Shown in pieces: positions 1-64,000 of a stretch of 64,000 bases of DNA. The notes below the pieces were generated by a model. The model saw nothing but the letters and a program-made list of their open reading frames with translations. It did no database searches and was not told where the DNA came from. A program made the translations under genes and the position numbers. Numbering within the stretch: position 1 is the first letter of the stretch; each line of letters starts with the position of its first letter. The DNA lies in NCBI GenBank assembly GCA_944324215.1, contig CALUVP010000054.1:1-64000 (forward strand). The letters run 5' to 3'. This stretch comes from Candidatus Gastranaerophilales bacterium (lineage in GTDB: Bacteria > Cyanobacteriota > Vampirovibrionia > Gastranaerophilales > Gastranaerophilaceae).

Positions 1-608
1 TCCCCCATAGTAAGAGCTTCTGTTTGGTCATGAGTTACATATATAAAGGTTGTTTGCAATTTTTCATGTAAACGCTTAATCTCAGAACGCATTTGAACTC
101 TTAAATTGGCATCCAAATTTGATAAAGGCTCATCCATGAGAAAGACCTTAGGATTTCTAACAATAGCTCTGCCCAGAGCAACTCTTTGTCTCTGCCCGCC
201 GGAAAGCTGTCTTGGTTTTCTATCTAAAAGCGTATCCAAATTAAGGGAGTTGGCAACTTCTCTAACTTTTCTATCAATATCACTTTTGGAGAATTTTCTC
301 ATTTTTAAGCCAAATGCTATATTATCATAAACGCTCATGTGCGGGTATAGTGCATAGCTTTGAAAAACAAAAGCAATATCCCTATCTTTTGGATTAACAT
401 TGTTTACTAGTTTTTTATCTATCAAAATTTCACCCGACGTAACATCTTCAAGCCCGGCTATCAAACGCAATATGGTAGATTTACCACAGCCTGAGGAACC
501 AACTAGGACGATAAATTCCTTATCCTTAATCTCCAAATCAATATTATCAATTACGTTAGTTTTGCCATCATAGCTTTTTACTAAATTCTTCAGTATCACA
601 TTACTCAT
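1..608 (-). CDS. Sugar ABC transporter ATP-binding subunit, MalK/UgpC type (3' end cut by window edge)
   Basis: This is the nucleotide-binding subunit of an ABC importer, which hydrolyses ATP on the cytoplasmic face to drive uptake. Translating the minus strand from the ATG at 608 gives the full ATPase signature set: Walker [11 protein letters not shown]-loop region [12 protein letters not shown], signature [14 protein letters not shown], Walker [14 protein letters not shown] and H-loop YVTHDQTEA. The [17 protein letters not shown] stretch is typical of CUT1 carbohydrate importers (MalK, UgpC, MsmK). Those proteins carry a C-terminal regulatory domain, which here lies beyond the window. The start lacks a well-spaced Shine-Dalgarno. 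A TATACT box at 618-623 lies 9 nt before the ATG, so the leader may be very short. The substrate cannot be told from this part. Confidence 0.9.
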
Positions 609-640
609 ATATTTACTAGTATAACTTCTCCTCTTACTGC

Positions 641-1717
641 TTAATTAGGAATTAAAACATTGAATGTCGTGTTTTTAAGAATTTTAGTTTCGACCCAGAC
701 CAGCCCATTTAAGGATTTAACAAAATTTTTTACGCTTGCAAGAACAATTGCTCTTAAAACATTTTTTCTGTTTGCTGAATTTACAATTTTGTACGGTTCG
801 AATATACAATCTAAATCACTCTCTGATAATAATAAAGTATCACTTAGAAACGAGATCAAAGTATAATTACCAGCCAATAATCCTTTTGAAACAACAAATT
901 CATCACTTGGAGTAGACAGAGTTATATTAATTTCACCCATATCCACTGATTTTAAAATAACTTCTAAAATATCTTGAATTATAAACTTTACAATTTCTTC
1001 ATCACTGGAGATAGTTTTAACAAAATTCTCATCATGTTCAACTTTTATTGCAACTTCTTTTTCTTTAAACAGTTGTTCATTATACCTTACCACAGAATTT
1101 ACTAGCCCCAAAATATCAAAGACTCTTTTTTCTGGAGTTGTGTCAGAAGATTCTGTTTTTGATAATTCCAGCAATTTAGCAATAAAGTACATTAATTCTA
1201 CAGAGTTTTTGTTAATTATTTTTATGTATTTTTCTTGTTGAGGATTCATATCTCCACCCAAACCATCGGCCATTGCTTGTGAAAAACCTACTATGGATTG
1301 TATTGGAGATTTTAAGTCATTACTCAATTTTAGCAAAAATTGATTTTTGTCCCTATTGAGCACTTCTTCATCTTTCTTAGAATGTTCCTCAAATTTATTT
1401 ACAGCATCTCTAAAATCAAGAACATAACCCGTTTCAATTTCTTTTACTGTCATATCAAAATAAGCTTCTTTTCCCACAAATTTAGTTATTACAGGTTTAT
1501 GCAACGATATAGAGTTATTAATAAGATTTAAGGGATTTTCTATGAAATCAGAAATATTAGATGTTAACAAGTGCATTTTTGAAGTTTCGAAAATTTCAGC
1601 AGCAGCATCATTAACCCACTCAATTTTTCCTTCTTTATTACATAAAATTAAAGCATCAGGAAGAGCCTTCTCTACGTCTATTGAACTTGTTCTAAATAAA
1701 ATCTTTTTTATATCCAT
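641..1717 (-). CDS. Histidine-kinase-like protein with degenerate catalytic motifs (pseudokinase)
   Basis: This 358-residue protein has the order PAS-like domain (about 15-105), HisKA-like two-helix region (about 125-190), HATPase-like region (about 200-358). There is no membrane segment, so it is probably cytoplasmic. The H-box reads [10 protein letters not shown] where active kinases have SHELRTP, so the phosphoacceptor His is Asn133. The N-box is replaced by a stretch without the conserved Asn. The GTGLGLAI loop is replaced by RKNVLRAIV, although the last strands ([14 protein letters not shown]) still follow the HATPase pattern. The fold looks kept while autophosphorylation looks lost. No response regulator is adjacent. 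It may act as a PAS sensor that scaffolds or inhibits a partner. An AAGGA lies upstream of the ATG. Confidence 0.75.
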
Positions 1718-1836
1718 AATTCATTAATCCTTTGAGAGTATTTTATCACAAATACTATTAAAAAAAGATTAACTTTATTAAGTTTTGTAATTTTTTGTAT
1801 TAATATAAAAACATAAAGAAATATGAAGGATAAAAT

Positions 1837-2859
1837 ATGAAATACAAAGACTATTATGAAATATTGGGTGTAAGTAGAGATGCAGATACTGCAGCAATCA
1901 AATCTGCATATCGTAAGTTAGCAAGAAAGTATCATCCAGATGTAAACAAAACAAAAGAAGCAGAAGAAAAATTTAAAGATATAAACGAAGCTTATGAAGT
2001 ATTGTCAGATAAAGCTAAGCGTCAAAGATATGATAGTTTAGGCGCAAATTGGCAGGGTGGTGCCGATTATACACCTCCTCCTGGATTTGAAAATTTCAGT
2101 TTTAATTTCAATCAAGGTGGTACGCAAAACTTTGATTTCAATGGGAGTGGATTTTCTGACTTTTTTAGTTCACTATTTGGTGACATGATGGGCAATATGA
2201 GTTCACAAACAGGCAGTAGGACATATGGAGGTTTCGATTTTACTCAAAATGCCCGTTCTACAAGACAAAGAAGAGCTGCACAACCTAAAACAGAGGATTT
2301 AGATATTACAAAAAACCTCAATGTAACGGCAAAGGAAATCTTTGAGGGTAAACCTATATCAGTAACATTCAGCGAGATGGAAAAGTGTAATCAATGCCAT
2401 GGAAATGGATATTGTTCAAATTGTGGCGGTACAGGAATTGTATCACATCAAAGAACTGTAAAAGTAAAACTTCCAAAAGGTATAACTGAAGGAAAGAAAG
2501 TTCGACTTAAAGGCGAAGGAAAAACTGATGCTTATGGCAATAAAGGAAATTTGTATTTAGTCGTACATTTCAAAGATTCAGAATACGAATTTGATGGTGA
2601 TAATTTAATAAAAGAAGTTGAAGTTACACCTCCAGAAGCAGTTTTAGGGTGTTCAAAGGAAATCACAACCTTACATGGCAAAATTAATATAAAAATTCCT
2701 GCTGGGGTCTCAAGCGGACAATCATTAAGATTAAAACAAATGGGATTACCTAAAACAAGTGGGTATGGTGACTTAAATGCTAAAATTAAAATAGTTATCT
2801 CCAAAAATTTATCAAAAGAAGTTATAGAATTATATAAACAAATCCAAAAACTAAGTTAA
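1837..2859 (+). CDS. DnaJ/CbpA-like J-domain co-chaperone with a half-size zinc finger
   Basis: This Hsp40 co-chaperone would stimulate DnaK ATPase activity and deliver clients. Residues 1-70 are a J domain with the HPD motif (KYHPDVNK). A Gly/Phe/Asn-rich linker (about 75-150) follows, then two C-terminal beta-sandwich domains (LPKGITEGKKVRLKGEGK and IPAGVSSGQSLRLKQMG). Between them are only two zinc repeats, CNQCHGNG at 184-191 and CSNCGGTG at 193-200. Type I DnaJ has four repeats and type II (CbpA) has none. At 340 residues it is shorter than classical DnaJ (about 375). The start has an AAGGA Shine-Dalgarno. dnaK and grpE are not in the window, so this may be a second, specialised J protein. 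Confidence 0.9.
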   Translation: MKYKDYYEILGVSRDADTAAIKSAYRKLARKYHPDVNKTKEAEEKFKDINEAYEVLSDKAKRQRYDSLGANWQGGADYTPPPGFENFSFNFNQGGTQNFDFNGSGFSDFFSSLFGDMMGNMSSQTGSRTYGGFDFTQNARSTRQRRAAQPKTEDLDITKNLNVTAKEIFEGKPISVTFSEMEKCNQCHGNGYCSNCGGTGIVSHQRTVKVKLPKGITEGKKVRLKGEGKTDAYGNKGNLYLVVHFKDSEYEFDGDNLIKEVEVTPPEAVLGCSKEITTLHGKINIKIPAGVSSGQSLRLKQMGLPKTSGYGDLNAKIKIVISKNLSKEVIELYKQIQKLS

Positions 2860-2959
2860 TAAAAAAAACACTTTGAAGATATCGAAAATAGTTTTTAATA
2901 TTTTCTTGACATAATAAACATTTACAAAGAAAATAATGTATAGCAGTTGGAGAGAAAAT

Positions 2960-4057
2960 ATGACTAAACAAACTTTCTTACATGATAAACACATTACACT
3001 TGGTGCAAGAATGGTTGATTTCGCAGGTTGGGATATGCCTGTTCAATACTCTTCTATAATAGAAGAACATAAGACTGTAAGAGAAAATGTTGGATTGTTT
3101 GATGTTTCACACATGGGGGAAATTATAGTACAAGGAGAAGATGCACTTCCTTTATTAAACAAACTGGTACCTCAAGATTTAAAAAAGCTTGTAGACTTAA
3201 AGGCAATTTATTGTCAGCTTACAAACAAAAAGGGTGGAATTATTGATGATTTGATAATCTACAAGCTGGGAAAGGATAAATATCTAATTATAGCAAACGC
3301 TTCTCGAATAGATGAAGATTTGAATTGGATGGTCAGAAACAAGCTAGGCTTTAATGTTGATATTATTAATGAATCACACAATTATTCACTATTGGCTGTA
3401 CAAGGGCCTAAGGCCTGCAGTTTAATACAAAAGCTGGGTATAGACGAATTGCCGCATTTCTTTACGATAAAAAGAGGTGCTCTATTCAATATAAATTTAT
3501 GGATATCAAGAACAGGATACACAGGAGAGGACGGGGTTGAAATACTTGTAAGAAATGAATTCTCTGAATATTTGTGGGAAAAATTGTTAGAATCCGGTAA
3601 AGAATATTGTATTAAGCCAATTGGATTAGGAGCGAGAGACACTTTGCGCCTAGAAGCAGCTTTACACCTATATGGAAATGATTTGGATGAAAATACAACA
3701 CCAGTGGAAGCTGGCCTAGCTTGGTCTGTTCCGCAGAATAAACAGGAAGATTACAATGGAAAAAAATATATACTGGACCAACTTGAACACGGAGTACAAA
3801 AAAAATTAATTGGTTTAAGAATGCTTGATAAAAATATTGCAAGACATGGTTATGAGGTATATTATAATAACAAGAAAATAGGTATAATAACCAGTGGCGG
3901 AATTTCACCAATAAGAGGCGATAATATTGCTTTAGCATACATAAAGAATCTTGACAATTTAACTGTAGGCTCTACAATTCAAGTAAAGATAAGAGAAAAG
4001 TTACACAATGCAGAAATAGTAAAAAGGCCTTTTGTAAAGAAAAATAATAAGGGATAA
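2960..4057 (+). CDS. gcvT: Glycine cleavage system T protein (aminomethyltransferase)
   Basis: GcvT transfers the methylene group from the aminomethyl-lipoyl arm of GcvH to tetrahydrofolate, releasing ammonia. The N-terminus (HDKHITLGARMVDFAGWDMP) and the VGLFDVSHMGE segment are family hallmarks, and GYTGEDGVEI and GLGARDTLRLEA match the folate-binding core. The 365-residue length is normal. I place the start at ATG 2960, not the in-frame ATG at 2936, because GGAGAG sits 5-10 nt before it and the product then starts at the usual point. It is the first gene of gcvT-gcvH-gcvPA, with 24 nt to gcvH. FolD, encoded at 12.9 kb, acts on the resulting one-carbon unit. Confidence 0.96.
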   Translation: MTKQTFLHDKHITLGARMVDFAGWDMPVQYSSIIEEHKTVRENVGLFDVSHMGEIIVQGEDALPLLNKLVPQDLKKLVDLKAIYCQLTNKKGGIIDDLIIYKLGKDKYLIIANASRIDEDLNWMVRNKLGFNVDIINESHNYSLLAVQGPKACSLIQKLGIDELPHFFTIKRGALFNINLWISRTGYTGEDGVEILVRNEFSEYLWEKLLESGKEYCIKPIGLGARDTLRLEAALHLYGNDLDENTTPVEAGLAWSVPQNKQEDYNGKKYILDQLEHGVQKKLIGLRMLDKNIARHGYEVYYNNKKIGIITSGGISPIRGDNIALAYIKNLDNLTVGSTIQVKIREKLHNAEIVKRPFVKKNNKG

Positions 4058-4081
4058 ATAGCAATAAAGGAGACAATTTGA

Positions 4082-4456
4082 ATGAACGAAAGTATGTTAT
4101 GCACAAAAACACACGAATATCTTCTTGAACAAGACGGGAAATATGAAATAGGAATAACGGATTATGCTATTCAACAACTTGGTGATATTGTGTTTATTGA
4201 GCTTCCGGAAGTGGGAACAGAATTTACCAAGAATGAAGCTTTTGCGACAATTGAATCTGTAAAAGCAGCTTCTGAGATATATATGCCAATATCTGGAAAA
4301 GTTGTTGAAGTTAATGAACAGATAGTAAACACTCCCGAATTATTAAATGATGATACCTTTGAGGACAAATGGTTCATCAAAATTGAATCTTCTGCAGATC
4401 AAGTTGAATTTGCAGATTTACTGGACTACTCAGACTATAAAGAAGAAATTGAATAA
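4082..4456 (+). CDS. gcvH: Glycine cleavage system H protein (lipoyl carrier)
   Basis: GcvH carries the lipoyl arm that shuttles the aminomethyl intermediate from the P protein to the T protein. The lipoylation site is visible in the segment ATIESVKAASEIYMP, where the Lys of ESVKAASE is the attachment residue. ITDYAIQQLGDIVFIELPEVG is the typical upstream strand pair. At 124 residues it has normal length. AAAGGAG lies upstream of the ATG. Its stop codon overlaps the gcvPA start by one base (TAATG), so the two are probably translationally coupled. Confidence 0.97.
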   Translation: MNESMLCTKTHEYLLEQDGKYEIGITDYAIQQLGDIVFIELPEVGTEFTKNEAFATIESVKAASEIYMPISGKVVEVNEQIVNTPELLNDDTFEDKWFIKIESSADQVEFADLLDYSDYKEEIE

Positions 4457-5694
4457 TGAATAAATTTTTAGCACATAGCAATAACATTAGAGATGAAATG
4501 CTTAAAACCATTTCAAAGGCCTCATTAGAAGATTTATTTACACAAATACCTATAAAATGTAAAAATTTTTCTATGAATAAACCTATTACTGAGCTTGAAG
4601 CACAATTACAAATTAGGAAGCTCGCAGAGCAAAATAAAACAAAATATGCTAAGTTCATAGGAGGAGGCGTCTATAACAAATTTATACCTGCATGTATAAG
4701 TTATGTTACACAGCGTTTTGAATTTTTAACAGCTTATACTCCATACCAACCTGAAATTTCGCAGGGAACGTTGCAGGCTATTTATGAATATCAAACAATG
4801 ATTTCACGCATAACAGGCATGGATGTAGCAAATGCATCAATGTATGATGCCGCTTCTGCTTGTGCAGAGGCTGTATTAATGGCTCATAGAATTAGCAAAG
4901 GTAAAAAGAATAAAGTTCTAATATCAAATAAGTTGAATCCTGAATATAGTGAAGTTATAAAGACATATTGCTGGGCACAAAATATAGAAATTAATTGGTT
5001 TGAAGATATACCAGATAATCTAGAAGAGTATTTTGCGGTGCTTATTCAATACCCTGATTATTTTGGAGAAATCTCAGAAATATATAAGATAAATACAACA
5101 TTGATCGTATGTGCAAATTTATCGGCACTTGCCATTATTAAGCCTCCGATAGAAGCAGATATTGTGGTGGGAGATATCCAACCTCTTGGGATACCAATGA
5201 ATTTTGGAGGACCACATGCTGGATATATGGCTTGTAAAGAAGCTTTTTTGAGACAATTACCAGGAAGATTGGTAGGAAGAACAATAGATAGCGATGGCAA
5301 ACAAGCATTTACATTAACAATCCAAACAAGAGAACAGCATATAAAAAGAGAAAAGGCTACAAGTAATATTTGTTCAAATCAATCATTGATTGCGCTTGCA
5401 GCAACATTATACTTAAGTTTATTAGGCGAGCAAGGTTTTAGACAAACTTCTATAATTTCTGCAAATTTAGCTCATGCCTTATCAAATATGCTTAGAGGTA
5501 AAGGTATTAGAACTCTAAATAAAAACTTCTTCAATGAATTTGTAATAGAAGTCAATAATTCAGACAAGTTCTTGGAGCAACTAAAAAATGCCGGAATCCT
5601 TGGGGGGATAAGACTCGACGAGAAACATATTCTCGTATGTACTACAGAAATGAATTCAGAAGAAGAAATTGTAAATTATATTGAAGCTATCTAA
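4456..5694 (+). CDS. gcvPA: Glycine dehydrogenase (decarboxylating) P protein, subunit 1
   Basis: GcvPA is the first half of the two-subunit P protein that decarboxylates glycine. The segments YTPYQPEISQGTLQAIYEYQT, MYDAASACAEAV and PRQLPGRLVGRT-like (LRQLPGRLVGRTID) are characteristic, as is TREQHIKREKATSNICSNQ near the C-terminus. At 412 residues it is somewhat shorter than the common length of about 440-450. The pyridoxal-phosphate lysine lies in the other subunit, GcvPB, which usually follows directly. Here a nucleoside transporter follows instead, so gcvPB must be elsewhere or absent. The start overlaps the gcvH stop. Confidence 0.95.
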   Translation: MNKFLAHSNNIRDEMLKTISKASLEDLFTQIPIKCKNFSMNKPITELEAQLQIRKLAEQNKTKYAKFIGGGVYNKFIPACISYVTQRFEFLTAYTPYQPEISQGTLQAIYEYQTMISRITGMDVANASMYDAASACAEAVLMAHRISKGKKNKVLISNKLNPEYSEVIKTYCWAQNIEINWFEDIPDNLEEYFAVLIQYPDYFGEISEIYKINTTLIVCANLSALAIIKPPIEADIVVGDIQPLGIPMNFGGPHAGYMACKEAFLRQLPGRLVGRTIDSDGKQAFTLTIQTREQHIKREKATSNICSNQSLIALAATLYLSLLGEQGFRQTSIISANLAHALSNMLRGKGIRTLNKNFFNEFVIEVNNSDKFLEQLKNAGILGGIRLDEKHILVCTTEMNSEEEIVNYIEAI

Positions 5695-5711
5695 TTATGA
5701 TGGTTTCTTTT

Positions 5712-5720
5712 TGCTATAAT
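5712..5720 (+). promoter_or_regulatory. Extended -10 promoter element before the nucleoside transporter gene
   Basis: TGCTATAAT contains a perfect TATAAT with the TGn extension, lying between the gcvPA stop and the next start. No good -35 box is visible at the expected spacing. The expected transcript would begin near 5727, with AGGAG as the ribosome binding site 6 nt before the ATG at 5749. Confidence 0.55.
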
Positions 5721-5748
5721 AGATAAAAAGTATATTTTAGGAGTATGA

Positions 5749-7017
5749 ATGGAAAGATTTGTTGGGATTATAGGCATTTTTGCAATTTTCTTAATTGTAT
5801 ACTTGATGTCAAATAATAAAAAAGCTATAAATTATAAAACAATAATTACTGGTTTCATTTTACAAATATTGTTAGCTATTTTTATATTTAAAGTCCCAAT
5901 AGGCGAAAAAATATTTCTTTTGATTGGTGATTTTATAAAAAAAATACTTGATTTTGCGACTGAAGGAGGATTATTTGTATTTGGTCCACTACTTAATAAA
6001 ACAAAGTTGAGTGAATTATTCGGTACAGGAAGTAGTATTTTTGCAGTTCAATTAATATGCACTAACATTTTTATGATGGTTCTTGTTAATATTTTATATT
6101 ATTATGGAATTATGCAAAGAGTTGTTGCAGCTTTAGGTAAAGCAATGAACAAGATTATGCATGTTTCAGGAGCAGAAGCTCTATCAAATGTTGCTAGTTC
6201 TTTTGTAGGACAAATTCTTGCTCAAATTATGATAAAGCCTTATTTGGAAAAGCTTACTCGTTCGGAACTTCTTGCCTCAATGTCTGGTAGTATGGCTTGT
6301 ATTTCCGGAGCTATTATGCCAATTTACATTGGTATGGGCATTCCTGCTCATTATATTCTTGCGTCATCTGTTATGGCAGCACCAGGTGCTTTAATTTTGG
6401 CTAAAATTATGTATCCAGAAACAGGTGAACCTGAAACTCGAGATAATATAAGAATTTCAAAGAGAAGAACTTTTGCTAACGTCTTTGAGGCGATATCTAA
6501 TGGAGCTTCCGAAGGTATGAAAGTCGCTATTAATGTTACAGCTATGATTTTGGCATTAGTAGCTTTAGTTGCCTTTATTGATTGGCTACTTGGACTTAGT
6601 GGACTATTTTTGTATAAATTCTGCCCGGGATGTTCTCACTTTGCATTTCTTTCTCATCTTTCTTTGAAGTTCATTTTGGGAAAAATATTTGCAATGTTCG
6701 CAATTATTATTGGAGTACCACTAAAAGATGCCTCTATTGTAGGAGCACTTATGGGTACCAAACTTGTTCTTAATGAAATGGTTGCTTATGTTAATCTTTC
6801 ACAAATAGCACATTCACTTACCCCTAAGAGCTTTATGCTAGCAAGTTTTGCATTATGTAGTTTTGGGAATTTCGGCTCTATTGCCATACAAATCGGAGGA
6901 ATTGGAGAACTTGCTCCCAATCAAAAGAAAAATCTAGCAAGATTGGGACTACGAGCTCTTATTTGTGGTACACTTAGTTGTTATCTATCAGCCGCAATTG
7001 TGGGTGTCATTATGTGA
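5749..7017 (+). CDS. nupC: Concentrative nucleoside transporter (NupC/CNT family)
   Basis: CNT proteins import nucleosides by cation symport across the cytoplasmic membrane. The 422-residue product is strongly hydrophobic. It has the family core: GLFVFGPLLN, the SGAEALSNVASSFVGQ helical hairpin, and the second hairpin near GALMGTKLVLNEMVAYV. CSFGNFGSIAIQIGGIGELAP is a clear C-terminal CNT segment. AGGAG precedes the start at 5749. It has its own extended -10 box after the glycine cleavage genes. Its 3' end overlaps a convergent small gene by 30 nt. Substrate choice (purine or pyrimidine) cannot be decided by eye. Confidence 0.93.
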   Translation: MERFVGIIGIFAIFLIVYLMSNNKKAINYKTIITGFILQILLAIFIFKVPIGEKIFLLIGDFIKKILDFATEGGLFVFGPLLNKTKLSELFGTGSSIFAVQLICTNIFMMVLVNILYYYGIMQRVVAALGKAMNKIMHVSGAEALSNVASSFVGQILAQIMIKPYLEKLTRSELLASMSGSMACISGAIMPIYIGMGIPAHYILASSVMAAPGALILAKIMYPETGEPETRDNIRISKRRTFANVFEAISNGASEGMKVAINVTAMILALVALVAFIDWLLGLSGLFLYKFCPGCSHFAFLSHLSLKFILGKIFAMFAIIIGVPLKDASIVGALMGTKLVLNEMVAYVNLSQIAHSLTPKSFMLASFALCSFGNFGSIAIQIGGIGELAPNQKKNLARLGLRALICGTLSCYLSAAIVGVIM

Positions 7018-7281
7018 CACAACTTCATCCTCTATTGACTCACACAAACCTTTTGTTATAGATAGTTTTTCCGATATTAATGTCAGCATATTTATACATT
7101 TGTTTCTTTCATCGCTTATATTAAGAGATATATCGCGTGATGAATTGTAATATTGCCCACTTATTTCTTTATTTAAAAAATAATTGTGTGTTATCACTAT
7201 TACTGTATTTATTGAATCTAGCTCATTATATAATTTCTGACAAAAATTTAGCAAGTTTGCTATATGGTTATTACCCATCAT
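6988..7281 (-). CDS. Hypothetical 97-residue protein
   Basis: I do not recognise this protein. It is a small polar protein predicted mostly helical, with segments NLLNFCQKLYNELDSI and NMLTLISEKLSITKGLCESIEDEV, and it has no signal peptide or membrane helix. It is probably real because GGAGGG sits 5-6 nt before the ATG at 7281. It converges on the transporter gene and overlaps its 3' end by 30 nt. The next ATG, one codon in, is an equally possible start. Confidence 0.55.
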   Translation of the reverse strand: MMGNNHIANLLNFCQKLYNELDSINTVIVITHNYFLNKEISGQYYNSSRDISLNISDERNKCINMLTLISEKLSITKGLCESIEDEVVSHNDTHNCG

Positions 7282-7376
7282 AAGCCCTCCATATTATTAA
7301 ATTTTTTATACTTCCTATTTATAATATTTAGTATAGAACGACTATAAAAAATATTATTAATGTATTTTCCAATACA

Positions 7377-8456
7377 CTATTTACAAGTAATAAAAGCATT
7401 TAAATATTGAATTAATTCATTAAAGGAAACATCATTATTTGTATTCTGACGGGTTTTTAAATAATCAGATATTGTATCTAATATTTCAATGAATGTAGAT
7501 TCTGAAATACTGCCAGTCATATAGTCTTCATAAACTTCTAATATGTATGCGTAAGTATCTTCACCAGAATATTTTTTTATTTTTATAAAAGCTTGTTTTA
7601 CATCTTCACTTTTAAAATTTACATTTATTATATCACTGTATAATGCAGCTGAATTTTTAATTTTTTTTATAATGATATCCTCAGGCATATACTGCATCAT
7701 TGTCTCAAAATAGTTCACAAAATTTTCATATAAACGTTCTTGTCTAAATTTTTTATAATTAAACTTTGTTATAAAAAAATTATTTAAGAACTGAATCAGA
7801 TCGTTGTCATTAACAAAATACTTATTTTTTATTAAATTCCATTTATCATCAATGCCGTTCTCTCTGAGAAAATCAGTAATTAAAACCAGTTGATTAAGTT
7901 CTCTGTTATTGTTTAACTTATAGTATAAATTCCTCTTTGAAACTCCATCAGTTTCTACAACTGTAACAAAAATTTTTTTTAGCATTGTAAAAATACTTGC
8001 AGCTTGTAGATTTTCTGACTTTATTTGTGACCAGAAACCATGTAATAATTGAAACATTGCTGATTGCTTTTCATGCCCTGAAAGCCTTTCGCCAAAAATT
8101 ATTTTTGAATATATACTGTTATCAAATAAACGCAATTTTAGCTTATTGCCACTTAATAAATATTTATTTCTTATTGTTTTTATTGCTTTTTCATTTTGCA
8201 CAGTGGTCTTTTTGTAACACTCACATACAGCATGCAATAATAAAGAAAGTGATACTATTCTATTCAAGCCATCTACGATAGTATATTGATCAAATGTCTT
8301 TTGACTTACATATATAACACCTAAATCAATCTTTTGGGTAAATTGTTCATCCTCGGTAATTAAGTCCAAAAAATTTACACCCACAAAATTTGCATAATCC
8401 AATGTGTATAAATCTTTTGCTTTATTTATAAATTCTAATAAATTTACAACTTTCAT
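7377..8456 (-). CDS. DUF262-like (GmrSD N-terminal domain type) protein
   Basis: The segment TIVDGLNRIVSLSLLLHAV near residues 57-76 corresponds to the DGQQR box of DUF262 proteins, the ParB/sulfiredoxin-fold nucleotide-hydrolysing domain of GmrSD type IV restriction enzymes and SspE. Both Gln positions differ here (DGLNR). The rest of the 359 residues is helical and matches no nuclease domain I can see, with no HNH motif. It follows the winged-helix gene after a 2 nt gap and must be co-transcribed with it. A defence role is possible but unproven. The divergent box may mean a regulatory or non-catalytic protein. Identification is at fold level only. Confidence 0.5.
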   Translation of the reverse strand: MKVVNLLEFINKAKDLYTLDYANFVGVNFLDLITEDEQFTQKIDLGVIYVSQKTFDQYTIVDGLNRIVSLSLLLHAVCECYKKTTVQNEKAIKTIRNKYLLSGNKLKLRLFDNSIYSKIIFGERLSGHEKQSAMFQLLHGFWSQIKSENLQAASIFTMLKKIFVTVVETDGVSKRNLYYKLNNNRELNQLVLITDFLRENGIDDKWNLIKNKYFVNDNDLIQFLNNFFITKFNYKKFRQERLYENFVNYFETMMQYMPEDIIIKKIKNSAALYSDIINVNFKSEDVKQAFIKIKKYSGEDTYAYILEVYEDYMTGSISESTFIEILDTISDYLKTRQNTNNDVSFNELIQYLNAFITCK

Positions 8457-8458
8457 AA

Positions 8459-9109
8459 CTACTCGGCTAAAACAAACCCTCCTGAAGGAACATTTTTTAA
8501 TTTGTCACCAACAATTTTTGCACGTAAATTCTTTATATATTTGTACACGTAATCCCTTGGTAACTCTAATAGATTAGCTAAATCTTTTGCGTAAACAGTT
8601 TTGCCGATGTTATTCATTAAATAATCAAAAACTAATTGTTCTCTATCAGTTAAGACTTTTTTTAGCATTATATGAACTTCTTTTTGTGAAGAAGCTCCAT
8701 CTACTTTTTCCAACATAGGAATATCTTTATTAAGATCTTTTGTTTCAGATGGCAAAACTTCTTTTCTTTTTAATTCTTTATTTTTATTCTTGACAGTATT
8801 TCGTTCTGAATCATTTTTTACATTGATGTTCTTTTTTTCTTTTAATTGATTTCTACCTATTGAAAACGGAGTATGTGAAATCTGTCTTTCTCTCTCAAAA
8901 GCTCTTTCGGCAATCTTTGAAAAACCGTCATTTACTTTGGTATCTGTCGTTGATGAAGTTCCTTTTGTCATAACAATATCAACCAAATCATTGGTTGGTT
9001 TTTTCTCTTCTACCTCTTTACCAAGTCTTGCCGCAAATTCTTCCAAAGTTATTTTCTCAAGAGAACTCCTCCACTGTCTTATCTCTTCTTTCGTTAAATA
9101 ATTAGGCAT
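8459..9109 (-). CDS. Protein with C-terminal winged-helix DNA-binding domain
   Basis: The N-terminal 45 residues are helical (LTKEEIRQWRSSLEKITLEEF). A polar, low-complexity Lys/Asn/Thr/Ser linker fills about 50-145. The last 70 residues form a winged helix: LTDREQLVFDYLMNN, KTVYAKDLANLLELP, then YVYKYIKNLRAKI as the likely recognition helix, ending in the hairpin KLKNVPSGGFVLAE. This resembles OmpR-type or HTH domains but has no receiver domain. The start is ATG 9109, preceded by AGGAGA, not the TTG one codon earlier. It is followed 2 nt downstream by the DUF262-like gene, so it may regulate or recruit that protein to DNA. Function unknown. Confidence 0.6.
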   Translation of the reverse strand: MPNYLTKEEIRQWRSSLEKITLEEFAARLGKEVEEKKPTNDLVDIVMTKGTSSTTDTKVNDGFSKIAERAFERERQISHTPFSIGRNQLKEKKNINVKNDSERNTVKNKNKELKRKEVLPSETKDLNKDIPMLEKVDGASSQKEVHIMLKKVLTDREQLVFDYLMNNIGKTVYAKDLANLLELPRDYVYKYIKNLRAKIVGDKLKNVPSGGFVLAE

Positions 9110-9241
9110 CAAAACATCTCCTATACTAACCTATGATAGTCTAACTTAATTCCCCATAACGGATCTCACAAATACTAATGTATCACAAAATTTGAAAAAT
9201 TTATCAAAATATTTCACGATGTAAAGATTTATTTTCAAAGC

Positions 9242-9862
9242 TTAATAATCTTGAACAATTCTACCTGGCAAATGATTTTGCTGAACTGTATATAAAAGAG
9301 CTTCTGCACTTTGTTTATTCTTAAAAATACCTACCTGCAATGTATAATTGTTAGAACCTATGCACTTTACAATTGGACTTAAACCAGAACCTGATTCCTG
9401 AATAATTTCTTTTGCGACTTTTGCTTGTTCTGCCGATGTATAAGTTCCTACAAAGACCTTGTATATTGGTTCACCTTGTGGTTCAGAAGAAATTTTTGCT
9501 GACTCTTGTAAAGTATTTTGAACTACAACAGCATCAGAAATTTCGTTTGTATCAGACCGTACTGGCTTTACATCCTCGGCTTTAGACATTAAATCAGAAA
9601 AATTTCGTCCCTGATCTTCACTCTGAATCATCTCTAAACGATTATCTACAATTTTTTTCTGTTCTTCTAAGTTTTCTGAATCCTCAATACTATCTTGAGA
9701 GTACTCTCCTATGGTTGTATCAACTGAGGGGGAAAAAGATTTTATTAAAAAAGTAAAGATCAACAACATCCCGAAAAAAGAAATTACAAATATCTTTAAC
9801 AAAGAATTTTCTTGTTGTGCTTCTTTTTTCATATACTTTTTGTAACCAAACTGCTTACCCAT
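9242..9862 (-). CDS. SPOR-domain inner-membrane protein
   Basis: A short cytoplasmic N-terminus (MGKQFGYKKYMKKEAQQ) is followed by one membrane helix (about 22-44, LLKIFVISFFGMLLIFTFLI). A long acidic/Ser-rich linker leads to a C-terminal SPOR domain (about 135-206) with the two-repeat pattern YKVFVGTYTSAEQAKVAKEII and NYTLQVGIFKNKQSAEALL. SPOR domains bind denuded glycan strands of septal peptidoglycan, so this is probably a cell-division or cell-wall protein facing the periplasm. I start it at ATG 9862 because GGAG lies 6 nt upstream. The GTG four codons earlier would overlap DUF366 without a good ribosome site. Confidence 0.85.
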   Translation of the reverse strand: MGKQFGYKKYMKKEAQQENSLLKIFVISFFGMLLIFTFLIKSFSPSVDTTIGEYSQDSIEDSENLEEQKKIVDNRLEMIQSEDQGRNFSDLMSKAEDVKPVRSDTNEISDAVVVQNTLQESAKISSEPQGEPIYKVFVGTYTSAEQAKVAKEIIQESGSGLSPIVKCIGSNNYTLQVGIFKNKQSAEALLYTVQQNHLPGRIVQDY

Positions 9863-9863
9863 T

Positions 9864-10421
9864 TTATACTCCACGAACTTTTGTACTCGCTAAATTGATA
9901 TCCTCAATTTCTTCTGAATACCTTCTCATAACCTCTAATGCAAAATTATCTATATCTTTTATTCCTAAATCATTCTCTAATCCTGTTGCTTTTACTGGTG
10001 CACCTTCAGAAATTATGTTTAACCCTGTATGTATCAATATGGAAGTTAATGATTTTGTTGCAATCGAAACTGAAAGTTTGCCTCCATTTATTATTAAGTC
10101 ATCTCCATTTCGTATTACGAAAATACCTCTTTCTTCTAAAATTTCTTTTATTATACATATCAACAAACGTTGCCTGTAAACACCCTCTACAAGATTTACA
10201 TTAAATTGCTCAGTAATAAAGCTAAGCATATACTTACTATAGATCGGCTCATTATTAATAACGTCCTCTATATCAACCATTTCTAACAGTCTTACATCGC
10301 ATTCTCCCTTGAACGCGACTACTGCATCACCTTGAATATTAAAATTCTTATAAATCCAATGAGGTGCTAACTGAGAACCTATATACTTTATCTCTTCTTT
10401 TATTAACTTTGTTTTCATCAT
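9864..10421 (-). CDS. DUF366 family protein
   Basis: This 185-residue soluble protein matches the DUF366 pattern known from archaea and deep-branching bacteria: an opening QLAPHWIYKNFNIQGDAVVAF, the central KLSVSIATKSLTSILIHTGLN and the closing PVKATGLENDLGI. Its biochemical function is not established as far as I know. Its first bases overlap the end of queC by 4 nt, so translation is coupled to the preQ0 synthase. A role in 7-deazaguanine or related nucleotide metabolism is an inference from that. The ribosome site for the next gene lies in its last codons. Confidence 0.75.
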   Translation of the reverse strand: MMKTKLIKEEIKYIGSQLAPHWIYKNFNIQGDAVVAFKGECDVRLLEMVDIEDVINNEPIYSKYMLSFITEQFNVNLVEGVYRQRLLICIIKEILEERGIFVIRNGDDLIINGGKLSVSIATKSLTSILIHTGLNIISEGAPVKATGLENDLGIKDIDNFALEVMRRYSEEIEDINLASTKVRGV

Positions 10422-11080
10422 TTTTCAAATTTTATTCTCGCTTCTATGTGATTAACCTTCAAAGCGTTCTTCAAGTGGCAACAAGATTCACATACTCCAC
10501 AATGATACTTTCCAGAGTTATAACAGCTCCATATTAAATTTATTGGCATGTTATTCTCTTGCGCAATTTTTACTATATCATTCTTAGTATAATTAATCAA
10601 GGGTGCTATAACTTTCGGTTTATTTAATGTAGACGTTTCAAATACTTTCGATATCTGCCCCCTAAACTCTTCTGTATTATCAGGAAAAGTCTCTCCCTCC
10701 TCTTTATTTCCGCCATAAAGAATATAATCATAATCAAAAGAATCTGCAAATGCTGCTGCTATATTTAAAAATAAACCATTTCTATTCGGTATCCATACAG
10801 CTTTAGCACTCTCAACAGTTCCCAAATTAGATATAGGAATGTCTTTTTTACTAGATACCAGTGATGTGTGAGAAATATCACGCAACCAATCTAATTCTAT
10901 TACTTTATGCGGAACTCCATAAAATTCACAAATATTAGCTGCTGCTTTAATTTCATTTTCTACGGCTTTTTGTCCGTAATTAAATGTTAATGCCATTTCT
11001 ATCTTATATTCATTTTGGGGAAAACCCATTGCAACAACAGAATCCAAACCGCCAGATAATAATATTATCGCTTTTTTCAA
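10418..11080 (-). CDS. queC: 7-cyano-7-deazaguanine synthase
   Basis: QueC converts 7-carboxy-7-deazaguanine to preQ0 with ammonia and ATP, a step in queuosine biosynthesis. The PP-loop SGGLDSVVAM is at the N-terminus, followed by LTFNYGQKA. The Zn site is at the C-terminus (SCYNSGKYHCGVCESC). VWIPNRNGLFLNIAAAFAD and YGGNKEEGETFPDNTEEFR are family segments. The 220-residue length is normal. The start is TTG 11080, directly after the stop of the HEAT-repeat gene, with GAGGA about 9 nt upstream. queD, queE and folE are not nearby. Confidence 0.95.
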   Translation of the reverse strand: MKKAIILLSGGLDSVVAMGFPQNEYKIEMALTFNYGQKAVENEIKAAANICEFYGVPHKVIELDWLRDISHTSLVSSKKDIPISNLGTVESAKAVWIPNRNGLFLNIAAAFADSFDYDYILYGGNKEEGETFPDNTEEFRGQISKVFETSTLNKPKVIAPLINYTKNDIVKIAQENNMPINLIWSCYNSGKYHCGVCESCCHLKNALKVNHIEARIKFEK

Positions 11081-12010
11081 TTATTGATCCTCATATTCAT
11101 CTAATAAAGCCTTTGCTTCTTCTTTTAAATAATCACTATATCCAGGTAAAGAAACAACCTCTTCTAATATATCCCGTCCACGCATATTATACAAGGCAAT
11201 TAGAGCATTGCGTTTTACCTCATTATCCTCATCTTGTAACGATTTTTTTATTAAATCAAAGGCCTCTTCATAATCACTGTTCATAAGTGCTTCTATTGCA
11301 TTAATTCTAACCATGGGAGAAGAATCATACAAAGCATTACTCAAAACTTTTAAAACTTTTCTATTATTTGAATTTAATTTTCCTAATGCCTCTACAATCC
11401 GCTCTTTTAAGAAAGAAAATTTACCAATCAATCCCTGTTTAGCTTCCATTATACTTATTAAAGGATCAATTGCATCACTATCTCCTAATATTCCCAATGC
11501 AAATGTAGCTGATTCTTGAACATAAACAGATTTTTCATCCTCATCCTGTACGACATTAATCAAAGGTTTTACGGCATACTTATCACCTATTCGTCCCAAC
11601 GCATCAGCACAAGCTAATCGTACCTTATAATTTTCATCTTTATTGTTTAAGCAATACAACAACGTACCAACAGCAGATGTATCCTTAAACATTGCAATTA
11701 CTTTTGCACATAGGACCCTGAGATTTATTAATTCATCAGAATTGTCAAAACTCTGATTCCTTAGTAATAAAATATCCAGCAATGCTGATAAGATCTTATT
11801 TGAATGTGGTAATTCTGGCATTTTGATTATGCGAGTTAAAAGTTCAACATCTTTTATACTCGCAAGCAAACATTGAAAAAAATCAGCCTTTTCAACGTCA
11901 GTCCTGTCTTTTACCAATCTTGTGATATTTTCTAACACGGTATCCAAAGCATCCTTGCCGATACCGCATTCTTCCTCTATAACGCTAATATCTACAATCT
12001 TATCCACCAC
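11081..12010 (-). CDS. HEAT-repeat protein
   Basis: Soluble, all-helical 309-residue protein built of HEAT repeats. Clear repeats are VRLACADALGRIGDKYAVKPLINVV, YVQESATFALGILGDSDAIDPLIS, VRINAIEALMNSDYEEAFDLIKKSL and VKRNALIALYNMRGRDILEEVV. Such repeats form a curved scaffold for protein binding; related forms occur in phycobilin lyases and PBS-lyase-like proteins. No catalytic motif is seen. The only in-frame starts are GTG codons at 12010 and 12007, with no strong Shine-Dalgarno. It is the first gene of the run HEAT-queC-DUF366-SPOR. Confidence 0.75.
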   Translation of the reverse strand: MVDKIVDISVIEEECGIGKDALDTVLENITRLVKDRTDVEKADFFQCLLASIKDVELLTRIIKMPELPHSNKILSALLDILLLRNQSFDNSDELINLRVLCAKVIAMFKDTSAVGTLLYCLNNKDENYKVRLACADALGRIGDKYAVKPLINVVQDEDEKSVYVQESATFALGILGDSDAIDPLISIMEAKQGLIGKFSFLKERIVEALGKLNSNNRKVLKVLSNALYDSSPMVRINAIEALMNSDYEEAFDLIKKSLQDEDNEVKRNALIALYNMRGRDILEEVVSLPGYSDYLKEEAKALLDEYEDQ

Positions 12011-12135
12011 AAAATTAACATACTATAAAAATCAATATTTAGCAATAATAACAATAATTACGGATATCTTTTACTTCTATTATACTTAATATTTCTTTAC
12101 ATAAAACACAAAAAAAGCAATTTTTCAAATTTGAA

Positions 12136-12148
12136 ATACTTTATATAT
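12136..12148 (+). promoter_or_regulatory. Shared AT-rich promoter motif, copy 1
   Basis: ATACTTTATATAT followed four bases later by TAAGA. The same 13 bases and trailing TAAGA recur at 12485-12497 before the next gene. The motif ends 27 nt before the ATG at 12176, the expected place for a -10 region with a short leader. It is probably a promoter core, but the sigma factor is unknown. Confidence 0.5.
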
Positions 12149-12175
12149 ACATAAGAGCAGTAAAGGAAATTGATT

Positions 12176-12379
12176 ATGAAAGAAGAAGAATTAAATGCTA
12201 CAATGTCTGTAATATCTGATCCAATCAATAACGTATACAAATTGGAAACAAGAGAAGATGTGGAAGAAATTCAAAGAATTTGTAGAATTTTTAATATTGC
12301 AGAAAAACAAGGTAACAAACACAGAATGCTGTCTATTAAAAATTTAGCAACTTTTAGACTTGTTTTAAGTAATAATTAA
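12176..12379 (+). CDS. Hypothetical 67-residue protein
   Basis: Not recognised. It is a small, charged, mostly helical protein (DVEEIQRICRIFNIAEKQG, MLSIKNLATFRLVLS) without signal peptide or membrane helix. It is probably real: AAAGGA lies 8 nt before the ATG at 12176, a promoter-like motif shared with the next gene precedes it, and a perfect hairpin terminator follows. It is therefore a monocistronic small-protein unit. I prefer ATG 12176 over the upstream TTG at 12170. Confidence 0.6.
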   Translation: MKEEELNATMSVISDPINNVYKLETREDVEEIQRICRIFNIAEKQGNKHRMLSIKNLATFRLVLSNN

Positions 12380-12400
12380 GAATATATTTGTAATGTTTAT

Positions 12401-12433
12401 ATAACTCGATAATTTATTATCGAGTTATTTTTG
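12401..12433 (+). terminator. Rho-independent terminator after the 67-residue protein gene
   Basis: A perfect 12-bp stem (ATAACTCGATAA / TTATCGAGTTAT) with loop TTTA is followed by TTTTGTG. It lies 22 nt after the stop codon at 12379. Confidence 0.85.
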
Positions 12434-12484
12434 TGTAAAGTTTTGTAAAGAATAAAAAGTGTTATGAAATTAGATAAATTGTAG

Positions 12485-12497
12485 ATACTTTATATAT
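12485..12497 (+). promoter_or_regulatory. Shared AT-rich promoter motif, copy 2
   Basis: ATACTTTATATAT with TAAGA four bases later, identical in the core to 12136-12148. It ends 29 nt before the ATG at 12527, nearly the same spacing as copy 1. A CTTTATATAT core also precedes the 1613-residue GH13 gene on the minus strand (53936-53945). Confidence 0.5.
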
Positions 12498-12526
12498 GTG
12501 TAAGATGAAAAATAAGGTATTGAACA

Positions 12527-12958
12527 ATGGCAAACACAGCAGCTTTATTAGGAACTTTATTAAATACTAATGCAGAGATTAATTACTACACACAACAGCA
12601 GATTTACTGGAGTGGAAAGTATGAAGCAAATAGTGCTAAACTTTCTAAGCAAGTAAAATATGAAGAAAAATGGGAAAGTGCATTTGATTCTGCTATTGAT
12701 AATACAAAAGAACTTACAGCAGGTGGAGTAAGAGTATGTGAGAATAACAGAAATGAACAACTTGCAGATGCATATGCACATGCAAAAGTTAAACAATATA
12801 ATGAAGAGTTATCATTAGAACTTGCAGAAATGGATGTAGAGTATGATACAATGCAAACAATGTATGAATCTATGCTTGAACAATTAAGAGCTCAGCAAGA
12901 AGGTCAAAAATCAGCTACTTCAAATGCTGCTCAAGATACTGGATTGTTACAATCATAA
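12527..12958 (+). CDS. Hypothetical 143-residue helical protein
   Basis: I cannot name this family. The product is almost entirely helical, with an N-terminal amphipathic segment (AALLGTLLNTNAEINYYTQQQIYW), a middle acidic/lysine-rich helix and a C-terminal helix (VKQYNEELSLELAEMDVEYDTMQTMYESMLEQL). It ends in a Gln/Ser/Ala-rich tail. It lacks a Sec signal and membrane helices. Overall shape (small, helical, Ala/Gln/Ser-rich ends) is reminiscent of secreted or filament-forming helical proteins, but this is only resemblance. It has its own promoter motif. It ends 3 nt before the convergent folD gene. Confidence 0.65.
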   Translation: MANTAALLGTLLNTNAEINYYTQQQIYWSGKYEANSAKLSKQVKYEEKWESAFDSAIDNTKELTAGGVRVCENNRNEQLADAYAHAKVKQYNEELSLELAEMDVEYDTMQTMYESMLEQLRAQQEGQKSATSNAAQDTGLLQS

Positions 12959-12961
12959 TAA

Positions 12962-13783
12962 TTAATGATAAACTTTTGAAGCATTGTACATTAAAGATGC
13001 AATCGTCATTGGACCTACTCCCCCAGGGACAGGCGTTATATACTTTACGCTTGGTGAAACTACTGCAAAATCAACATCACCGGTCAACTTGCCGTTAGAA
13101 TCTCTGAATATTCCGACGTCAACAATAACAGAATTTTTATTAACCATCTTACATCTTACAACCTTATGACCAACCGCAGATACAACGATATCAGCGGTTT
13201 TTATTTTTTCTTCAAGATTCTTCGTATAAGAATGAGCTATCGTTACTGTAGCATTACGCTTTAAAAGCATTTGTGCCATCGGACGACCTACGATATTTGA
13301 ACGCCCTATTACCAAAGCATCAACCCCTTCTAGAGGAATATTATACTCATCTAACAGCATCAATATACCCTGCGGAGTTGCTGGATAATAGTAAGGTTCA
13401 AGACCAATTGCCAACTTTCCAACATTTTCAGGACTAAAGCCATCCACATCTTTTTTAGGAGAAATAACTTGTACAACTTTATTTTTATCTATATGTGTTG
13501 GCAAAGGAAGCTGAACTAAAATCCCCGTAACCTTGTCATCATTATTTAATGCTCGTATTATATTTAACAACTCTTCTTCTGTTGTAGTTACAGGTAACTC
13601 TATCACAGTAGATTTTATACCTATTTTTTCTGCTGTAAGTTTTTTGTTTCTTACATAAACTTGACTCGCTGGGTTATCACCGACAAGTATTACAACCAGA
13701 TTTGCTTTTATATTGTTCTCTTCGATTTTATTTTTTAAATTTTCTAAAATCTTATTTGAAACAGCTTTTCCATCTAATATCAC
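12962..13783 (-). CDS. folD: Methylene-tetrahydrofolate dehydrogenase / methenyl-THF cyclohydrolase
   Basis: FolD interconverts 5,10-methylene-THF, 5,10-methenyl-THF and 10-formyl-THF using NADP. Visible motifs are VYVRNKKLTAEKIGI with the catalytic Tyr and Lys, GILVQLPLPTHID, the dinucleotide-site segment GRSNIVGRPMAQMLL and the C-terminal PVPGGVGPMTIASLMYN. The 273-residue length is typical. The start is GTG 13783, sharing one base with the stop of the CooC-like gene. Its ribosome site AGGAG lies in that gene's last codons. It links to the glycine cleavage genes at 3-5.7 kb through the folate one-carbon pool. Confidence 0.96.
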   Translation of the reverse strand: MILDGKAVSNKILENLKNKIEENNIKANLVVILVGDNPASQVYVRNKKLTAEKIGIKSTVIELPVTTTEEELLNIIRALNNDDKVTGILVQLPLPTHIDKNKVVQVISPKKDVDGFSPENVGKLAIGLEPYYYPATPQGILMLLDEYNIPLEGVDALVIGRSNIVGRPMAQMLLKRNATVTIAHSYTKNLEEKIKTADIVVSAVGHKVVRCKMVNKNSVIVDVGIFRDSNGKLTGDVDFAVVSPSVKYITPVPGGVGPMTIASLMYNASKVYH

Positions 13784-14535
13784 TACTTATTCTCCTGTGG
13801 TAAATTTAATCTAAAATAAAATTGATTTACAGCATCAGATACTATTTGAGAAATTCTATCCAATTTCCCTTCTTCCAAATCCTTGTCAAAAGGTATTGTA
13901 CCCAAAACATCAGTATCACAATCCTTTAACTGTTCATAAACTTCATTCAAATTTTCTTTATCAGTCTTATTAACAACAATACCCAACTGGCCGCCCGCAG
14001 CATACTTAGCTGAAAACTCTGAAATTCGTTTTGCTAAATGTATAGAATCAATAGTTGGATTCGTAACTATTATTGCCATATCAATGTTTGTATCTACAAG
14101 TTGATTTAGGTATTTTAAATCAAATTCACAGTCAAAAATTACAAAATCATAACGTTCAATTAATCTTTGACAAGCATCATTAATTTGTGCTGTAATTGGA
14201 CATCTACAATCTTTTGCACCTACAAACCACGATACGATTATATCTACCGTATCGGAAAGAGAAACCAAAATATCTTCCATAGCCCATTCTATATACTCAT
14301 GCTTTGTCATTCCTTCCGGAATTCCTGATTTATACTCATGTTTCCCGCTTCTTATACCGTATATAGTATTTCTTATATCTAAACCATAAGAATGAGCTAA
14401 TTCACTTGTCAAATCATTGTCGAATAACAAAACAGATTTTTCTGGAAACCTGCGTTGTATATTCTTTAGTAAAGCTTTAGTTATGGTAGTTTTTCCACTA
14501 CCACTTTTACCGGTTACTGCTATTTTTGTTGTCAA
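13783..14535 (-). CDS. CooC-like P-loop ATPase (nickel/CODH maturation type)
   Basis: A SIMIBI-class ATPase of 250 residues with Walker A GKSGSGKTT at 9-17. The usual deviant box of this class is KGGVGKT; here Ser replaces the second Gly and Val. RYDFVIFDCEFDLKYLNQL is the Walker B/switch region. A CxC motif (C110-R-C112) falls where CooC1 proteins hold the nickel-binding CxC. CooC inserts nickel into carbon monoxide dehydrogenase, and no CODH gene is in view. I start at TTG 14535 because AGAGGA lies 8 nt upstream and the product then begins at the usual MTTKIAVTGK. Translational coupling to folD suggests one-carbon metabolism. Confidence 0.7.
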   Translation of the reverse strand: MTTKIAVTGKSGSGKTTITKALLKNIQRRFPEKSVLLFDNDLTSELAHSYGLDIRNTIYGIRSGKHEYKSGIPEGMTKHEYIEWAMEDILVSLSDTVDIIVSWFVGAKDCRCPITAQINDACQRLIERYDFVIFDCEFDLKYLNQLVDTNIDMAIIVTNPTIDSIHLAKRISEFSAKYAAGGQLGIVVNKTDKENLNEVYEQLKDCDTDVLGTIPFDKDLEEGKLDRISQIVSDAVNQFYFRLNLPQENK

Positions 14536-14586
14536 AGTTAAAATCCTCTTTTTATAGATTTTAACATAAATTTTTTTTATACAAAA

Positions 14587-14610
14587 CAAGGCAGTTATAA
14601 AACTGCCTTG
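14587..14610 (-). terminator. Rho-independent terminator after the response regulator gene
   Basis: Stem CAAGGCAGTT / AACTGCCTTG (10 bp) with a 4-nt loop. Read on the minus strand, it is followed by TTTTGT. It sits 27 nt beyond the regulator stop codon and separates it from the CooC-folD pair. Confidence 0.85.
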
Positions 14611-14636
14611 ACATATATTTAAGTTAAAGATTAAAA

Positions 14637-15326
14637 TTATACCAAACCTTCTTTAACGGCTTTTACTGCAGCTTGAACTCTATCATTTACACACATTTTT
14701 TGAAGGATTGAACATACATGAGCTTTTGCTGTATGAACACTTACTATTAATTCTTTTGCAATTTCTGTATTACTTTTACCTTCAACCAGATGTTTTAAGA
14801 CTTCAAACTCTCTTTCTGTAAGGGGAACTCTTCCTTCTTCAGACGATTTATCTTTTAAAATTCCTAAAGTTTCTTGTTTTGGGAAAGAATCTAGTACTTT
14901 TCTAGCGATAACAGGGTCTAGCCAACAAACACCATTATTTACATCACGAATAACATCCGCTAATTTTGTAGGATCAATATCTTTTAGGCAATAAGCCATT
15001 GCGCCTGAGGATAAAGCTGCAATAACTTCTTCCTCTCTATCATGAGAAGTTAGTGCAATAACTTTTATGTCTTTATTCATTTCTTTAACTTTAACCGTTG
15101 CTTCAATACCATTCATCCCTGCAAGTCCTAAATCCATAAGAACTATATTAGGGGAATATTGTTCAATTAATCTTAAACCATCTATAGCATTATCACTTTC
15201 TGCAACAACTTTAATATCCTCATTTGAATTAAGAGCGCATCTTAAACCGACTCTCGTTAGTTTAAAATCTTCGATGATAATGACACTAATTGTTTTCTTT
15301 TCTGCACTTACTGCGGCTGTACTCAT
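14637..15326 (-). CDS. NarL/FixJ-type response regulator
   Basis: Residues about 12-130 form a receiver domain: acidic pocket ED at 19-20, phospho-acceptor Asp in IVLMDLGL, Thr in ALTSHD and Lys in CLKDIDP. The C-terminal LuxR-type HTH (about 165-228) reads LTEREFEVLKHLVEGKSNTEIAKELIVSVHTAKAHVCSILQKM, the typical NarL pattern. It would be phosphorylated by a sensor kinase and bind DNA as a dimer. No kinase gene is adjacent. AGGAGG precedes the ATG. It has its own terminator and so is monocistronic. Cyanobacterial relatives include NarL-type regulators of stress responses. Confidence 0.93.
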   Translation of the reverse strand: MSTAAVSAEKKTISVIIIEDFKLTRVGLRCALNSNEDIKVVAESDNAIDGLRLIEQYSPNIVLMDLGLAGMNGIEATVKVKEMNKDIKVIALTSHDREEEVIAALSSGAMAYCLKDIDPTKLADVIRDVNNGVCWLDPVIARKVLDSFPKQETLGILKDKSSEEGRVPLTEREFEVLKHLVEGKSNTEIAKELIVSVHTAKAHVCSILQKMCVNDRVQAAVKAVKEGLV

Positions 15327-15449
15327 TTTAATTAATCCTCCTATCGGGGTAGTATATTTTATTTTTCTCTTTGTCCCCTACTCCAATATTAAATAATACA
15401 CCCGCTTAATAGTATATTACCCAACCTACTTATATTTAATATACAAATT

Positions 15450-16718
15450 TTATACACACTTATTTATCAAATTTACAACTTCATTTATGGAATAGTTATC
15501 GTTAACAACAAAAATATTTTTTTTAGTTTCTTTTATAACTTCAGATAAAGACACGCCATCCAAAAACAAATCAGAATAAGGTTTTAACATTATTGAAGGT
15601 ACAACTATATAGTCAGAATTTATATCTTTTATGGAATTAATTAGATCCCCAGAAGTTATAAGTCCTGCAACCGTAATATTTGCACCCCAGTATGTTGATT
15701 TTACTGGCTTTACAAAAGTCTGAAGATTGATTATATTATTTAACTTAGAAGAAATGTACCTAAACGCGGATTCTGCTGCAACTGAGCAGGCAAATGTTAT
15801 ACTTATTTTTTTAGAAAGCTTCTTAGGTAACTTTAATTTATCAAAATCATCCATCAACAATCTTAATGAACCGACTCCGTCGTCCAGTTGCGAAAAATTA
15901 CCGTAATAATCTGAATTTGGTATGTCTTTGCCTGCAAGAAGAAAAAATTCATCTGAACAGCATACTTTAGGAAATTTTGAAGCTATTTCAATTGTACTTT
16001 TTGCTATTTCTGAATCTACAGTCTTTAGTATATTATCACGAAATTGAGTCACCCCAACAGGAACAATTGCAACAGATAACAGAGAATCTCCAAGAGTTTC
16101 TAAATCCGATAGAGTACGTTCAAGTTCTTCACCGTCATTATAGCCAGGACATAGAACAATCTGCGTATGGAAAGGAATTTCGTTAGATTGAAACCACTTC
16201 AAATTTTCCATAATTTTAGCAGCATTTGGATTTCTTAACATTTTTACCCGTAATTCAGGGTTTGTTGTATGAACAGAAATGTAGAACGGACCTAAATGCA
16301 TTTTTGATATTCTTTCCTTATCGGCATCCGTAAGATTAGTTGTCGTTATATACGTGCCTTGCAAATACGATAATCTATAATCATCATCCTTTATATACAA
16401 TGTTTTACGTAAACCTTTTGGTTGTTGAGCGACAAAACAAAATATACAATTATTAAGACAAGGCTTTATTTTATCAAATACTGCGCTTTCAAATACAATA
16501 CCTAAATCTTCATCATAATCTTTTTCGATTTCAATTTCTTCTATTTCACCATTTTTTTTCTGTATTTCTACAGTCAAAAGCTCGCTCTTTGTCATAAAGC
16601 GATAATCTATCATATCTTGCAACATATAACCATCAATTGATAAAAGAATATCGCCTTCAGATATTTCCAGCTCTTCTGCTATTGAACCTTTTGAAACACT
16701 ACTTACGATTGCCGGCAT
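15450..16718 (-). CDS. PDZ/radical SAM protein with DUF512 (cyanobacterial type)
   Basis: Order: PDZ-like domain (about 1-70, VSKGSIAEELEISEGDILLSIDG), an Fe-S motif CLNNCIFCF around residue 90-98 typical of this family, a radical SAM-like barrel (HTQIVLCPGYNDGEELERTLSDL) and the C-terminal DUF512 region. Proteins of this layout are conserved in cyanobacteria (TIGR03279) and in anaerobic Firmicutes; their substrate is unknown. I start at ATG 16718 because AGAAGG lies 8 nt upstream. The start then overlaps the PadR gene by 20 nt, so the two are coupled. Normal length (422 residues). Confidence 0.88.
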   Translation of the reverse strand: MPAIVSSVSKGSIAEELEISEGDILLSIDGYMLQDMIDYRFMTKSELLTVEIQKKNGEIEEIEIEKDYDEDLGIVFESAVFDKIKPCLNNCIFCFVAQQPKGLRKTLYIKDDDYRLSYLQGTYITTTNLTDADKERISKMHLGPFYISVHTTNPELRVKMLRNPNAAKIMENLKWFQSNEIPFHTQIVLCPGYNDGEELERTLSDLETLGDSLLSVAIVPVGVTQFRDNILKTVDSEIAKSTIEIASKFPKVCCSDEFFLLAGKDIPNSDYYGNFSQLDDGVGSLRLLMDDFDKLKLPKKLSKKISITFACSVAAESAFRYISSKLNNIINLQTFVKPVKSTYWGANITVAGLITSGDLINSIKDINSDYIVVPSIMLKPYSDLFLDGVSLSEVIKETKKNIFVVNDNYSINEVVNLINKCV

Positions 16719-17214
16719 ATTCAAAACCTTCTACTAATGAAATAAAATTTTTGTATTCACACATCAAGTTATCAAAAACCATTCTCGGGTAAAAAGATAA
16801 TTCCTTAGAACCTATCATATTTTGTGTATCTACTAAAATACTCTCAGCTTTGAGTTTTAATTCTCTGAACAACATTTTTTGCTGTTCTGCGTCCAAAACA
16901 TCTGCACAAGCTAATTTTATACGGGACATAGTCAAAAACTGTATTGGATTTTCTTGTGGAGTAGCTAATATAAGGCGTTCTAGTTCTTTCCTTCCATTAT
17001 TTGTAATTGAATAATATACAGAAGGACGTCCCCCTGCCGACATTGACTTTTGTGTTATTACAAAACCATTTTTCTCTAACCTAATTAGGGCAGGCTTTAT
17101 AGTACCATAACTTGGAGTTGTCAATACAGAAAAAATATTTCTTATTTCCTTGGAAACCCCATACATTGTCAAAACTTTTTTGCTTAATTGAAATAAAATT
17201 AAAAGCTCTATCAT
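16699..17214 (-). CDS. PadR-family transcriptional regulator
   Basis: The N-terminal winged helix (about 1-80) has the PadR pattern: LLILFQLSKKVLTMYGVSKEI, then PSYGTIKPALIRLEKNGFV and the wing GGRPSVYYSITNNGRKEL. The C-terminal helical half serves dimerisation and is variable in this family. PadR proteins are usually repressors responding to small ligands. The start is ATG 17214 with AAGGG upstream. It lies between the GGDEF gene (13 nt away) and the radical SAM gene, probably in one operon. Its target and ligand are unknown. Confidence 0.85.
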   Translation of the reverse strand: MIELLILFQLSKKVLTMYGVSKEIRNIFSVLTTPSYGTIKPALIRLEKNGFVITQKSMSAGGRPSVYYSITNNGRKELERLILATPQENPIQFLTMSRIKLACADVLDAEQQKMLFRELKLKAESILVDTQNMIGSKELSFYPRMVFDNLMCEYKNFISLVEGFEYAGNRK

Positions 17215-17227
17215 CAAACAACCCTTG

Positions 17228-19162
17228 CTAATCTATATCATTCTTCACTATTCCTATAAACTCTTTAGCAAGCTTTTCGCTCCATTTTTTATTAATATCT
17301 TGTTCTATTAATTCTATTGCTTCAGATTTAGACATTGCATCCCGATATGGGCGCTTCTCCAACAAGGCGAAATAAGAATCAATTATTAATATTATTTGAG
17401 ACTCTATAGGAATTTCATCACCAGATAAATTAGCCGGATACCCCGTTCCATTCCAATTTTCGTGATGTTTTTCAATTATTGGTATAACATCTACTATATT
17501 TGATATCGGACGAAGAATCTCTCTAGCTGCAATTATTGGGTGCTGCTTTATTGAAGCCTTTTCTTCTTCTGTTAAAGGTTCTTTTTTCATAAGAATCTCT
17601 CGAGGTAGCATTGTATTTCCTATATCATACAATAAAACTGCAATTTTCAACCTATCAGCTGCTTCTTTTGATAATTCAAAACGTTTTGCCAAAAGTGTTG
17701 CTAATTCTACTTTTTTCTTCACACTTCCATTTATATGATCCGGATTATAGCTCGATATAATACTATCTGCAACTTGATATAACTTTGTATTATTTATATT
17801 CATCTCTTCTAATTTTTTTGTTAATAACTTCGAAGTAGTTACATCTACAGGTATTCTATGCTTTTCCAAAATTTCTATAAAAGTATTTACCGCAATCTCT
17901 TGCCAAGAAGTTTCATAAATTGGTCTTGCAATTGTTACACGGTTTCGCCCATTTCTTTTTGACTCATACATGGCTCTATCTGTTATTTCTAACAATTCTT
18001 CAATATTGTCTGTATGCTCTAAATAAGTTGCTACACCTAAACTTGCTGTTATATGACCAATTTTATCTAAATCGACTGACTCAATGGCCTTTCTTATACG
18101 TTCCGCAGCTATACAACCACCTGCAGAATCTACACCAGGAAGTAATATATTAAACTCTTCTCCTCCCATTCTTGCAGCAACATCTATTGAACGTGCATTA
18201 TTTTTCAAAACTTCTGCTATTGTTTTTATTGCCATATCACCATAACTATGGCCATATGTGTCATTTATTTGTTTTAGATGATCAAGATCTAAGCCAATTA
18301 CAGTAAATTTCTGATTTTGACGATTTGCACGAACAACTTCTTTTTTTATATATTCTTCAAAATATCGTCTATTATATAATCCAGTCATTCCATCTGTTAT
18401 TGCTTGTTCTTTAACAGCTTCAAAAAGATCTGCTATGGTTATTGCAAGTTCTATCTGTTTTGCAAATAAACTCAAGAAATTCAATTCACTTTCACTTATC
18501 TGCTCTCTTGATGAAAATACAAGCAAAGAACCAAAATGAGTCTGCTTTGATTTCAAAGGAACCAGAATATATGATTTCATATTAGCACCTTTGAGAAATT
18601 CTATAACCTTTTGTTTATCAAACAAGGGAACAAAACCACATACTAAATCTGTAATATTTGGTGATTGATATATACGATTATTTTTTACAGCATCTCTTAA
18701 TTCAGGAATATCAGGGAAATTCATCCTATAATCCGAAACATCGCACTTAAAATTTTCCCAAAATTTAGTATCTAAATCATCTCTTGAAGACGCCACCACT
18801 TGTAAATATTGCCCTTCATTATCAGCTTTTTCTTTTACTATAAAACTATATAAATAACCTAATTCACCTTGTAAGCTGTTTACTATTGCCTTAAGAACAC
18901 TTGATAAAGGTTTAGAAGAATTCATCATATCCCAGATATGTTGTAATGTAAGCATTTGACGATTTGCTCTATCAAGTTCTCTCGTCCTTGAAGCTATTTC
19001 AGCTTCTAATTTTGCATTTATCTCGTAGACTTCTAATATTGACTGTTTACCAGAATATACAGTTGATTCTACTTGATCTATTTTATTCTTAAAGTTCTTT
19101 ATACTATCAAAGAAACCCAATATAGCATCCTCTAATTCCAAGTTACCACTATAGTATAACAT
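17228..19162 (-). CDS. GAF-GGDEF protein with degenerate HD-GYP domain
   Basis: Order over 644 residues: N-terminal coiled coil (about 20-75), GAF-like sensor (about 80-245), GGDEF domain (about 255-410), HD-GYP-like domain (about 465-640). The active-site loop is GGEEF (333-337), a functional variant. RSID at 324-327 is the RxxD inhibitory site five residues upstream, so c-di-GMP synthesis with product feedback is likely. In the HD-GYP part the HD pair is Tyr512-Asp513 (LLYDIGN instead of LLHDIGK), while HHENWNGTGYP is kept. Phosphodiesterase activity is therefore doubtful. No membrane helix is seen. A cytoplasmic sensor for c-di-GMP signalling is the likely role. Confidence 0.9.
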   Translation of the reverse strand: MLYYSGNLELEDAILGFFDSIKNFKNKIDQVESTVYSGKQSILEVYEINAKLEAEIASRTRELDRANRQMLTLQHIWDMMNSSKPLSSVLKAIVNSLQGELGYLYSFIVKEKADNEGQYLQVVASSRDDLDTKFWENFKCDVSDYRMNFPDIPELRDAVKNNRIYQSPNITDLVCGFVPLFDKQKVIEFLKGANMKSYILVPLKSKQTHFGSLLVFSSREQISESELNFLSLFAKQIELAITIADLFEAVKEQAITDGMTGLYNRRYFEEYIKKEVVRANRQNQKFTVIGLDLDHLKQINDTYGHSYGDMAIKTIAEVLKNNARSIDVAARMGGEEFNILLPGVDSAGGCIAAERIRKAIESVDLDKIGHITASLGVATYLEHTDNIEELLEITDRAMYESKRNGRNRVTIARPIYETSWQEIAVNTFIEILEKHRIPVDVTTSKLLTKKLEEMNINNTKLYQVADSIISSYNPDHINGSVKKKVELATLLAKRFELSKEAADRLKIAVLLYDIGNTMLPREILMKKEPLTEEEKASIKQHPIIAAREILRPISNIVDVIPIIEKHHENWNGTGYPANLSGDEIPIESQIILIIDSYFALLEKRPYRDAMSKSEAIELIEQDINKKWSEKLAKEFIGIVKNDID

Positions 19163-19181
19163 ATTCTATATATAATTAAAA

Positions 19182-19255
19182 CCTCCTTGACGGGAATCGA
19201 ACCCATGACCTCAGGCTTCGGAGACCTGCGCTCTATCCTACTGAGCTACAAGGAG
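19182..19255 (-). tRNA. tRNA-Arg (anticodon CCG)
   Basis: Read on the minus strand: acceptor CTCCTTG pairs perfectly with CAAGGAG, D-stem GCTC/GAGC, anticodon stem CAGGT/GCCTG with loop CTCCGAA (anticodon CCG), and T-arm GGG-TTCGATT-CCC. The discriminator base is G and no CCA is encoded. It decodes CGG. It lies between the GGDEF gene and a divergent coiled-coil gene. Confidence 0.95.
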
Positions 19256-19354
19256 ACATCTACTATTTTAGCACGTAGATAATTATTTTTGAACTTCTTA
19301 ATTTTATTAGCAAATTTTTTATTTATAGGTTTTCTAATTTATATCGGAGGTCAT

Positions 19355-19618
19355 ATGAAAATATTTGCTCTTAATAATTATAACTATAAATCATATATAA
19401 ATTTTAAAAGCTCTTTTGCCCAAGAAGAACGTGATATTGAAAACCAAAAAAGAGAACTTGATAATGAAACAAATAAAATAAAAGACGAAAAACGAGAACT
19501 CAACAATGAACTAGCGCAAATAAAAAATCAAGTTCGTGAACTGGATATGGATCTGCAAGATATTAAAAACCAAAAAAAAGAACTAGATAACGAATTGAGT
19601 AAGATTCGAAAATCTTAA
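19355..19618 (+). CDS. Coiled-coil protein of four 14-residue repeats
   Basis: Unknown 87-residue protein. Residues 30-85 are four tandem 14-residue repeats (30-43, 44-57, 58-71, 72-85). Each is two heptads, with a core like KRELDNELxxIK, and together they predict a continuous coiled coil. The N-terminus (about 1-22) is uncharged and contains INFKSS, the Phe-Lys-Ser motif also seen near the start of other proteins here. I start at ATG 19355, which has a strong GGAGG 6 nt upstream. The upstream in-frame TTG start would add a hydrophobic stretch without a ribosome site. Confidence 0.65.
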   Translation: MKIFALNNYNYKSYINFKSSFAQEERDIENQKRELDNETNKIKDEKRELNNELAQIKNQVRELDMDLQDIKNQKKELDNELSKIRKS

Positions 19619-19623
19619 ATAAA

Positions 19624-20454
19624 TTACATATCAAGCCCTAAATCCAATGTAGGAGCTTTTGCTACAATCGCGCTGGATGAAATAATGTCAACACCTGTAG
19701 AAGCAATTTTACAAACTGTTTCAATACTTACATTACCACTTGCTTCTACTATAGCTGCACCATTTATCAAATTTACTCCCTTTTGCATAGTTTCTATATC
19801 CATATTATCAAGCATTATAATATCTACTCCACAAGATAAAGCTTCTTGTACTTGTTCCAATGTATCACATTCAACTTCTATCTTATGAGCATGTGAAATA
19901 TTTTTCTTTAATTTCATAACGGCATCTGTCAGTGAACCTGCAAACTTTATATGATTGTCCTTTATCATAGCACAATCAGATAAATTAAATCGATGTAAAC
20001 TTCCTCCACCCATCTTTACAGAATACTTTTCAAACGCTCTAAACCCAGGTGTTGTTTTTCTTGTATCTACTATCTTTGCCTTATATTCAGCTATAGCATT
20101 CTGATATTTATTTGTCTCAGTTGCAATTCCGCTCATTCTTTGTACATAATTCAATGCGGTACGTTCTCCCATCAGAATATATTTAGCAGAACCGCTTATA
20201 TCAGCAATTCTATCGCCTTTTTTTATTACATCACCATCTTTAAAATAGAATTTTATACTTATATCAGGTGACAAAATCTTAAATACGGTTTCAAAAACAT
20301 CTCTACCGCAAAAAATGCCATCTGCACGCGTATTTAAAGTGCACTTTAATATATCATCTTCTTCTGTCAAATAATCTGTTGTTATATCGCCAAATCCAAT
20401 ATCTTCATTTAAAGCATTCTTTACGTGTTCTTCTATAAAAAATTTATTTAACAT
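19624..20454 (-). CDS. nadC: Nicotinate-nucleotide pyrophosphorylase (quinolinate phosphoribosyltransferase)
   Basis: NadC makes nicotinate mononucleotide from quinolinate and PRPP in de novo NAD synthesis. Clear motifs: EDIGFGDITTDYL near the N-terminus, ERTALNYVQRMSGIAT, the substrate-binding DTRKTTPGFRAFEKYSVKMGGG, and HRFNLSDCAMIKDNHI. EVECDTLEQVQEAL and IMLDNM mark the barrel end. The length of 276 residues is typical. Its start overlaps the end of nadB by 11 nt. nadA, the quinolinate synthase, is not in the window. Confidence 0.96.
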   Translation of the reverse strand: MLNKFFIEEHVKNALNEDIGFGDITTDYLTEEDDILKCTLNTRADGIFCGRDVFETVFKILSPDISIKFYFKDGDVIKKGDRIADISGSAKYILMGERTALNYVQRMSGIATETNKYQNAIAEYKAKIVDTRKTTPGFRAFEKYSVKMGGGSLHRFNLSDCAMIKDNHIKFAGSLTDAVMKLKKNISHAHKIEVECDTLEQVQEALSCGVDIIMLDNMDIETMQKGVNLINGAAIVEASGNVSIETVCKIASTGVDIISSSAIVAKAPTLDLGLDM

Positions 20455-22066
20455 GTACTAGCTCCTTCTCTGAAAATTTTATAATATTAGAATGTCTTGA
20501 AATTTTGTCCGTTTGTGCATAATCAGATCTACAGTGAGCACCCCTTGATTCTCTACGAGACAATGCACTTTCTACAATCAAGAGAGACACTGTAAGCATA
20601 TTTCTATATTCATACTCTTCTTTATTCAAGCACTTTCTTGTGCGCTTAAATTCTTCTTTTAATGATTTTATTTGCATTTCTGCAAATCTTAAATTTGACT
20701 CATTACGTATTATGCCAACATTGTTCCACATTATATCTCTCAATTGCGACTTCAGTTCTTCTATATTATAATCAGAATCACTTAATGGTTGAGTATAAAT
20801 ATCAATAGTTGCTCTAATATTGTCATCAATTCTTTTTGGAGTAGTTAAATTTGCAAAAGATAAGTAATCCGCAAGCTCATATGCACACACTACACACTCT
20901 AACAATGAATTGCTTGCTAATCGGTTTGCACCATGTAAACCTGTAGAGGCACACTCTCCGATTGCATATAGACCCCTAATGGAAGTACGCCCCTCTATAG
21001 TTGCTTTTATACCTCCCATACTATAATGTGCAGCAGGAGCAACAGGAATCGGTTTTTTAGATATATCAATACCTTTTTCTAAACACCTTTTTGATATTGT
21101 AGGAAATCGTTTTGACAATTTTAAAGAATCTATCAGTGAAGCATTTAGAAAAACATTACTTTTATGTTCTTTACCCATTTCGCTATAAATAGCACGTGTG
21201 ACTATATCTCTTGGCGCTAATTCTCGTTTATCGTGATATCTAAACATAAATTCATCGCCACTATTATTTATTAATTTTGCTCCTTCACCTCTTACAGCTT
21301 CAGAAATCAAAAATCTGTCTTTGCTTTCTGGACTCAGAGCCAGCGCGGTTGGATGGAACTGTATAAATTCCATGTCTTGAATTATTGCACCTGCATTATA
21401 TGCTAAATCTATTCCATCGCCTGTTGCGCCTTCTGGATTCGTTGTAAATTTATATACCTGACCTAAACCACCTGTTGCTAAAACTAATGCTGATGTGTAA
21501 ACTATCTCATGTTCTCCTGTAAGCTCATTTAATATTATTACACCCTTACATTCATTATCTGCACTAATTAATAACTCTACAGCAATGGCATCTTCCAATA
21601 TCTTTATTTGATTATCTTTTTGTACAGCTTCACATAAAGCTTCTGTTATACCTTTTCCTGTTGCATCACCACCAGAATGTAATATACGTCTTACACTATG
21701 AGCAGCTTCCATGGTAAAAGTTGGACTACCATCAGCGTTCACATCAAACTTTACACCGCAGTCTACTAAATCTTTTATTACTTCATCAGAAGCTTCTGAT
21801 ATAGATTTAATAACATCTCTTTCACTGAGTCCAGCTCCGGCTTTTAACGTATCATTAACGTGCTTATCAACACTATCATCTATATTTTGATTCAATACAC
21901 CTACTATGCCACCTTGTGCATACATTGAATTACTGTTTTTTAGGTATGATTTTGATATTAACAAAATCTCTTCAGGTAAATTTATTTGTTGCGATATCTT
22001 TAAGGCTGAATACAAACCTGCAACACCACTGCCTACTATTACAACCGAATATTCAGAATATTTCAT
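20444..22066 (-). CDS. nadB: L-aspartate oxidase
   Basis: NadB oxidises L-aspartate to iminoaspartate with FAD, the first step of de novo NAD synthesis. In anaerobes fumarate can replace oxygen as acceptor. The FAD-binding GSGVAGLYSALKI is at the N-terminus. MYAQGGIVGV, HSVRRILHSGGDATGKGI, MEFIQFHPTAL and GLHGANRLASNSLLECVV are family segments. The C-terminal helical domain contains SRRESRGAHCRSDY. The 540-residue length is normal. GGAG lies before the ATG. It is co-transcribed with nadC. Confidence 0.96.
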   Translation of the reverse strand: MKYSEYSVVIVGSGVAGLYSALKISQQINLPEEILLISKSYLKNSNSMYAQGGIVGVLNQNIDDSVDKHVNDTLKAGAGLSERDVIKSISEASDEVIKDLVDCGVKFDVNADGSPTFTMEAAHSVRRILHSGGDATGKGITEALCEAVQKDNQIKILEDAIAVELLISADNECKGVIILNELTGEHEIVYTSALVLATGGLGQVYKFTTNPEGATGDGIDLAYNAGAIIQDMEFIQFHPTALALSPESKDRFLISEAVRGEGAKLINNSGDEFMFRYHDKRELAPRDIVTRAIYSEMGKEHKSNVFLNASLIDSLKLSKRFPTISKRCLEKGIDISKKPIPVAPAAHYSMGGIKATIEGRTSIRGLYAIGECASTGLHGANRLASNSLLECVVCAYELADYLSFANLTTPKRIDDNIRATIDIYTQPLSDSDYNIEELKSQLRDIMWNNVGIIRNESNLRFAEMQIKSLKEEFKRTRKCLNKEEYEYRNMLTVSLLIVESALSRRESRGAHCRSDYAQTDKISRHSNIIKFSEKELVHVK

Positions 22067-22151
22067 AATTTCTCCAGAATAACTCTTATCTTTTTTTCTT
22101 AATATTACAACAAACTCAAAGAAAGATAAAATATTATTTCTATCCCAATTT

Positions 22152-22928
22152 TTATCTTATTGATAAATTAAGAACTTTTGGATATAGAGTATCTTTTATT
22201 AAAGATTCTTCTGTACTTATAGAGGGAGAAAAGTCTCTAGCTATCTGTATATCAGCATCATACCCGCTTAAATCACCCATTGACTTCTTCACAAGAGCTC
22301 TGTCTACATATGGTCTCGGATTGTTTTTATTACGATCTATCGCTAAATTCCATATATTCAAAGCAATATCAGGACGCCCCACCGATTGGTATATATCTGC
22401 TAAACATGCGAAACCGGAATAGGCTGAACTTTCTCTTTCCAATATACTGTTACAGTATGATAGAGCTTGTTTATAATTACCTACCTGTTTAAATAAAAGA
22501 GCTACTTTTAGAGTATCATTGAAGCCTATTGTACCTGAATTCATAAAATCACTTAATGCACCCTTGTGATCCCCTAAGTACAATTTTATTTCTGCTCTAT
22601 CTTTGTATAGAGCTTCCAATTCCTGCTTTGATGCATAACTTGGCAACGAAACTATAGCCTTATCCATTTCCTTCAATGCAGCATGTTTATTTGGGTACAT
22701 CCTTGCTAGATAAACGGCGTTATTACGATGAAAAACATACTCTGTTGATTTGCTTGAGCCTATTAACTTTGCAAAGAAAAATTTAGTATTATTACCCCAA
22801 AAACATATTTGCATAAATTTATTCCCAGGTGGAGTAACAAACCAGGCTACTATCAGAAATATCATTACTACCCAAGTTAACAATATAACATCATCTTTTC
22901 GACTTTGTTTTTTAAAATTCGTTATCAT
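22152..22928 (-). CDS. TPR protein with N-terminal membrane anchor
   Basis: One membrane helix (about 13-34, DVILLTWVVMIFLIVAWFV) follows a basic N-terminus. The remaining 220 residues are helix pairs with TPR spacing: AALYKDRAEIKLYLGDHKGALSDF-like, LKVALLFKQVGNYKQALSYC, ACLADIYQSVGRPDIALNIW and YVDRALVKKSMGDLSGYDADI. TPRs are protein-binding scaffolds, here facing the periplasm by the positive-inside rule. No catalytic domain is visible. The neighbours (nadB and a metalloprotease-like gene) give no clear functional hint. Confidence 0.75.
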   Translation of the reverse strand: MITNFKKQSRKDDVILLTWVVMIFLIVAWFVTPPGNKFMQICFWGNNTKFFFAKLIGSSKSTEYVFHRNNAVYLARMYPNKHAALKEMDKAIVSLPSYASKQELEALYKDRAEIKLYLGDHKGALSDFMNSGTIGFNDTLKVALLFKQVGNYKQALSYCNSILERESSAYSGFACLADIYQSVGRPDIALNIWNLAIDRNKNNPRPYVDRALVKKSMGDLSGYDADIQIARDFSPSISTEESLIKDTLYPKVLNLSIR

Positions 22929-22986
22929 AGCTTCGCTCTTCCTATATTTAATATTTTATACTATAATTGTAAAAAAATAAAGTCCT

Positions 22987-23781
22987 TTATTCGTTTAATA
23001 TTTTATTAATTACTGATAACTCTTTTATTTGCCCTCTCTCTATTATTTTTAAAAGTTTTTTACTTAAACTTGGGGCAATTTTTTGTGCCAAACTTCTGTT
23101 TGTAAAAAACATTGTACAGAACCTTGCCCAGAGCTCTGTAGGATTATTGTAATACTTATTTAATTTATTAATCCTTGAATTTATTCGTGCAAGACTTCTT
23201 TGCGAAGATTTTAATTGTATATATGCAATTTCACAATCTGACATTAATGAAAAATCTTCCTTTATATTACTTACTGTATATATTTTATTGCAGATTTTTA
23301 TTTTATCATATCTTAATAGATATTTTGCTGGAAAAGATATCTTTTTTTCTATTTCTTTATTGGAACCACTGATCTTAAAACCAGGAAATTTTCCTTTTAA
23401 TTTTGAAGCAAGCTTGCTGATATTTTCAGATAATTCACTTTTCTGAGCATATAATTTCTTAGCATCATCTTTTGGTATAGTCTCAACTGTCACACCTATT
23501 AATTCCTCAAATTCTTCCTCTGAAATTTTGCCAAATATAAAATCTAAAGAATTAAGAGATTTATCGTGACAATAATGAATATAATGAGCAAATTCATGAA
23601 GCAAAATATTTAGCCAATCATCACGCTCTACATTTTTTGAAATGTCTATTCTATATACATTATTTCCTGCTAAAAAGAACCCTTGATTTCCTCTTGCTTT
23701 ATTTTTAGCTATATTTACCAATATACCTGTTGATTCTATGTATTTTATAATTTCTGCTATGCAGTCTCTTTTACCAACCAT
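22987..23781 (-). CDS. Putative zinc metalloprotease (HExxH protein)
   Basis: Not matched to a named family with confidence. The motif HEFAHYIHYCHD (about residues 68-79) is a typical HExxH zinc site, preceded by NVERDDWLNILL as in ImmA/IrrE-like and related peptidases. The rest is lysine-rich and helical (LARINSRINKLNKYYNNPTELWARF), ending in a basic tail. No signal peptide or membrane helix is seen. The start overlaps the 3' end of cutA by 25 nt in another frame, so it is probably translated from the same mRNA. Substrate unknown; a regulatory peptidase is possible. Confidence 0.6.
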   Translation of the reverse strand: MVGKRDCIAEIIKYIESTGILVNIAKNKARGNQGFFLAGNNVYRIDISKNVERDDWLNILLHEFAHYIHYCHDKSLNSLDFIFGKISEEEFEELIGVTVETIPKDDAKKLYAQKSELSENISKLASKLKGKFPGFKISGSNKEIEKKISFPAKYLLRYDKIKICNKIYTVSNIKEDFSLMSDCEIAYIQLKSSQRSLARINSRINKLNKYYNNPTELWARFCTMFFTNRSLAQKIAPSLSKKLLKIIERGQIKELSVINKILNE

Positions 23782-24071
23782 TTTAAATATTCTTCACTGC
23801 AATCAACTATAGGTAAAGCTACTATTTCAGGAACTGTGTATGGATGAACATCTTCTATTACAAGTTTTATTTTTGCATAATTAGGCCTACGAGTTTTTAT
23901 CATCATTAAAACTTCTTTTTCTTCACATATTTCTCCATCCCAAGAAAAAATTGAGTTTACTCGATCTATCATACTTACACATGCTGCCAATTTATGCTTC
24001 ATTAATATTTTTGTTATATTTTTTGCGACTTTCTTATCTGGAACTGTACAATAAATAACTATTATATCCAT
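23757..24071 (-). CDS. cutA: CutA1 divalent-cation tolerance protein
   Basis: CutA1 is a small trimeric ferredoxin-fold protein linked to copper and divalent metal tolerance; its exact function is unsettled. Family segments are VIYCTVPDKKVAKNITKILMKHKLAACV, the loop SIFSWDGEICEEKEVLMMIKT and the C-terminal VEDVHPYTVPEIVALPI-like stretch. At 104 residues the length is typical. It lies 12 nt after the GlcD-type oxidase gene and overlaps the next gene. This placement between unrelated genes is common for cutA. Confidence 0.93.
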   Translation of the reverse strand: MDIIVIYCTVPDKKVAKNITKILMKHKLAACVSMIDRVNSIFSWDGEICEEKEVLMMIKTRRPNYAKIKLVIEDVHPYTVPEIVALPIVDCSEEYLKWLVKETA

Positions 24072-24083
24072 ATTCTCTCCTTT

Positions 24084-25472
24084 TTAATTAAATATTTTTC
24101 CGGGATTCAATATATTGTTTGGATCGAAAATACTTTTTATTCTTCTCATATATTCTAGTGTTGAATTATTTACGATATTGCCTACATATGATAATTTCTC
24201 TACACCTACCCCATGCTCTCCTGAAATAGTACCCTGTAGAGATATTGCTAAATCATAGATTTCTGCTTTTGCCATGTAATAGCGCTTAAATTCTTCCTCA
24301 TTGTCTAAATTTAATGCTATTTGAGGATGAATATTTCCATCTCCTAAATGTCCTACCAAACATACCTTTAGATTGTATTTCTTACAAATCTCTTTGCAAC
24401 CGCATACCATTTTTGCTATGTTTGAACGTGGTACTATCAAATCATCAGACAACACATCTGGCGCAAGTTTTGCGGTTGCTGCAAAACTCGAACGTCTTGC
24501 TGTCCAAACTTTTTCTATTTCTTCAGCAGATTTTGCAGCTTGAATATTTGAAGCATTGGCCTTTTTTAAAGACTCTATGACCAAGCTCTGTTGTTGTTCC
24601 ATAGATGACTCAAAACCATCAATATCAATAAGTAACATAGCTTCTTTTTCATAACAAATTCCGCAAGGATAATACTGTTCTACAGTCAACATAGAGTTTT
24701 TATCCATAAAATCTATTGTTGAAGGACATATTCTATTTCTTATAATATTATTCACTCCTGAAACTGCATTTTCTATAGAATCAAAATAACCGATTATTGT
24801 TCGTCTTGACTCAGGTTTTGGTATCAATTTTAATTCAGCCTCCACTACTATCGCCAGCGTCCCTTCACTGCCTACTATTAACTGATTCAAATGATAACCT
24901 ACAGCATCTTTTATTGTATTAGCACCTAGCTTCATTATAGTTCCATCAGCTAAAACAACTGTTAAATTTAAGATGTAATCTTTTGTTGTTCCATATTTGA
25001 AAGCTGAAGCACCACCGGATGACTGTGCTATACTTCCACCAATCGTTGATACTTTATAATTTGATGGATCAGGAGGATAATATAAACCTTGAGATTCTGC
25101 AATTTTCTTGATTTCTCCAACTACCACACCAGGCTCCACAGCCATTGTCATGTTTATTGGATTGAAATCTAAAATTCTATTCATCTTTGAAAAATTCAAA
25201 ACTATCCCACCTCGAGGGCAAGTACACGCTCCTACCATATTGGTACCTGCACCTCTCGATATTACAGGCACTCTATGTTCATTGGCGTACTTTATAACTC
25301 GTCGAACATCTTCTATTGTTTTTACAAAAACAACTGCATCAGGGATTTTTGTACAACCTCTGCTGTTCGATGAATCTTCTGAATAACAATACAATTCTGA
25401 CTTATCAAACAATAAATTTTCACGACTTATTATATTTTTTAAATCTTTTTCTATTCTATTTTTCAACAACAT
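24084..25472 (-). CDS. FAD-linked oxidase, GlcD / D-lactate dehydrogenase type
   Basis: A PCMH/VAO-type flavoprotein that oxidises a 2-hydroxy acid such as glycolate or D-lactate. The FAD-binding domain shows VPVISRGAGTNMVGACT, PPDPSNYKVSTIGGSIAQSSGGAS and GSEGTLAIVVEAEL. The C-terminal domain has VCLVGHLGDGNIHPQIALNL and GTISGEHGVGVEKL, ending FDPNNILNPGKIF. The 462-residue length fits. No glcE or glcF subunit is adjacent, so the electron acceptor is unclear. Its start overlaps the end of the giant coiled-coil gene by 17 nt. Confidence 0.9.
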   Translation of the reverse strand: MLLKNRIEKDLKNIISRENLLFDKSELYCYSEDSSNSRGCTKIPDAVVFVKTIEDVRRVIKYANEHRVPVISRGAGTNMVGACTCPRGGIVLNFSKMNRILDFNPINMTMAVEPGVVVGEIKKIAESQGLYYPPDPSNYKVSTIGGSIAQSSGGASAFKYGTTKDYILNLTVVLADGTIMKLGANTIKDAVGYHLNQLIVGSEGTLAIVVEAELKLIPKPESRRTIIGYFDSIENAVSGVNNIIRNRICPSTIDFMDKNSMLTVEQYYPCGICYEKEAMLLIDIDGFESSMEQQQSLVIESLKKANASNIQAAKSAEEIEKVWTARRSSFAATAKLAPDVLSDDLIVPRSNIAKMVCGCKEICKKYNLKVCLVGHLGDGNIHPQIALNLDNEEEFKRYYMAKAEIYDLAISLQGTISGEHGVGVEKLSYVGNIVNNSTLEYMRRIKSIFDPNNILNPGKIFN

Positions 25473-28400
25473 GAGAGGCTATTCTTTCAATACTTTTATT
25501 TAATTTTGCAATTTGTCTATCCATGCCACCAACTTTTTTAGTTAATTGAGCAGCATCCTTCGGATTTATTAGCGATGCTAAATTTTCTAATTTTGACTCC
25601 AATAAATCTATTTTTTGCTGCTGTAATACCATTTTATCATCTATAGAAACCAAGAATCTATTCATAGTTTCTTCCAATGGTGATAAATCTACTTTATTAC
25701 TCTTTGTATTAATTTTAGTCTCAACTATTACCTTATCGAGTTTTGCCTCCAGTGAGCTGATTTTCTTGGCTTGTTTGTCAAATACATTACCTAAAGCTTC
25801 TACTAATTCTGCACTCTCTGTATTATCCTCAGCTTCAGCTTTTAAATCTTCCAACATCACTTTTATTTGACCTATATCATCTAAAGTTTCTACTTTATCT
25901 GATATGGCTGATATTTGAGTTCCTGCATTATCAACCCATTCTGCCAAATATTCAAAAACCTGATTAAAAACCTGATTTGTTTTTGCACCATTTTGTATCA
26001 TTGAATTTATTATGCCTAATTTACTGTCAATCTTGTCTATGCCAGACTCGCGAGCAAAATTTCGAGTTCTTTCATCTAAATCATTTATTACAAGCTTAAA
26101 ATCTTGTAAATTATCCTGTAATGTTTTATAAGACTCGTCGGATGCCAAAATTAATTTATTAGTTCTGGTACTTATACTTACTATATCTTCACTTAATGCC
26201 TCAAAATCTTTTTTGAACTCTTCTGAGTCAAATTTTGGAAATTCATTTTTTAATGATTCTAAAAGAGTGTACATGGTATTTGTTGACTTTAAAATATTTT
26301 CTAATTCCTTTGAATTATTATTATTCTCTTTTAAATCATTTAAAGTCAGCCTTAAATTTGCAATATCTGACTCTAAGTCTTGTAAACTGTAAACATAATC
26401 TACATTACCATCTGAAGTCATTATTGATGTTATTTTCTCATTTATTGAATTTATATCTTCTTTAATTGTATCTACCTTACTATCTATCTCAGTAACATTG
26501 CTTTTTATATCCACCACTTCAACACTTTTTGTTACAATATGACTTAATATTGTAATTAATTCTGAATGTTTCTCTTGGATAAAATCAAGAATTTCTTCTT
26601 GTTCTGTTACAAATGATATTTGATTAAATATATTCAAAAATTGAGTTATTACTTCTGTTTTTAAAGACGCGATATCTTCTTCTATACTCAAGGACTGTTC
26701 ATCTAATTTCTTATTTAGATCACCTAATGAATTTATTATATTATATTTTACTAGAGCATTCATCTCTGTTAGTTCTGGCAAATTATTACAACAAAGATCG
26801 CTTATGTCTTCTATAAAACCAAACTGTTCTTTTACTAAATTCTCTATACCAGAAATTTTATCTGTTATTGAAGACTGAAAAGCTTCATCAAATGATTTAC
26901 TTAGAATTTGGGCTTTTAAATCTGCAAAACCTAAACTCAAGCTATCTATTTTTGTATTTACACCTTCTGTAATTGTACTAATTACATCATATATTTCATC
27001 TCTTACTCGAACAAAATTCGATATTATACCACCTATAGATGAATGCATCTCTTCCAAAGAGGCTTTGTACTGTAAATTTATAACCTTAATTTCTTCATAT
27101 TTCTCAACTACGGTATCAATAAATTTTTTATCAAAAAGATTGAAACTTTCAATTATATCTTTTTCGATATTTAATTTTAGAAAATTTTGTATTTGTGAAT
27201 TTAAATTGTCTGCCATTGTGGATATTAAAATTTCATTAGTTGTTTTCATGTCTAACATTGAATTTTCAAAAACACTTGTTGACAACAATTTATTTGAAAC
27301 TGACAACATGTCCTCTGCTGTTTTATTTAACGAAGAATTTATCACATCCAGCTTGCTATTTATGACAGATTTATCACTTTTTAAATCAATATACGATTTT
27401 AAATCATTTAAATTGTTATAAATACTATCTTCTATTTTCTCTTGTATTTGCTCTGTTATTCTTATAAGCTCATCACGTTGAAAATCTCTCATTATAGACA
27501 TCTGTTCTAATAACTTATTTCCAACACTATCAGCTTCATTCTCAATAGCATCACTTATTACTTTTAATTCATTCTTTATAAAATCTATAATCAATGTCTT
27601 GCAAGTAGTAATATTATTTTGAGAGATCTTTACTTGTTCCAAAATCTTATCTGCAAAGACTTCCATTGATTTTAGCTCACCAGCAGAGATATCAGCACTT
27701 GTTGCCAATAATAAATTTACCTTCTGTTCTAATGACTGTTCTAATTCAGATAATGATTCTTTGCTATTTTTAACTATTGAAGATGATATTAAATCTATTT
27801 CTTCTTTTGTTCCTTTTTTAACATCTTCTATCAAGCAATTAAAAGAATTACCCAATTCACTTAATTGTGCTTGGAAAACATTCATTCTGGAAATTTCATC
27901 TTTATCAAGCCTTTCATTTAGCGTTTCAAAGTATTCTTTTATTTCAATAGATCTTGTATCAATATCATCCAGTAATTTTGAAATACTTTCATTGTACTTT
28001 AATGATGAATCAAAAGAATTCTGTTCTATTAAAGAACAAATCTTTTCATATAAATTATTTAAAGTTTCAGAGAACCCGTCATTTATATATTTTTTTATTT
28101 CTTGAGACTCTACATTTAAAGATTCACTTAAAGTTTTGATATTATCCAATATAGAGCAAATTTTTATGTTCATATTTTTTTCTAAATTGTCATTTTTATA
28201 GATAATATCAGATTTTGCACCATCTATGTTTGCTGATATATTAGCAAACTTATCTTCTATATTCTCCTGAAAATTTGAAGTTGAACTAGTTATTTCTTCA
28301 ATTTTTATTTTTAGCTTTTCAAAATCTTCATTAAATTTATCATTTTGTGTTTGCAACCCCATTCTTAATATTTCTGAAATAGCATTTATACTATTTTTTA

Positions 28401-31400
28401 TAGACTCTGAATTTGAAGTATTTTGTGCTTCCATTTCTGTCACAAAATTCGATAAAGATATTTTTAAATTATTATAATCTTTCTCTGTGACATCAATATT
28501 TTCACGCAATATATTATTTAAATTCCCAGAAATTTCCTTTAATTGTTCTTGCGATTTTGTATTTAATACTTCCAGAGAACTATTTAGTATATCTTTTAAT
28601 TCAAGAATTTTTGTATCTAACAAACCCATATATTCACTGTTTTCATTCTCTATGTTATGAAATATTAAATCAATTTGAGTCTTATACCCAGCCAAGCTGC
28701 TTGATATACTATTATTTAATTCTTCTGTTATATTTTCCAACCCAGTATTTATAGTATTTTGAATTGACTGTTCTGATTGGGTGAATAATCTCTCTATTAA
28801 ATTATTTAATGAAATAAAGTTATTCTCTATTATTGATAATTGCTTTGTTAGATCATCATCGATTGTTGTATCAAAAGCTTCTATATTATTCTTCAACTTT
28901 TGATAATCTTCCTTTATTTCATATATAGTTATTTTAATATCATCGATAGTTTTTTCATTCAAATTTGCCAATAAAGCTTTTAGTGAAACAAAATTATCTA
29001 AAATTTTTGCCAATGTTGATGCCATTGAATTTGTTGTAGTTTGTGAAAGATTATTTACAGATAAATCAATGTTATCTATTTTTGAATTTGTTACAAAAAG
29101 TTTTTCATCAATTCTCTTTGTAAGTTCGTCAATATTATCTTCAATATTAGTTTTTACATCGTCTAATTTTAAGACAGAACCACTCACTTTTTCACAAATC
29201 AAATCTGATACGTTTTTTATATTGGAATTAACATTTTCACTTATTTCTTCTAGATATGCTGAAGTTTTATTATAATGTTCGTTTATATCTTGTGTTAAAT
29301 CACTTTTTTTTGTTTCTATTAAATTTTGTATATCATACAATTTTGAATTTGTATTATCTAACTTTTCCTCTATTTCTGAAGTTTTGGCTTGAATATCTGA
29401 AGCCATTGATTGTTTCAAATCTTCAAATCTTAGTACATTATTACTATGTGCCTCATCTATATCTGATTTAATACTTTGTATATTCTCATTAATATTCTGG
29501 CAAATATTATTTACACGTTGCGTTGTTGTTTCAAGTTTATTACTCAGATCTCTTGAAACATTTTCTATATTAGCACTTAATTCAATTTTATTATCCTTAA
29601 TATGCTCTTCTATACCATTTTTTAGTGAATTTGTTAACACATGTCCTAGACTATCAAGCTTTATAGAACTGCTTGATACCTGCTCAGCTAATGCTTCTAT
29701 ATTTAATTTTAATACACCTGTTATCTGAGCAATTTCACCTTTGAGTTCATCATTCAAAATTTGTTCATTTTGTAATTGTTTAGTATGCAAATTTTCCGAG
29801 ATAAATTTTATTTCACTTATTTTATCAGCATTTTCACAAGTAAACTCCTTTTGAAATTCTGAAACTTTATCAAGAACTGCAGCATGCATTGATGCCAATT
29901 TTTTTTCAAAGTCATTCTTTAATAAAGATGTAGTACTTATAACTCCTTCAATACTTGTTGAAATCGTTTCATTATTCGCATTTATAACATTTTTTATATC
30001 ATCGAAGCACTTCTCAACTTCTACAAGTTTATTATAAGAATTTTCTATATCATCACGTATTGATTTTGTTGAGGCAACAATAGAACCATTGACCCTTTGA
30101 ATTTCAGCCGAAGAACTTTCTTGTATTTTTTTAATTCTTTCATCTATTTGTAATCGAGCTAACTCTACTATATCTCTTATATTCTCTATATAACCTAAAC
30201 TGATATCTTTAATAGATTTATCTATATCCTCTAATTTTAACTCTAAATCACCTGTTTCAGTTTTTTTGTCAGCACTTACGTATGACAATATATCCAATAT
30301 TGAAGAGGAAATATTTGCCAACAAATTTTTTACTGTTGTCAAAGCTTCAGACTGAGTCCCCTTTATTTCTTCTTCTACAGCATCAAGCTTACTTATCAAC
30401 AATTCGTACTTGCTGAACAAATCATTTGTAAGTTTTTCAGATAGATCAGTAGTAGAAGCCTCTATCCCTGATATTAAATCTTGTTTTGTACTATATAAAT
30501 CTACCTTAAACTCACTAACTTTTTGAGCAAAATCTAATGCTAAAATCTTATCAACAGATTCTTTTAAATCTGCAAATTCTGACTTTGCATTATTTATCTC
30601 TATGACGGATGAATCCATTTTATAATCTAAAATTCCAGATAATTCTTTTAAACCACTTATTTGTTTCAACAAATTTGTGGAAGAATTCGCTACAGATTCT
30701 TCCTGCTTACTTAATGAATTTTTCAAATTATTTTCAAATAAAGCTAACCTATCAGTTATGTTTGAAAATATTGCATTATTAGCTGATACATTATTTTCAT
30801 CTATTTGGGAAACTACATCTTTTAGACTTGAAATATCACTTTCTATATCAGAAAAACTCTTCTCACAAATATTTGAAATTTTTGCGTGTGACTCTATTAA
30901 CTTAGCTGACAAATTATCTGCACTGTTTGTAATTTCATTTAAAGCCCTTGTTGTATTTATATCAACAAACTGAATAATCTTATCAGATTCTCTATTTAAA
31001 GATTCGCTTACGTTTTGTTCAGATTTATTTATTTCAGCAGACAAAGTTTTAAAATTTGCATTTATATCTAGAGATTTTATTGATTCATTTATTTTCTGCA
31101 ATTCTTCACTCGATAGGTTCAACCCTGCTTTTAAATTCGAAGATTCTTTTTGAATATCATATAAGGTTTTTTCTAAATTACTCTTAAATTCATCAAATTC
31201 GTTGTTTGAATTAATACCTCTAACAAAATCTTCTAACTGATTTAATCGTTCAATTATTGCAGCTGTAAGACAATCATCTTTATCTGTTATAAGAGCTTTC
31301 AAAGCTACGATAATTTCTACTGAAGCATCTATTTTTTCAGCTAAATTATCTATTTTATAATATTTATCAGCAAGATTATCAACTGACTGTACGATTTGTT

Positions 31401-32154
31401 GCTCTTGAGTTACTAAATCACTTATCCATTTTTTTGTACTTACCAAATCATCATGGGTTGCCATTCCTCGGAGCAAATCTTCTATTTGTAGATTTTTTTT
31501 GTCTAGCATTTGTATCGCTGATAGTATAGTAGAAGATGAGTTTGCTATATCTGTTAATTCTTTACCAAAATTTTTTACAGAATCTGAAGGATCAATATTT
31601 GATATAGATTTTATAACTGTTTTAAAGTTTTCATTCAAACTTAACACAATCGAATCAAACCCATTTGTTAAGCGTTCTAAATCATTTTTTAAAAATGTTA
31701 TATTTTTTATAATATCTTTCTTTTGTGAATCATCAGAACGTATTGCATCCAATCTAAGAGTTATATCTGACAATGTTTCTTTTTGTGAAACCACCTCTCG
31801 AGAAAATACAGATAAATTAGTCGCAACTATATCAAAAAGTTCCTTCACTTCACTTGATTTCAACGCCTCAGAACTATTTTTCAACAGATTTGAGAATAAA
31901 GACTCTATAGCACCAAATTTTGACAACAATACACTATGTCTTTCATCAAGATTTTGTTTCAAATCTGATAGAAATATTTTTATTAAATCAATATCTTCAT
32001 CTGTATTAATTTTTTCTAATTTTGAATTAATGCCAGCTAAAAGCTTATCGACATCAGATGTATTAAGTATACCCTGTGCTCTTATAGAATTTAATAAGGT
32101 TTTGATTGTATTAAAGTTCTCTGAAATCTCTGTATAATTGTTAATATCTGCCAT
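25456..32154 (-). CDS. Giant 2232-residue coiled-coil protein
   Basis: A single uninterrupted reading frame with no family I recognise. The composition is rich in Leu, Ile, Ser, Asn, Asp, Glu and Lys and nearly free of Pro, Trp and Cys. It is made of helical segments with heptad hydrophobic spacing, such as LDDVKTNIEDNIDELTKRID-like and LKDILNSSLEVLNTKSQEQL-like stretches. There is no signal peptide, membrane helix or enzymatic motif, so it is probably a cytoplasmic filament or scaffold, roughly 300 nm if fully extended (inference). The C-terminal 100 residues (LEETMNRFLVSIDDKMVLQQ, IAKLNKSIERIASHVVEK) are more basic. It precedes the GlcD gene with a 17 nt overlap. Resemblance to the helical bundles of chemoreceptors is probably generic. 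Confidence 0.85.
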   Translation of the reverse strand: MADINNYTEISENFNTIKTLLNSIRAQGILNTSDVDKLLAGINSKLEKINTDEDIDLIKIFLSDLKQNLDERHSVLLSKFGAIESLFSNLLKNSSEALKSSEVKELFDIVATNLSVFSREVVSQKETLSDITLRLDAIRSDDSQKKDIIKNITFLKNDLERLTNGFDSIVLSLNENFKTVIKSISNIDPSDSVKNFGKELTDIANSSSTILSAIQMLDKKNLQIEDLLRGMATHDDLVSTKKWISDLVTQEQQIVQSVDNLADKYYKIDNLAEKIDASVEIIVALKALITDKDDCLTAAIIERLNQLEDFVRGINSNNEFDEFKSNLEKTLYDIQKESSNLKAGLNLSSEELQKINESIKSLDINANFKTLSAEINKSEQNVSESLNRESDKIIQFVDINTTRALNEITNSADNLSAKLIESHAKISNICEKSFSDIESDISSLKDVVSQIDENNVSANNAIFSNITDRLALFENNLKNSLSKQEESVANSSTNLLKQISGLKELSGILDYKMDSSVIEINNAKSEFADLKESVDKILALDFAQKVSEFKVDLYSTKQDLISGIEASTTDLSEKLTNDLFSKYELLISKLDAVEEEIKGTQSEALTTVKNLLANISSSILDILSYVSADKKTETGDLELKLEDIDKSIKDISLGYIENIRDIVELARLQIDERIKKIQESSSAEIQRVNGSIVASTKSIRDDIENSYNKLVEVEKCFDDIKNVINANNETISTSIEGVISTTSLLKNDFEKKLASMHAAVLDKVSEFQKEFTCENADKISEIKFISENLHTKQLQNEQILNDELKGEIAQITGVLKLNIEALAEQVSSSSIKLDSLGHVLTNSLKNGIEEHIKDNKIELSANIENVSRDLSNKLETTTQRVNNICQNINENIQSIKSDIDEAHSNNVLRFEDLKQSMASDIQAKTSEIEEKLDNTNSKLYDIQNLIETKKSDLTQDINEHYNKTSAYLEEISENVNSNIKNVSDLICEKVSGSVLKLDDVKTNIEDNIDELTKRIDEKLFVTNSKIDNIDLSVNNLSQTTTNSMASTLAKILDNFVSLKALLANLNEKTIDDIKITIYEIKEDYQKLKNNIEAFDTTIDDDLTKQLSIIENNFISLNNLIERLFTQSEQSIQNTINTGLENITEELNNSISSSLAGYKTQIDLIFHNIENENSEYMGLLDTKILELKDILNSSLEVLNTKSQEQLKEISGNLNNILRENIDVTEKDYNNLKISLSNFVTEMEAQNTSNSESIKNSINAISEILRMGLQTQNDKFNEDFEKLKIKIEEITSSTSNFQENIEDKFANISANIDGAKSDIIYKNDNLEKNMNIKICSILDNIKTLSESLNVESQEIKKYINDGFSETLNNLYEKICSLIEQNSFDSSLKYNESISKLLDDIDTRSIEIKEYFETLNERLDKDEISRMNVFQAQLSELGNSFNCLIEDVKKGTKEEIDLISSSIVKNSKESLSELEQSLEQKVNLLLATSADISAGELKSMEVFADKILEQVKISQNNITTCKTLIIDFIKNELKVISDAIENEADSVGNKLLEQMSIMRDFQRDELIRITEQIQEKIEDSIYNNLNDLKSYIDLKSDKSVINSKLDVINSSLNKTAEDMLSVSNKLLSTSVFENSMLDMKTTNEILISTMADNLNSQIQNFLKLNIEKDIIESFNLFDKKFIDTVVEKYEEIKVINLQYKASLEEMHSSIGGIISNFVRVRDEIYDVISTITEGVNTKIDSLSLGFADLKAQILSKSFDEAFQSSITDKISGIENLVKEQFGFIEDISDLCCNNLPELTEMNALVKYNIINSLGDLNKKLDEQSLSIEEDIASLKTEVITQFLNIFNQISFVTEQEEILDFIQEKHSELITILSHIVTKSVEVVDIKSNVTEIDSKVDTIKEDINSINEKITSIMTSDGNVDYVYSLQDLESDIANLRLTLNDLKENNNNSKELENILKSTNTMYTLLESLKNEFPKFDSEEFKKDFEALSEDIVSISTRTNKLILASDESYKTLQDNLQDFKLVINDLDERTRNFARESGIDKIDSKLGIINSMIQNGAKTNQVFNQVFEYLAEWVDNAGTQISAISDKVETLDDIGQIKVMLEDLKAEAEDNTESAELVEALGNVFDKQAKKISSLEAKLDKVIVETKINTKSNKVDLSPLEETMNRFLVSIDDKMVLQQQKIDLLESKLENLASLINPKDAAQLTKKVGGMDRQIAKLNKSIERIASHVVEK

Positions 32155-32212
32155 ATAGTTACTCTATCCCACATTCTACATTCATAACTTATTATATACT
32201 AATATAAAAATA

Positions 32213-32241
32213 GTGACAAATACCAATTTTTTTTTTAGTAT
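32213..32241 (+). promoter_or_regulatory. Promoter directly abutting the spmA start codon (leaderless mRNA likely)
   Basis: -35 GTGACA (32213-32218), a 17-nt spacer and -10 TAGTAT (32236-32241). The start codon ATG begins at 32248, seven bases after the -10, exactly where transcription should start. No Shine-Dalgarno is present. Confidence 0.65.
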
Positions 32242-32247
32242 TGATGT

Positions 32248-32832
32248 ATGAATTATGTATTTTTTATTCTAATTTTAGCTTCTATTATTGCTGGAATATT
32301 TAATAATACTCTAGATAAAGTTATAAATTCCATGCTTGGAGCTTGCAACACTGCTGTAGAAATTTCCTTGTCACTAATCGGAATTATGGCATTTTGGTTG
32401 GGAATAATGCGTATTGCAGAGAAAAGTGGTTTAGTTCAAATAATATCTAAATTCCTTTTTCCTGTAACAAAATTTCTTTTTAAGGATATAAAAAAAGACA
32501 GCCCGGCTATAGGCGACATAACAATGAGTATAACAGCAAATGCTCTTGGGCTTACAAATGCTGCTACACCTATAGGTTTAAAAGTAATGAAAGAATTGCA
32601 AGAGGATAATCAAGATAAAACAAAAGCTACTGATGCTATGTGCATGTTCTTAGGAATGAATACAGCAGGATTTCAAATCATTCCGGCTACGGTTATTGCT
32701 ATATTTGTTGGATTTGGCGCAAAGAATCCTACTGAAATTATCTTACCGACTCTAATTGTAACATCACTCTCATTTGTTTCTGCAATTATTGTGGCATTAG
32801 TTTTGCAAAAGATTTGGAGGAAGTATGATTGA
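32248..32832 (+). CDS. spmA: SpmA-like nucleoside-recognition (gate domain) membrane protein
   Basis: A 194-residue membrane protein of the SpmA family, with a predicted 4-5 helices. MRIAEKSGLVQIISKFLFPVTKFLF, ITANALGLTNAATPIGLKVMKEL and FLGMNTAGFQIIPATVIAIF are the family core. In Bacillus, SpmA and SpmB act together in spore core dehydration, but the pair is widespread in non-spore-formers, where the transported substrate is unknown. The reading frame overlaps spmB by 8 nt. The start codon sits at the predicted transcription start and has no Shine-Dalgarno. Confidence 0.88.
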   Translation: MNYVFFILILASIIAGIFNNTLDKVINSMLGACNTAVEISLSLIGIMAFWLGIMRIAEKSGLVQIISKFLFPVTKFLFKDIKKDSPAIGDITMSITANALGLTNAATPIGLKVMKELQEDNQDKTKATDAMCMFLGMNTAGFQIIPATVIAIFVGFGAKNPTEIILPTLIVTSLSFVSAIIVALVLQKIWRKYD

Positions 32833-33349
32833 AAAAATTTCGCTATATATACTCCCCCTTATGATGTTACTTATTCTTTCATTTGGATTAATAAAAAAGG
32901 TACCAATATACGAAGAATTTATAGAAGGCGCTAAAGATGGCTTCAAAGTATCAGTTTCAATTATTCCATATTTAGTCGCTATTGTTGTCGCAGTTTCAAT
33001 GTTTAGGGCTTCCGGAATACTTGAATATATTAAAAATTTTGCAAATAATATTGTTCCACCAGATATTATACCGCTCATATTCACAAGACCATTATCAGGG
33101 TCTGCCACTTTGGGGCTATTTTCTGATATTGTTAAACAATATGGGCCGGATTCCTATATTGCAAAACTTGCTGCTATTATGGTAGGCAGCTCCGAAACAA
33201 CATTTTATGTACTTGCTGTTTATTTTGGTTCTGTCGGAATAAAAAAGTATAGATATGCACTCCTTACAGGAATAATAGCTGATATTACAAATATTGTACT
33301 AGCAATTTGGGTTGCACGTCTGTTCTTTCTTGCCAACAACGCGTTGTAG
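32825..33349 (+). CDS. spmB: SpmB-like membrane protein
   Basis: Partner of SpmA, 174 residues, largely hydrophobic. The segments VPIYEEFIEGAKDGFKVSVSIIPYLVAI, RPLSGSATLGLFSDI and AAIMVGSSETTFYVLAVYFG are typical of SpmB and its nucleoside-recognition gate fold. GGAGG at the end of spmA serves as ribosome site and the genes overlap by 8 nt. Nothing nearby suggests sporulation, so a transport role is more likely. Its 3' end overlaps the convergent zinc-ribbon gene by 65 nt. Confidence 0.88.
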   Translation: MIEKISLYILPLMMLLILSFGLIKKVPIYEEFIEGAKDGFKVSVSIIPYLVAIVVAVSMFRASGILEYIKNFANNIVPPDIIPLIFTRPLSGSATLGLFSDIVKQYGPDSYIAKLAAIMVGSSETTFYVLAVYFGSVGIKKYRYALLTGIIADITNIVLAIWVARLFFLANNAL

Positions 33350-33665
33350 AACAAATTTTGTTATCATCTTCTACTACACGTTTTTTTAGAACTGCAAAAT
33401 TTATATCTATAAAGTTTATTTGCTCCAATTTCTCTACTATAAAATCTTGACAGCCGCAATTTGAACAGTAATGATGTTGTGGAACTACTTCTCCATTTCG
33501 TATCACTGCTCTAAGCTTTACACCACAACTTTCACATCTGGTTATGTACCATTCATTTTTTATAAATTTCCCACAGTCAGGACAATAACCGCAGTCCTTA
33601 TCTGGTGTTACATGTTCATGCAAACATTTATGGCTTATTTTATTTAATATTTTTAATAGAAACAT
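33285..33665 (-). CDS. Zinc-ribbon protein of unknown function
   Basis: A 126-residue protein with several CxxC knuckles: YCPDCGK, RCESCG and YCSNCGC, plus HKCLHEH near the start. They probably form two zinc ribbons, the first between about residues 25 and 50. No membrane helix or enzyme motif is present. The start ATG 33665 has GAGG 6 nt upstream and is preferred over the ATG four codons earlier. It converges on spmB with a 65-nt overlap, larger than usual, so the true stop context deserves checking. Could be a regulator or an RNA/protein-binding adaptor. Confidence 0.6.
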   Translation of the reverse strand: MFLLKILNKISHKCLHEHVTPDKDCGYCPDCGKFIKNEWYITRCESCGVKLRAVIRNGEVVPQHHYCSNCGCQDFIVEKLEQINFIDINFAVLKKRVVEDDNKICSTTRCWQERTDVQPKLLVQYL

Positions 33666-33809
33666 TACAAACCTCATTTCTATTTTTTTAATTAAAGAAT
33701 TTTATTAGTCAACATATAAAAACTATATTTTCTCAAAATTTTTGATTTATATGTTAACTTTTGTAAAAAAACAAATCGCATGTGAAATTATCTTTAGAAA
33801 AAGAACTTT

Positions 33810-33815
33810 TATAAT
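33810..33815 (+). promoter_or_regulatory. -10 box for the 59-residue protein gene
   Basis: A perfect TATAAT within ACTTTTATAATATATAAAG, 43 nt upstream of the ATG at 33859. No convincing -35 box is seen. The surroundings resemble the AT-rich promoter motifs at 12.1 and 12.5 kb. Confidence 0.5.
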
Positions 33816-33858
33816 ATATAAAGAATAAGTACGATGATATAAGAAAGGATGGCAATAT

Positions 33859-34038
33859 ATGACAGGACCAGAAGCAGCAAGTGGTATGCATGGCACAAAA
33901 AGTACATGGGGTGTTTTTGATTTTAATCAAGGAGACAGTAACAATGCGCGTCCAATGACAATGGAAGAAAAATTACAAAAGAATAGTATCCATGTACAAG
34001 CTGCAGCAGCACAAAGTGCCGGTGCATATATGGGCTAA
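33859..34038 (+). CDS. Small 59-residue protein
   Basis: Too short for ordinary gene finding but well supported. ATG 33859 has AAAGGA upstream, a TATAAT promoter and a strong terminator 19 nt after the TAA. The product starts MTGPEAASGMHGTKSTWG, contains DFNQGDSNNARPMTMEEKLQ and ends with an alanine-rich helix (VQAAAAQSAGAYMG). It has no signal peptide or membrane helix. I do not recognise it. The monocistronic layout mirrors the small-protein gene at 12.2 kb. A structural or secreted small protein is possible, without direct evidence. Confidence 0.65.
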   Translation: MTGPEAASGMHGTKSTWGVFDFNQGDSNNARPMTMEEKLQKNSIHVQAAAAQSAGAYMG

Positions 34039-34056
34039 ATTTTGATACTTTGTAAA

Positions 34057-34092
34057 AACAACCTAAAACAAGTGTTTAGGTTGTTTTTTTTA
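34057..34092 (+). terminator. Bidirectional rho-independent terminator
   Basis: Stem AACAACCTAAA / TTTAGGTTGTT (11 bp) with a 7-nt loop and a long T run on the plus strand. The minus strand also ends in a T run (TTTTTAC). It can serve both the small-protein gene and the convergent GH13 operon. Confidence 0.85.
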
Positions 34093-34164
34093 TTACTCTT
34101 TTATAAAACAAAACCGGCTTTTTAACCGGCTCTGCTTTCGCAATTTATTTAATGTTTGCTTGAT

Positions 34165-35925
34165 CTAATTATTAACCTTTTGTTTAAAAACGTGCCCCTT
34201 TCTAGCTTGTTCGATATTTGGTGTATCAATTTCAAAAACATAAGCATCTGCGGGAGCAAGATTTACACGTAGTTCATTTTCGCTAACCTGAAATTCACTT
34301 TTCTCACCGTATTCTGGAATCATATTCTTTAACTTCTGCTCTTGTTTCAAACCTGGAATTTGAATTTTACAGGTTACGTTTCTATTAGGATTCTTATTTG
34401 CTACAACTAAAAGAGTTCTATCATTATTATGTCTTGCAAAAGTAATAATTTGATCATTCTTATCATCTATCTTGTCTAATTCTATAAAACTACTGTTTCT
34501 ATCAGCCAATACATCCAAATTTTCACTTCGCATCTTTAATACACCTTGCATTACACGTTCAATATCCGGATAATCTCCACCAGGTTTTCTAGATAAATTA
34601 AATAAAGCCAAACGATAACGGTGTTCATTCATCAAAGTCTTTTCTGTATAAGTTTCTATATTTTCTGTATTTCTATATTTATAATCATAATAATCACCTG
34701 TTTGGAAACCGTCTATAAAATAAGGATTACACATTGGAATTGTTGCTTGAAGTACAGTAGTTAACTTACAGAAATTCTCGCCACCGTGTATCATAGAAGA
34801 ACTATCGTCATGAGTTAAGAATGATCCTATTACACTTTTTCCAGCTGGCAAACGATGAGACAGATCTAAATTAAACTTTACATAATCATTAAACTCTGTT
34901 GCATTCTTCCAGTCATGAAAAATATGATACTGACCGTAATATTCATCAAAACCAGCTCTCAACAAATCTTCTGGCCTGTCATAAGGCATATTTACCATTG
35001 GAGAAGCACACTCATATGTATAGCTTTCTGCAAGCCAAGCAAACTCAGGGTCCCTTTTATGAGAATGATTTATTAACACATCCCAAAATTCAGGGGGCTT
35101 AGCTCTTGCTACATCAGCTCGTATACCGTCAATACCTAAATCTATACAAGCATCAACATATTGTTTATGCATTTCTAATAACTTCGGATTAAGAGTCCTC
35201 TCCGCTTCATCAGCCCAAGGCTCAAACATTCTTATATCAGCCCAACCTTGAGGAGTTTTATCTTCACCGTTTCTTCCATAAGCCATTAACTCTGGTTCTG
35301 CCTCAAACATATCTACAGAAGCACAGCTTGGCAAATCTAACATCACACTTATACCACGTTTATGACACTCATCGATTAGAGCTTTAAATTGTTCATCAGG
35401 TGAACGAGGATCATTCTTATCTATAATCATTGGATCTATTGCCAAATGACCATCCTCTGTTACATATTTAGCTGGTGAATATATTGAACCTGCGGTACCC
35501 ATTGCATTCTTCTTTCCGGTTGGATGAATAGGGAGTATATGGATTGTATTTATTCCTGTAGATTTTAATTCATCAAGTCTTGAAATAGCACTTAACAATG
35601 TTCCATTCTTCTCACCAGTAGACAAAGTGACTTTATCATCGCCATTTAAATCTTGCGCTGTAAAAGTTCGTGGTACAATTGCCATCATGACACTTTGATT
35701 ATTCTGAACTTTTGTACGTAAATTATTTTTATATGGTTTAACTTCCTTTATGGATAAATCGACCTTCTTAACGGTAGGAGCATTTATTCTTGCCAAATTG
35801 TCCAAATAACTATTTGTTACCTCACCGCTTAATGCAACATTTTTTTCTTCAGTCGCTTTATTTAAAGGTGGATTTATACTTGAAGACCTAAAACTAATAG
35901 GAATTACTTTACTTATTTGCATCAT
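34165..35925 (-). CDS. GH13 alpha-amylase-family protein without signal peptide
   Basis: A 586-residue (beta/alpha)8-barrel glycoside hydrolase or transglycosidase acting on alpha-glucans. Region II is GIDGIRADVAR with nucleophile Asp271; region III is WLAESY with acid/base Glu300; region IV is FLTHDD (372-373). Region I reads MLDLPSCAS, lacking the usual His of DxxxNH, as in some transferase-like subfamilies. A DxNxDD calcium-loop-like insert lies near 92-98. The C-terminal beta domain (about 490-575) is normal. No Sec signal exists; the N-terminus has ISFRSS instead. It is the last gene of a three-gene operon, overlapping the membrane-protein gene by 17 nt. Confidence 0.85.
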   Translation of the reverse strand: MMQISKVIPISFRSSSINPPLNKATEEKNVALSGEVTNSYLDNLARINAPTVKKVDLSIKEVKPYKNNLRTKVQNNQSVMMAIVPRTFTAQDLNGDDKVTLSTGEKNGTLLSAISRLDELKSTGINTIHILPIHPTGKKNAMGTAGSIYSPAKYVTEDGHLAIDPMIIDKNDPRSPDEQFKALIDECHKRGISVMLDLPSCASVDMFEAEPELMAYGRNGEDKTPQGWADIRMFEPWADEAERTLNPKLLEMHKQYVDACIDLGIDGIRADVARAKPPEFWDVLINHSHKRDPEFAWLAESYTYECASPMVNMPYDRPEDLLRAGFDEYYGQYHIFHDWKNATEFNDYVKFNLDLSHRLPAGKSVIGSFLTHDDSSSMIHGGENFCKLTTVLQATIPMCNPYFIDGFQTGDYYDYKYRNTENIETYTEKTLMNEHRYRLALFNLSRKPGGDYPDIERVMQGVLKMRSENLDVLADRNSSFIELDKIDDKNDQIITFARHNNDRTLLVVANKNPNRNVTCKIQIPGLKQEQKLKNMIPEYGEKSEFQVSENELRVNLAPADAYVFEIDTPNIEQARKGHVFKQKVNN

Positions 35926-38467
35926 CGCTCACCTTCCTAAATATATTTTGTGGATTTCTTATTTTTCCAAAACCAAATTGAGATATTATTGTTGCTCCAA
36001 TAACGCTTCCACCAATTGCCGAAGCTATTTTAAGCCATTTTTGATTTCCATATTTACGTTCTGCAGCATTCTTTATCATTTCTACAGAATTTTGTGCTAC
36101 CAAATTGAACTTTGACATTCTCGTTTGCTCTGATTTTGTATATTTTTTCAAAACACTTGAATCAAAATTATGATTTGGTTTTGTAAAATCGATATTATTA
36201 TTTCCCATTATATCTTTAAATCTCGTAATATATCTTTTGAATCGTCCAAGTACATCTCCTGAAGCTATGTCTTTTGATATACTCAAACCTTTTTCTGTGG
36301 ATGTTGTAAGGTTAGAATTCCAAGTTCTATTCATAACATCCTTATAAAATTCAGAATTATTTATCGTATTCAATTTCATTGTATGATCAGAAGATGTTGC
36401 TGTTAAAAGGGCGTTACGACCGAAGTTTGCAACTTCTTTATTGTAATCTCCTTCCGGTAACGGGCGCTTATACTCTTCTAATAAATGTAAAATTCTGTTA
36501 AAAGAATTTTTAGCCCCCTGATAACGCTCTATAATTCTTGAAATTTCCAGATTTTTTGAAGAACCAACACCTCTTGAATTATATTTTGCATATTCTAATT
36601 TATCTGCTTTTGATAAACTCCAATAACTTTTATCTGCATACTTATCAACTTTTACACCATCTAAAAGGTCGAATAAATCTTGCCTTGAGTTTATTGTATT
36701 TGATAATGTAGAAACATCTTCTTTTACCAATTTATCAATTGTATTATTAAACTTACCTATTTTATTAAGTCTTTTTGCAGTATTATTATAGTTATTTTCT
36801 ATACCTGTTATTAAATCCTTTAAATGAGATTCTGTATTACTTTTTCCATTTAAGTTTACTTCCATCTCTGACATAACCTTCGCAAGCTTCGTAACAGCTT
36901 CTTGATATTTATTTTCATCTTTTGTCAAATCACTTAAATGTTTTTCTAATATTTCTTTTGTAAACGCCTCTGACTCCCTCATTTGTTTTAAATCTTTATA
37001 TTTTATACCTAAAACTTCTAACAAAGTTTTCTCAAATTTGTTATAAGAACGAGCTATAACAGTTTCTGGAGCATGCTCTACTTTAAAAGATTTACATTTA
37101 TCCAGTAATTCCTGATTTGCCTTAAAATCACCTAATACTTTGGCAAAATCTACAACATCTTTTATATTATTTTCATTTACATATCTGCCATGGTTAGACT
37201 TTATGTTTTTAGATAAATTCTCCAATACTTCATTACGATACGCACTTAAAGCCTCTTTTGGCATACCTGTCTCAGAATTTATTTTATTATCAAATAACTT
37301 TTTAAACTCTCCTTTAATTAAAGAAAGTTCTTCATCTGTTATTCCATTAAAATCATATTTTTTTACAATCTCCGAAACTTCTTCTTTAGATGGAATAAAT
37401 ACCTTTTCTAAAATAGTCCTATTAGAAGAAGGTATATTTGCTCTTATAGAGTTAACTAAATTGTCTGCAAAATTATCACTTAAAGAATAAGCTCCCTTAC
37501 TATCAGGTAAAAATATCTTTGATAAATCGGCTTTTATACCTTCTGCAGCATTTGTATCCAATCCTTTTGTAAGAATTTCAACTAAATTATCGTACTCTAC
37601 CTTTGGCAGTTGTTTTCCTTTATAATTTACCAATATTTTTTCAACTTCCTTACTTAGTTTATTAGATTTAATGCTGTCAATCTGATCACTCATTGCTTCA
37701 GTTTTATGTAAGACTTGCGTAATTTCTGAATTATAATGTTGATTTCTCACTTTTTCCATTGCCGGACCTACAAGCTTTTCAAGCCCACAACACATTAAAG
37801 CCGCTAGTACAGGAGTACCAAAACCTGCCATTAGCATCCACAATGTATTAGTTTGTATACCGACCTTTCTTGCTTGTTCTTTGATTAAATCATGACGATT
37901 TTTTATTCCTCTAGGAATTCCCATTCTATCCCCGATTACATCCAAATCTTCTCCTGGGTAATCACCTTTATACATATCAAATGGTATGTAATTTGGATCT
38001 TGGAACACTGATTTTTTTCGACCTTGATCATCTATATATTCTTTTCCTATATCAAAACCTTGAATAATTCTAGAAGGTGCTTTTATTGCAACTAATGGAA
38101 ATAGTGACATTGAAGCTAGAAAAGAGCCTAATCCTGCAAATTCCATAAATCTTACCATCGGATTCTTTGTTCTGGCTGCAAGCATTGTGGCAATACCTAG
38201 ACCTCCTATTACTAAACCGACATCATTCAATCTACCTTGCTGGTGATCATTTGCATTTCCTGCCAGCCCATCTTTTATAGCTTTTATATCATAAGCTCTG
38301 TCTTTTATAAAATATTTGGGTACAGTTACTACTGAATCATGAACTAAATGACCTTCTGGAGGCAAAGGTTTTACATTATTATTAGTTTTTATTGTACCTT
38401 TTGCTTCCCTATAAGGTTTATGAGACTTAGTATTTTCTATATTTGTTTGTATAGGAATTATTGCCAT
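35909..38467 (-). CDS. Large membrane protein of unknown function (852 residues)
   Basis: Not recognised. Hydrophobic helices are seen at about 82-98, 108-128 and 206-230, with a last one near 826-845. Between 240 and 820 lies a long soluble, helical, Lys/Asn/Asp-rich region, for example ETGMPKEALSAYRNEVLENL, that may form coiled coil. The arrangement suggests a long helical domain held between N- and C-terminal membrane anchors. It starts 2 nt after the preceding membrane-protein gene and overlaps the GH13 gene by 17 nt. The three therefore make one operon and may work together at the cell envelope. Confidence 0.7.
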   Translation of the reverse strand: MAIIPIQTNIENTKSHKPYREAKGTIKTNNNVKPLPPEGHLVHDSVVTVPKYFIKDRAYDIKAIKDGLAGNANDHQQGRLNDVGLVIGGLGIATMLAARTKNPMVRFMEFAGLGSFLASMSLFPLVAIKAPSRIIQGFDIGKEYIDDQGRKKSVFQDPNYIPFDMYKGDYPGEDLDVIGDRMGIPRGIKNRHDLIKEQARKVGIQTNTLWMLMAGFGTPVLAALMCCGLEKLVGPAMEKVRNQHYNSEITQVLHKTEAMSDQIDSIKSNKLSKEVEKILVNYKGKQLPKVEYDNLVEILTKGLDTNAAEGIKADLSKIFLPDSKGAYSLSDNFADNLVNSIRANIPSSNRTILEKVFIPSKEEVSEIVKKYDFNGITDEELSLIKGEFKKLFDNKINSETGMPKEALSAYRNEVLENLSKNIKSNHGRYVNENNIKDVVDFAKVLGDFKANQELLDKCKSFKVEHAPETVIARSYNKFEKTLLEVLGIKYKDLKQMRESEAFTKEILEKHLSDLTKDENKYQEAVTKLAKVMSEMEVNLNGKSNTESHLKDLITGIENNYNNTAKRLNKIGKFNNTIDKLVKEDVSTLSNTINSRQDLFDLLDGVKVDKYADKSYWSLSKADKLEYAKYNSRGVGSSKNLEISRIIERYQGAKNSFNRILHLLEEYKRPLPEGDYNKEVANFGRNALLTATSSDHTMKLNTINNSEFYKDVMNRTWNSNLTTSTEKGLSISKDIASGDVLGRFKRYITRFKDIMGNNNIDFTKPNHNFDSSVLKKYTKSEQTRMSKFNLVAQNSVEMIKNAAERKYGNQKWLKIASAIGGSVIGATIISQFGFGKIRNPQNIFRKVSDDANK

Positions 38468-38468
38468 A

Positions 38469-39548
38469 CTAAATCACCGTACTTTCTTTGGACTTATCTA
38501 TAATATTTTTATTTGCCAATTTACCCATATGCTTTGCCTTATATATTGCATTAGCAGTTGTACCAACTGTCAATGCTGCCGTAAATAACATCCAAGCCTT
38601 ACCTGCATGCTTCATAAACCCTGATCTACCAGGATTTCCTGTCCATAATGTTTTAAATGATTTACCAAAGGACTTTATGAAAGTTTTTGATATCTCTGCA
38701 GTATTAGTACCAAAATTTTTCATTCTAGCAGCCATCTTTGTTCCAAATCCTTCACCAGGTTTTGCTATGTGACGTTTTCTATTTGAAATAGAGGTGAAGA
38801 AATCTTCCCAACAATCTTGGGTCGCTAATCCTACTCCTATACCTGCCCAAGCATATGATGATAAGCTCTTTGCAGTTTTGGTCGTTGAAATAATATTTTG
38901 TATTATCGGAGTAGTTTCTGTTACAGAATCATTTAAATCCTCTCCAAGTCCGAGTTTCTTTGCAATATTATCATAATAAGAAACGCCAATATCTTTTTGT
39001 ATTAAGTCTTTTCTAAAAAATTCTCTACTATCATAAACTTTTCTCTGCTGTACCTGAGGTATAATTCTTGCAGCCTCACCTGGTTCTTTCGGCAACGGAT
39101 AATAAACATGCTCTACAGGAAGCTCTATATCGACTCCAGTACCCCAATATACAGGACGAGTTACTAAATCTGGAGATAAGGTTTTGAACAATCCGTATAA
39201 AACAACTCCCAATCCCATTTTTTTACCATTTATACCTGCAGCAACACTTGAATTAGGCATTAAATGTTTGTTTACCAGATTAAATAACCCCATAAACATC
39301 CCACTACCAACCAAATAAGGTATAATACCCATTGACAAAAATTCGTAAAAATCAGAATTTACATCACCTTTCAATCCTTTTATAGGATATTGTAAAAATG
39401 CATTTGTAGTTTTTTGATATTTTTGCCGCATACGCGTCTTCAAGGTATTTGGCAAAATACGAGACTCCATTTCAACTTTATTTTTTTCAGTCTCCGGCTT
39501 AGCTCCAAACTTAACATTATTATCTGCTAGACTTAATGATTTAATCAT
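38469..39548 (-). CDS. Membrane protein with N-terminal VKFGA motif (unknown family)
   Basis: Not recognised. The N-terminus (MIKSLSLADNNVKFGAKPE) is polar and carries the Phe-Gly-Ala variant of a motif seen in other proteins of this window. Hydrophobic segments lie near 74-95 (FLSMGIIPYLVGSGMFMGLFNL), 110-125, 235-252 and 320-342 (WMLFTAALTVGTTANAIY). A proline/tyrosine-rich stretch (VEHVYYPLPKEPGEAARIIP) lies between. It is first in the operon, followed at 2 nt by the 852-residue membrane protein and then the GH13 gene. Function unknown; a glucan-related envelope complex is a guess from context. Confidence 0.7.
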   Translation of the reverse strand: MIKSLSLADNNVKFGAKPETEKNKVEMESRILPNTLKTRMRQKYQKTTNAFLQYPIKGLKGDVNSDFYEFLSMGIIPYLVGSGMFMGLFNLVNKHLMPNSSVAAGINGKKMGLGVVLYGLFKTLSPDLVTRPVYWGTGVDIELPVEHVYYPLPKEPGEAARIIPQVQQRKVYDSREFFRKDLIQKDIGVSYYDNIAKKLGLGEDLNDSVTETTPIIQNIISTTKTAKSLSSYAWAGIGVGLATQDCWEDFFTSISNRKRHIAKPGEGFGTKMAARMKNFGTNTAEISKTFIKSFGKSFKTLWTGNPGRSGFMKHAGKAWMLFTAALTVGTTANAIYKAKHMGKLANKNIIDKSKESTVI

Positions 39549-39697
39549 ACGAACCCCATCTGGTACCTATATATTTAAAGTTCCCTAAAAAATATTTTTT
39601 GCTATTAAAAAAGCATGAACTTTACATTTATTTACAATGTTTTAGGAATATAAAACACACACAAATAATTTAACAAAAACAAAAAATATATACAAGA

Positions 39698-39720
39698 AAA
39701 AGGACTTAAAAAGTCCTTTT
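39698..39720 (-). terminator. Terminator after the ferritin gene
   Basis: Stem AAAAGGACTT / AAGTCCTTTT with a 3-nt loop, 3 nt beyond the ferritin stop. On the minus strand it is followed by TTCTTGT. Confidence 0.8.
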
Positions 39721-39723
39721 ATT

Positions 39724-40212
39724 TCATTCTCGTTCCCCTAATTCTTTATCAATAAGATATAGAGAAACTTTATCTTCACCAAAAAGTTCAAGACGTTTAA
39801 TTATATTTTTAACATTTTGCTCTTCTTCTATTTGTTCATTAATGAACCAATCTATAAAAGATAGAGTAGATCTGTCACACTCTTCTTCTGCCTGCTTTGC
39901 AACCTGCATTACTGATTCGGTAATGCTTTTTTCGTGTTCATATATTTTATTAAAAACAGAAATTACTCCATGAAATTCAAATTCGGGCGTTCGAATTTGT
40001 TTTAATGTTACAAAACTGTTCCTTGATATCAAATAATCAAAAAGCTTTAACCCATGCTCTACCTCCTCCTTTGCCTGATGCTTAAGCCAAGAAGAAAAAC
40101 CAAATAATCCCAACTCTTTCATATAAGCAGACATTGAAAGATATAAATATCCCGAGTAAAACTCTTTGTTTATCTGTTCATTAATTATTCCATTAACTTT
40201 ATCACTAATCAT
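39724..40212 (-). CDS. ftnA: Ferritin (non-haem iron storage)
   Basis: A bacterial ferritin of 162 residues that oxidises and stores iron in a 24-mer cage. Helix motifs match the family: MISDKVNGIINEQINKEFYSGYLYLSM, the di-iron ligands in HQAKEEVEHGLKLFDYL, FKNIYEHEKS-like and FIDWFINEQIEEEQNVKNII. I start at ATG 40212, where GGGGGGAGA sits upstream and the product begins at the usual point. The longer frame has no ribosome site. It overlaps the superoxide reductase gene by 8 nt, coupling detoxification of superoxide to iron storage. Confidence 0.95.
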   Translation of the reverse strand: MISDKVNGIINEQINKEFYSGYLYLSMSAYMKELGLFGFSSWLKHQAKEEVEHGLKLFDYLISRNSFVTLKQIRTPEFEFHGVISVFNKIYEHEKSITESVMQVAKQAEEECDRSTLSFIDWFINEQIEEEQNVKNIIKRLELFGEDKVSLYLIDKELGERE

Positions 40213-40597
40213 TTTTATTCTCCCCCCATAAACCGTGTATATTACAAAATTCAACAGCCTCAATCTCTTCTGGTAAACAATTTATATCAAATTCTGCAAC
40301 CTCTTCTGGATTGAAATATTTTATATGCATTTCTGATTTATCTTTTTTATAAACTTCTATGAATTGGATATAATGTTCCTTTATCATAGGATGAGATTTT
40401 ACGGTAACATATTTCTCATTCTCTTTAAATTCAATATTTGGAGCGTGTTTCTCTCCCATTTCGGATTTATCGTGTTGGATTCGCTGTAATTTCATTGGTT
40501 GCCCACAACAAACCAATTCTCCAAAACTAGGTTCTATAACTTGGATTAAATTCCCACAAACTTCACATTTGTATATTTGTAGCTTTTCAGTAGACAT
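40205..40597 (-). CDS. dfx: Desulfoferrodoxin (2Fe superoxide reductase)
   Basis: Reduces superoxide to peroxide without making oxygen, a defence typical of anaerobes. Domain I (1-35) has the rubredoxin-like centre YKCEVCGN and LVCCGQPM. Domain II has the catalytic Fe site ligands in EKHAPNIE, VKSHPMIKEHYIQF and CNIHGLW. The 130-residue length is standard. AAAGGA precedes the ATG. It is followed by ferritin in an 8-nt overlap. This supports an anaerobic or aerotolerant lifestyle for the host. Confidence 0.96.
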   Translation of the reverse strand: MSTEKLQIYKCEVCGNLIQVIEPSFGELVCCGQPMKLQRIQHDKSEMGEKHAPNIEFKENEKYVTVKSHPMIKEHYIQFIEVYKKDKSEMHIKYFNPEEVAEFDINCLPEEIEAVEFCNIHGLWGENKND

Positions 40598-40649
40598 AAA
40601 TTTTCCTTTCTATAACACATTAATTCTAGCTTTTAAAAAAATAATCTCA

Positions 40650-40678
40650 TTGCCGTATCAGGCTATTTATGGTACTAT
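40650..40678 (+). promoter_or_regulatory. Sigma-70-type promoter abutting the YkgJ-like start codon
   Basis: -35 TTGCCG (40650-40655), a 17-nt spacer and -10 TACTAT (40673-40678). The ATG at 40685 begins seven bases after the -10, at the expected transcription start. There is no Shine-Dalgarno, so the transcript is probably leaderless. Confidence 0.7.
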
Positions 40679-40684
40679 TTGGGT

Positions 40685-41425
40685 ATGGATAATTTTTTTT
40701 CTTCACAACAAAATAATTCTAAAACATCACTTGGTGCTCAGTTTGATAATCTTAAAAACAACTATGAAGCAATTTTTATAGAAGCCGCTGAGAGTATTCG
40801 AAAAGAAGTTAATCAATTTAAACCGGAAAACCCTTGCAAAAACTGTCTTATAAAAGATTGTAAAGTAGAAAAAAAAGATATTTTTACAGTATATCCAATG
40901 AACTGTGAGTACAGAGATTGGCAACTGAAAATTTTAACATATTTAGCCGGTGATTACAGACAGAAACTCAAAGTTATTTATAAAAATATTATGGATAAGA
41001 AGAATGAATATTTTTGCTCAAAGTGCGGTGAATGTTGCAGGCTTGCTACAAGCGAATATTCTTACAATCAACTAAAACAAAGAGCAATGAGGGGGGACAA
41101 ATTTTCTGAAGATTTTGTTTCAGTTTTTGTACCTTATGAAACAGAAGAAGAAGCAAAAAAGGCAAACCCTGAATACTTCAAATTACTTAATGAATTAGTA
41201 GAGGACGAAAAAATTTATTACTATTACTGTCCAAAACTAAAAGATAACTTGTGCAGCGATTATGAAAACAGACCAGATATTTGCAAAAATTTTCCGCATA
41301 ATCCTTTAAAATTACTGCCGTCTTCTTGTGCTTTTAATGCTTGGAAGAACGAAATTGCGCATGAAGCAATGCTTTTAAAGGCTAAAGTTGACATCATTGA
41401 CTTTTACAAGGAGAAACTTCAATGA
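40685..41425 (+). CDS. YkgJ-family cysteine-cluster protein
   Basis: The CxxCGxCC motif (FCSKCGECCRLAT, residues about 107-119) and the later CPKLKDNLCSDYENRPDICKNFP segment identify the YkgJ/UPF0153 family, thought to bind zinc or an Fe-S cluster. Another Cys set (CKNCLIKDCKVEK, and NCEYRDW) lies near 50-80. The biochemical role is not established. The start codon ATG 40685 falls at the predicted transcription start. A TTG two codons earlier is the alternative. Its stop overlaps rlmN by 4 nt (ATGA), and it leads the operon ykgJ-rlmN-maf-dtd. Confidence 0.82.
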   Translation: MDNFFSSQQNNSKTSLGAQFDNLKNNYEAIFIEAAESIRKEVNQFKPENPCKNCLIKDCKVEKKDIFTVYPMNCEYRDWQLKILTYLAGDYRQKLKVIYKNIMDKKNEYFCSKCGECCRLATSEYSYNQLKQRAMRGDKFSEDFVSVFVPYETEEEAKKANPEYFKLLNELVEDEKIYYYYCPKLKDNLCSDYENRPDICKNFPHNPLKLLPSSCAFNAWKNEIAHEAMLLKAKVDIIDFYKEKLQ

Positions 41426-42447
41426 TAAATTTGTCGGGAATGAGCCTTAGTGAACTTGAGAATTTAATGTCTGAATTAGGGGCTACGAAATTTAGAGCGA
41501 AACAAATTCATAATTGGATTTATACAAAATCGGTTTCTTCAATTGATGAAATGACTAATTTGTCGAAAGATTTTCGAGAACAACTAAAAGAAATTGCTAC
41601 AGTTACAGATACAAAAATCAAAGTAAAACAAACAAGTAAAGACGGTACTATAAAATATCTAGTAGAATATCCAGATGGAGAGTGCGTTGAGACAGTTCTT
41701 ATGCGCTTCGACAATCGCGCAAATTTAACAGCTTGCGTCAGCTCTCAAGTCGGATGTGCGGTTAACTGTTCATTTTGCGCTACTGGGAAAGGCGGATTTA
41801 AAAGAAATCTTGGCTATAAAGAAATTATTGAACAAGTTTTAACAATACAAAGAGACACCGGACTTAAAGTTACTAATATTGTTTTTATGGGGCAAGGTGA
41901 ACCGCTTTTGAATATTGATAATGTGCTGAAAGCTTTAGAAATTTTTAACAACGATTTCCAAATCGGTGCAAGAAGAATTACAATTTCCACTAGCGGCATA
42001 ATACCTGGGATAAATAGGTTAGCAGAATTAGATTTACAATCTACACTTGCAATATCGCTTCACGCTCCTAATCATAAGTTAAGACAGGAACTTATGCCAA
42101 TTGAAAAAAAATATCCGCTTGATGAATTAAAGAAAGCTCTTTTAAATTATGTAGAAAAAACAGGCAGAAGAATTACCATTGAATATATTCTAATTCACGG
42201 GTTTAACGATACCATTGAAGTTGCAAAAGAACTTGCTCATTGGCTTAGGGAAATAAAATGTAATATTAACTTAATTCCATACAATTCCGTTATAGAAAAT
42301 GATTACAAAAAGCCGTCTGGTAATGATATTATGAAATTCAAATATTTACTTGAGCATTCTGGTAAAAAGGTCACAGTAAGACTGGAACGAGGCGCTGACA
42401 TTGACGCTGCTTGCGGCCAGTTAAGAGGGAAAAGAGAAAACTTGTAA
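41422..42447 (+). CDS. rlmN: 23S rRNA (adenine2503-C2)-methyltransferase
   Basis: A radical SAM enzyme that methylates C2 of A2503 in 23S rRNA and A37 of some tRNAs. The cluster motif is CAVNCSFCATG. Other hallmarks are FRAKQIHNWIY, FMGQGEPLLN, RRITISTSGIIPGI, STLAISLHAPNHKLRQELMPIEK and the C-terminal RGADIDAACGQLRG with the mechanistic Cys. The length of 341 residues is standard. The start overlaps the YkgJ-like gene by 4 nt. Confidence 0.96.
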   Translation: MINLSGMSLSELENLMSELGATKFRAKQIHNWIYTKSVSSIDEMTNLSKDFREQLKEIATVTDTKIKVKQTSKDGTIKYLVEYPDGECVETVLMRFDNRANLTACVSSQVGCAVNCSFCATGKGGFKRNLGYKEIIEQVLTIQRDTGLKVTNIVFMGQGEPLLNIDNVLKALEIFNNDFQIGARRITISTSGIIPGINRLAELDLQSTLAISLHAPNHKLRQELMPIEKKYPLDELKKALLNYVEKTGRRITIEYILIHGFNDTIEVAKELAHWLREIKCNINLIPYNSVIENDYKKPSGNDIMKFKYLLEHSGKKVTVRLERGADIDAACGQLRGKRENL

Positions 42448-42469
42448 TTTAAGTTTTGGGAGAGTTAAC

Positions 42470-44359
42470 TTGAATATACTGGAAAAAAATTTAACTGCAC
42501 TATCTAAAAAAGATAAAGAACTTGCTGATAAAATAGCTCAGTACGTTGTAAGTGATGTACCTCAACTCGTTAATGAAAATGGCTTTTATAATCTAAATTA
42601 CAAAAAAATCTTTCTTCACAATAGACAAAATCCATTAGCCGAAGCAAAAGAAATCTTTTCTATGGCCGAAAATAATCCTGTTACAATACATCTTGTATTT
42701 GGTCTCGGTTTAGGCTATCTATTTCAGGTTGCATCTGCAAATTCTTTAGGTACAGTAATTTTATATGAGCCGGACTTAAATATATTAAAAATTGCATTTT
42801 CACTTGTTGATTTTTCAAGTGATATTTCAAAAAATAATGTATTTTTATCGGATAATCTGGAAAAAGTCGGAGAATACATTTATCAGAAATCAAACACTAA
42901 AAATAAGCCGCTATTATTAACAACAATAGCATATAGAGAGTTGAATACGGCAAACTTTAATCAAATGGTAGAAAAACTTCAACGCATGGTAGGATCTTTT
43001 AACCTTGATTTGAAATATACTCAAGAAAAATTCTACCCAATAACAAAAATTTTAATAAGAAATATTCCATACCTTATAAAAGAACCACCTTTAAGCTCAA
43101 TAAAAGATTTTTATAAAGGAAAAACTGCAGTGGTAGTTTCTGCAGGACCTACATTAGATAGGAATATTGAGAGTATTAAAAAATACAGAGATAATATTGT
43201 CCTAATAGTTGTCGGTACAGCAATGAAAACGATTGCAAAACACGGAATTACTCCGGATTTTTTGTGTATAATTGAAGCTTATGATTCTTCCAAACAAATT
43301 GAAGGTATTGATTTATCGGAAGTTAATTTTGTTACAGAACCTTATTCAAATTTAAATCTTAGGAAATTTAAATTTAAACAAATATATTCACACATATCAA
43401 ATAACATGCCTATAAATTCTTTTTGGAGCAAAATAATAAATGAAGACACCTCTGAATACATTTCTAAAGGGACTGTTTCTTATACGGCTCTTAATGTAGC
43501 TAGAATATTAGGCTGTTCTAGAATTATAATGGTAGGACAAGATTTGGCATATATTGAAGGGCAATGCTATAGCAAAGATTCTGCATACAAAGATTTAGAA
43601 TGCCGTTTTAATAAAGATACAAATAAATGGGAAATTACTGCTAAAGATTTTAATAGATTTGTAGCTTCATTAAGCAATTACGAAGACGAAGAAAAGCGAA
43701 TAAATGCAGCAAAAAGAAGACTAAAGAATCTCAATAATTCACTTTATTATGTAAAAGGTATACAGGGGAATCAAATTCCAACAGAATCAGTTTATGCTGC
43801 CTTTATTAAACCTTTAACAGAATTTACTCAAACTTTTAGTGACCGAGAATATATAAATACCTCTCTTGTTGGCGCACAAATTGATGGATATAAAAACATA
43901 TCTCTGGAAGAAGCATTAAAAGACACATCAAAAATCTCAAACAGAAATGTAAAACCTAATTATACATTTAATATTGATGAAATAAAAGATAAACTACATA
44001 AAGAAATCAAAAAACTTAATGAAATACTTCAAGAAATTCAAAATGGGCAAAAAGCTGTAAAAGCATTTAATAATGACTATAAACGTTATAGAAATGCAAC
44101 TGTAGAAGTTTTAAAAGATTTGAAAAAAGTCACATCTATATTTTTAAAATTAAGTACAACATATCCAAATACTATTTTCGATTTTATAACAGCAAAAGAA
44201 CGAATAGATTTAGATTATACAATGAAAATGTCTAAAAACTTTAATACAAAAAGTTTGAATGACCTCATAACAAAATTTTCAACGTATTTTGAAAATGCAG
44301 ACAAAGCAATATTAGACATAAATTCTAGAATTGAATACACTATAGGAGTTCTTAAATGA
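42470..44359 (+). CDS. Maf / DUF115 (MptE-like) family protein
   Basis: The central domain (about 215-390) matches DUF115: FYKGKTAVVVSAGPTLDRNIESIKKY, AMKTIAKHGITPDFLCIIEAYD, KGTVSYTALNVARILGCSRIIMVGQDLAY. In motility accessory factors of this family it transfers nonulosonic acids to flagellin. A related archaeal enzyme (MptE) makes a pterin. An N-terminal Rossmann-like domain (about 60-150) and a C-terminal helical region (about 500-629) flank it. No flagellin or sialic-acid genes are near, so the target is unknown. It sits 22 nt after rlmN and overlaps dtd by 4 nt. Confidence 0.82.
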   Translation: MNILEKNLTALSKKDKELADKIAQYVVSDVPQLVNENGFYNLNYKKIFLHNRQNPLAEAKEIFSMAENNPVTIHLVFGLGLGYLFQVASANSLGTVILYEPDLNILKIAFSLVDFSSDISKNNVFLSDNLEKVGEYIYQKSNTKNKPLLLTTIAYRELNTANFNQMVEKLQRMVGSFNLDLKYTQEKFYPITKILIRNIPYLIKEPPLSSIKDFYKGKTAVVVSAGPTLDRNIESIKKYRDNIVLIVVGTAMKTIAKHGITPDFLCIIEAYDSSKQIEGIDLSEVNFVTEPYSNLNLRKFKFKQIYSHISNNMPINSFWSKIINEDTSEYISKGTVSYTALNVARILGCSRIIMVGQDLAYIEGQCYSKDSAYKDLECRFNKDTNKWEITAKDFNRFVASLSNYEDEEKRINAAKRRLKNLNNSLYYVKGIQGNQIPTESVYAAFIKPLTEFTQTFSDREYINTSLVGAQIDGYKNISLEEALKDTSKISNRNVKPNYTFNIDEIKDKLHKEIKKLNEILQEIQNGQKAVKAFNNDYKRYRNATVEVLKDLKKVTSIFLKLSTTYPNTIFDFITAKERIDLDYTMKMSKNFNTKSLNDLITKFSTYFENADKAILDINSRIEYTIGVLK

Positions 44360-44793
44360 AAGTTTTAATACAAAGAGTAAAAGAAGCTTCTGTAAGTATT
44401 AACAAAGAGCTTTATTCAAGCATAAACCAAGGAATTCTGGCACTTGTTGGAATAGAAAAGGGAGATACTTTAGAAGAAATTCAAAAAATGGCAAAAAAGC
44501 TTGTTAATTTAAGGATTTTTCCTGATGAAAACGACAAAATGAATAAATCAATTCTTGATATTAAGGGTGAAATGCTTATTGTTTCACAATTTACACTTTG
44601 TGGCAATTGTAAAAAAGGAACACGTCCAAGTTTTGACAATTCTGCTCCGCCGGAAATTGCAAAAAATTTATATGAAACATTCATAATAGAAGTAAAAAAT
44701 TATGGAATTCATATCGGCACAGGAGTTTTCGGTGCAATGATGGACGTCGCTTTAATTAATGACGGACCTGTTACATTTATGTTAGAAGGGTAA
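44356..44793 (+). CDS. dtd: D-aminoacyl-tRNA deacylase
   Basis: Dtd hydrolyses D-aminoacyl-tRNAs and mischarged Gly-tRNA-Ala. Motifs: MKVLIQRVKEASVSI at the start, VSQFTLCGNCKKGTRPSFDNSAPPE (the SQxT active-site box) and the Gly-cisPro motif as DGPVTFMLEG, where the usual NSGPVT is NDGPVT. Length 145 residues is normal. The ATG overlaps the Maf-like gene stop by 4 nt. A strong hairpin terminator follows. Confidence 0.95.
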   Translation: MKVLIQRVKEASVSINKELYSSINQGILALVGIEKGDTLEEIQKMAKKLVNLRIFPDENDKMNKSILDIKGEMLIVSQFTLCGNCKKGTRPSFDNSAPPEIAKNLYETFIIEVKNYGIHIGTGVFGAMMDVALINDGPVTFMLEG

Positions 44794-44797
44794 GAGT

Positions 44798-44845
44798 TTG
44801 ATAAAAAAGCGGCTTGATAGAAAAATCGAACCGTTTTTTTATCAA
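44798..44845. terminator. Long hairpin terminator between convergent genes
   Basis: TTGATAAAAAAGCGG pairs with CCGTTTTTTTATCAA, with an inner helix that continues with one mismatch to an AGAAAA loop. It starts 5 nt after the dtd stop. The convergent gene on the minus strand ends at 44914, so it could serve both. Confidence 0.75.
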
Positions 44846-44913
44846 GTATTGTTAAACATTTTTAAATAATGTCCTTTTTACTTCTCTGCATTTATATAAT
44901 TTTAGCTATACTT

Positions 44914-45276
44914 TTATGCATCAAAACAATATTTTGCAAATAAACCTGTCGCGAGTGACGTTAACAAAAATGCTGGAATCTGCCATTTAGTGCCTTTTAA
45001 TGTATTATAAGCAGATTTTTTTTGAGCCAAAGATAGCAAATCATTTTTTGTGCCAACTTTCTTTAATACAGATTTTCCAACTCCAAGATCTACAGCACGC
45101 ATTACTCCCACTCCTCCAGTTATGGCAGAAGCAACTCCACTGATTAGACCAATATCTTTGTTGGAAACTCCTGAAAAAATTGGTTCTTTGATTTTGTCTT
45201 TTTCAGCTTTTACATCTGTATTGCCATTTTTAGGGTTCAAAGTGATTGTCTCATGCCTTTCAATTCTAGTACTCAT
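44914..45276 (-). CDS. Small hydrophobic protein of unknown function (120 residues)
   Basis: Not recognised. A charged N-terminal 35 residues (RIERHETITLNPKNGN, DVKAEKDKIKEP) leads to IFSGVS, then two probable membrane helices (about 42-62, GLISGVASAITGGVGVMRAV, and 98-117, IPAFLLTSLATGLFAKYCF). PIFSGVS is a weak match to the Phe-x-Gly motif seen elsewhere here. GGAGA lies upstream of the ATG. It is monocistronic, convergent to dtd and divergent from rsmH. Confidence 0.6.
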   Translation of the reverse strand: MSTRIERHETITLNPKNGNTDVKAEKDKIKEPIFSGVSNKDIGLISGVASAITGGVGVMRAVDLGVGKSVLKKVGTKNDLLSLAQKKSAYNTLKGTKWQIPAFLLTSLATGLFAKYCFDA

Positions 45277-45505
45277 AATAATTCTCCTTTTCTTTTAACT
45301 AATTTCCCATTTTTGTAGAAGCCTTTTGCTCCCCCAAATATTCCCGTTTTGAATTCGAATCCCACGCGTATACATTTATAAAAACTTGGTAGAATTTAAA
45401 ATTGCGCTCTACTACTACGTTTTAGCCATTTTAAATCTATCTTTACAAAACTTTATATTCATTTTTTTTTGCAATAAAACTTAACAATAAAAAAAACTTA
45501 ATTTA

Positions 45506-45514
45506 TGCTAAACT
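45506..45514 (+). promoter_or_regulatory. Extended -10 element abutting the rsmH start codon
   Basis: TGCTAAACT is an extended -10 (TGn plus TAAACT) ending 7 nt before the ATG at 45522. No -35 box at 17 nt and no Shine-Dalgarno is seen. The mRNA is probably leaderless. Confidence 0.5.
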
Positions 45515-45521
45515 TTATGTT

Positions 45522-46445
45522 ATGAACGCTTTTAAACATTATACAGTAATGCTTAATGAAGCTGTCGATGCACTTGATTGTCAAGAGGGCAAAATTTATG
45601 TTGACTGCACATTAGGTGGCGGAGGACATAGCGAATTAATTTTGAAAAGAATTTCACCAAATGGCAGATTAATTGCCTTTGATATTGACAATGAAGCGAT
45701 TGCTCATGCAAAAGAAAGACTTAAAAATTACTCCAATTTAACAATTGTGAAATCTTCTTACACAAATATTAAGGAAGAACTACATAAACTTGGAATAGAA
45801 AAAATCACAGGCGGAGTAATACTTGATTTAGGAGCTTCATATCATCAACTAACAAAAGCGGAAAGAGGTTTTTCTTTTTCTAAAGAGGCACCTCTTGATA
45901 TGAGATTTGATATGGATAGTGATTTTTCAGCCTATGATGTTGTAAATAAGTATTCAGAAGCAGATTTAGTAAGGATTTTTAGTGAATATGGAGAAGAACA
46001 TTTTTCAAAAAGAATTGCAAAAAAGATTGTTGAAATTAGAAAATCTAAAACAATTCGAACAACAAAAGAACTTGCTGATATCATTGTCAATGCGACTCCT
46101 CGGATTAAGTCTCATATACACCCTGCTACAAGAGTGTTTCAGGCTATTAGGATAGAAGTTAATAATGAGTTAAAAAATGTAAATTTTGTACTCCATGATA
46201 TATTGGATTTATTAGACAAAGGTGGTATAATTTCTGTAATAAGTTTTCATTCTTTGGAGGATAGAATTGTTAAACAATTCTTCAAATTTGAAAGCCAAAA
46301 GTGCAGATGCAACGATATGATTTGCAAATGCCCGCCGCCAAAAATAGAACTGGTAAACAGAAAGCCTATTATGGCGAGCGAAAAGGAGATTTCGGAAAAT
46401 CCACCGTCACGAAGCGCAAAATTAAGGGTTGTTAGAGCTATTTAG
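45522..46445 (+). CDS. rsmH: 16S rRNA (cytosine1402-N4)-methyltransferase
   Basis: RsmH (MraW) methylates N4 of C1402 in the ribosomal P site. HYTVMLNEAVDAL and YVDCTLGGGGHSELIL mark the SAM-binding Rossmann start. ILDLGASYHQLTKAERGFSF and PLDMRFDMD follow. RVFQAIRIEVNNEL, ISFHSLEDRIVKQFF and RNCRSAKLRVVRAI-like (NPPSRSAKLRVVRAI) are classical. Length 307 residues is standard. This gene usually opens the division and cell-wall cluster, and the FtsL-like gene follows 42 nt later. Confidence 0.97.
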   Translation: MNAFKHYTVMLNEAVDALDCQEGKIYVDCTLGGGGHSELILKRISPNGRLIAFDIDNEAIAHAKERLKNYSNLTIVKSSYTNIKEELHKLGIEKITGGVILDLGASYHQLTKAERGFSFSKEAPLDMRFDMDSDFSAYDVVNKYSEADLVRIFSEYGEEHFSKRIAKKIVEIRKSKTIRTTKELADIIVNATPRIKSHIHPATRVFQAIRIEVNNELKNVNFVLHDILDLLDKGGIISVISFHSLEDRIVKQFFKFESQKCRCNDMICKCPPPKIELVNRKPIMASEKEISENPPSRSAKLRVVRAI

Positions 46446-46487
46446 AAAAACGATGACGGTCGAAATTCGGGAGAGGAGTTATATATT

Positions 46488-47012
46488 TTGGTTTCGGCTT
46501 TAAAAATCAGCAACAAATCTGGGTTGGATAGTTTTATAAAAAAGTTTTCACGGGAGTACAAAAAAGAATATCAGCTTAACCAAAGAACTAAAAAATCTTT
46601 TATCGATAAGTCTGTTCAAAATCTAGCTGTTAATAGTATAATAGAAGGGTACTTTCCAAAAGAAAACTTGGTTAAAGAAATGGCTATAAAAAGAGTTAAT
46701 AAAATGTTATGTATTATTTTAAGCCTACTTATTGGAGTAGTTATCGTGAGTTACTATTTTGTTATCTCTTGTGAAATGAAATTAAATGACTTAAGTAGAC
46801 AAACTGTTATATTAAATAATGAAAACGAAGAACTGCAGAATAGACTTGATTCATTAAAGTCCTTTAACAATGTTGATAAGACTTTGCAAGAAAATAATAT
46901 GTTGCAGAGAGCCGGGCAAGTAATCGAAACGCCTGAAGTGACTGTAGATTCAACTTTAGCTACAAAACAATTTAAAAAGAAAAAAATTTTTAACTACGCA
47001 ATAGGATTTTAA
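46488..47012 (+). CDS. FtsL-like single-pass membrane protein
   Basis: A 174-residue protein with a basic cytoplasmic N-terminus of about 75 residues. One membrane helix (about 77-99, MLCIILSLLIGVVIVSYYFVI) is followed by a short coiled coil (LNDLSRQTVILNNENEELQNRLDSLK). This is the topology of FtsL/DivIC division proteins, and the position right after rsmH is where ftsL normally lies. Sequence identity is too low to name it outright. The start is TTG 46488 with AGGAG 9 nt upstream. A basic C-terminal tail (KQFKKKKIF) is unusual. Confidence 0.6.
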   Translation: MVSALKISNKSGLDSFIKKFSREYKKEYQLNQRTKKSFIDKSVQNLAVNSIIEGYFPKENLVKEMAIKRVNKMLCIILSLLIGVVIVSYYFVISCEMKLNDLSRQTVILNNENEELQNRLDSLKSFNNVDKTLQENNMLQRAGQVIETPEVTVDSTLATKQFKKKKIFNYAIGF

Positions 47013-47016
47013 TAAC

Positions 47017-47931
47017 ATGCTAAAAATTGTATGCGGTGCAGGAAATGAAGATTGTGAAAGCGTAAAAAGATTGGTTTATGTTTACGCAAAAGCTGGTTGC
47101 GAATACTTTGATATCTCAGCAAGAAAGGATGTTCTTGAAGCAGCAAAAGAAGCAACTAAATTGGCAGGTCTTACGACTCCCCATTTTTGTGTAAGCATTG
47201 GTATAAAGGGGGACCCGCATATTACCAAAGCAAAAATAAAAGATAGTGTTTGTATTAAATGTGGTAATTGTTATAGAAACTGTCCAAATGATGCAATTTA
47301 TCCATCCATAATAGTTAATGACAAAAGATGTGTCGGTTGCGGAACTTGTGCAAAGAAATGTCCGACTGGCGCTATGACAATGTATGAAAAAGATGTCAAT
47401 GTAAAAGAAATTTTGCCGTATATGGTACAAAATGGTGTTGAAATTTTAGAACTACACGTCATGGGACAGGATAGGCACGATTTAGATTATAAATGGAATA
47501 TCATAAATGAGTGCAATCCTAAATACGCATCAATTTGTATTGATAGAGAATATTTCGGAAACAAGGAGGCTATTAGTCGTATTAGAAGCATGATTGCACA
47601 TAGAAAACCTTATACAACAATTGTACAAGCAGACGGTATTCCTATGAGCGGTTCTGAAGACAATTTTAAAACAACACTCCAAGCAGTAGCCATGGCTGAA
47701 ATTATACAAAATGCGAACTTGCCGGTACACATAGTCCTATCCGGAGGAACGAATTCAAAAACAGCAGAACTTGCAAAATTATGTGGAATAAACTACTGGG
47801 GCATAGCAATGGGCTCGTGGGCTAGAAAAACAGTAAAACAATATATCTATACAGACGATTTCTGGGATAACATGGATGCTCAAGTAAAAGCCATTGAAGC
47901 GGCGAAAGGTTTAGTAAACACAGCTCACTAA
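47017..47931 (+). CDS. ldpA: LdpA-like iron-sulfur protein
   Basis: The N-terminal domain (KIVCGAGNEDCESVKRLVYVYAKAGCEYFDISAR) matches cyanobacterial LdpA, an Fe-S protein that feeds redox state into the circadian clock. Two 4Fe-4S motifs follow: CIKCGNCYRNCP and CVGCGTCAKKCP (about 88-125). The C-terminal half is a TIM-barrel-like region (VNVKEILPYMVQNGVEILELHV, LPVHIVLSGGTNSKTAELAKL). Length 304 residues is slightly shorter than in cyanobacteria. No kai gene is present in the window. It sits 4 nt after the FtsL-like gene. The ferredoxin-like protein could sense redox state without a clock. Confidence 0.8.
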   Translation: MLKIVCGAGNEDCESVKRLVYVYAKAGCEYFDISARKDVLEAAKEATKLAGLTTPHFCVSIGIKGDPHITKAKIKDSVCIKCGNCYRNCPNDAIYPSIIVNDKRCVGCGTCAKKCPTGAMTMYEKDVNVKEILPYMVQNGVEILELHVMGQDRHDLDYKWNIINECNPKYASICIDREYFGNKEAISRIRSMIAHRKPYTTIVQADGIPMSGSEDNFKTTLQAVAMAEIIQNANLPVHIVLSGGTNSKTAELAKLCGINYWGIAMGSWARKTVKQYIYTDDFWDNMDAQVKAIEAAKGLVNTAH

Positions 47932-47981
47932 CTATAAGAAATGTAACAAATTTTAAAGTTTTCAAAAAAAGTGCCGTTATA

Positions 47982-48882
47982 TTGAATGAAAATATGAAAG
48001 GTACTATTGTGAGTGATAAAAATAAATTCTTACAACTGAATGCAGGATATATTTTAAATTTTTTTAAAAATGCAAAAGAATTGACAGAGAAGGATTTCCG
48101 TACTCAGGATACAGCTTTACTTTTTAGTATTTTTAGTGGCGACGTTGGAATTTTGGACAAAAAAGACTATAAGAACCTCTGGCAGCTAGTGAACAAATAT
48201 GCAAACCAAAATAATGACAATATTTTAGACGGAGATGAAGAAAAAGCCCTATTAGAAGAAATCAACAAAAAGAGTGATAAGAAATTCGACCATACAAGCC
48301 TGACTCATTTTCTAATGAAAGTATTTCAAAGACCGGATAAAGTAGATTTAGAAGACACGGCACAGCTCAATGTAGATTTTATGGAGTTAGTAGAAAGTGA
48401 TATAAGACGCTCAGTTGAATCTACATATAATATAGAAAAAATGTTCAATCCGAATGGCGACAAAAACGTTGTAGAATATGATGAGAATACGGAGACTATT
48501 CTATAATCAAAACCGGTGAAGACAAAACAAAGAAACAATCAGAAACTTTTATGTTAGATTCCAGTAACATGTATAAAAGAGTTGAATATGCCAGTACTAA
48601 TCAGAAAAACAGGGTTGAATATATTTATAACATTTCAAATAAAAATGAGTTATTAAGTATAGTTGAATATAAAAATGACAAAAAAAGTAAAGTTACCGGA
48701 TATAAAGAAGGACGCCCAGAAGAAATTACAGAATACACCTATGATAATGAGACTATTATCAAGGGGGATATCCTAGTGAAATTAGGACTTATAATGCCAG
48801 AGGTAAATTAACTTACCTGATTGATAATAAGAATCAAAAAAGCTATGACAATAAAGGTGAATTAACATTGTTTATGATGTAA
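47982..48882 (+). pseudogene. EF-hand protein broken by two frameshifts
   Basis: Frame 1 (47982-48506; in-frame ATG at 47994) encodes a helical N-terminus with one EF-hand loop (NQNNDNILDGDEE), the first one degenerate. Near 48487-48490 the sense passes to another frame, continuing EYGDYSIIKTGEDKTKKQ. It then runs through short repeats such as VEYIYNISNKNELLSIVEY up to a run of five Gs at 48763-48767. There it passes to a third frame that ends YNARGKLTYLIDNKNQKSYD at 48882. Each step fits a single-base deletion. The text across the breaks is coherent, so this was one gene. Sequencing error or phase variation at the G run remain possible. Confidence 0.7.
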
Positions 48883-48897
48883 AATAAACTAAATCTT

Positions 48898-49053
48898 CTA
48901 TCTGACAACTTTTTGCACAGCCAAATAAAAGTCTTCCATGCCAATTGCGATTTTTTGTAAATCAGTATAAGAAGAGGTTTTGCTATACATTTTTTCAAAC
49001 AATCCTAGTCGTTCTAGCGCATTAGAAAAAGCATTTGTTAATGCCTCTACCAC
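48898..49053 (-). pseudogene. Gene remnant or small protein, 51 residues
   Basis: On the minus strand, GTG 49053 opens a frame of 51 codons ending at TAG 48898-48900. The product contains NAFSNALERLGLFEKMYSK and DLQKIAIGMEDFYLAVQKVV, helical and protein-like in composition. A stop lies two codons upstream and no Shine-Dalgarno is seen, so it looks like the 3' remnant of a larger gene. It lies 21 nt beyond the stop of the 1613-residue GH13 gene. Confidence 0.35.
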
Positions 49054-49074
49054 ACATCAGAGCCAAGTTTTTAC

Positions 49075-52000
49075 TTATCTTGCAATAATTGACAATCTTT
49101 GCCCTTCCTCTGCCTGTTCATTATGTTTATATGGATTTGATACAAAACTATATTGAGAATATTTGTTTTGATGACCTTTGAATATTATATTCTTAATCTT
49201 CTTTAAAATCATAACACCATTCTTTGCAGTCATACCGTCCATTATAATCTTACCGCCATCTTTTCTTACTATTGCTTTTTTATTACCAACTTGTTTTACT
49301 ACGTATTCAGTTTTATCCTTTGCATTAGCATTCATAAATACTGTACCTACAGGAAGTGCAACACCTGCTCCAAGCATTATCATATCCAAATCTGATTTTG
49401 GTAAAATCGGAACATATTTATTCTCCGGATTTATTGATTCTATATTGTTTTCTTCAAAGAACTTTTTACGTTTTTCTTCTGTATCAAGACCATATTTTTT
49501 GAAATAGTCAAATCTGTTTGAAAATTCTACATCACCAGCATTAAATACTGAAACTGTAATGTCTCCATTTGCATTCTGCATCATAAAAGCAAGTTTTGCT
49601 AAATCCTTTGTCAAAAGACGTCTTTCTACATTTAAGGCATCTTTTTGCTTTTTAGCCTCTGACTCATTAATTTTACCCTCTTTTTTTTGCTTGTCGATTT
49701 CTTTGAATTCTTTATTTATTTGATTAATTCTATACTTTATTTCACTTCTAGTTCTTGAATGAGTTGCAACTTCCAGTAAATATGGAGTACCATTATTTAA
49801 TGGTGCTAACTCTGAATTACTTCTATCTTTTACTGTTTCATTTATTGTATCTCTTATTGTTCTTCTATATTTGCCAATTGCAGATTCATCATCCAACTCT
49901 GTCCAAGGTAGAGCATTTCTATTTTGTAAATAGACGTTTTTAGCCTTTTCTTCATAACCTGTCATACCAAATTCATCACCTGAATACACCGTTGGAATTC
50001 CTGGAAGAGCTTTTAAAAATTCCATAATCATAGCTTCTTTAGCCACACCCGGCTCTGTTGCTGACTTATACAATCTTTCTACAATGTCTTTTTTATCAGA
50101 AATTTGTTTGCCAGATTTGTACTCTGCTTGATTTACAGCCATCTCTAATGCAACTTTTAAATCTCTTGCAGCATAACCATTTTTTCGCATTGCTGTTATA
50201 GGATCTTCTATTTTTTTGAAATCTTCTGTATGAGAAGATATAGTATCTTTATTATATTTTTCAGCAAAATCCTTGAAAGCTTTATCTAATTGACTTTTTG
50301 CATCAACATTTAAACCAGATTCTACGTAAGAGTCCTTTAAAAGTCTTGCAAGTTGAATTGTATACAAACTATACTTAGAATAATTTGGTTGATTACCAAC
50401 AATCTCTGCTGCATATTTCTCGTTTTCAGATCTTACATTTGCTGGTAAATCTTTCCAATCAAAATCACCATGAACTAAATAATTAGATAAATCTTTTTCA
50501 TTAGCCTTTTTTACTACAGCACTCTTTAACTGTATTCGTTCTGATGTTGAAAGTTTTAATCCGTTATTTTCTGCTAAAAAAAGTATTTCATCTAATGCAT
50601 TATTTAATGATGAAAGTTCTTTTATTCTTATTTTTTGAATATTCTCAGTAGCACCTTCTCCAAGATAATTGCCATAAGTTAAATCGACAATCGCATCCAT
50701 TAAACATTTCTTATCTTTATCTGAAATCGATTTATCTTCTTTTATTACTGATATCAATAACTTGCTGTTTGCAACCGCTCTTGGACTTACTGTTAAAAAA
50801 TAATCGTTATTATCAACATTCAATCTAAGCTCAATTGGAATCTCAGAATCTTTCTTTGCACCTGATAAAACTTTTATTGCTTCTTGTCTATACTTATGAT
50901 TTTGAGAAAAATTCTTATAATCATTTAATAGATTTGAATGAAACAATTCCATATCAACAGAAAGACCGTGAAGCATTCTTGGTTTATCATGGTTTCCCAT
51001 AAAAGTGTATAAATTTCTCAAATAATCTGCATTTCTCGTTTGTAATAATAGAGAAAGTCTACTCATAAAATTATCATGGGTATCACATCCACCTTTTCCA
51101 CTTTCGAAAGTATTTGCAAAATTTGTTAGAACTCCAGTAAAGAAATATGAATAAGCAGCCTCTGAAGTAATACCTGTTTCATTAAAAAACTTTGCCAAAG
51201 CATCAGGCTCACCATTAAATTTTTGATTTATATCTGTCAACCCATCATAAGGACAAGAATCTATTCCATAAGTATCACGCATAAGATCCGGAATATCAGT
51301 TATTTCTGCCACTATATAAGAATTTGGATTTTCTGATTTAACAGCCTGAACAAATTTCCCCCAGAATTTTATTGCATCATCCCAATTATCATCAAAAGCA
51401 TTATCTTCATTTCTAACAGCATCCATATCCATAACATCTTTTGCCGCATCAAGTCTCCAATCCAAACCTAACCCAGCTCTATCAACAACCGCTTCTGCGA
51501 TTCTAAAACTTGAAGTATCCGTTCCTGAAATTAGCTTAGAAATAGCATCCGCCACATAAGATATATCACCATCCGAAAGACTTCTTAATCCTTTATCAAT
51601 TTTCTTTTCAAGTTTAAGAGCCTCATCCTCAGGACTATTCCCGTTGACACCTAAAGCCTTAAGAGATGTACATTCTTGTAAAGTTTCATAATCATATGTA
51701 ATTTCTCCAGAAGGAAGAATTTTTGTCTTTAAGTTATCTCCTCCTAAAGATTTAAGAAATGCATACTTCGCGATATCTTTTCCAAGAAGTTCTAAAACAT
51801 ATTCTCCATACTCTGTATAATCACCACTACTATCCAATAGCTTTTCATTTGCAGACTCATTCACCTTGCGAATTACTGCATCTGCAAAATTTTTAAGCTC
51901 ATTATTATACAAACTATTTACTTTATTATAAATATTCGCGTATGGTTCTACTAAATGAGGATTATTCTGTTTCATTAAATCAAATCTTGAAACACCTATT

Positions 52001-53916
52001 GTATCATCGGTTGTAGCCCTGTTTGAAAAATAAGAAGTCGACAATACACCTACAGTATTTTCTCCTAATTCTAATGTATCAAGAGGCAAACTCATCAGTG
52101 CCTTTATTGTTACATCATCTTTAGATAAAATGCCTTTTGGGGAAAGTTTATAATGACCATTTATAATATTCGTTAGTACATTACTATCTAACTTAGCTTC
52201 CTCTGGAAGCTTTCCTTCTTTTATAAGTTTATCAATTTCTTCTGCTGATTTCACCTTACCTATAGTTCTTGCAGTATAAATAGTTTGAATATCTTTAACT
52301 TTTCCAGTCCAATATTTGCCTGCTTGAATAGCCATATCCTGAACTTCTTTGGTTCCTTTTTCAATTTGCTTTCTTTCATAATCACGTTCTGAACGGCTTA
52401 CTATTGATTGAATATTTTTCTCATCATAACCAGAAATTTTATAATTCATCTTTGCCATATCTGTATTGGCATCCCAAGCAACAAAACCACCTTCTGTTTT
52501 TTTATCAATCTTGAAATTAGAAAAATGCGCAGCCATGATTGTACCGTCAGCACTATCTAAATTTATATTTTTACCAAACTTATTATTCAATTCATTTATA
52601 ACTTTAATTCTATTATCATACTCTTCAGGCTTTATCTGGAACACGTAGTTTATTACAGTATCATCATGACTATTTATGTCAAGAGCTTTGCCCTCTGTCA
52701 GCTTTTCATAATTTATAATTGCTTTATCTAAATCCTTTATTTGACTATCACTTGCCTGTGAAGCATCATAAATTTGACATAAAGTCTCTTTATTCGGATT
52801 ATAATCAGGATTTGCAACTTTTTTATAAGTTCCATTTGATTGCAATTCATAATTGTAAGGCGAATTTACGATTCTATGGCGTAAGTTTTCTTTGTTTTTT
52901 GGAACAACTCCAAATCCTAAGTTAGAATTTTTTAAGCCTGACATTCTAAACCAATAATATGTTTGAGGATTTTTTTGTGCCCACCTAATAGCATATTGAA
53001 AATGTATTCCTTCTAATCCTTCAGAGGTGAATGTTCCATCATAAACATATTTCATTCCATTTTTATACAATTCACGGAAATAAGAGGCAAAATTTTCTGT
53101 ATTTCCCATATTAGGCGAAACCTGCATATTATTCTTATTCCAATAACCTAAAGACCATCCTTTTGAGCCATTAGCCATTGGAGTTGAAAATACATATCTA
53201 TATCCTGCATTCTTTAAATATGGAATTATCTTTTGTGCTCCAGCTATATTACCACCATATATATTGGAAAAGTTTTTTATTACACCTTCCATTTTCTTTT
53301 GGTAATCCTTGTCATATACTATCTCACCGGTATTAGAATCGCTAAACCCCGCAAACCTTGCTCCCGGCATCAAAGAATCCGGAGTAATAAGATAGCCCGC
53401 ACCTTGTACAATTGGAGTTGTTCCTTTTCTTGAAACCAATGTATGCGTATAATTAGATATTGGATCTTCTCCATAATCCTCTTCATAACTCAAAATACCA
53501 TCTGAGCCTTTAACTTCTTTAACCCACTGTTTATTATTAACTCTATAAACATATTCTCCATTTTGAGATTTTATTTTCACACCGGTGTCAGCGCCTTCCC
53601 AAATTACTTTTCCAGTAGATTTATCTTTTCTTACAACCTTGTATGCAAAAGGTGCATCTTTATCTAAATTCGTAATATCTTGTATATTAACGTCAACTCC
53701 GTCTTGATTCAAATTAACTACTGCTATAGGTTTTTCTGAGAGTTTGTAATTATATTTATCAGTTAGTGTTGCGCTGTATATATGAACTTCACAATTTTCT
53801 TTTTCACTATCATAAGGATAGTTAAACCTCATAACTGTTTCACCAACATTATTTTTAACATGTTGATAAGCTTTAAAACCGACATTACAAACACCATTAA
53901 TTCTATTTACAAACAC
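49075..53916 (-). CDS. 1613-residue GH13 alpha-amylase-family protein
   Basis: A very large alpha-glucan-active enzyme. The N-terminal 140 residues resemble a CBM48/Ig-like module. Catalytic motifs: region II LDWRLDAAKDV (nucleophile Asp823), region III YIVAEITD (Glu871) and region IV FMGNHDKPR (His976-Asp977). LPGIPTVYSGDEFGM lies well downstream. About 500 residues lie between the barrel start (near 230) and region II, and about 350 between region IV and the late barrel segment, so large helical inserts interrupt the barrel. No Sec signal is present; the start reads CNVGFKAYQH. The start is GTG 53916 with AAGGAG 9 nt upstream. A CTTTATATAT promoter-like motif lies upstream. Confidence 0.85.
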   Translation of the reverse strand: MFVNRINGVCNVGFKAYQHVKNNVGETVMRFNYPYDSEKENCEVHIYSATLTDKYNYKLSEKPIAVVNLNQDGVDVNIQDITNLDKDAPFAYKVVRKDKSTGKVIWEGADTGVKIKSQNGEYVYRVNNKQWVKEVKGSDGILSYEEDYGEDPISNYTHTLVSRKGTTPIVQGAGYLITPDSLMPGARFAGFSDSNTGEIVYDKDYQKKMEGVIKNFSNIYGGNIAGAQKIIPYLKNAGYRYVFSTPMANGSKGWSLGYWNKNNMQVSPNMGNTENFASYFRELYKNGMKYVYDGTFTSEGLEGIHFQYAIRWAQKNPQTYYWFRMSGLKNSNLGFGVVPKNKENLRHRIVNSPYNYELQSNGTYKKVANPDYNPNKETLCQIYDASQASDSQIKDLDKAIINYEKLTEGKALDINSHDDTVINYVFQIKPEEYDNRIKVINELNNKFGKNINLDSADGTIMAAHFSNFKIDKKTEGGFVAWDANTDMAKMNYKISGYDEKNIQSIVSRSERDYERKQIEKGTKEVQDMAIQAGKYWTGKVKDIQTIYTARTIGKVKSAEEIDKLIKEGKLPEEAKLDSNVLTNIINGHYKLSPKGILSKDDVTIKALMSLPLDTLELGENTVGVLSTSYFSNRATTDDTIGVSRFDLMKQNNPHLVEPYANIYNKVNSLYNNELKNFADAVIRKVNESANEKLLDSSGDYTEYGEYVLELLGKDIAKYAFLKSLGGDNLKTKILPSGEITYDYETLQECTSLKALGVNGNSPEDEALKLEKKIDKGLRSLSDGDISYVADAISKLISGTDTSSFRIAEAVVDRAGLGLDWRLDAAKDVMDMDAVRNEDNAFDDNWDDAIKFWGKFVQAVKSENPNSYIVAEITDIPDLMRDTYGIDSCPYDGLTDINQKFNGEPDALAKFFNETGITSEAAYSYFFTGVLTNFANTFESGKGGCDTHDNFMSRLSLLLQTRNADYLRNLYTFMGNHDKPRMLHGLSVDMELFHSNLLNDYKNFSQNHKYRQEAIKVLSGAKKDSEIPIELRLNVDNNDYFLTVSPRAVANSKLLISVIKEDKSISDKDKKCLMDAIVDLTYGNYLGEGATENIQKIRIKELSSLNNALDEILFLAENNGLKLSTSERIQLKSAVVKKANEKDLSNYLVHGDFDWKDLPANVRSENEKYAAEIVGNQPNYSKYSLYTIQLARLLKDSYVESGLNVDAKSQLDKAFKDFAEKYNKDTISSHTEDFKKIEDPITAMRKNGYAARDLKVALEMAVNQAEYKSGKQISDKKDIVERLYKSATEPGVAKEAMIMEFLKALPGIPTVYSGDEFGMTGYEEKAKNVYLQNRNALPWTELDDESAIGKYRRTIRDTINETVKDRSNSELAPLNNGTPYLLEVATHSRTRSEIKYRINQINKEFKEIDKQKKEGKINESEAKKQKDALNVERRLLTKDLAKLAFMMQNANGDITVSVFNAGDVEFSNRFDYFKKYGLDTEEKRKKFFEENNIESINPENKYVPILPKSDLDMIMLGAGVALPVGTVFMNANAKDKTEYVVKQVGNKKAIVRKDGGKIIMDGMTAKNGVMILKKIKNIIFKGHQNKYSQYSFVSNPYKHNEQAEEGQRLSIIAR

Positions 53917-53935
53917 TTTCTGAAACTCCTTCTAA

Positions 53936-53945
53936 ATATATAAAG
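53936..53945 (-). promoter_or_regulatory. CTTTATATAT promoter-like motif before the 1613-residue GH13 gene
   Basis: Minus strand CTTTATATAT, the core of the motifs at 12136 and 12485, lies 19 nt before the GTG start. It overlaps the region of the ribosome site less than 10 nt downstream. Probably a -10 region. Confidence 0.4.
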
Positions 53946-54113
53946 AATTAAAAAATTTTTTTTTTGCCATATTACAGGCATGTTTTTTTTAAATGTTACA
54001 AAATTTAATATTGTATATAATACACATTATCACTAAATTTCTGACTCCATTATATTACAACAATTTAAAATATCAATTATACTTAGAACATAAAACTGAC
54101 TAATTGACAAACT

Positions 54114-55460
54114 TTACACATCTACACCTGACATCATATTAATTAAAGTATCAATAGTATTTTGCATACTTACTGAATCCGTGGTTCTTTGTTGTAAAAA
54201 AGCATTTATTTTTGGCATCATTTCTATTGCTATGTCGAGTTTAGGATTAGATCCCGGTTGATACATACCTACGTCTATCAAATCCTTATTTTCTCTATAC
54301 ATCGACATAATTTTTCTTAATTTTGAAGCAGCTTCCTTATGAGGCTGACTAGCTATAGCTGACATCAACCTTGAAATGCTTCCGAGAATATCAATAGCAG
54401 GATAGTGGTTGGCCTCCGCAACTTTTCTCGACAAGAAAATGTGCCCATCAGTAATACCTCTTACTGTATCTACAATAGGGTCATTTATATCGTCTCCCTC
54501 CATCAGAACTGTATAAAAAGCTGTAATAGATCCTTTAGGACTATTACCAGCCCTTTCAAGAACTTTTTGAAGCCAAGAAAATATTGAAGGCGGATAACCT
54601 TTCATTGTTGGAGGTTCTCCTATTGAAAGCCCTACCTCACGACCAGCCATCGCACAACGAGTAACAGTATCTGTCATCAAGAATACTTTTTTACCTTGAT
54701 CTCTGAAATATTCACACACAGCAGTTGCTGTTAAAAGGCATTTCTGTCTTATTAAAGGTGGTTGGTCTCCTGTTGAGCAAACCAATACAGATTTTTTCAT
54801 ACCTTCAGGACCTAAAGCATCTTCTACAAACTCTTTAACTTCTCTTCCACGTTCTCCGATTAGTGCAACTACGTTTACATCAGCATCAGAATTTCTGGCA
54901 ATCATACCTAAAAGGGTACTTTTACCAACCCCAGATCCTGCAAACAAACCCATACGCTGTCCGCAACCGAACGTCAAACAAGAATCTATTGCTCTAACTC
55001 CTGTAGAAAACATTTCTGTAATAATAGGTCTTTCAAAAGGTCCTGGAGGTGGCCCCTCTACAGGGCGCCAAAGAGCACCTTCTATATTCATGGGCTTTCC
55101 GTCAATAGGTTCCCCCATAGGACTTATAAGACGCCCCAAAAGAAAATCTCCTACAGGAATTATAATAGGTTTTCCAGTTGTTGTAACAAGACTTCCTTGC
55201 CCTATACCGGCTCCATCATATAAAAGAAGCAACTGTGCAGCATCACCCTTAAAAGCTACAACCTCTGCAGGCTTTTTCTCTCCGTTTGCCGCTTCTATAT
55301 AACACAAATCACCAATTTTAAGACCTGGTAACTTTACTTCTACTGTCAAACCCACAAGTTTTGATACACTTCCCTTAAACTGATACAGTTCTAGGTTCTC
55401 TATAGTATGACTAACTTTGGATTTCAGACTATCTATAAATTCCTGATTAACACCTTCCAT
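54114..55460 (-). CDS. FliI/SctN-type export ATPase (orphan)
   Basis: The ATPase of flagellar or non-flagellar type III secretion, which unfolds and loads substrates. It has the N-terminal barrel (VSKLVGLTVEVKLPGLKIGD), Walker A GSGVGKSTLLGM, IGERGREVKEFVED, the Walker B-like KVFLMTDTVTRCA and the C-terminal helical domain. PPSIFSWLQKVLERAGN and the absence of a DELSEED-like loop favour FliI/SctN over an F1 beta subunit. Length 448 residues is normal. No other flagellar or T3SS gene is near. Its start has no Shine-Dalgarno and a promoter abutting it, so it is separately transcribed. Confidence 0.92.
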   Translation of the reverse strand: MEGVNQEFIDSLKSKVSHTIENLELYQFKGSVSKLVGLTVEVKLPGLKIGDLCYIEAANGEKKPAEVVAFKGDAAQLLLLYDGAGIGQGSLVTTTGKPIIIPVGDFLLGRLISPMGEPIDGKPMNIEGALWRPVEGPPPGPFERPIITEMFSTGVRAIDSCLTFGCGQRMGLFAGSGVGKSTLLGMIARNSDADVNVVALIGERGREVKEFVEDALGPEGMKKSVLVCSTGDQPPLIRQKCLLTATAVCEYFRDQGKKVFLMTDTVTRCAMAGREVGLSIGEPPTMKGYPPSIFSWLQKVLERAGNSPKGSITAFYTVLMEGDDINDPIVDTVRGITDGHIFLSRKVAEANHYPAIDILGSISRLMSAIASQPHKEAASKLRKIMSMYRENKDLIDVGMYQPGSNPKLDIAIEMMPKINAFLQQRTTDSVSMQNTIDTLINMMSGVDV

Positions 55461-55467
55461 ATGATTT

Positions 55468-55496
55468 ATTTTAACATAGATACTATATTTGGTAAA
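55468..55496 (-). promoter_or_regulatory. Promoter abutting the FliI/SctN-type gene start
   Basis: On the minus strand: -35 TTTACC (55496-55491), a 17-nt spacer and -10 TAAAAT (55473-55468) with an upstream TG. The ATG at 55460 follows after 7 nt. The mRNA is probably leaderless. Confidence 0.6.
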
Positions 55497-55505
55497 AAAT
55501 TAATT

Positions 55506-56882
55506 TTAACCTCTTTCACATATAGTTCTTGCCACATAAACGCCCGAAGCCGATGCTTGGATAAGTCCCCTCGTTACACCAGCACCATCACCTATCGTAA
55601 ATAAGTTTTTAACTCCTTCTGTTTCCAATTCGTTTGTTAATTTTACTCTTGCTGAATAGAATTTAACTTCTATTCCATATAGCAAAGTATATCTTGATGC
55701 AGTACCAGGAGCAATTTTATCAAGAGCAAAGAGCATTTCTATAATACTTTTCATCTGTCTATATGGTATTACCAAACTTAAATCTCCAGGGGTTGCACAA
55801 GTTAGAGTCGGAGTGATTATACTAGATTGAATTCTTTCAGGCGTAGAGCGTCTGCCTTCTAATAAATCCCCAAAACGCTGTACCAAAATACCTCCAGCCA
55901 GCATATTTGCTAAACTTGCAATATGTTGTCCATAAGCTATCGGTTCCTTAAATGGTTCAGTAAATTTCTTACTAACTAACAACGCAAAGTTTGTATTATT
56001 AGTCTTTATATTTGCGTAACTATGCCCATTTACGGTTGCTATCCCGTTATAATTTTCTTGTACAACTTCTCCATTTGGATTCATACAAAATGTTCTGACT
56101 TCATCACCAAAAGTCGGAGAATAGTAAACTAATTTTGACTCATACAACTTATCTGTCAATGGTGAAAATACAGGTGCAGGAAGTTCTACCCTAACACCAA
56201 CATCAACTGCATTATTTACCATACCAATTTTATTTTTAGCAAACTCATGTGTTAACCAATCTGCACCTTCACGACCTGGAGCAATAATTGTATATTCAGC
56301 TCCTATCGTATCACCATTATCTAAAACAATTCCCTTAACTTGTTCACACTCTACTATCAAACTTTGTGCTGATACATTATTTAGAATAGTAATTCTCTCA
56401 TCTAAATAATCCTGCATATGTTTCAAAACATCGAGACTTCTTTCTGTACCGAGATGTCTTACTGGAGAATGCACAAGCTTTAATTCTGCAAGAGCAGCCT
56501 GACGCTCAATTTCTCTAAAGACTTCCATATCGGTTCCAAATACTTCATCGGTAGCACCATGCTCTATATACATATCATCAGCGTATTTTATCAGTTTTTC
56601 GACGTTCTCGCGAGACATGTAGTCAACCAAATGACCGCCAACATCTGGAGTTAGAGTTAATTTGCCGTCTGAAAATGCACCAGCTCCACCCCAACCGCAT
56701 AATAATCCACAGCGTTTGCAATTCACACACTTTGCGGCGCCTTCACGTATAGGACATTTTCTTTTTTCGATTTTTTGTCCTTTTTCTATAAGAATAACCT
56801 TCCACTCAGGACGTAACTTTACAATCTCAAGCGCAGAAAATATACCAGCAGGACCAGCACCTATAATCGCAACATTATACAT
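55506..56882 (-). CDS. FAD-dependent dehydrogenase, COG2509 family
   Basis: A 458-residue flavoprotein of the GidA/HI0933-like group (COG2509). NVAIIGAGPAGIFSALEI is the dinucleotide site, then KRKCPIREGAAKCVNCKRCGLLCGWGGAGAFSDGKL with a CxxCxxxC stretch. FGDLLEGRRST and the C-terminal LFTIGDGAGVTRGLIQASASGVYVAR are typical. Members are widespread in anaerobes and their substrate is unknown. It lies 45 nt upstream of the export ATPase gene, though that gene has its own promoter. No clear functional link to the neighbours. Confidence 0.88.
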   Translation of the reverse strand: MYNVAIIGAGPAGIFSALEIVKLRPEWKVILIEKGQKIEKRKCPIREGAAKCVNCKRCGLLCGWGGAGAFSDGKLTLTPDVGGHLVDYMSRENVEKLIKYADDMYIEHGATDEVFGTDMEVFREIERQAALAELKLVHSPVRHLGTERSLDVLKHMQDYLDERITILNNVSAQSLIVECEQVKGIVLDNGDTIGAEYTIIAPGREGADWLTHEFAKNKIGMVNNAVDVGVRVELPAPVFSPLTDKLYESKLVYYSPTFGDEVRTFCMNPNGEVVQENYNGIATVNGHSYANIKTNNTNFALLVSKKFTEPFKEPIAYGQHIASLANMLAGGILVQRFGDLLEGRRSTPERIQSSIITPTLTCATPGDLSLVIPYRQMKSIIEMLFALDKIAPGTASRYTLLYGIEVKFYSARVKLTNELETEGVKNLFTIGDGAGVTRGLIQASASGVYVARTICERG

Positions 56883-56965
56883 TCAAATACTCCTAACTAC
56901 CCTATTACTTATATACAATACCCTAAATTTTTATTAAATACAAGTAGTTAGCTATTTTGTAAAAC

Positions 56966-57895
56966 CTACAAATATTTTGATTGAATAAGCTTTTTCAAAG
57001 CCTTGGCATTTACTGCCTGCGGTTCTATATCTATGATTTTATCTAAATTCTTCAGAGCATCTGCATAATACCCAAGATTTTTCTGAACGACAGCTATTGA
57101 ATAATATGCATCTATAAAATTAGGATCCAATGCTACAGCCTTTACAAAATCATCCAAAGCCTCTTTGGGATTGGTCTTAATTATCAACTGACCTCTATTA
57201 AAATAAGCATCCGTCATATTTTTATTTATACTTATCGCTTCAGAGTAGTTATCATAAGCCTCTTTATCTCTTCCCAAACTATGACAAGCAATACCTTTAT
57301 AAAAATATGCTAACTCTGATTTTTTATTATATTTTAAGGATTCCTCAAAATTTCTTATAGCCTCTTCTATGTTACCTTCATTTATTTCTGATATTCCAAG
57401 ACTTAGGTAGAATTTCTCACTAAAATCCTCATCATCCTTCATACAAGCTTTTGAAAATAATAGAGCTTTATTATCAATAGCCATCTGAAATTTTGGATTC
57501 AATATTATAGCCTTATTATAATCAGCTAATGCACCATCATAATCGCCTTGCTTATATTTGGTATATCCTCGATTATTATAAGCCAACGCACATTTATTAT
57601 CTATATCAATAGCCTTGTTATAATCCGCAATAGACTCGTCATAATAACCAAGCTCATTATTAACAAGACCACGATTAATAAGAGCATCTAAAAATTTATC
57701 ATTGACTTCTATCGCTTTTGTATACAAAACCTTTTTCTCATTCAGATCTGATGATATAAGAGCTAAATAAAAATAATACTCGTCTTCACAATTTAAACGT
57801 TTTAAATCTCGTTCTATTAATTTTCGTGCATAATCCAAATCATTGGCATTCAAACTATTTATAATCTTTTTTATAACTTTATTTTTTTCTTTCAT
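56966..57895 (-). CDS. Tetratricopeptide-repeat protein
   Basis: 309 residues with at least seven TPR units. Clear ones: ALINRGLVNNELGYYDESIADYNKAI, AYNNRGYTKYKQGDYDGALADYNKAI, AYFYKGIACHSLGRDKEAYDNYSEAI, AYFNRGQLIIKTNPKEALDDFVKAV and AYYSIAVVQKNLGYYADALKNLDKII. No signal peptide or membrane helix is present, so it is probably a cytoplasmic scaffold. It lies between the COG2509 gene and the SIMPL gene. Partners cannot be predicted. Confidence 0.85.
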   Translation of the reverse strand: MKEKNKVIKKIINSLNANDLDYARKLIERDLKRLNCEDEYYFYLALISSDLNEKKVLYTKAIEVNDKFLDALINRGLVNNELGYYDESIADYNKAIDIDNKCALAYNNRGYTKYKQGDYDGALADYNKAIILNPKFQMAIDNKALLFSKACMKDDEDFSEKFYLSLGISEINEGNIEEAIRNFEESLKYNKKSELAYFYKGIACHSLGRDKEAYDNYSEAISINKNMTDAYFNRGQLIIKTNPKEALDDFVKAVALDPNFIDAYYSIAVVQKNLGYYADALKNLDKIIDIEPQAVNAKALKKLIQSKYL

Positions 57896-57951
57896 TTTTT
57901 CATTATAACACAGTAATCGGGCAGATTAAACTGCCCAATTACACAATTAAT

Positions 57952-58695
57952 CTACTTTACAAAGAAACTTGCATTAACATTTGCATTTATTTTTATTACA
58001 CCGCCAGAAATGGATGTAGAAGTTCCGGCTGCAGAATCTGCAACCGCTGAATTCACAAGCATATTTTTTGCCATATAAAATCTTGTATTTCCGTAATTAT
58101 TTGCACTACAACTTACATTAAAACTTCTTACACCATCAAGTGTTGTACCTAAATTCTTTGCCAAAAAACCTGCTCTTGTTTGGGCTTTTTTCGTAGCTAT
58201 TCCTAAAAGCTCGTTACATTGATTATCATAAGTTGAAATTGAGAAGTTTAAGTTATCTACGTTAGTAGCGCCGGCTTCTATTGCTTTATCAATCATTTCT
58301 CCGACTTTGTCAAGAGATTTTGTATGCACAATTACTCTATTAGAAACTTCATACTTATCAAAATTTCTTTTGCTTCCGGAATAACTATATATAGGCTGTG
58401 CGCTATAGTCTGAAGTTTTAATATAATCTCCATTTTTAGGATTTAACATTGAGGCTAAAGTTGAAAGAACTTTATCTGAAGCCTCTTTATTTAACTGTGT
58501 TGCTTTCTGCATAGATTTTGAATCCGATGTTTGAACCGCAAATGAGATTTCTGCCACATCCGGCGCAATCTCCGTATTCGCATCCGTTGAAACAGAAATA
58601 TAACCCTTCTCAGATCCTTGTGTGATGGCTTGAGCAGTTATTACTGTTGAACTAAACAAACCCATTACTAAAGCTAATACTAAAACTTTTTTCAT
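57952..58695 (-). CDS. Secreted SIMPL (DUF541) domain protein
   Basis: The start ATG 58695 has a strong GGAGGG, and the product opens with a Sec signal (MKKVLVLALVMGLFSSTVITAQA, cleaved near residue 23). The rest is a SIMPL domain: ISVSTDANTEIAPDVAEISFAVQTS, VSNRVIVHTKSLDKVGEMIDKAIEAGA and ARAGFLAKNLG-like (TRAGFLAKNLGTTLDGVRSF). SIMPL proteins are periplasmic or cell-surface proteins of unclear role, some linked to oxidative stress. It diverges from the alcohol dehydrogenase gene over about 75 nt. Confidence 0.88.
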   Translation of the reverse strand: MKKVLVLALVMGLFSSTVITAQAITQGSEKGYISVSTDANTEIAPDVAEISFAVQTSDSKSMQKATQLNKEASDKVLSTLASMLNPKNGDYIKTSDYSAQPIYSYSGSKRNFDKYEVSNRVIVHTKSLDKVGEMIDKAIEAGATNVDNLNFSISTYDNQCNELLGIATKKAQTRAGFLAKNLGTTLDGVRSFNVSCSANNYGNTRFYMAKNMLVNSAVADSAAGTSTSISGGVIKINANVNASFFVK

Positions 58696-58753
58696 TTTCC
58701 CTCCTAAATTTCCTTTCATTATTATAAACGATTTTACTTTCATTTTGTTCATT

Positions 58754-58759
58754 TATAAT
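58754..58759 (+). promoter_or_regulatory. -10 box abutting the alcohol dehydrogenase start
   Basis: A perfect TATAAT lies 9 nt before the ATG at 58769, with a weak TTTTAC 16 nt upstream of it. There is no Shine-Dalgarno, so a leader of 0-3 nt is expected. Confidence 0.55.
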
Positions 58760-58768
58760 AATGAAGAT

Positions 58769-59803
58769 ATGAAAGCTTTAATTTACAAAAATAATAATAT
58801 AGAATTTATAGACAAACCGAAGCCTGAAATTCAATCTCCGAGAGATGCAATTGTAAAAGTTAAGTTATCTTCTATTTGCACAAGTGATTTGCATATTATT
58901 AAAGGATTTGTTCCTCAAGCAAAAGAAGGAATAGTTCTCGGACACGAATTTGTCGGAGAAGTTGTAGAAATCGGAGCAGATATATCCAATATAAAAGTAG
59001 GAGATAGGGTAAGCGCAAACTGTGAAACTTTCTGTGGAGAATGCTATTTTTGCAAGCGTGGTTTCATAAATAATTGTGTTAATGGAGGTTGGGAGCTCGG
59101 ATGCAAAATCGACGGCTGCCAAGCTGAATTTGTAAGAGTTCCTTTTGCTGACAAAGGGCTTACAAAAATTCCTAATAACGTAAGCTTCGAAAATGCTCTT
59201 TTTGTGGGCGATATACTATCAAGCGGATATTTTGGAGTTGAACTTTGTGACATAAAAGAAAATGAAACTTTAGCGGTTATCGGAGCAGGACCTGTTGGAT
59301 TATGCACTATGATGTGTGCTAAAGCTATCAAAAATTGCAATATTATTGCTATAGATATTGATAATAAAAGGCTTAATTTAGCAAAAAAACTCAAATTTGC
59401 AGACTTTATTTTTAACCCGAATGAAATTGATATTAAAAATGAAGTTTATAAAATAACTCAAAATAGAGGTGCCGACGGAGTCGTAGAAGCCGCCGGAGGA
59501 GATAACACATTTGAGATGGCTTGGAAAATTGCAAGACCTAATTCTGTTGTCGGAGTGGTTGCTATGTATGAGGAAAACCAAATTTTACCTCTCCCACAAA
59601 TGTATGGAAAAAACATTATTTTTAAGACAGGAGGAGTCAATGCAACTCATACAAAAATGCTTCTTGAGCTCATTTCTAAAAAACTTATCAATACGGATTT
59701 TTTAATTTCAAAAAAATTCAAATTTGACGAAATTAAAAATGCATATGAATATTTTAGAAATAAGACAGATAATTGTCTTAAAGTTGCAATAAATTACAAT
59801 TAA
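58769..59803 (+). CDS. Zinc-dependent alcohol dehydrogenase (MDR family)
   Basis: A 344-residue medium-chain dehydrogenase. The catalytic zinc site is in SICTSDLHI and LGHEFVGEVVEIG, and the structural zinc Cys set is CETFCGECYFCKRGFINNC. The nucleotide fold is LAVIGAGPVGLCTMMCAKAI with an Asp (IAIDID) after the second strand, pointing to NAD. GADGVVEAAGG follows. Substrate could be an alcohol or polyol (sorbitol/threonine type); not resolvable by eye. I start at ATG 58769, the first Met in the usual MKALIYKNN opening. The longer frame lacks a ribosome site. Confidence 0.9.
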   Translation: MKALIYKNNNIEFIDKPKPEIQSPRDAIVKVKLSSICTSDLHIIKGFVPQAKEGIVLGHEFVGEVVEIGADISNIKVGDRVSANCETFCGECYFCKRGFINNCVNGGWELGCKIDGCQAEFVRVPFADKGLTKIPNNVSFENALFVGDILSSGYFGVELCDIKENETLAVIGAGPVGLCTMMCAKAIKNCNIIAIDIDNKRLNLAKKLKFADFIFNPNEIDIKNEVYKITQNRGADGVVEAAGGDNTFEMAWKIARPNSVVGVVAMYEENQILPLPQMYGKNIIFKTGGVNATHTKMLLELISKKLINTDFLISKKFKFDEIKNAYEYFRNKTDNCLKVAINYN

Positions 59804-59895
59804 TATTCGTATATACAAACATTCTTTGTGATTATATACTTCTAATCCTTAAGAATAATTTTTTATAAAATAGCCAATATTTCTTCACATACTAA

Positions 59896-59924
59896 TTGCT
59901 AAAAGTCAAAATTTGTGCTAAAAT
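59896..59924 (+). promoter_or_regulatory. Promoter for the 50-residue protein gene
   Basis: -35 TTGCTA (59896-59901), a 17-nt spacer and -10 TAAAAT (59919-59924). A transcript from about 59931 would have a 74-nt leader. A hairpin ACACCAA/TTGGTGT (59925-59943) overlaps the start site. Confidence 0.65.
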
Positions 59925-60004
59925 ACACCAATAAAGTTGGTGTGAGATTTAAACTGATATCCTAATGGTCATATAGTGTGTTACTTCAAAATAGGAGGAA
60001 AAAG

Positions 60005-60157
60005 ATGAAACTGATTACAAAAGAGAAAAAAACAGTTAAATCTGCATTCAATGATGAGTTCGAAAATTACTTAAAGAAACAGCAGATTAAAACTACTTTC
60101 AATGGTTACGAAATTGAGTCATTTTCTTGGTACAGAAAGGCTTTGGGATTAGCATAG
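60005..60157 (+). CDS. Small 50-residue protein
   Basis: Below usual size cut-offs but well supported: AGGAGG lies 6 nt before the ATG, a promoter with 17-nt spacing stands upstream and a hairpin terminator follows. The product is charged and helical (MKLITKEKKTVKSAFNDEF, YLKKQQIKTTFNGYEIESF), ends in a tryptophan/tyrosine stretch and has no membrane helix. I do not recognise it. It is monocistronic, lying between the alcohol dehydrogenase and a convergent membrane-protein gene. Confidence 0.65.
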   Translation: MKLITKEKKTVKSAFNDEFENYLKKQQIKTTFNGYEIESFSWYRKALGLA

Positions 60158-60202
60158 GGGTTATTTTCAGAGATTTCGGGAGTATGAAAGTGTTAGTAGA
60201 AT

Positions 60203-60242
60203 AAAAAAGGCAAAGCTGTAAAGTTATAGTTTTGTCTTTTTT
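60203..60242. terminator. Terminator between the 50-residue protein gene and the convergent gene
   Basis: A run AAAAAAGGCAAA pairs with TTTTGTCTTTTTT (one G-T wobble) around a loop of about 14 nt. A T run follows on the plus strand, and the A run gives a T run on the minus strand. Likely bidirectional. Confidence 0.7.
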
Positions 60243-60256
60243 AATTCTACATTTTA

Positions 60257-60946
60257 TTATTTTCTATTTTCAGCTTTTCTCGTGCCGACTTCCACCCCAG
60301 GCAAAACAAGAACTGCAGGAATAATCCTAGCTATATTATGAACCCATTTTGAAGTTGATATGTAAGAAGCTCCTGCAACCAGATCGTCTAAGTGTGCAGA
60401 GAAGTCAATCAGTTTAACTCCACGTTCATCCTTAGTTTTAAATAAAAAATTACCAAATTTATTCATTAAAAAATTTGCAAGGTAAACTCCTGTAAAAATT
60501 CCAGCCAAAGAGCCAACAGATTGTGCCAACTTTCCGTGTTTACAGCATATTTTATTAAATAAAGCGACAGTCAATATTGGAACTGAAATATTTCCCATTT
60601 GCATGATTGCTTCACGCATTTTTGCTTTTCTATCGTTTTTATCTTTATCTATAATAAAACCACCAGCAAGTCCGCCAAGACAAGTTCCAACACCCATAGA
60701 AATTATTTGTTTTGCAAAAAATGGAGTTGAGGCAACATATGATTTCTTAAAATTTTTAAACATCTTTGCTGGACTTAGAGAATATCCGGAGCCTTTTGCT
60801 AATACTGCTAAACTGGCTCCAATTCCTAATGCTGAAGTTGCTGCAACAACAGCTTTCTCTTTTAATGTACATTTATCCTTATCACCAGAAGAATGATGGG
60901 AAAAAGCTGTATTTGAAAAGTTACTCTTTATGGGACTTATATTCAT
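60257..60946 (-). CDS. Membrane protein of unknown function (229 residues)
   Basis: Not recognised. The polar N-terminus (MNISPIKSNFSNTAFSHH, with SNF and TAF) leads to probable helices at about 35-52 (VVAATSALGIGASLAVL), 79-100 (ISMGVGTCLGGLAGGFII), 117-135, 143-165 (VGSLAGIFTGVYLANFL) and 205-220. Small Gly/Ala residues are frequent. I start at ATG 60946 with GGAAGG 7 nt upstream; the longer frame has no ribosome site. The N-terminal organisation resembles the other motif-bearing proteins here. It lies near the unknown 158-residue gene. Confidence 0.65.
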   Translation of the reverse strand: MNISPIKSNFSNTAFSHHSSGDKDKCTLKEKAVVAATSALGIGASLAVLAKGSGYSLSPAKMFKNFKKSYVASTPFFAKQIISMGVGTCLGGLAGGFIIDKDKNDRKAKMREAIMQMGNISVPILTVALFNKICCKHGKLAQSVGSLAGIFTGVYLANFLMNKFGNFLFKTKDERGVKLIDFSAHLDDLVAGASYISTSKWVHNIARIIPAVLVLPGVEVGTRKAENRK

Positions 60947-61009
60947 ACTACTACCTTCCGGATATAGTAAAACCCCTAAAAAATAAAATTGCCCCAATAT
61001 TAAAAAAAA

Positions 61010-61486
61010 TTAACAAACAGGAGAATAAAACTTTGAAATTTCTTCAAAATACTTTTCTAAAGCCTTGTAACCATTATAGATTTCATCTGTTACAGTCGAA
61101 TACCTGCTTGCTACTATATATTTTAATTCTTTTGATCTTATTTGTAGCAAATTATCAGCATCTTTCCTTAGAAGATCATTACTTGATGTTGACCATTTTT
61201 TCAAATAAGACAACTCCTCATTAATCTGCTTTATTGTAGAAAACTCTAAAGTATTAAAATCATACTTTTTAAGGAGCTGAAGTTCTGAGTTTGAGATCCT
61301 GCTTTGAACAGCTTGGAACTTGTACACACGCTTAATAATTACGTAATTATCAGCAATTCTTCTGTGAGAATATGGAACAGAACTTTTTGCAAGCAAAGCC
61401 GAAGTCGACAATGCTGTAAAAGAATCATCCTCTCTTGATAAAGAACTCTGCACAGAATTTACAGTTTCAATCTTCTTATTTATCAC
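61010..61486 (-). CDS. Hypothetical 158-residue helical protein
   Basis: Not recognised. Mostly helical and soluble (LLAKSSVPYSHRRIADNYVI, NELQLLKKYDFNTLEF-like, LSYLKKWSTSSNDLLRKDADNLLQI), with no signal peptide or membrane segment and a single C-terminal Cys. It starts at GTG 61486 with GGAG 9 nt upstream. It lies 63 nt before the 229-residue membrane-protein gene and may be co-transcribed with it. Role unknown. Confidence 0.55.
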   Translation of the reverse strand: MINKKIETVNSVQSSLSREDDSFTALSTSALLAKSSVPYSHRRIADNYVIIKRVYKFQAVQSRISNSELQLLKKYDFNTLEFSTIKQINEELSYLKKWSTSSNDLLRKDADNLLQIRSKELKYIVASRYSTVTDEIYNGYKALEKYFEEISKFYSPVC

Positions 61487-61583
61487 AAGCCCAAACTCCT
61501 TTCCCCCTCAATATATATCTATATTATATTAATCCTAAAAAAATGTCACTACCTTATATAATAATATTTACATTCTTAAACAC

Positions 61584-61620
61584 AAAAAAAAGGAGGAGAA
61601 TTAAATTCTCCTCTTTTTTA
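61584..61620 (-). terminator. Terminator after metK
   Basis: Stem GAGGAGAA / TTCTCCTC with flanking A and T runs, 14 nt beyond the metK stop. On the minus strand the outer part ends in a T run. Confidence 0.85.
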
Positions 61621-61633
61621 CTTCAAAATAGAC

Positions 61634-62905
61634 TTAGCATAGAGCACAAGAACTATTTAAAGACTTTTTTAATACATCTACCTTATCTAGCTGTTCCCAA
61701 GGTATATTCATATCAGTTCTACCTACATGGCCATAAGCAGCAAGTTTTTGGTAGAATTTTCCGCCATTTTTAGCTGGTAAATTTCTCAAATCAAAGTTTG
61801 AAATAATTGCAGCTGGACGTAAATCGAAATTCTTGCGAACTAATTCTGAAATTTCATCGTCTGAAATTCTACCTGTTCCAAAGGTGTCAACAAAGATTGA
61901 AACCGGTTCAGCTACACCAATTGCGTAAGCTAACTCAATTTCACACTTATCTGCAAGCCCTGCTGCTACAATATTTTTTGCTACATATCTTGCAGCATAA
62001 GCTGCTGATCTATCTACTTTCGTTGGATCCTTGCCAGAAAAAGCTCCGCCACCATGACGAGAGTACCCACCATAAGTATCAACAATAATTTTTCGTCCTG
62101 TTAAACCAGAATCACCCTGAGGACCGCCAACTACAAATCTACCTGAAGGATTTATAAGTATTTTAGTATTTGAATCAGGTTTTATTGATTCAGTTTCAAA
62201 GACATAATCTATAACACATTTTTTCAAATCATCACTTATTATCTGCTGAACTTTTGCATTATCGCTAACACCATTTATTTCAGCAGCATGTTGAGTAGAA
62301 AGCAATACAGTATCTATTCTTGAAGGTTTACCATCTACATATTCTACAGTAACTTGAGATTTTCCATCAGGTCTCAAATACTTAAGAATACCTTCTTTTC
62401 TTACTTGAGCCAACCTAAAAGATAGTTTGTGAGCTAAACTTATAGGAAGTGGCATTAATTCAGGTGTTTCATTGCAAGCATAACCAAACATTATACCTTG
62501 ATCGCCAGCACCTATATCTGAAGTTTCTGTAGCTGATGTAGCAGAATTTTCACTTCTACTTTCCAAAGCCTTATTTACACCACCTGCAATATCAACAGAT
62601 TGTTCATCAATGCTTGTTAACACTGCACAAGTATCACAATCAAAACCGCCACCTGCTGAACCTACATATCCAATATCTCTTATTTTATTTCTCACAACTT
62701 GTGGAATATCAACATAGCAATTTGAAGTAATTTCACCACACACTAAAACCATACCAGTTGTAGCAGTAGTTTCAGCAGCAACTCTTGAATGATTGTCTTT
62801 TGTTAAAAACTCATCCAAAATAGCATCTGAAATCTGATCACAAACTTTGTCGGGGTGTCCTTCTGTTACTGATTCAGAAGTGAATAAAAATTTTTTTGAT
62901 GTCAT
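61634..62905 (-). CDS. metK: S-adenosylmethionine synthetase
   Basis: MetK makes SAM from methionine and ATP. Motifs: [23 protein letters not shown] at the start, the SAM synthase signature [28 protein letters not shown], and [21 protein letters not shown] with [23 protein letters not shown]. At 423 residues it is slightly longer than the 384 residues of E. coli MetK, as in cyanobacteria. The C-terminus SSCALC carries two Cys. GGAG lies upstream of the ATG. It has its own promoter and terminator. Confidence 0.97.
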
Positions 62906-62972
62906 AATATTTCTCCTTAATTTATATTACTCCGGTAAGGTTTTTAATTCCGACCCGGTACACATTAGCAAC

Positions 62973-63001
62973 ATTCTAGTATGAATGAATTTTTTATGCA
63001 A
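62973..63001 (-). promoter_or_regulatory. metK promoter
   Basis: On the minus strand: -35 TTGCAT (63001-62996), a 17-nt spacer and -10 TAGAAT (62978-62973). The predicted leader is about 60 nt. It contains a short TTAC-CGGA-GTAA hairpin and a run ACCGGGTCGG, which I cannot match to a known SAM riboswitch. Confidence 0.65.
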
Positions 63002-63002
63002 C

Positions 63003-63030
63003 AAAAAACGGGAATTTATTTAAATTCCCG
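63003..63030 (-). terminator. Terminator after clpP
   Basis: Stem CGGGAATTT / AAATTCCCG with loop ATTT, 23 nt beyond the clpP stop. On the minus strand it is followed by TTTTTTGTTG. The metK promoter starts next to it. Confidence 0.9.
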
Positions 63031-63052
63031 TTACATTTGATACATATACTTT

Positions 63053-63667
63053 TTATTGTACAGAAGCAGATGACACAACTTTATCAATTAAGCCATACTC
63101 AACCGCTTCTGCAGCAGAAAGATAATGATCTCTTTCACAATCCTCTTTAACTTTTTCAAAAGATTGACCAGAGTTTTCTGCCATAATACCAATCAACATA
63201 TCTTTCATTCTTAGGATTTCTTTGGCTTCCAATTCAATATCCGTTGCTTGACCTTTTGCACCACCTAAAGGTTGGTGAATCATAATTCTCGCGCTAGGAA
63301 GAGCCATCCTCTTTCCTTTTGCTCCGGCAGAAAGAAGGAATGCTCCCATTGAAGCAGCTTCACCAAGACAAATTGTCTGGACATCAGCTTTTATTAGATT
63401 CATTGTATCATATATTGCCATACCAGAAGTTATTACACCTCCTGGAGAATTTATATACAACATAATATCCTTTTCCGGGTTTTCACTATCCAATAGCAAA
63501 AGTTGTGCTACAACTGAGTTAGCGACATCATCATCTATCTCTGTACCCAAAAATATTATACGTTCTCGCAATAAACGCGAAAATATATCAAAAGACTTTT
63601 CGCCTCTTGATGAAGATTCTATAACTGTTGGTACATAACTCAATATCTTCTTATAATCTGTTGTCAT
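63053..63667 (-). CDS. clpP: ATP-dependent Clp protease proteolytic subunit
   Basis: ClpP forms the tetradecameric serine protease chamber that works with ClpX/ClpA/ClpC. The catalytic Ser is in [16 protein letters not shown], His in [11 protein letters not shown] and Asp lies in the region following [28 protein letters not shown] and [15 protein letters not shown] are classical. I start at ATG 63667 with GAGGAAGAG upstream, giving 204 residues, close to the family norm. The propeptide is short. clpX is not adjacent. Cyanobacterial relatives have several ClpP paralogues. Confidence 0.96.
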
Positions 63668-63758
63668 AATCTCTTCCTCTATTGTATTATAACTTCTTAT
63701 TAACTTAAAATCATAATACAATAAAGTTCGGATGGATGCAATAAACCAGACATACTAA

Positions 63759-64000
63759 CTATGGATTATTTTTTTTATTATCTTTATATTCACCTTCTTT
63801 ATTAATTGCATCCTCTGCAATATCACCACCAACTAGTCCAATTATCAAACCGGCACCCGCCAAGCAAGCTGCCGCCGGAGCTGCCACGAAAGATGCAACC
63901 AATACCGCCCCTGCACCTAGTGTTCCGCCTACAATACTACCAAATTTCCCTCTAAAATTTACATTTCTCTCAGGATTAGTGAATTGCTGTCTACCTTGAT
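63759..64000 (-). CDS. Gly/Ala-rich hydrophobic protein with NVNFRG motif (5' end beyond the window)
   Basis: On the minus strand an open frame runs from the window edge to TAG at 63759-63761. The visible part begins with polar residues (QGRQQFTNPERNVNFRGKFG), then a long Gly/Ala-rich hydrophobic region (GSIVGGTLGAGAVLVASF, AAACLAGAGLIIGLVGG) resembling glycine-zipper proteins. It ends in an acidic/lysine tail (EDAINKEGEYKDNKKNN). NVNFRG is close to the NVGFKA and NVKFGA motifs of other proteins in this window. The N-terminal end is not visible. Unknown family. Confidence 0.65.
   Translation of the reverse strand, partial: QGRQQFTNPERNVNFRGKFGSIVGGTLGAGAVLVASFVAAPAAACLAGAGLIIGLVGGDIAEDAINKEGEYKDNKKNNP

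What the first reader, a model, noticed from the sequence alone, without database searches (positions are those of the whole stretch)
35880..35925. Shared Phe-centred motif near the N-terminus of several unrelated proteins: a candidate sorting tag
Within about 10-20 residues of the start, several proteins carry a hydrophobic residue, any residue, Phe, then Lys/Arg/Gly, then Gly/Ala/Ser. Examples are the 586-residue GH13 protein (PISFRSS), the 359-residue membrane protein (NVKFGAK), the 1613-residue GH13 protein (NVGFKAY), the coiled-coil protein at 19.4 kb (INFKSS) and the right-edge protein (NVNFRGK). A weaker case is the protein at 44.9 kb (PIFSGVS). None of these has a Sec signal, and they share no other homology that I can see. 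Their functions differ (glycosidases, membrane proteins, coiled coil). A recurrent tag on unrelated proteins suggests sorting, export or anchoring. I know of no named family for it.
Basis: partly seen in the sequence, partly recalled or inferred. Interest (0 to 1): 0.75.

Follow-up and report, generated by a model that had tools for sequence, protein, structure and literature searches.

The report
Phe-centred N-terminal tag, gut cyanobacteria
Some 1-2% of proteins in a family of non-photosynthetic gut cyanobacteria begin with a floppy tail holding a conserved phenylalanine motif, probably an address label, and the family's near-universal filament-less flagellar exporter is the best candidate to read it, though that link is untested.

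Summary
The window is from a Candidatus Gastranaerophilales MAG. All six motifs cited are in the sequence. A sharper form, [I/V/L/T/P]-x-F-[K/R/G/S/T/Q]-[A/G/S] at residues about 8-35, is real. In the GH13 protein at the cited coordinates, F12 is the only nearly invariant residue among the first 39; F14 of the 359-residue membrane protein behaves alike. Both Phe codons are used. A profile trained on only these two families finds about twice the expected N-terminal hits among about 1,190 unrelated Gastranaerophilales protein families, peaking at residues 9-24, with no clear excess in outgroups. Tagged proteins include two GH13s, a GH77, AAA ATPases, a phospholipase D, an acyltransferase, a methyltransferase and small membrane proteins. 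AlphaFold gives the two modelled tails very low confidence; GH13 paralogues carry a Sec signal instead. So "sorting tag" is plausible. My best mechanism: an export signal for a flagellum-derived, secretin-less type III system found in 96 of 97 genomes (its ATPase is in the window). That link is inferred, not shown. Intracellular docking is the main rival.

The parts
35884..35898 (-). tag ISFRS (residues 10-14) of the 586-aa GH13 protein; F12 is the conserved Phe
   Evidence: F12 is the only nearly invariant column before residue 40 in 31 homologues; Phe kept in 45 of 49 orthologues with TTT 27 and TTC 18
34165..35925 (-). GH13 alpha-amylase-type enzyme with a tagged, disordered N-terminal tail of about 60 residues
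   Evidence: PF00128 and PF02806 over cut-off; pLDDT about 30 for residues 1-30 and mostly under 50 to 61; Sec-signal paralogues align from residue 61-67
35909..38467 (-). 852-aa membrane protein between the two tagged genes; N-terminus MAIxPIQxN...KPYREA, no Phe tag (possibly a Tyr variant)
39501..39515 (-). tag VKFGA (residues 12-16) of the 359-aa membrane protein
   Evidence: F14 nearly invariant in 34 homologues, the only such position between M1 and I31
38469..39548 (-). 359-aa multi-helix membrane protein, found in 89 of 97 family genomes, first gene of the three-gene operon
   Evidence: model helical with residues 1-25 at pLDDT below 50; no significant fold match
53869..53883 (-). tag VGFKA (residues 12-16) of the 1613-aa GH13 protein
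   Evidence: NVGFKGYQH in four close homologues, PTFKGY and LSFKGY in two distant ones
49075..53916 (-). 1613-aa GH13 protein; in relatives L059, L060, L061 and L066 its homologue lies directly upstream of the 359-852-586 operon
54114..55460 (-). ATPase (FliI/SctN type) of the near-universal flagellum-derived type III system, 197 bp upstream of the tagged 1613-aa gene
   Evidence: PF18269 hit G000:C54:54144-54350; FliI/YscN subfamily over cut-off, but below the FliI and SctN equivalog cut-offs
19397..19411 (+). tag INFKS of the 87-aa coiled-coil protein (start ATG 19355)
   Evidence: profile score 11.9
60911..60925 (-). tag-like SNFSN of the 229-aa membrane protein 60257-60946
   Evidence: profile score 6.7, below the strict threshold
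45169..45183 (-). weak case PIFSG (residues 32-36) of the 120-aa protein
   Evidence: no homologue in the loci held, so conservation untested
63948..63962 (-). tag VNFRG (residues 33-37) of the 99-aa right-edge membrane protein (63759-64058)
   Evidence: one of three tag-like genes between ClpP and the 98-aa gene next to FlhB/SctU (L003); absent there in G086

Best explanation
A subset of Gastranaerophilaceae proteins, about 1-2% of protein families, carries an N-terminal address tag: a short, mostly polar and unfolded tail, often starting M-x-[I/V], with [I/V/L/T/P]-x-F-[K/R/G/S/T/Q]-[A/G/S] at residues about 8-35, ahead of the folded domain. I propose that this tail is an export signal read by the near-universal flagellum-derived type III apparatus (FlhA, FlhB, FliP, FliH, FliI, FliE, FliF and rod proteins, no flagellin, no secretin of its own), which would send alpha-glucan enzymes, lipid enzymes, ATPases and membrane proteins out of the cell, possibly into neighbouring or host cells. 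Shown: the tag, its selection and its spread over unrelated families; predicted disorder; near-universality of the apparatus in the family. Inferred: that the tag is bound by a common receptor, that the effect is export, and that the receptor is the type III apparatus.
For: Phe is the most conserved residue of the N-terminal tail in two families of unrelated fold, with both codons used. A profile from these two predicts tags in unrelated families, peaking at residues 9-24. Tails are predicted unfolded. Five GH13 paralogues, one in the same genome, start with what reads as a Sec signal instead. FliP was found in 96 of 97 family genomes, FlhA in 96 of 97 and the FlhB orthologue in 92 of 97; nine genomes without flagellin still have one FliP and one ATPase, and the three with flagellin have two of each. 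Two families of the class with no FlhA show no significant tag excess. In this genome the ATPase neighbours the tagged 1613-aa gene, and three tag-like genes lie beside FlhB/SctU. Known parallels: chlamydial glycogen enzymes (GlgX, MalQ) bear N-terminal T3S signals (PMC4829429); flagellar rod and hook subunits use an N-terminal hydrophobic signal plus a docking motif in an often unstructured N-terminus (PMC8983047).
Against: No co-variation test inside the family was possible, because almost every genome has the apparatus. Other class families with FlhA (f6, f3) show no significant tag excess, so the tag does not follow the apparatus. Tag genes are not regularly next to type III genes in other genomes, and the three beside SctU are absent there in the sister species G086. 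Rod proteins of the system lack the tag. Some 359-aa orthologues have lost it. The excess over shuffled N-termini is modest (about 30 vs 19), so part of it is composition. Classical T3S signals have no fixed consensus (general knowledge), so this would be unusual.
Confidence: 0.37

Rival explanations
1. The tag is a docking peptide inside the cell: a common scaffold or membrane receptor binds Phi-x-F-x-A/S/G and gathers enzymes, ATPases and membrane proteins at one site (for example a glycogen body or a membrane domain). Nothing is exported.
For: Tagged AAA ATPases, acyltransferase, methyltransferase and alpha-glucan enzymes can all work in the cytosol; tagged multi-helix membrane proteins such as the 359-aa one are awkward export substrates; a short disordered tail with one conserved aromatic residue looks like a typical short linear motif.
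Against: GH13 paralogues with Sec-type signals suggest that this enzyme family can work outside. No scaffold candidate was identified.
Confidence: 0.3
2. The tag is an export or surface-anchoring signal for another machine (Omp85/BAM-like, type IV pilus secretin, or an unknown translocon).
For: Each of 12 genomes tested has exactly one secretin. An N-terminal Phe recognised by Omp85 is the import signal of glaucophyte plastids, which are of cyanobacterial origin (PMC2222254).
Against: The plastid signal works inwards; no gene link to Omp85 or pili was seen. Not tested directly.
Confidence: 0.15
3. The motif in the GH13 and 359-aa families is conserved for reasons of each protein or of their shared operon (self-inhibition, binding one another), and the proteome-wide excess is mostly base composition.
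For: The two best families are operon neighbours; regex-level enrichment is absent; shuffled N-termini explain part of the excess.
Against: The profile also finds clear tags on unlinked orphan families, with a peak at residues 9-24 and a Phe preference; the NVNFTG family (135 aa) keeps the motif in 4 of 5 members.
Confidence: 0.13
4. A nucleic-acid effect: the conserved bases matter for translation start rather than the peptide.
For: The motif lies near the start codon.
Against: Both Phe codons are used (27:18 and 35:14), Phe is sometimes replaced by Tyr, and its distance from the start varies from 7 to 21 residues.
Confidence: 0.03

Closest known systems
Type III secretion N-terminal signals (Chlamydia glycogen enzymes; flagellar rod/hook subunits)
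   Same: Short, unstructured N-terminus ahead of the folded domain, on unrelated proteins; alpha-glucan enzymes among the cargo in Chlamydia (PMC4829429); small hydrophobic residues near residues 3-7 and a second docking element further in for rod/hook subunits (PMC8983047)
   Different: Here there is a recognisable consensus centred on Phe; secretion untested; the Phe lies nearer the start than the 30 or more residues of the flagellar docking motif
Phe-dependent transit peptides of glaucophyte plastids (cyanelles)
   Same: A conserved Phe near the N-terminus of otherwise divergent presequences; cyanobacterial ancestry (PMC2222254)
   Different: Import into an organelle through Omp85; here the motif lies at residues 8-35 of bacterial proteins of unknown destination
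Secretin-less or filament-less flagellar T3SS relatives (PMC3459982; the needleless T3SS* of Myxococcus, PMC12075869)
   Same: Export gate, ATPase and MS-ring genes without flagellin
   Different: Here close to universal in a bacterial family, with FlgB/C/F/G-like rod genes, and coexisting with a true flagellar set in some genomes; no close comparison with these systems was made

Membership tests
Sec or lipoprotein signal peptide | Hydrophobic core of about 8-15 residues near the N-terminus | tested here: not met
   Tagged N-termini are polar (sequences); GH13 paralogues do show such a core
Type III secretion substrate | N-terminal unstructured segment outside the folded domain | tested here: met
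   pLDDT about 30-36 for residues 1-20 in both models
Type III secretion substrate | A type III export apparatus in the same genome | tested here: met
   FlhA, FlhB, FliP and ATPase homologues
Type III secretion substrate | Export that depends on the N-terminus and on the apparatus | not testable with these tools
   needs an experiment
Type III secretion substrate | Tag present in relatives with the apparatus, absent without it | tested here: inconclusive
   No significant excess in f2 and f7 (no FlhA), but none in f6 and f3 (FlhA present) either; samples are small
Injectisome (NF-T3SS) | Own secretin SctC | tested here: not met
   One secretin per genome in 12 genomes, presumed to be the pilus one
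Flagellum | Flagellin | tested here: not met
   No flagellin in nine of twelve genomes that have the export set
Flagellar gate recognition motif | Docking motif at residue 30 or later that binds the FlhB C-terminal domain | tested here: not met
   In the two aligned families the Phe lies at residues 7-21, too early; binding to FlhB not testable

The most novel reading that the evidence does not exclude
Gastranaerophilales use a Phe-consensus N-terminal secretion tag, read by a close-to-universal, filament-less flagellar export machine, to deliver alpha-glucan enzymes, lipid enzymes, ATPases and membrane proteins out of the cell, which would make the incomplete flagella reported for these gut cyanobacteria a working secretion system.
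Probability: 0.3. Interest if true: 0.88.

Novelty: new variant of a known kind. Interest (0 to 1): 0.6.

Why it matters
Gastranaerophilales are widespread animal-gut bacteria whose means of acting on their surroundings are largely unknown. A readable tag would give a genome-wide list of candidate exported or co-localised proteins. It would also give a role to the flagellar gene subset that earlier work read as too incomplete for a functional flagellum (PMC4040986). Short consensus signals are unusual among type III substrates, so a true one would help work out how such machines choose their cargo.

Tried and rejected
Unsupervised motif search on N-termini found only hydrophobic, membrane- or signal-like motifs; enumeration of gapped triples gave only N..F.A (reduced alphabet) as a hint. 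An M-x-[I/V]-x(1-3)-[I/V/L] start goes with the Phe motif only at the loosest threshold (odds ratio 2.6, p=3e-4), so a two-part signal is suggested, not established. Fold search with the 359-aa model: no match with E<=0.001. A secretin of the system: none found. No paper in the searches made reported this tag or a non-flagellar T3SS in this group. Considered and dropped: prepilin site, lipobox, nucleotide-level signal.

Full report
Source. The window is contig C54 of a 2.07-Mb, 31% GC assembly. Homologues of the GH13 protein come mainly from records titled Candidatus Gastranaerophilales, non-photosynthetic gut cyanobacteria.

Observation. The coordinates 35880-35925 are the first 15 codons of the 586-aa GH13 gene, which keeps the residues I take for the GH13 catalytic set (DGIRAD, AES, THDD; from the sequence and general knowledge, not tested). 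The gene is the third of an operon: 359-aa membrane protein, 852-aa membrane protein, GH13. In relatives L059, L060, L061 and L066 the 1613-aa GH13 homologue is a fourth, upstream gene.

Is it chance? Its own pattern fails: 13 hits against 9.5 expected in fresh sequence, 10 against 13.6 in another set. Conservation tells another story. Among 49 orthologues of the GH13 protein the tail is highly variable in sequence and length, yet of the 48 with a recognisable motif 45 have Phe and 3 Tyr; the residue two before it is I, V, T or L in 44 and the one two after is A or S in 42. In a separate alignment of 31 homologues, F12 is the only nearly invariant position before residue 40. In the 359-aa protein, F14 is the only nearly invariant position between M1 and I31. 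Codons TTT and TTC are both common (27:18; 35:14), so the peptide is what is selected.

Does it generalise? I built an eight-position profile from these two families only and scored all other protein families held; gene calls were my own simple ones. Scores of 8 or more occur in 27-31 of 1,192 families against 12.3-13.3 expected from internal segments of the same proteins and about 19 from shuffled N-termini; window families were left out. Hits peak at residues 9-24, at 3-4 times the background rate. The effect is strongest for Phe, marginal for Tyr, and absent for Leu, Ile, Trp and Met. Outgroup families of the same class show no clear excess: 6 vs 3.2 at a score of 8 or more. The excess of roughly 15 in 1,192 suggests tags on one to two per cent of families, a few tens per genome (my extrapolation). 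Some high scorers in the list are ordinary cytosolic proteins (for example TRFRA in a conserved enzyme), so single hits need conservation before belief.

Who carries it? Beyond the window: a GH77 4-alpha-glucanotransferase, a CheR-type methyltransferase, a PLD-family protein and an acyltransferase; a DUF2963 protein and AAA ATPases; and many orphans without a Pfam match. The 135-aa NVNFTG family keeps the motif in 4 of 5 members. Structures were predicted for the 586-aa enzyme and the 359-aa membrane protein: the enzyme tail (residues 1-61) and the membrane protein tail (1-25) are mostly below pLDDT 50; the rest of the 359-aa protein is mainly helical and matches nothing solved with confidence. 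Five GH13 paralogues, one of them in this genome (L002), start with what reads as a Sec signal where the tagged form has its tail; three others (L101, L103, L104) have neither. That swap is the best hint that the tag has to do with location.

A candidate machine. In the Gastranaerophilaceae sample FlhA is found in 96 of 97 genomes, FliP in 96 of 97 and the FlhB orthologue in 92 of 97. Nine of twelve genomes examined lack flagellin but keep one FliP and one ATPase; the three with flagellin have two of each. Held loci show the cluster FlgG/F-like, FlgB, FlgC, FliE, FliF, FliH, FlhA and FliI-type ATPase (FlgB, FlgC and FlgF/G; FliE, FliF, FliH and FlhA; order). There is one secretin per genome, presumably the pilus one. 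The ATPase and FlhB of this contig score below the curated equivalog cut-offs of both the flagellar and the injectisome models. Earlier work described incomplete flagellar gene sets in this order and inferred loss of function (PMC4040986). I read them as a kept, non-motility type III system. In this contig the ATPase gene is 197 bp upstream of the tagged 1613-aa gene, and three tag-like genes sit next to FlhB/SctU; but the same SctU locus in a sister species lacks them, and other type III loci show only one possible tag gene, so linkage is weak evidence.

Mechanism. I commit to export through this apparatus at 0.37. The parallels are chlamydial glycogen enzymes, whose first 20 residues drive type III secretion, and flagellar rod/hook subunits, with a hydrophobic N-terminal element and a second docking element. 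Intracellular docking at a scaffold (0.3) fits nearly as well, since many tagged enzymes could work inside. Other outlets, such as Omp85, are possible; a Phe near the N-terminus is what Omp85 recognises in glaucophyte plastid precursors, which is only an analogy.

Limits. The two training families are operon neighbours. The stretches come from MAGs. No experiment bears on the claim.

Noticed in passing
window 54114-55460; L003:1964-3031; L169, L176, L178, L179, L180: A second, non-motility flagellum-derived type III system (FlhA, FlhB, FliP, ATPase, FliE, FliF, FliH, rod proteins) is close to universal in Gastranaerophilaceae, also in genomes without flagellin.
   Followed up: partly
G000:C162:18523-19587 and one such match in most family genomes: A shorter FlhA relative (about 490-505 aa open frame) matching only roughly positions 310-655 of the FHIPEP model is widespread in the family; function unclear.
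   Followed up: no
L003:72-1507 and window 63759-64058: Three consecutive tag-like genes, one an AAA ATPase, lie between ClpP and the 98-aa gene beside FlhB/SctU; the sister species G086 lacks them there.
   Followed up: partly
window 34165-39548: Operon of a 359-aa membrane protein, an 852-aa protein with membrane segments and a GH13 enzyme, conserved across relatives; in four loci a GH13 protein of about 1,550 aa is added upstream.
   Followed up: partly
L169:4569-5819, L135:16614-17675: Conserved protein starting MGMAASQAR...YEGQQINQARTAL lies near FlhA loci and has no Pfam match; possible type III component.
   Followed up: no
L101:11968-16135: A hook-gene cluster (FlgE-like, FlgD-like and others, by eye) directly follows an untagged version of the GH13 operon.
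   Followed up: no
window 25456-32154 and L166:864-9287: Very long proteins of 2232 and 2807 aa, not examined further; the second lies close to FlhA.
   Followed up: no
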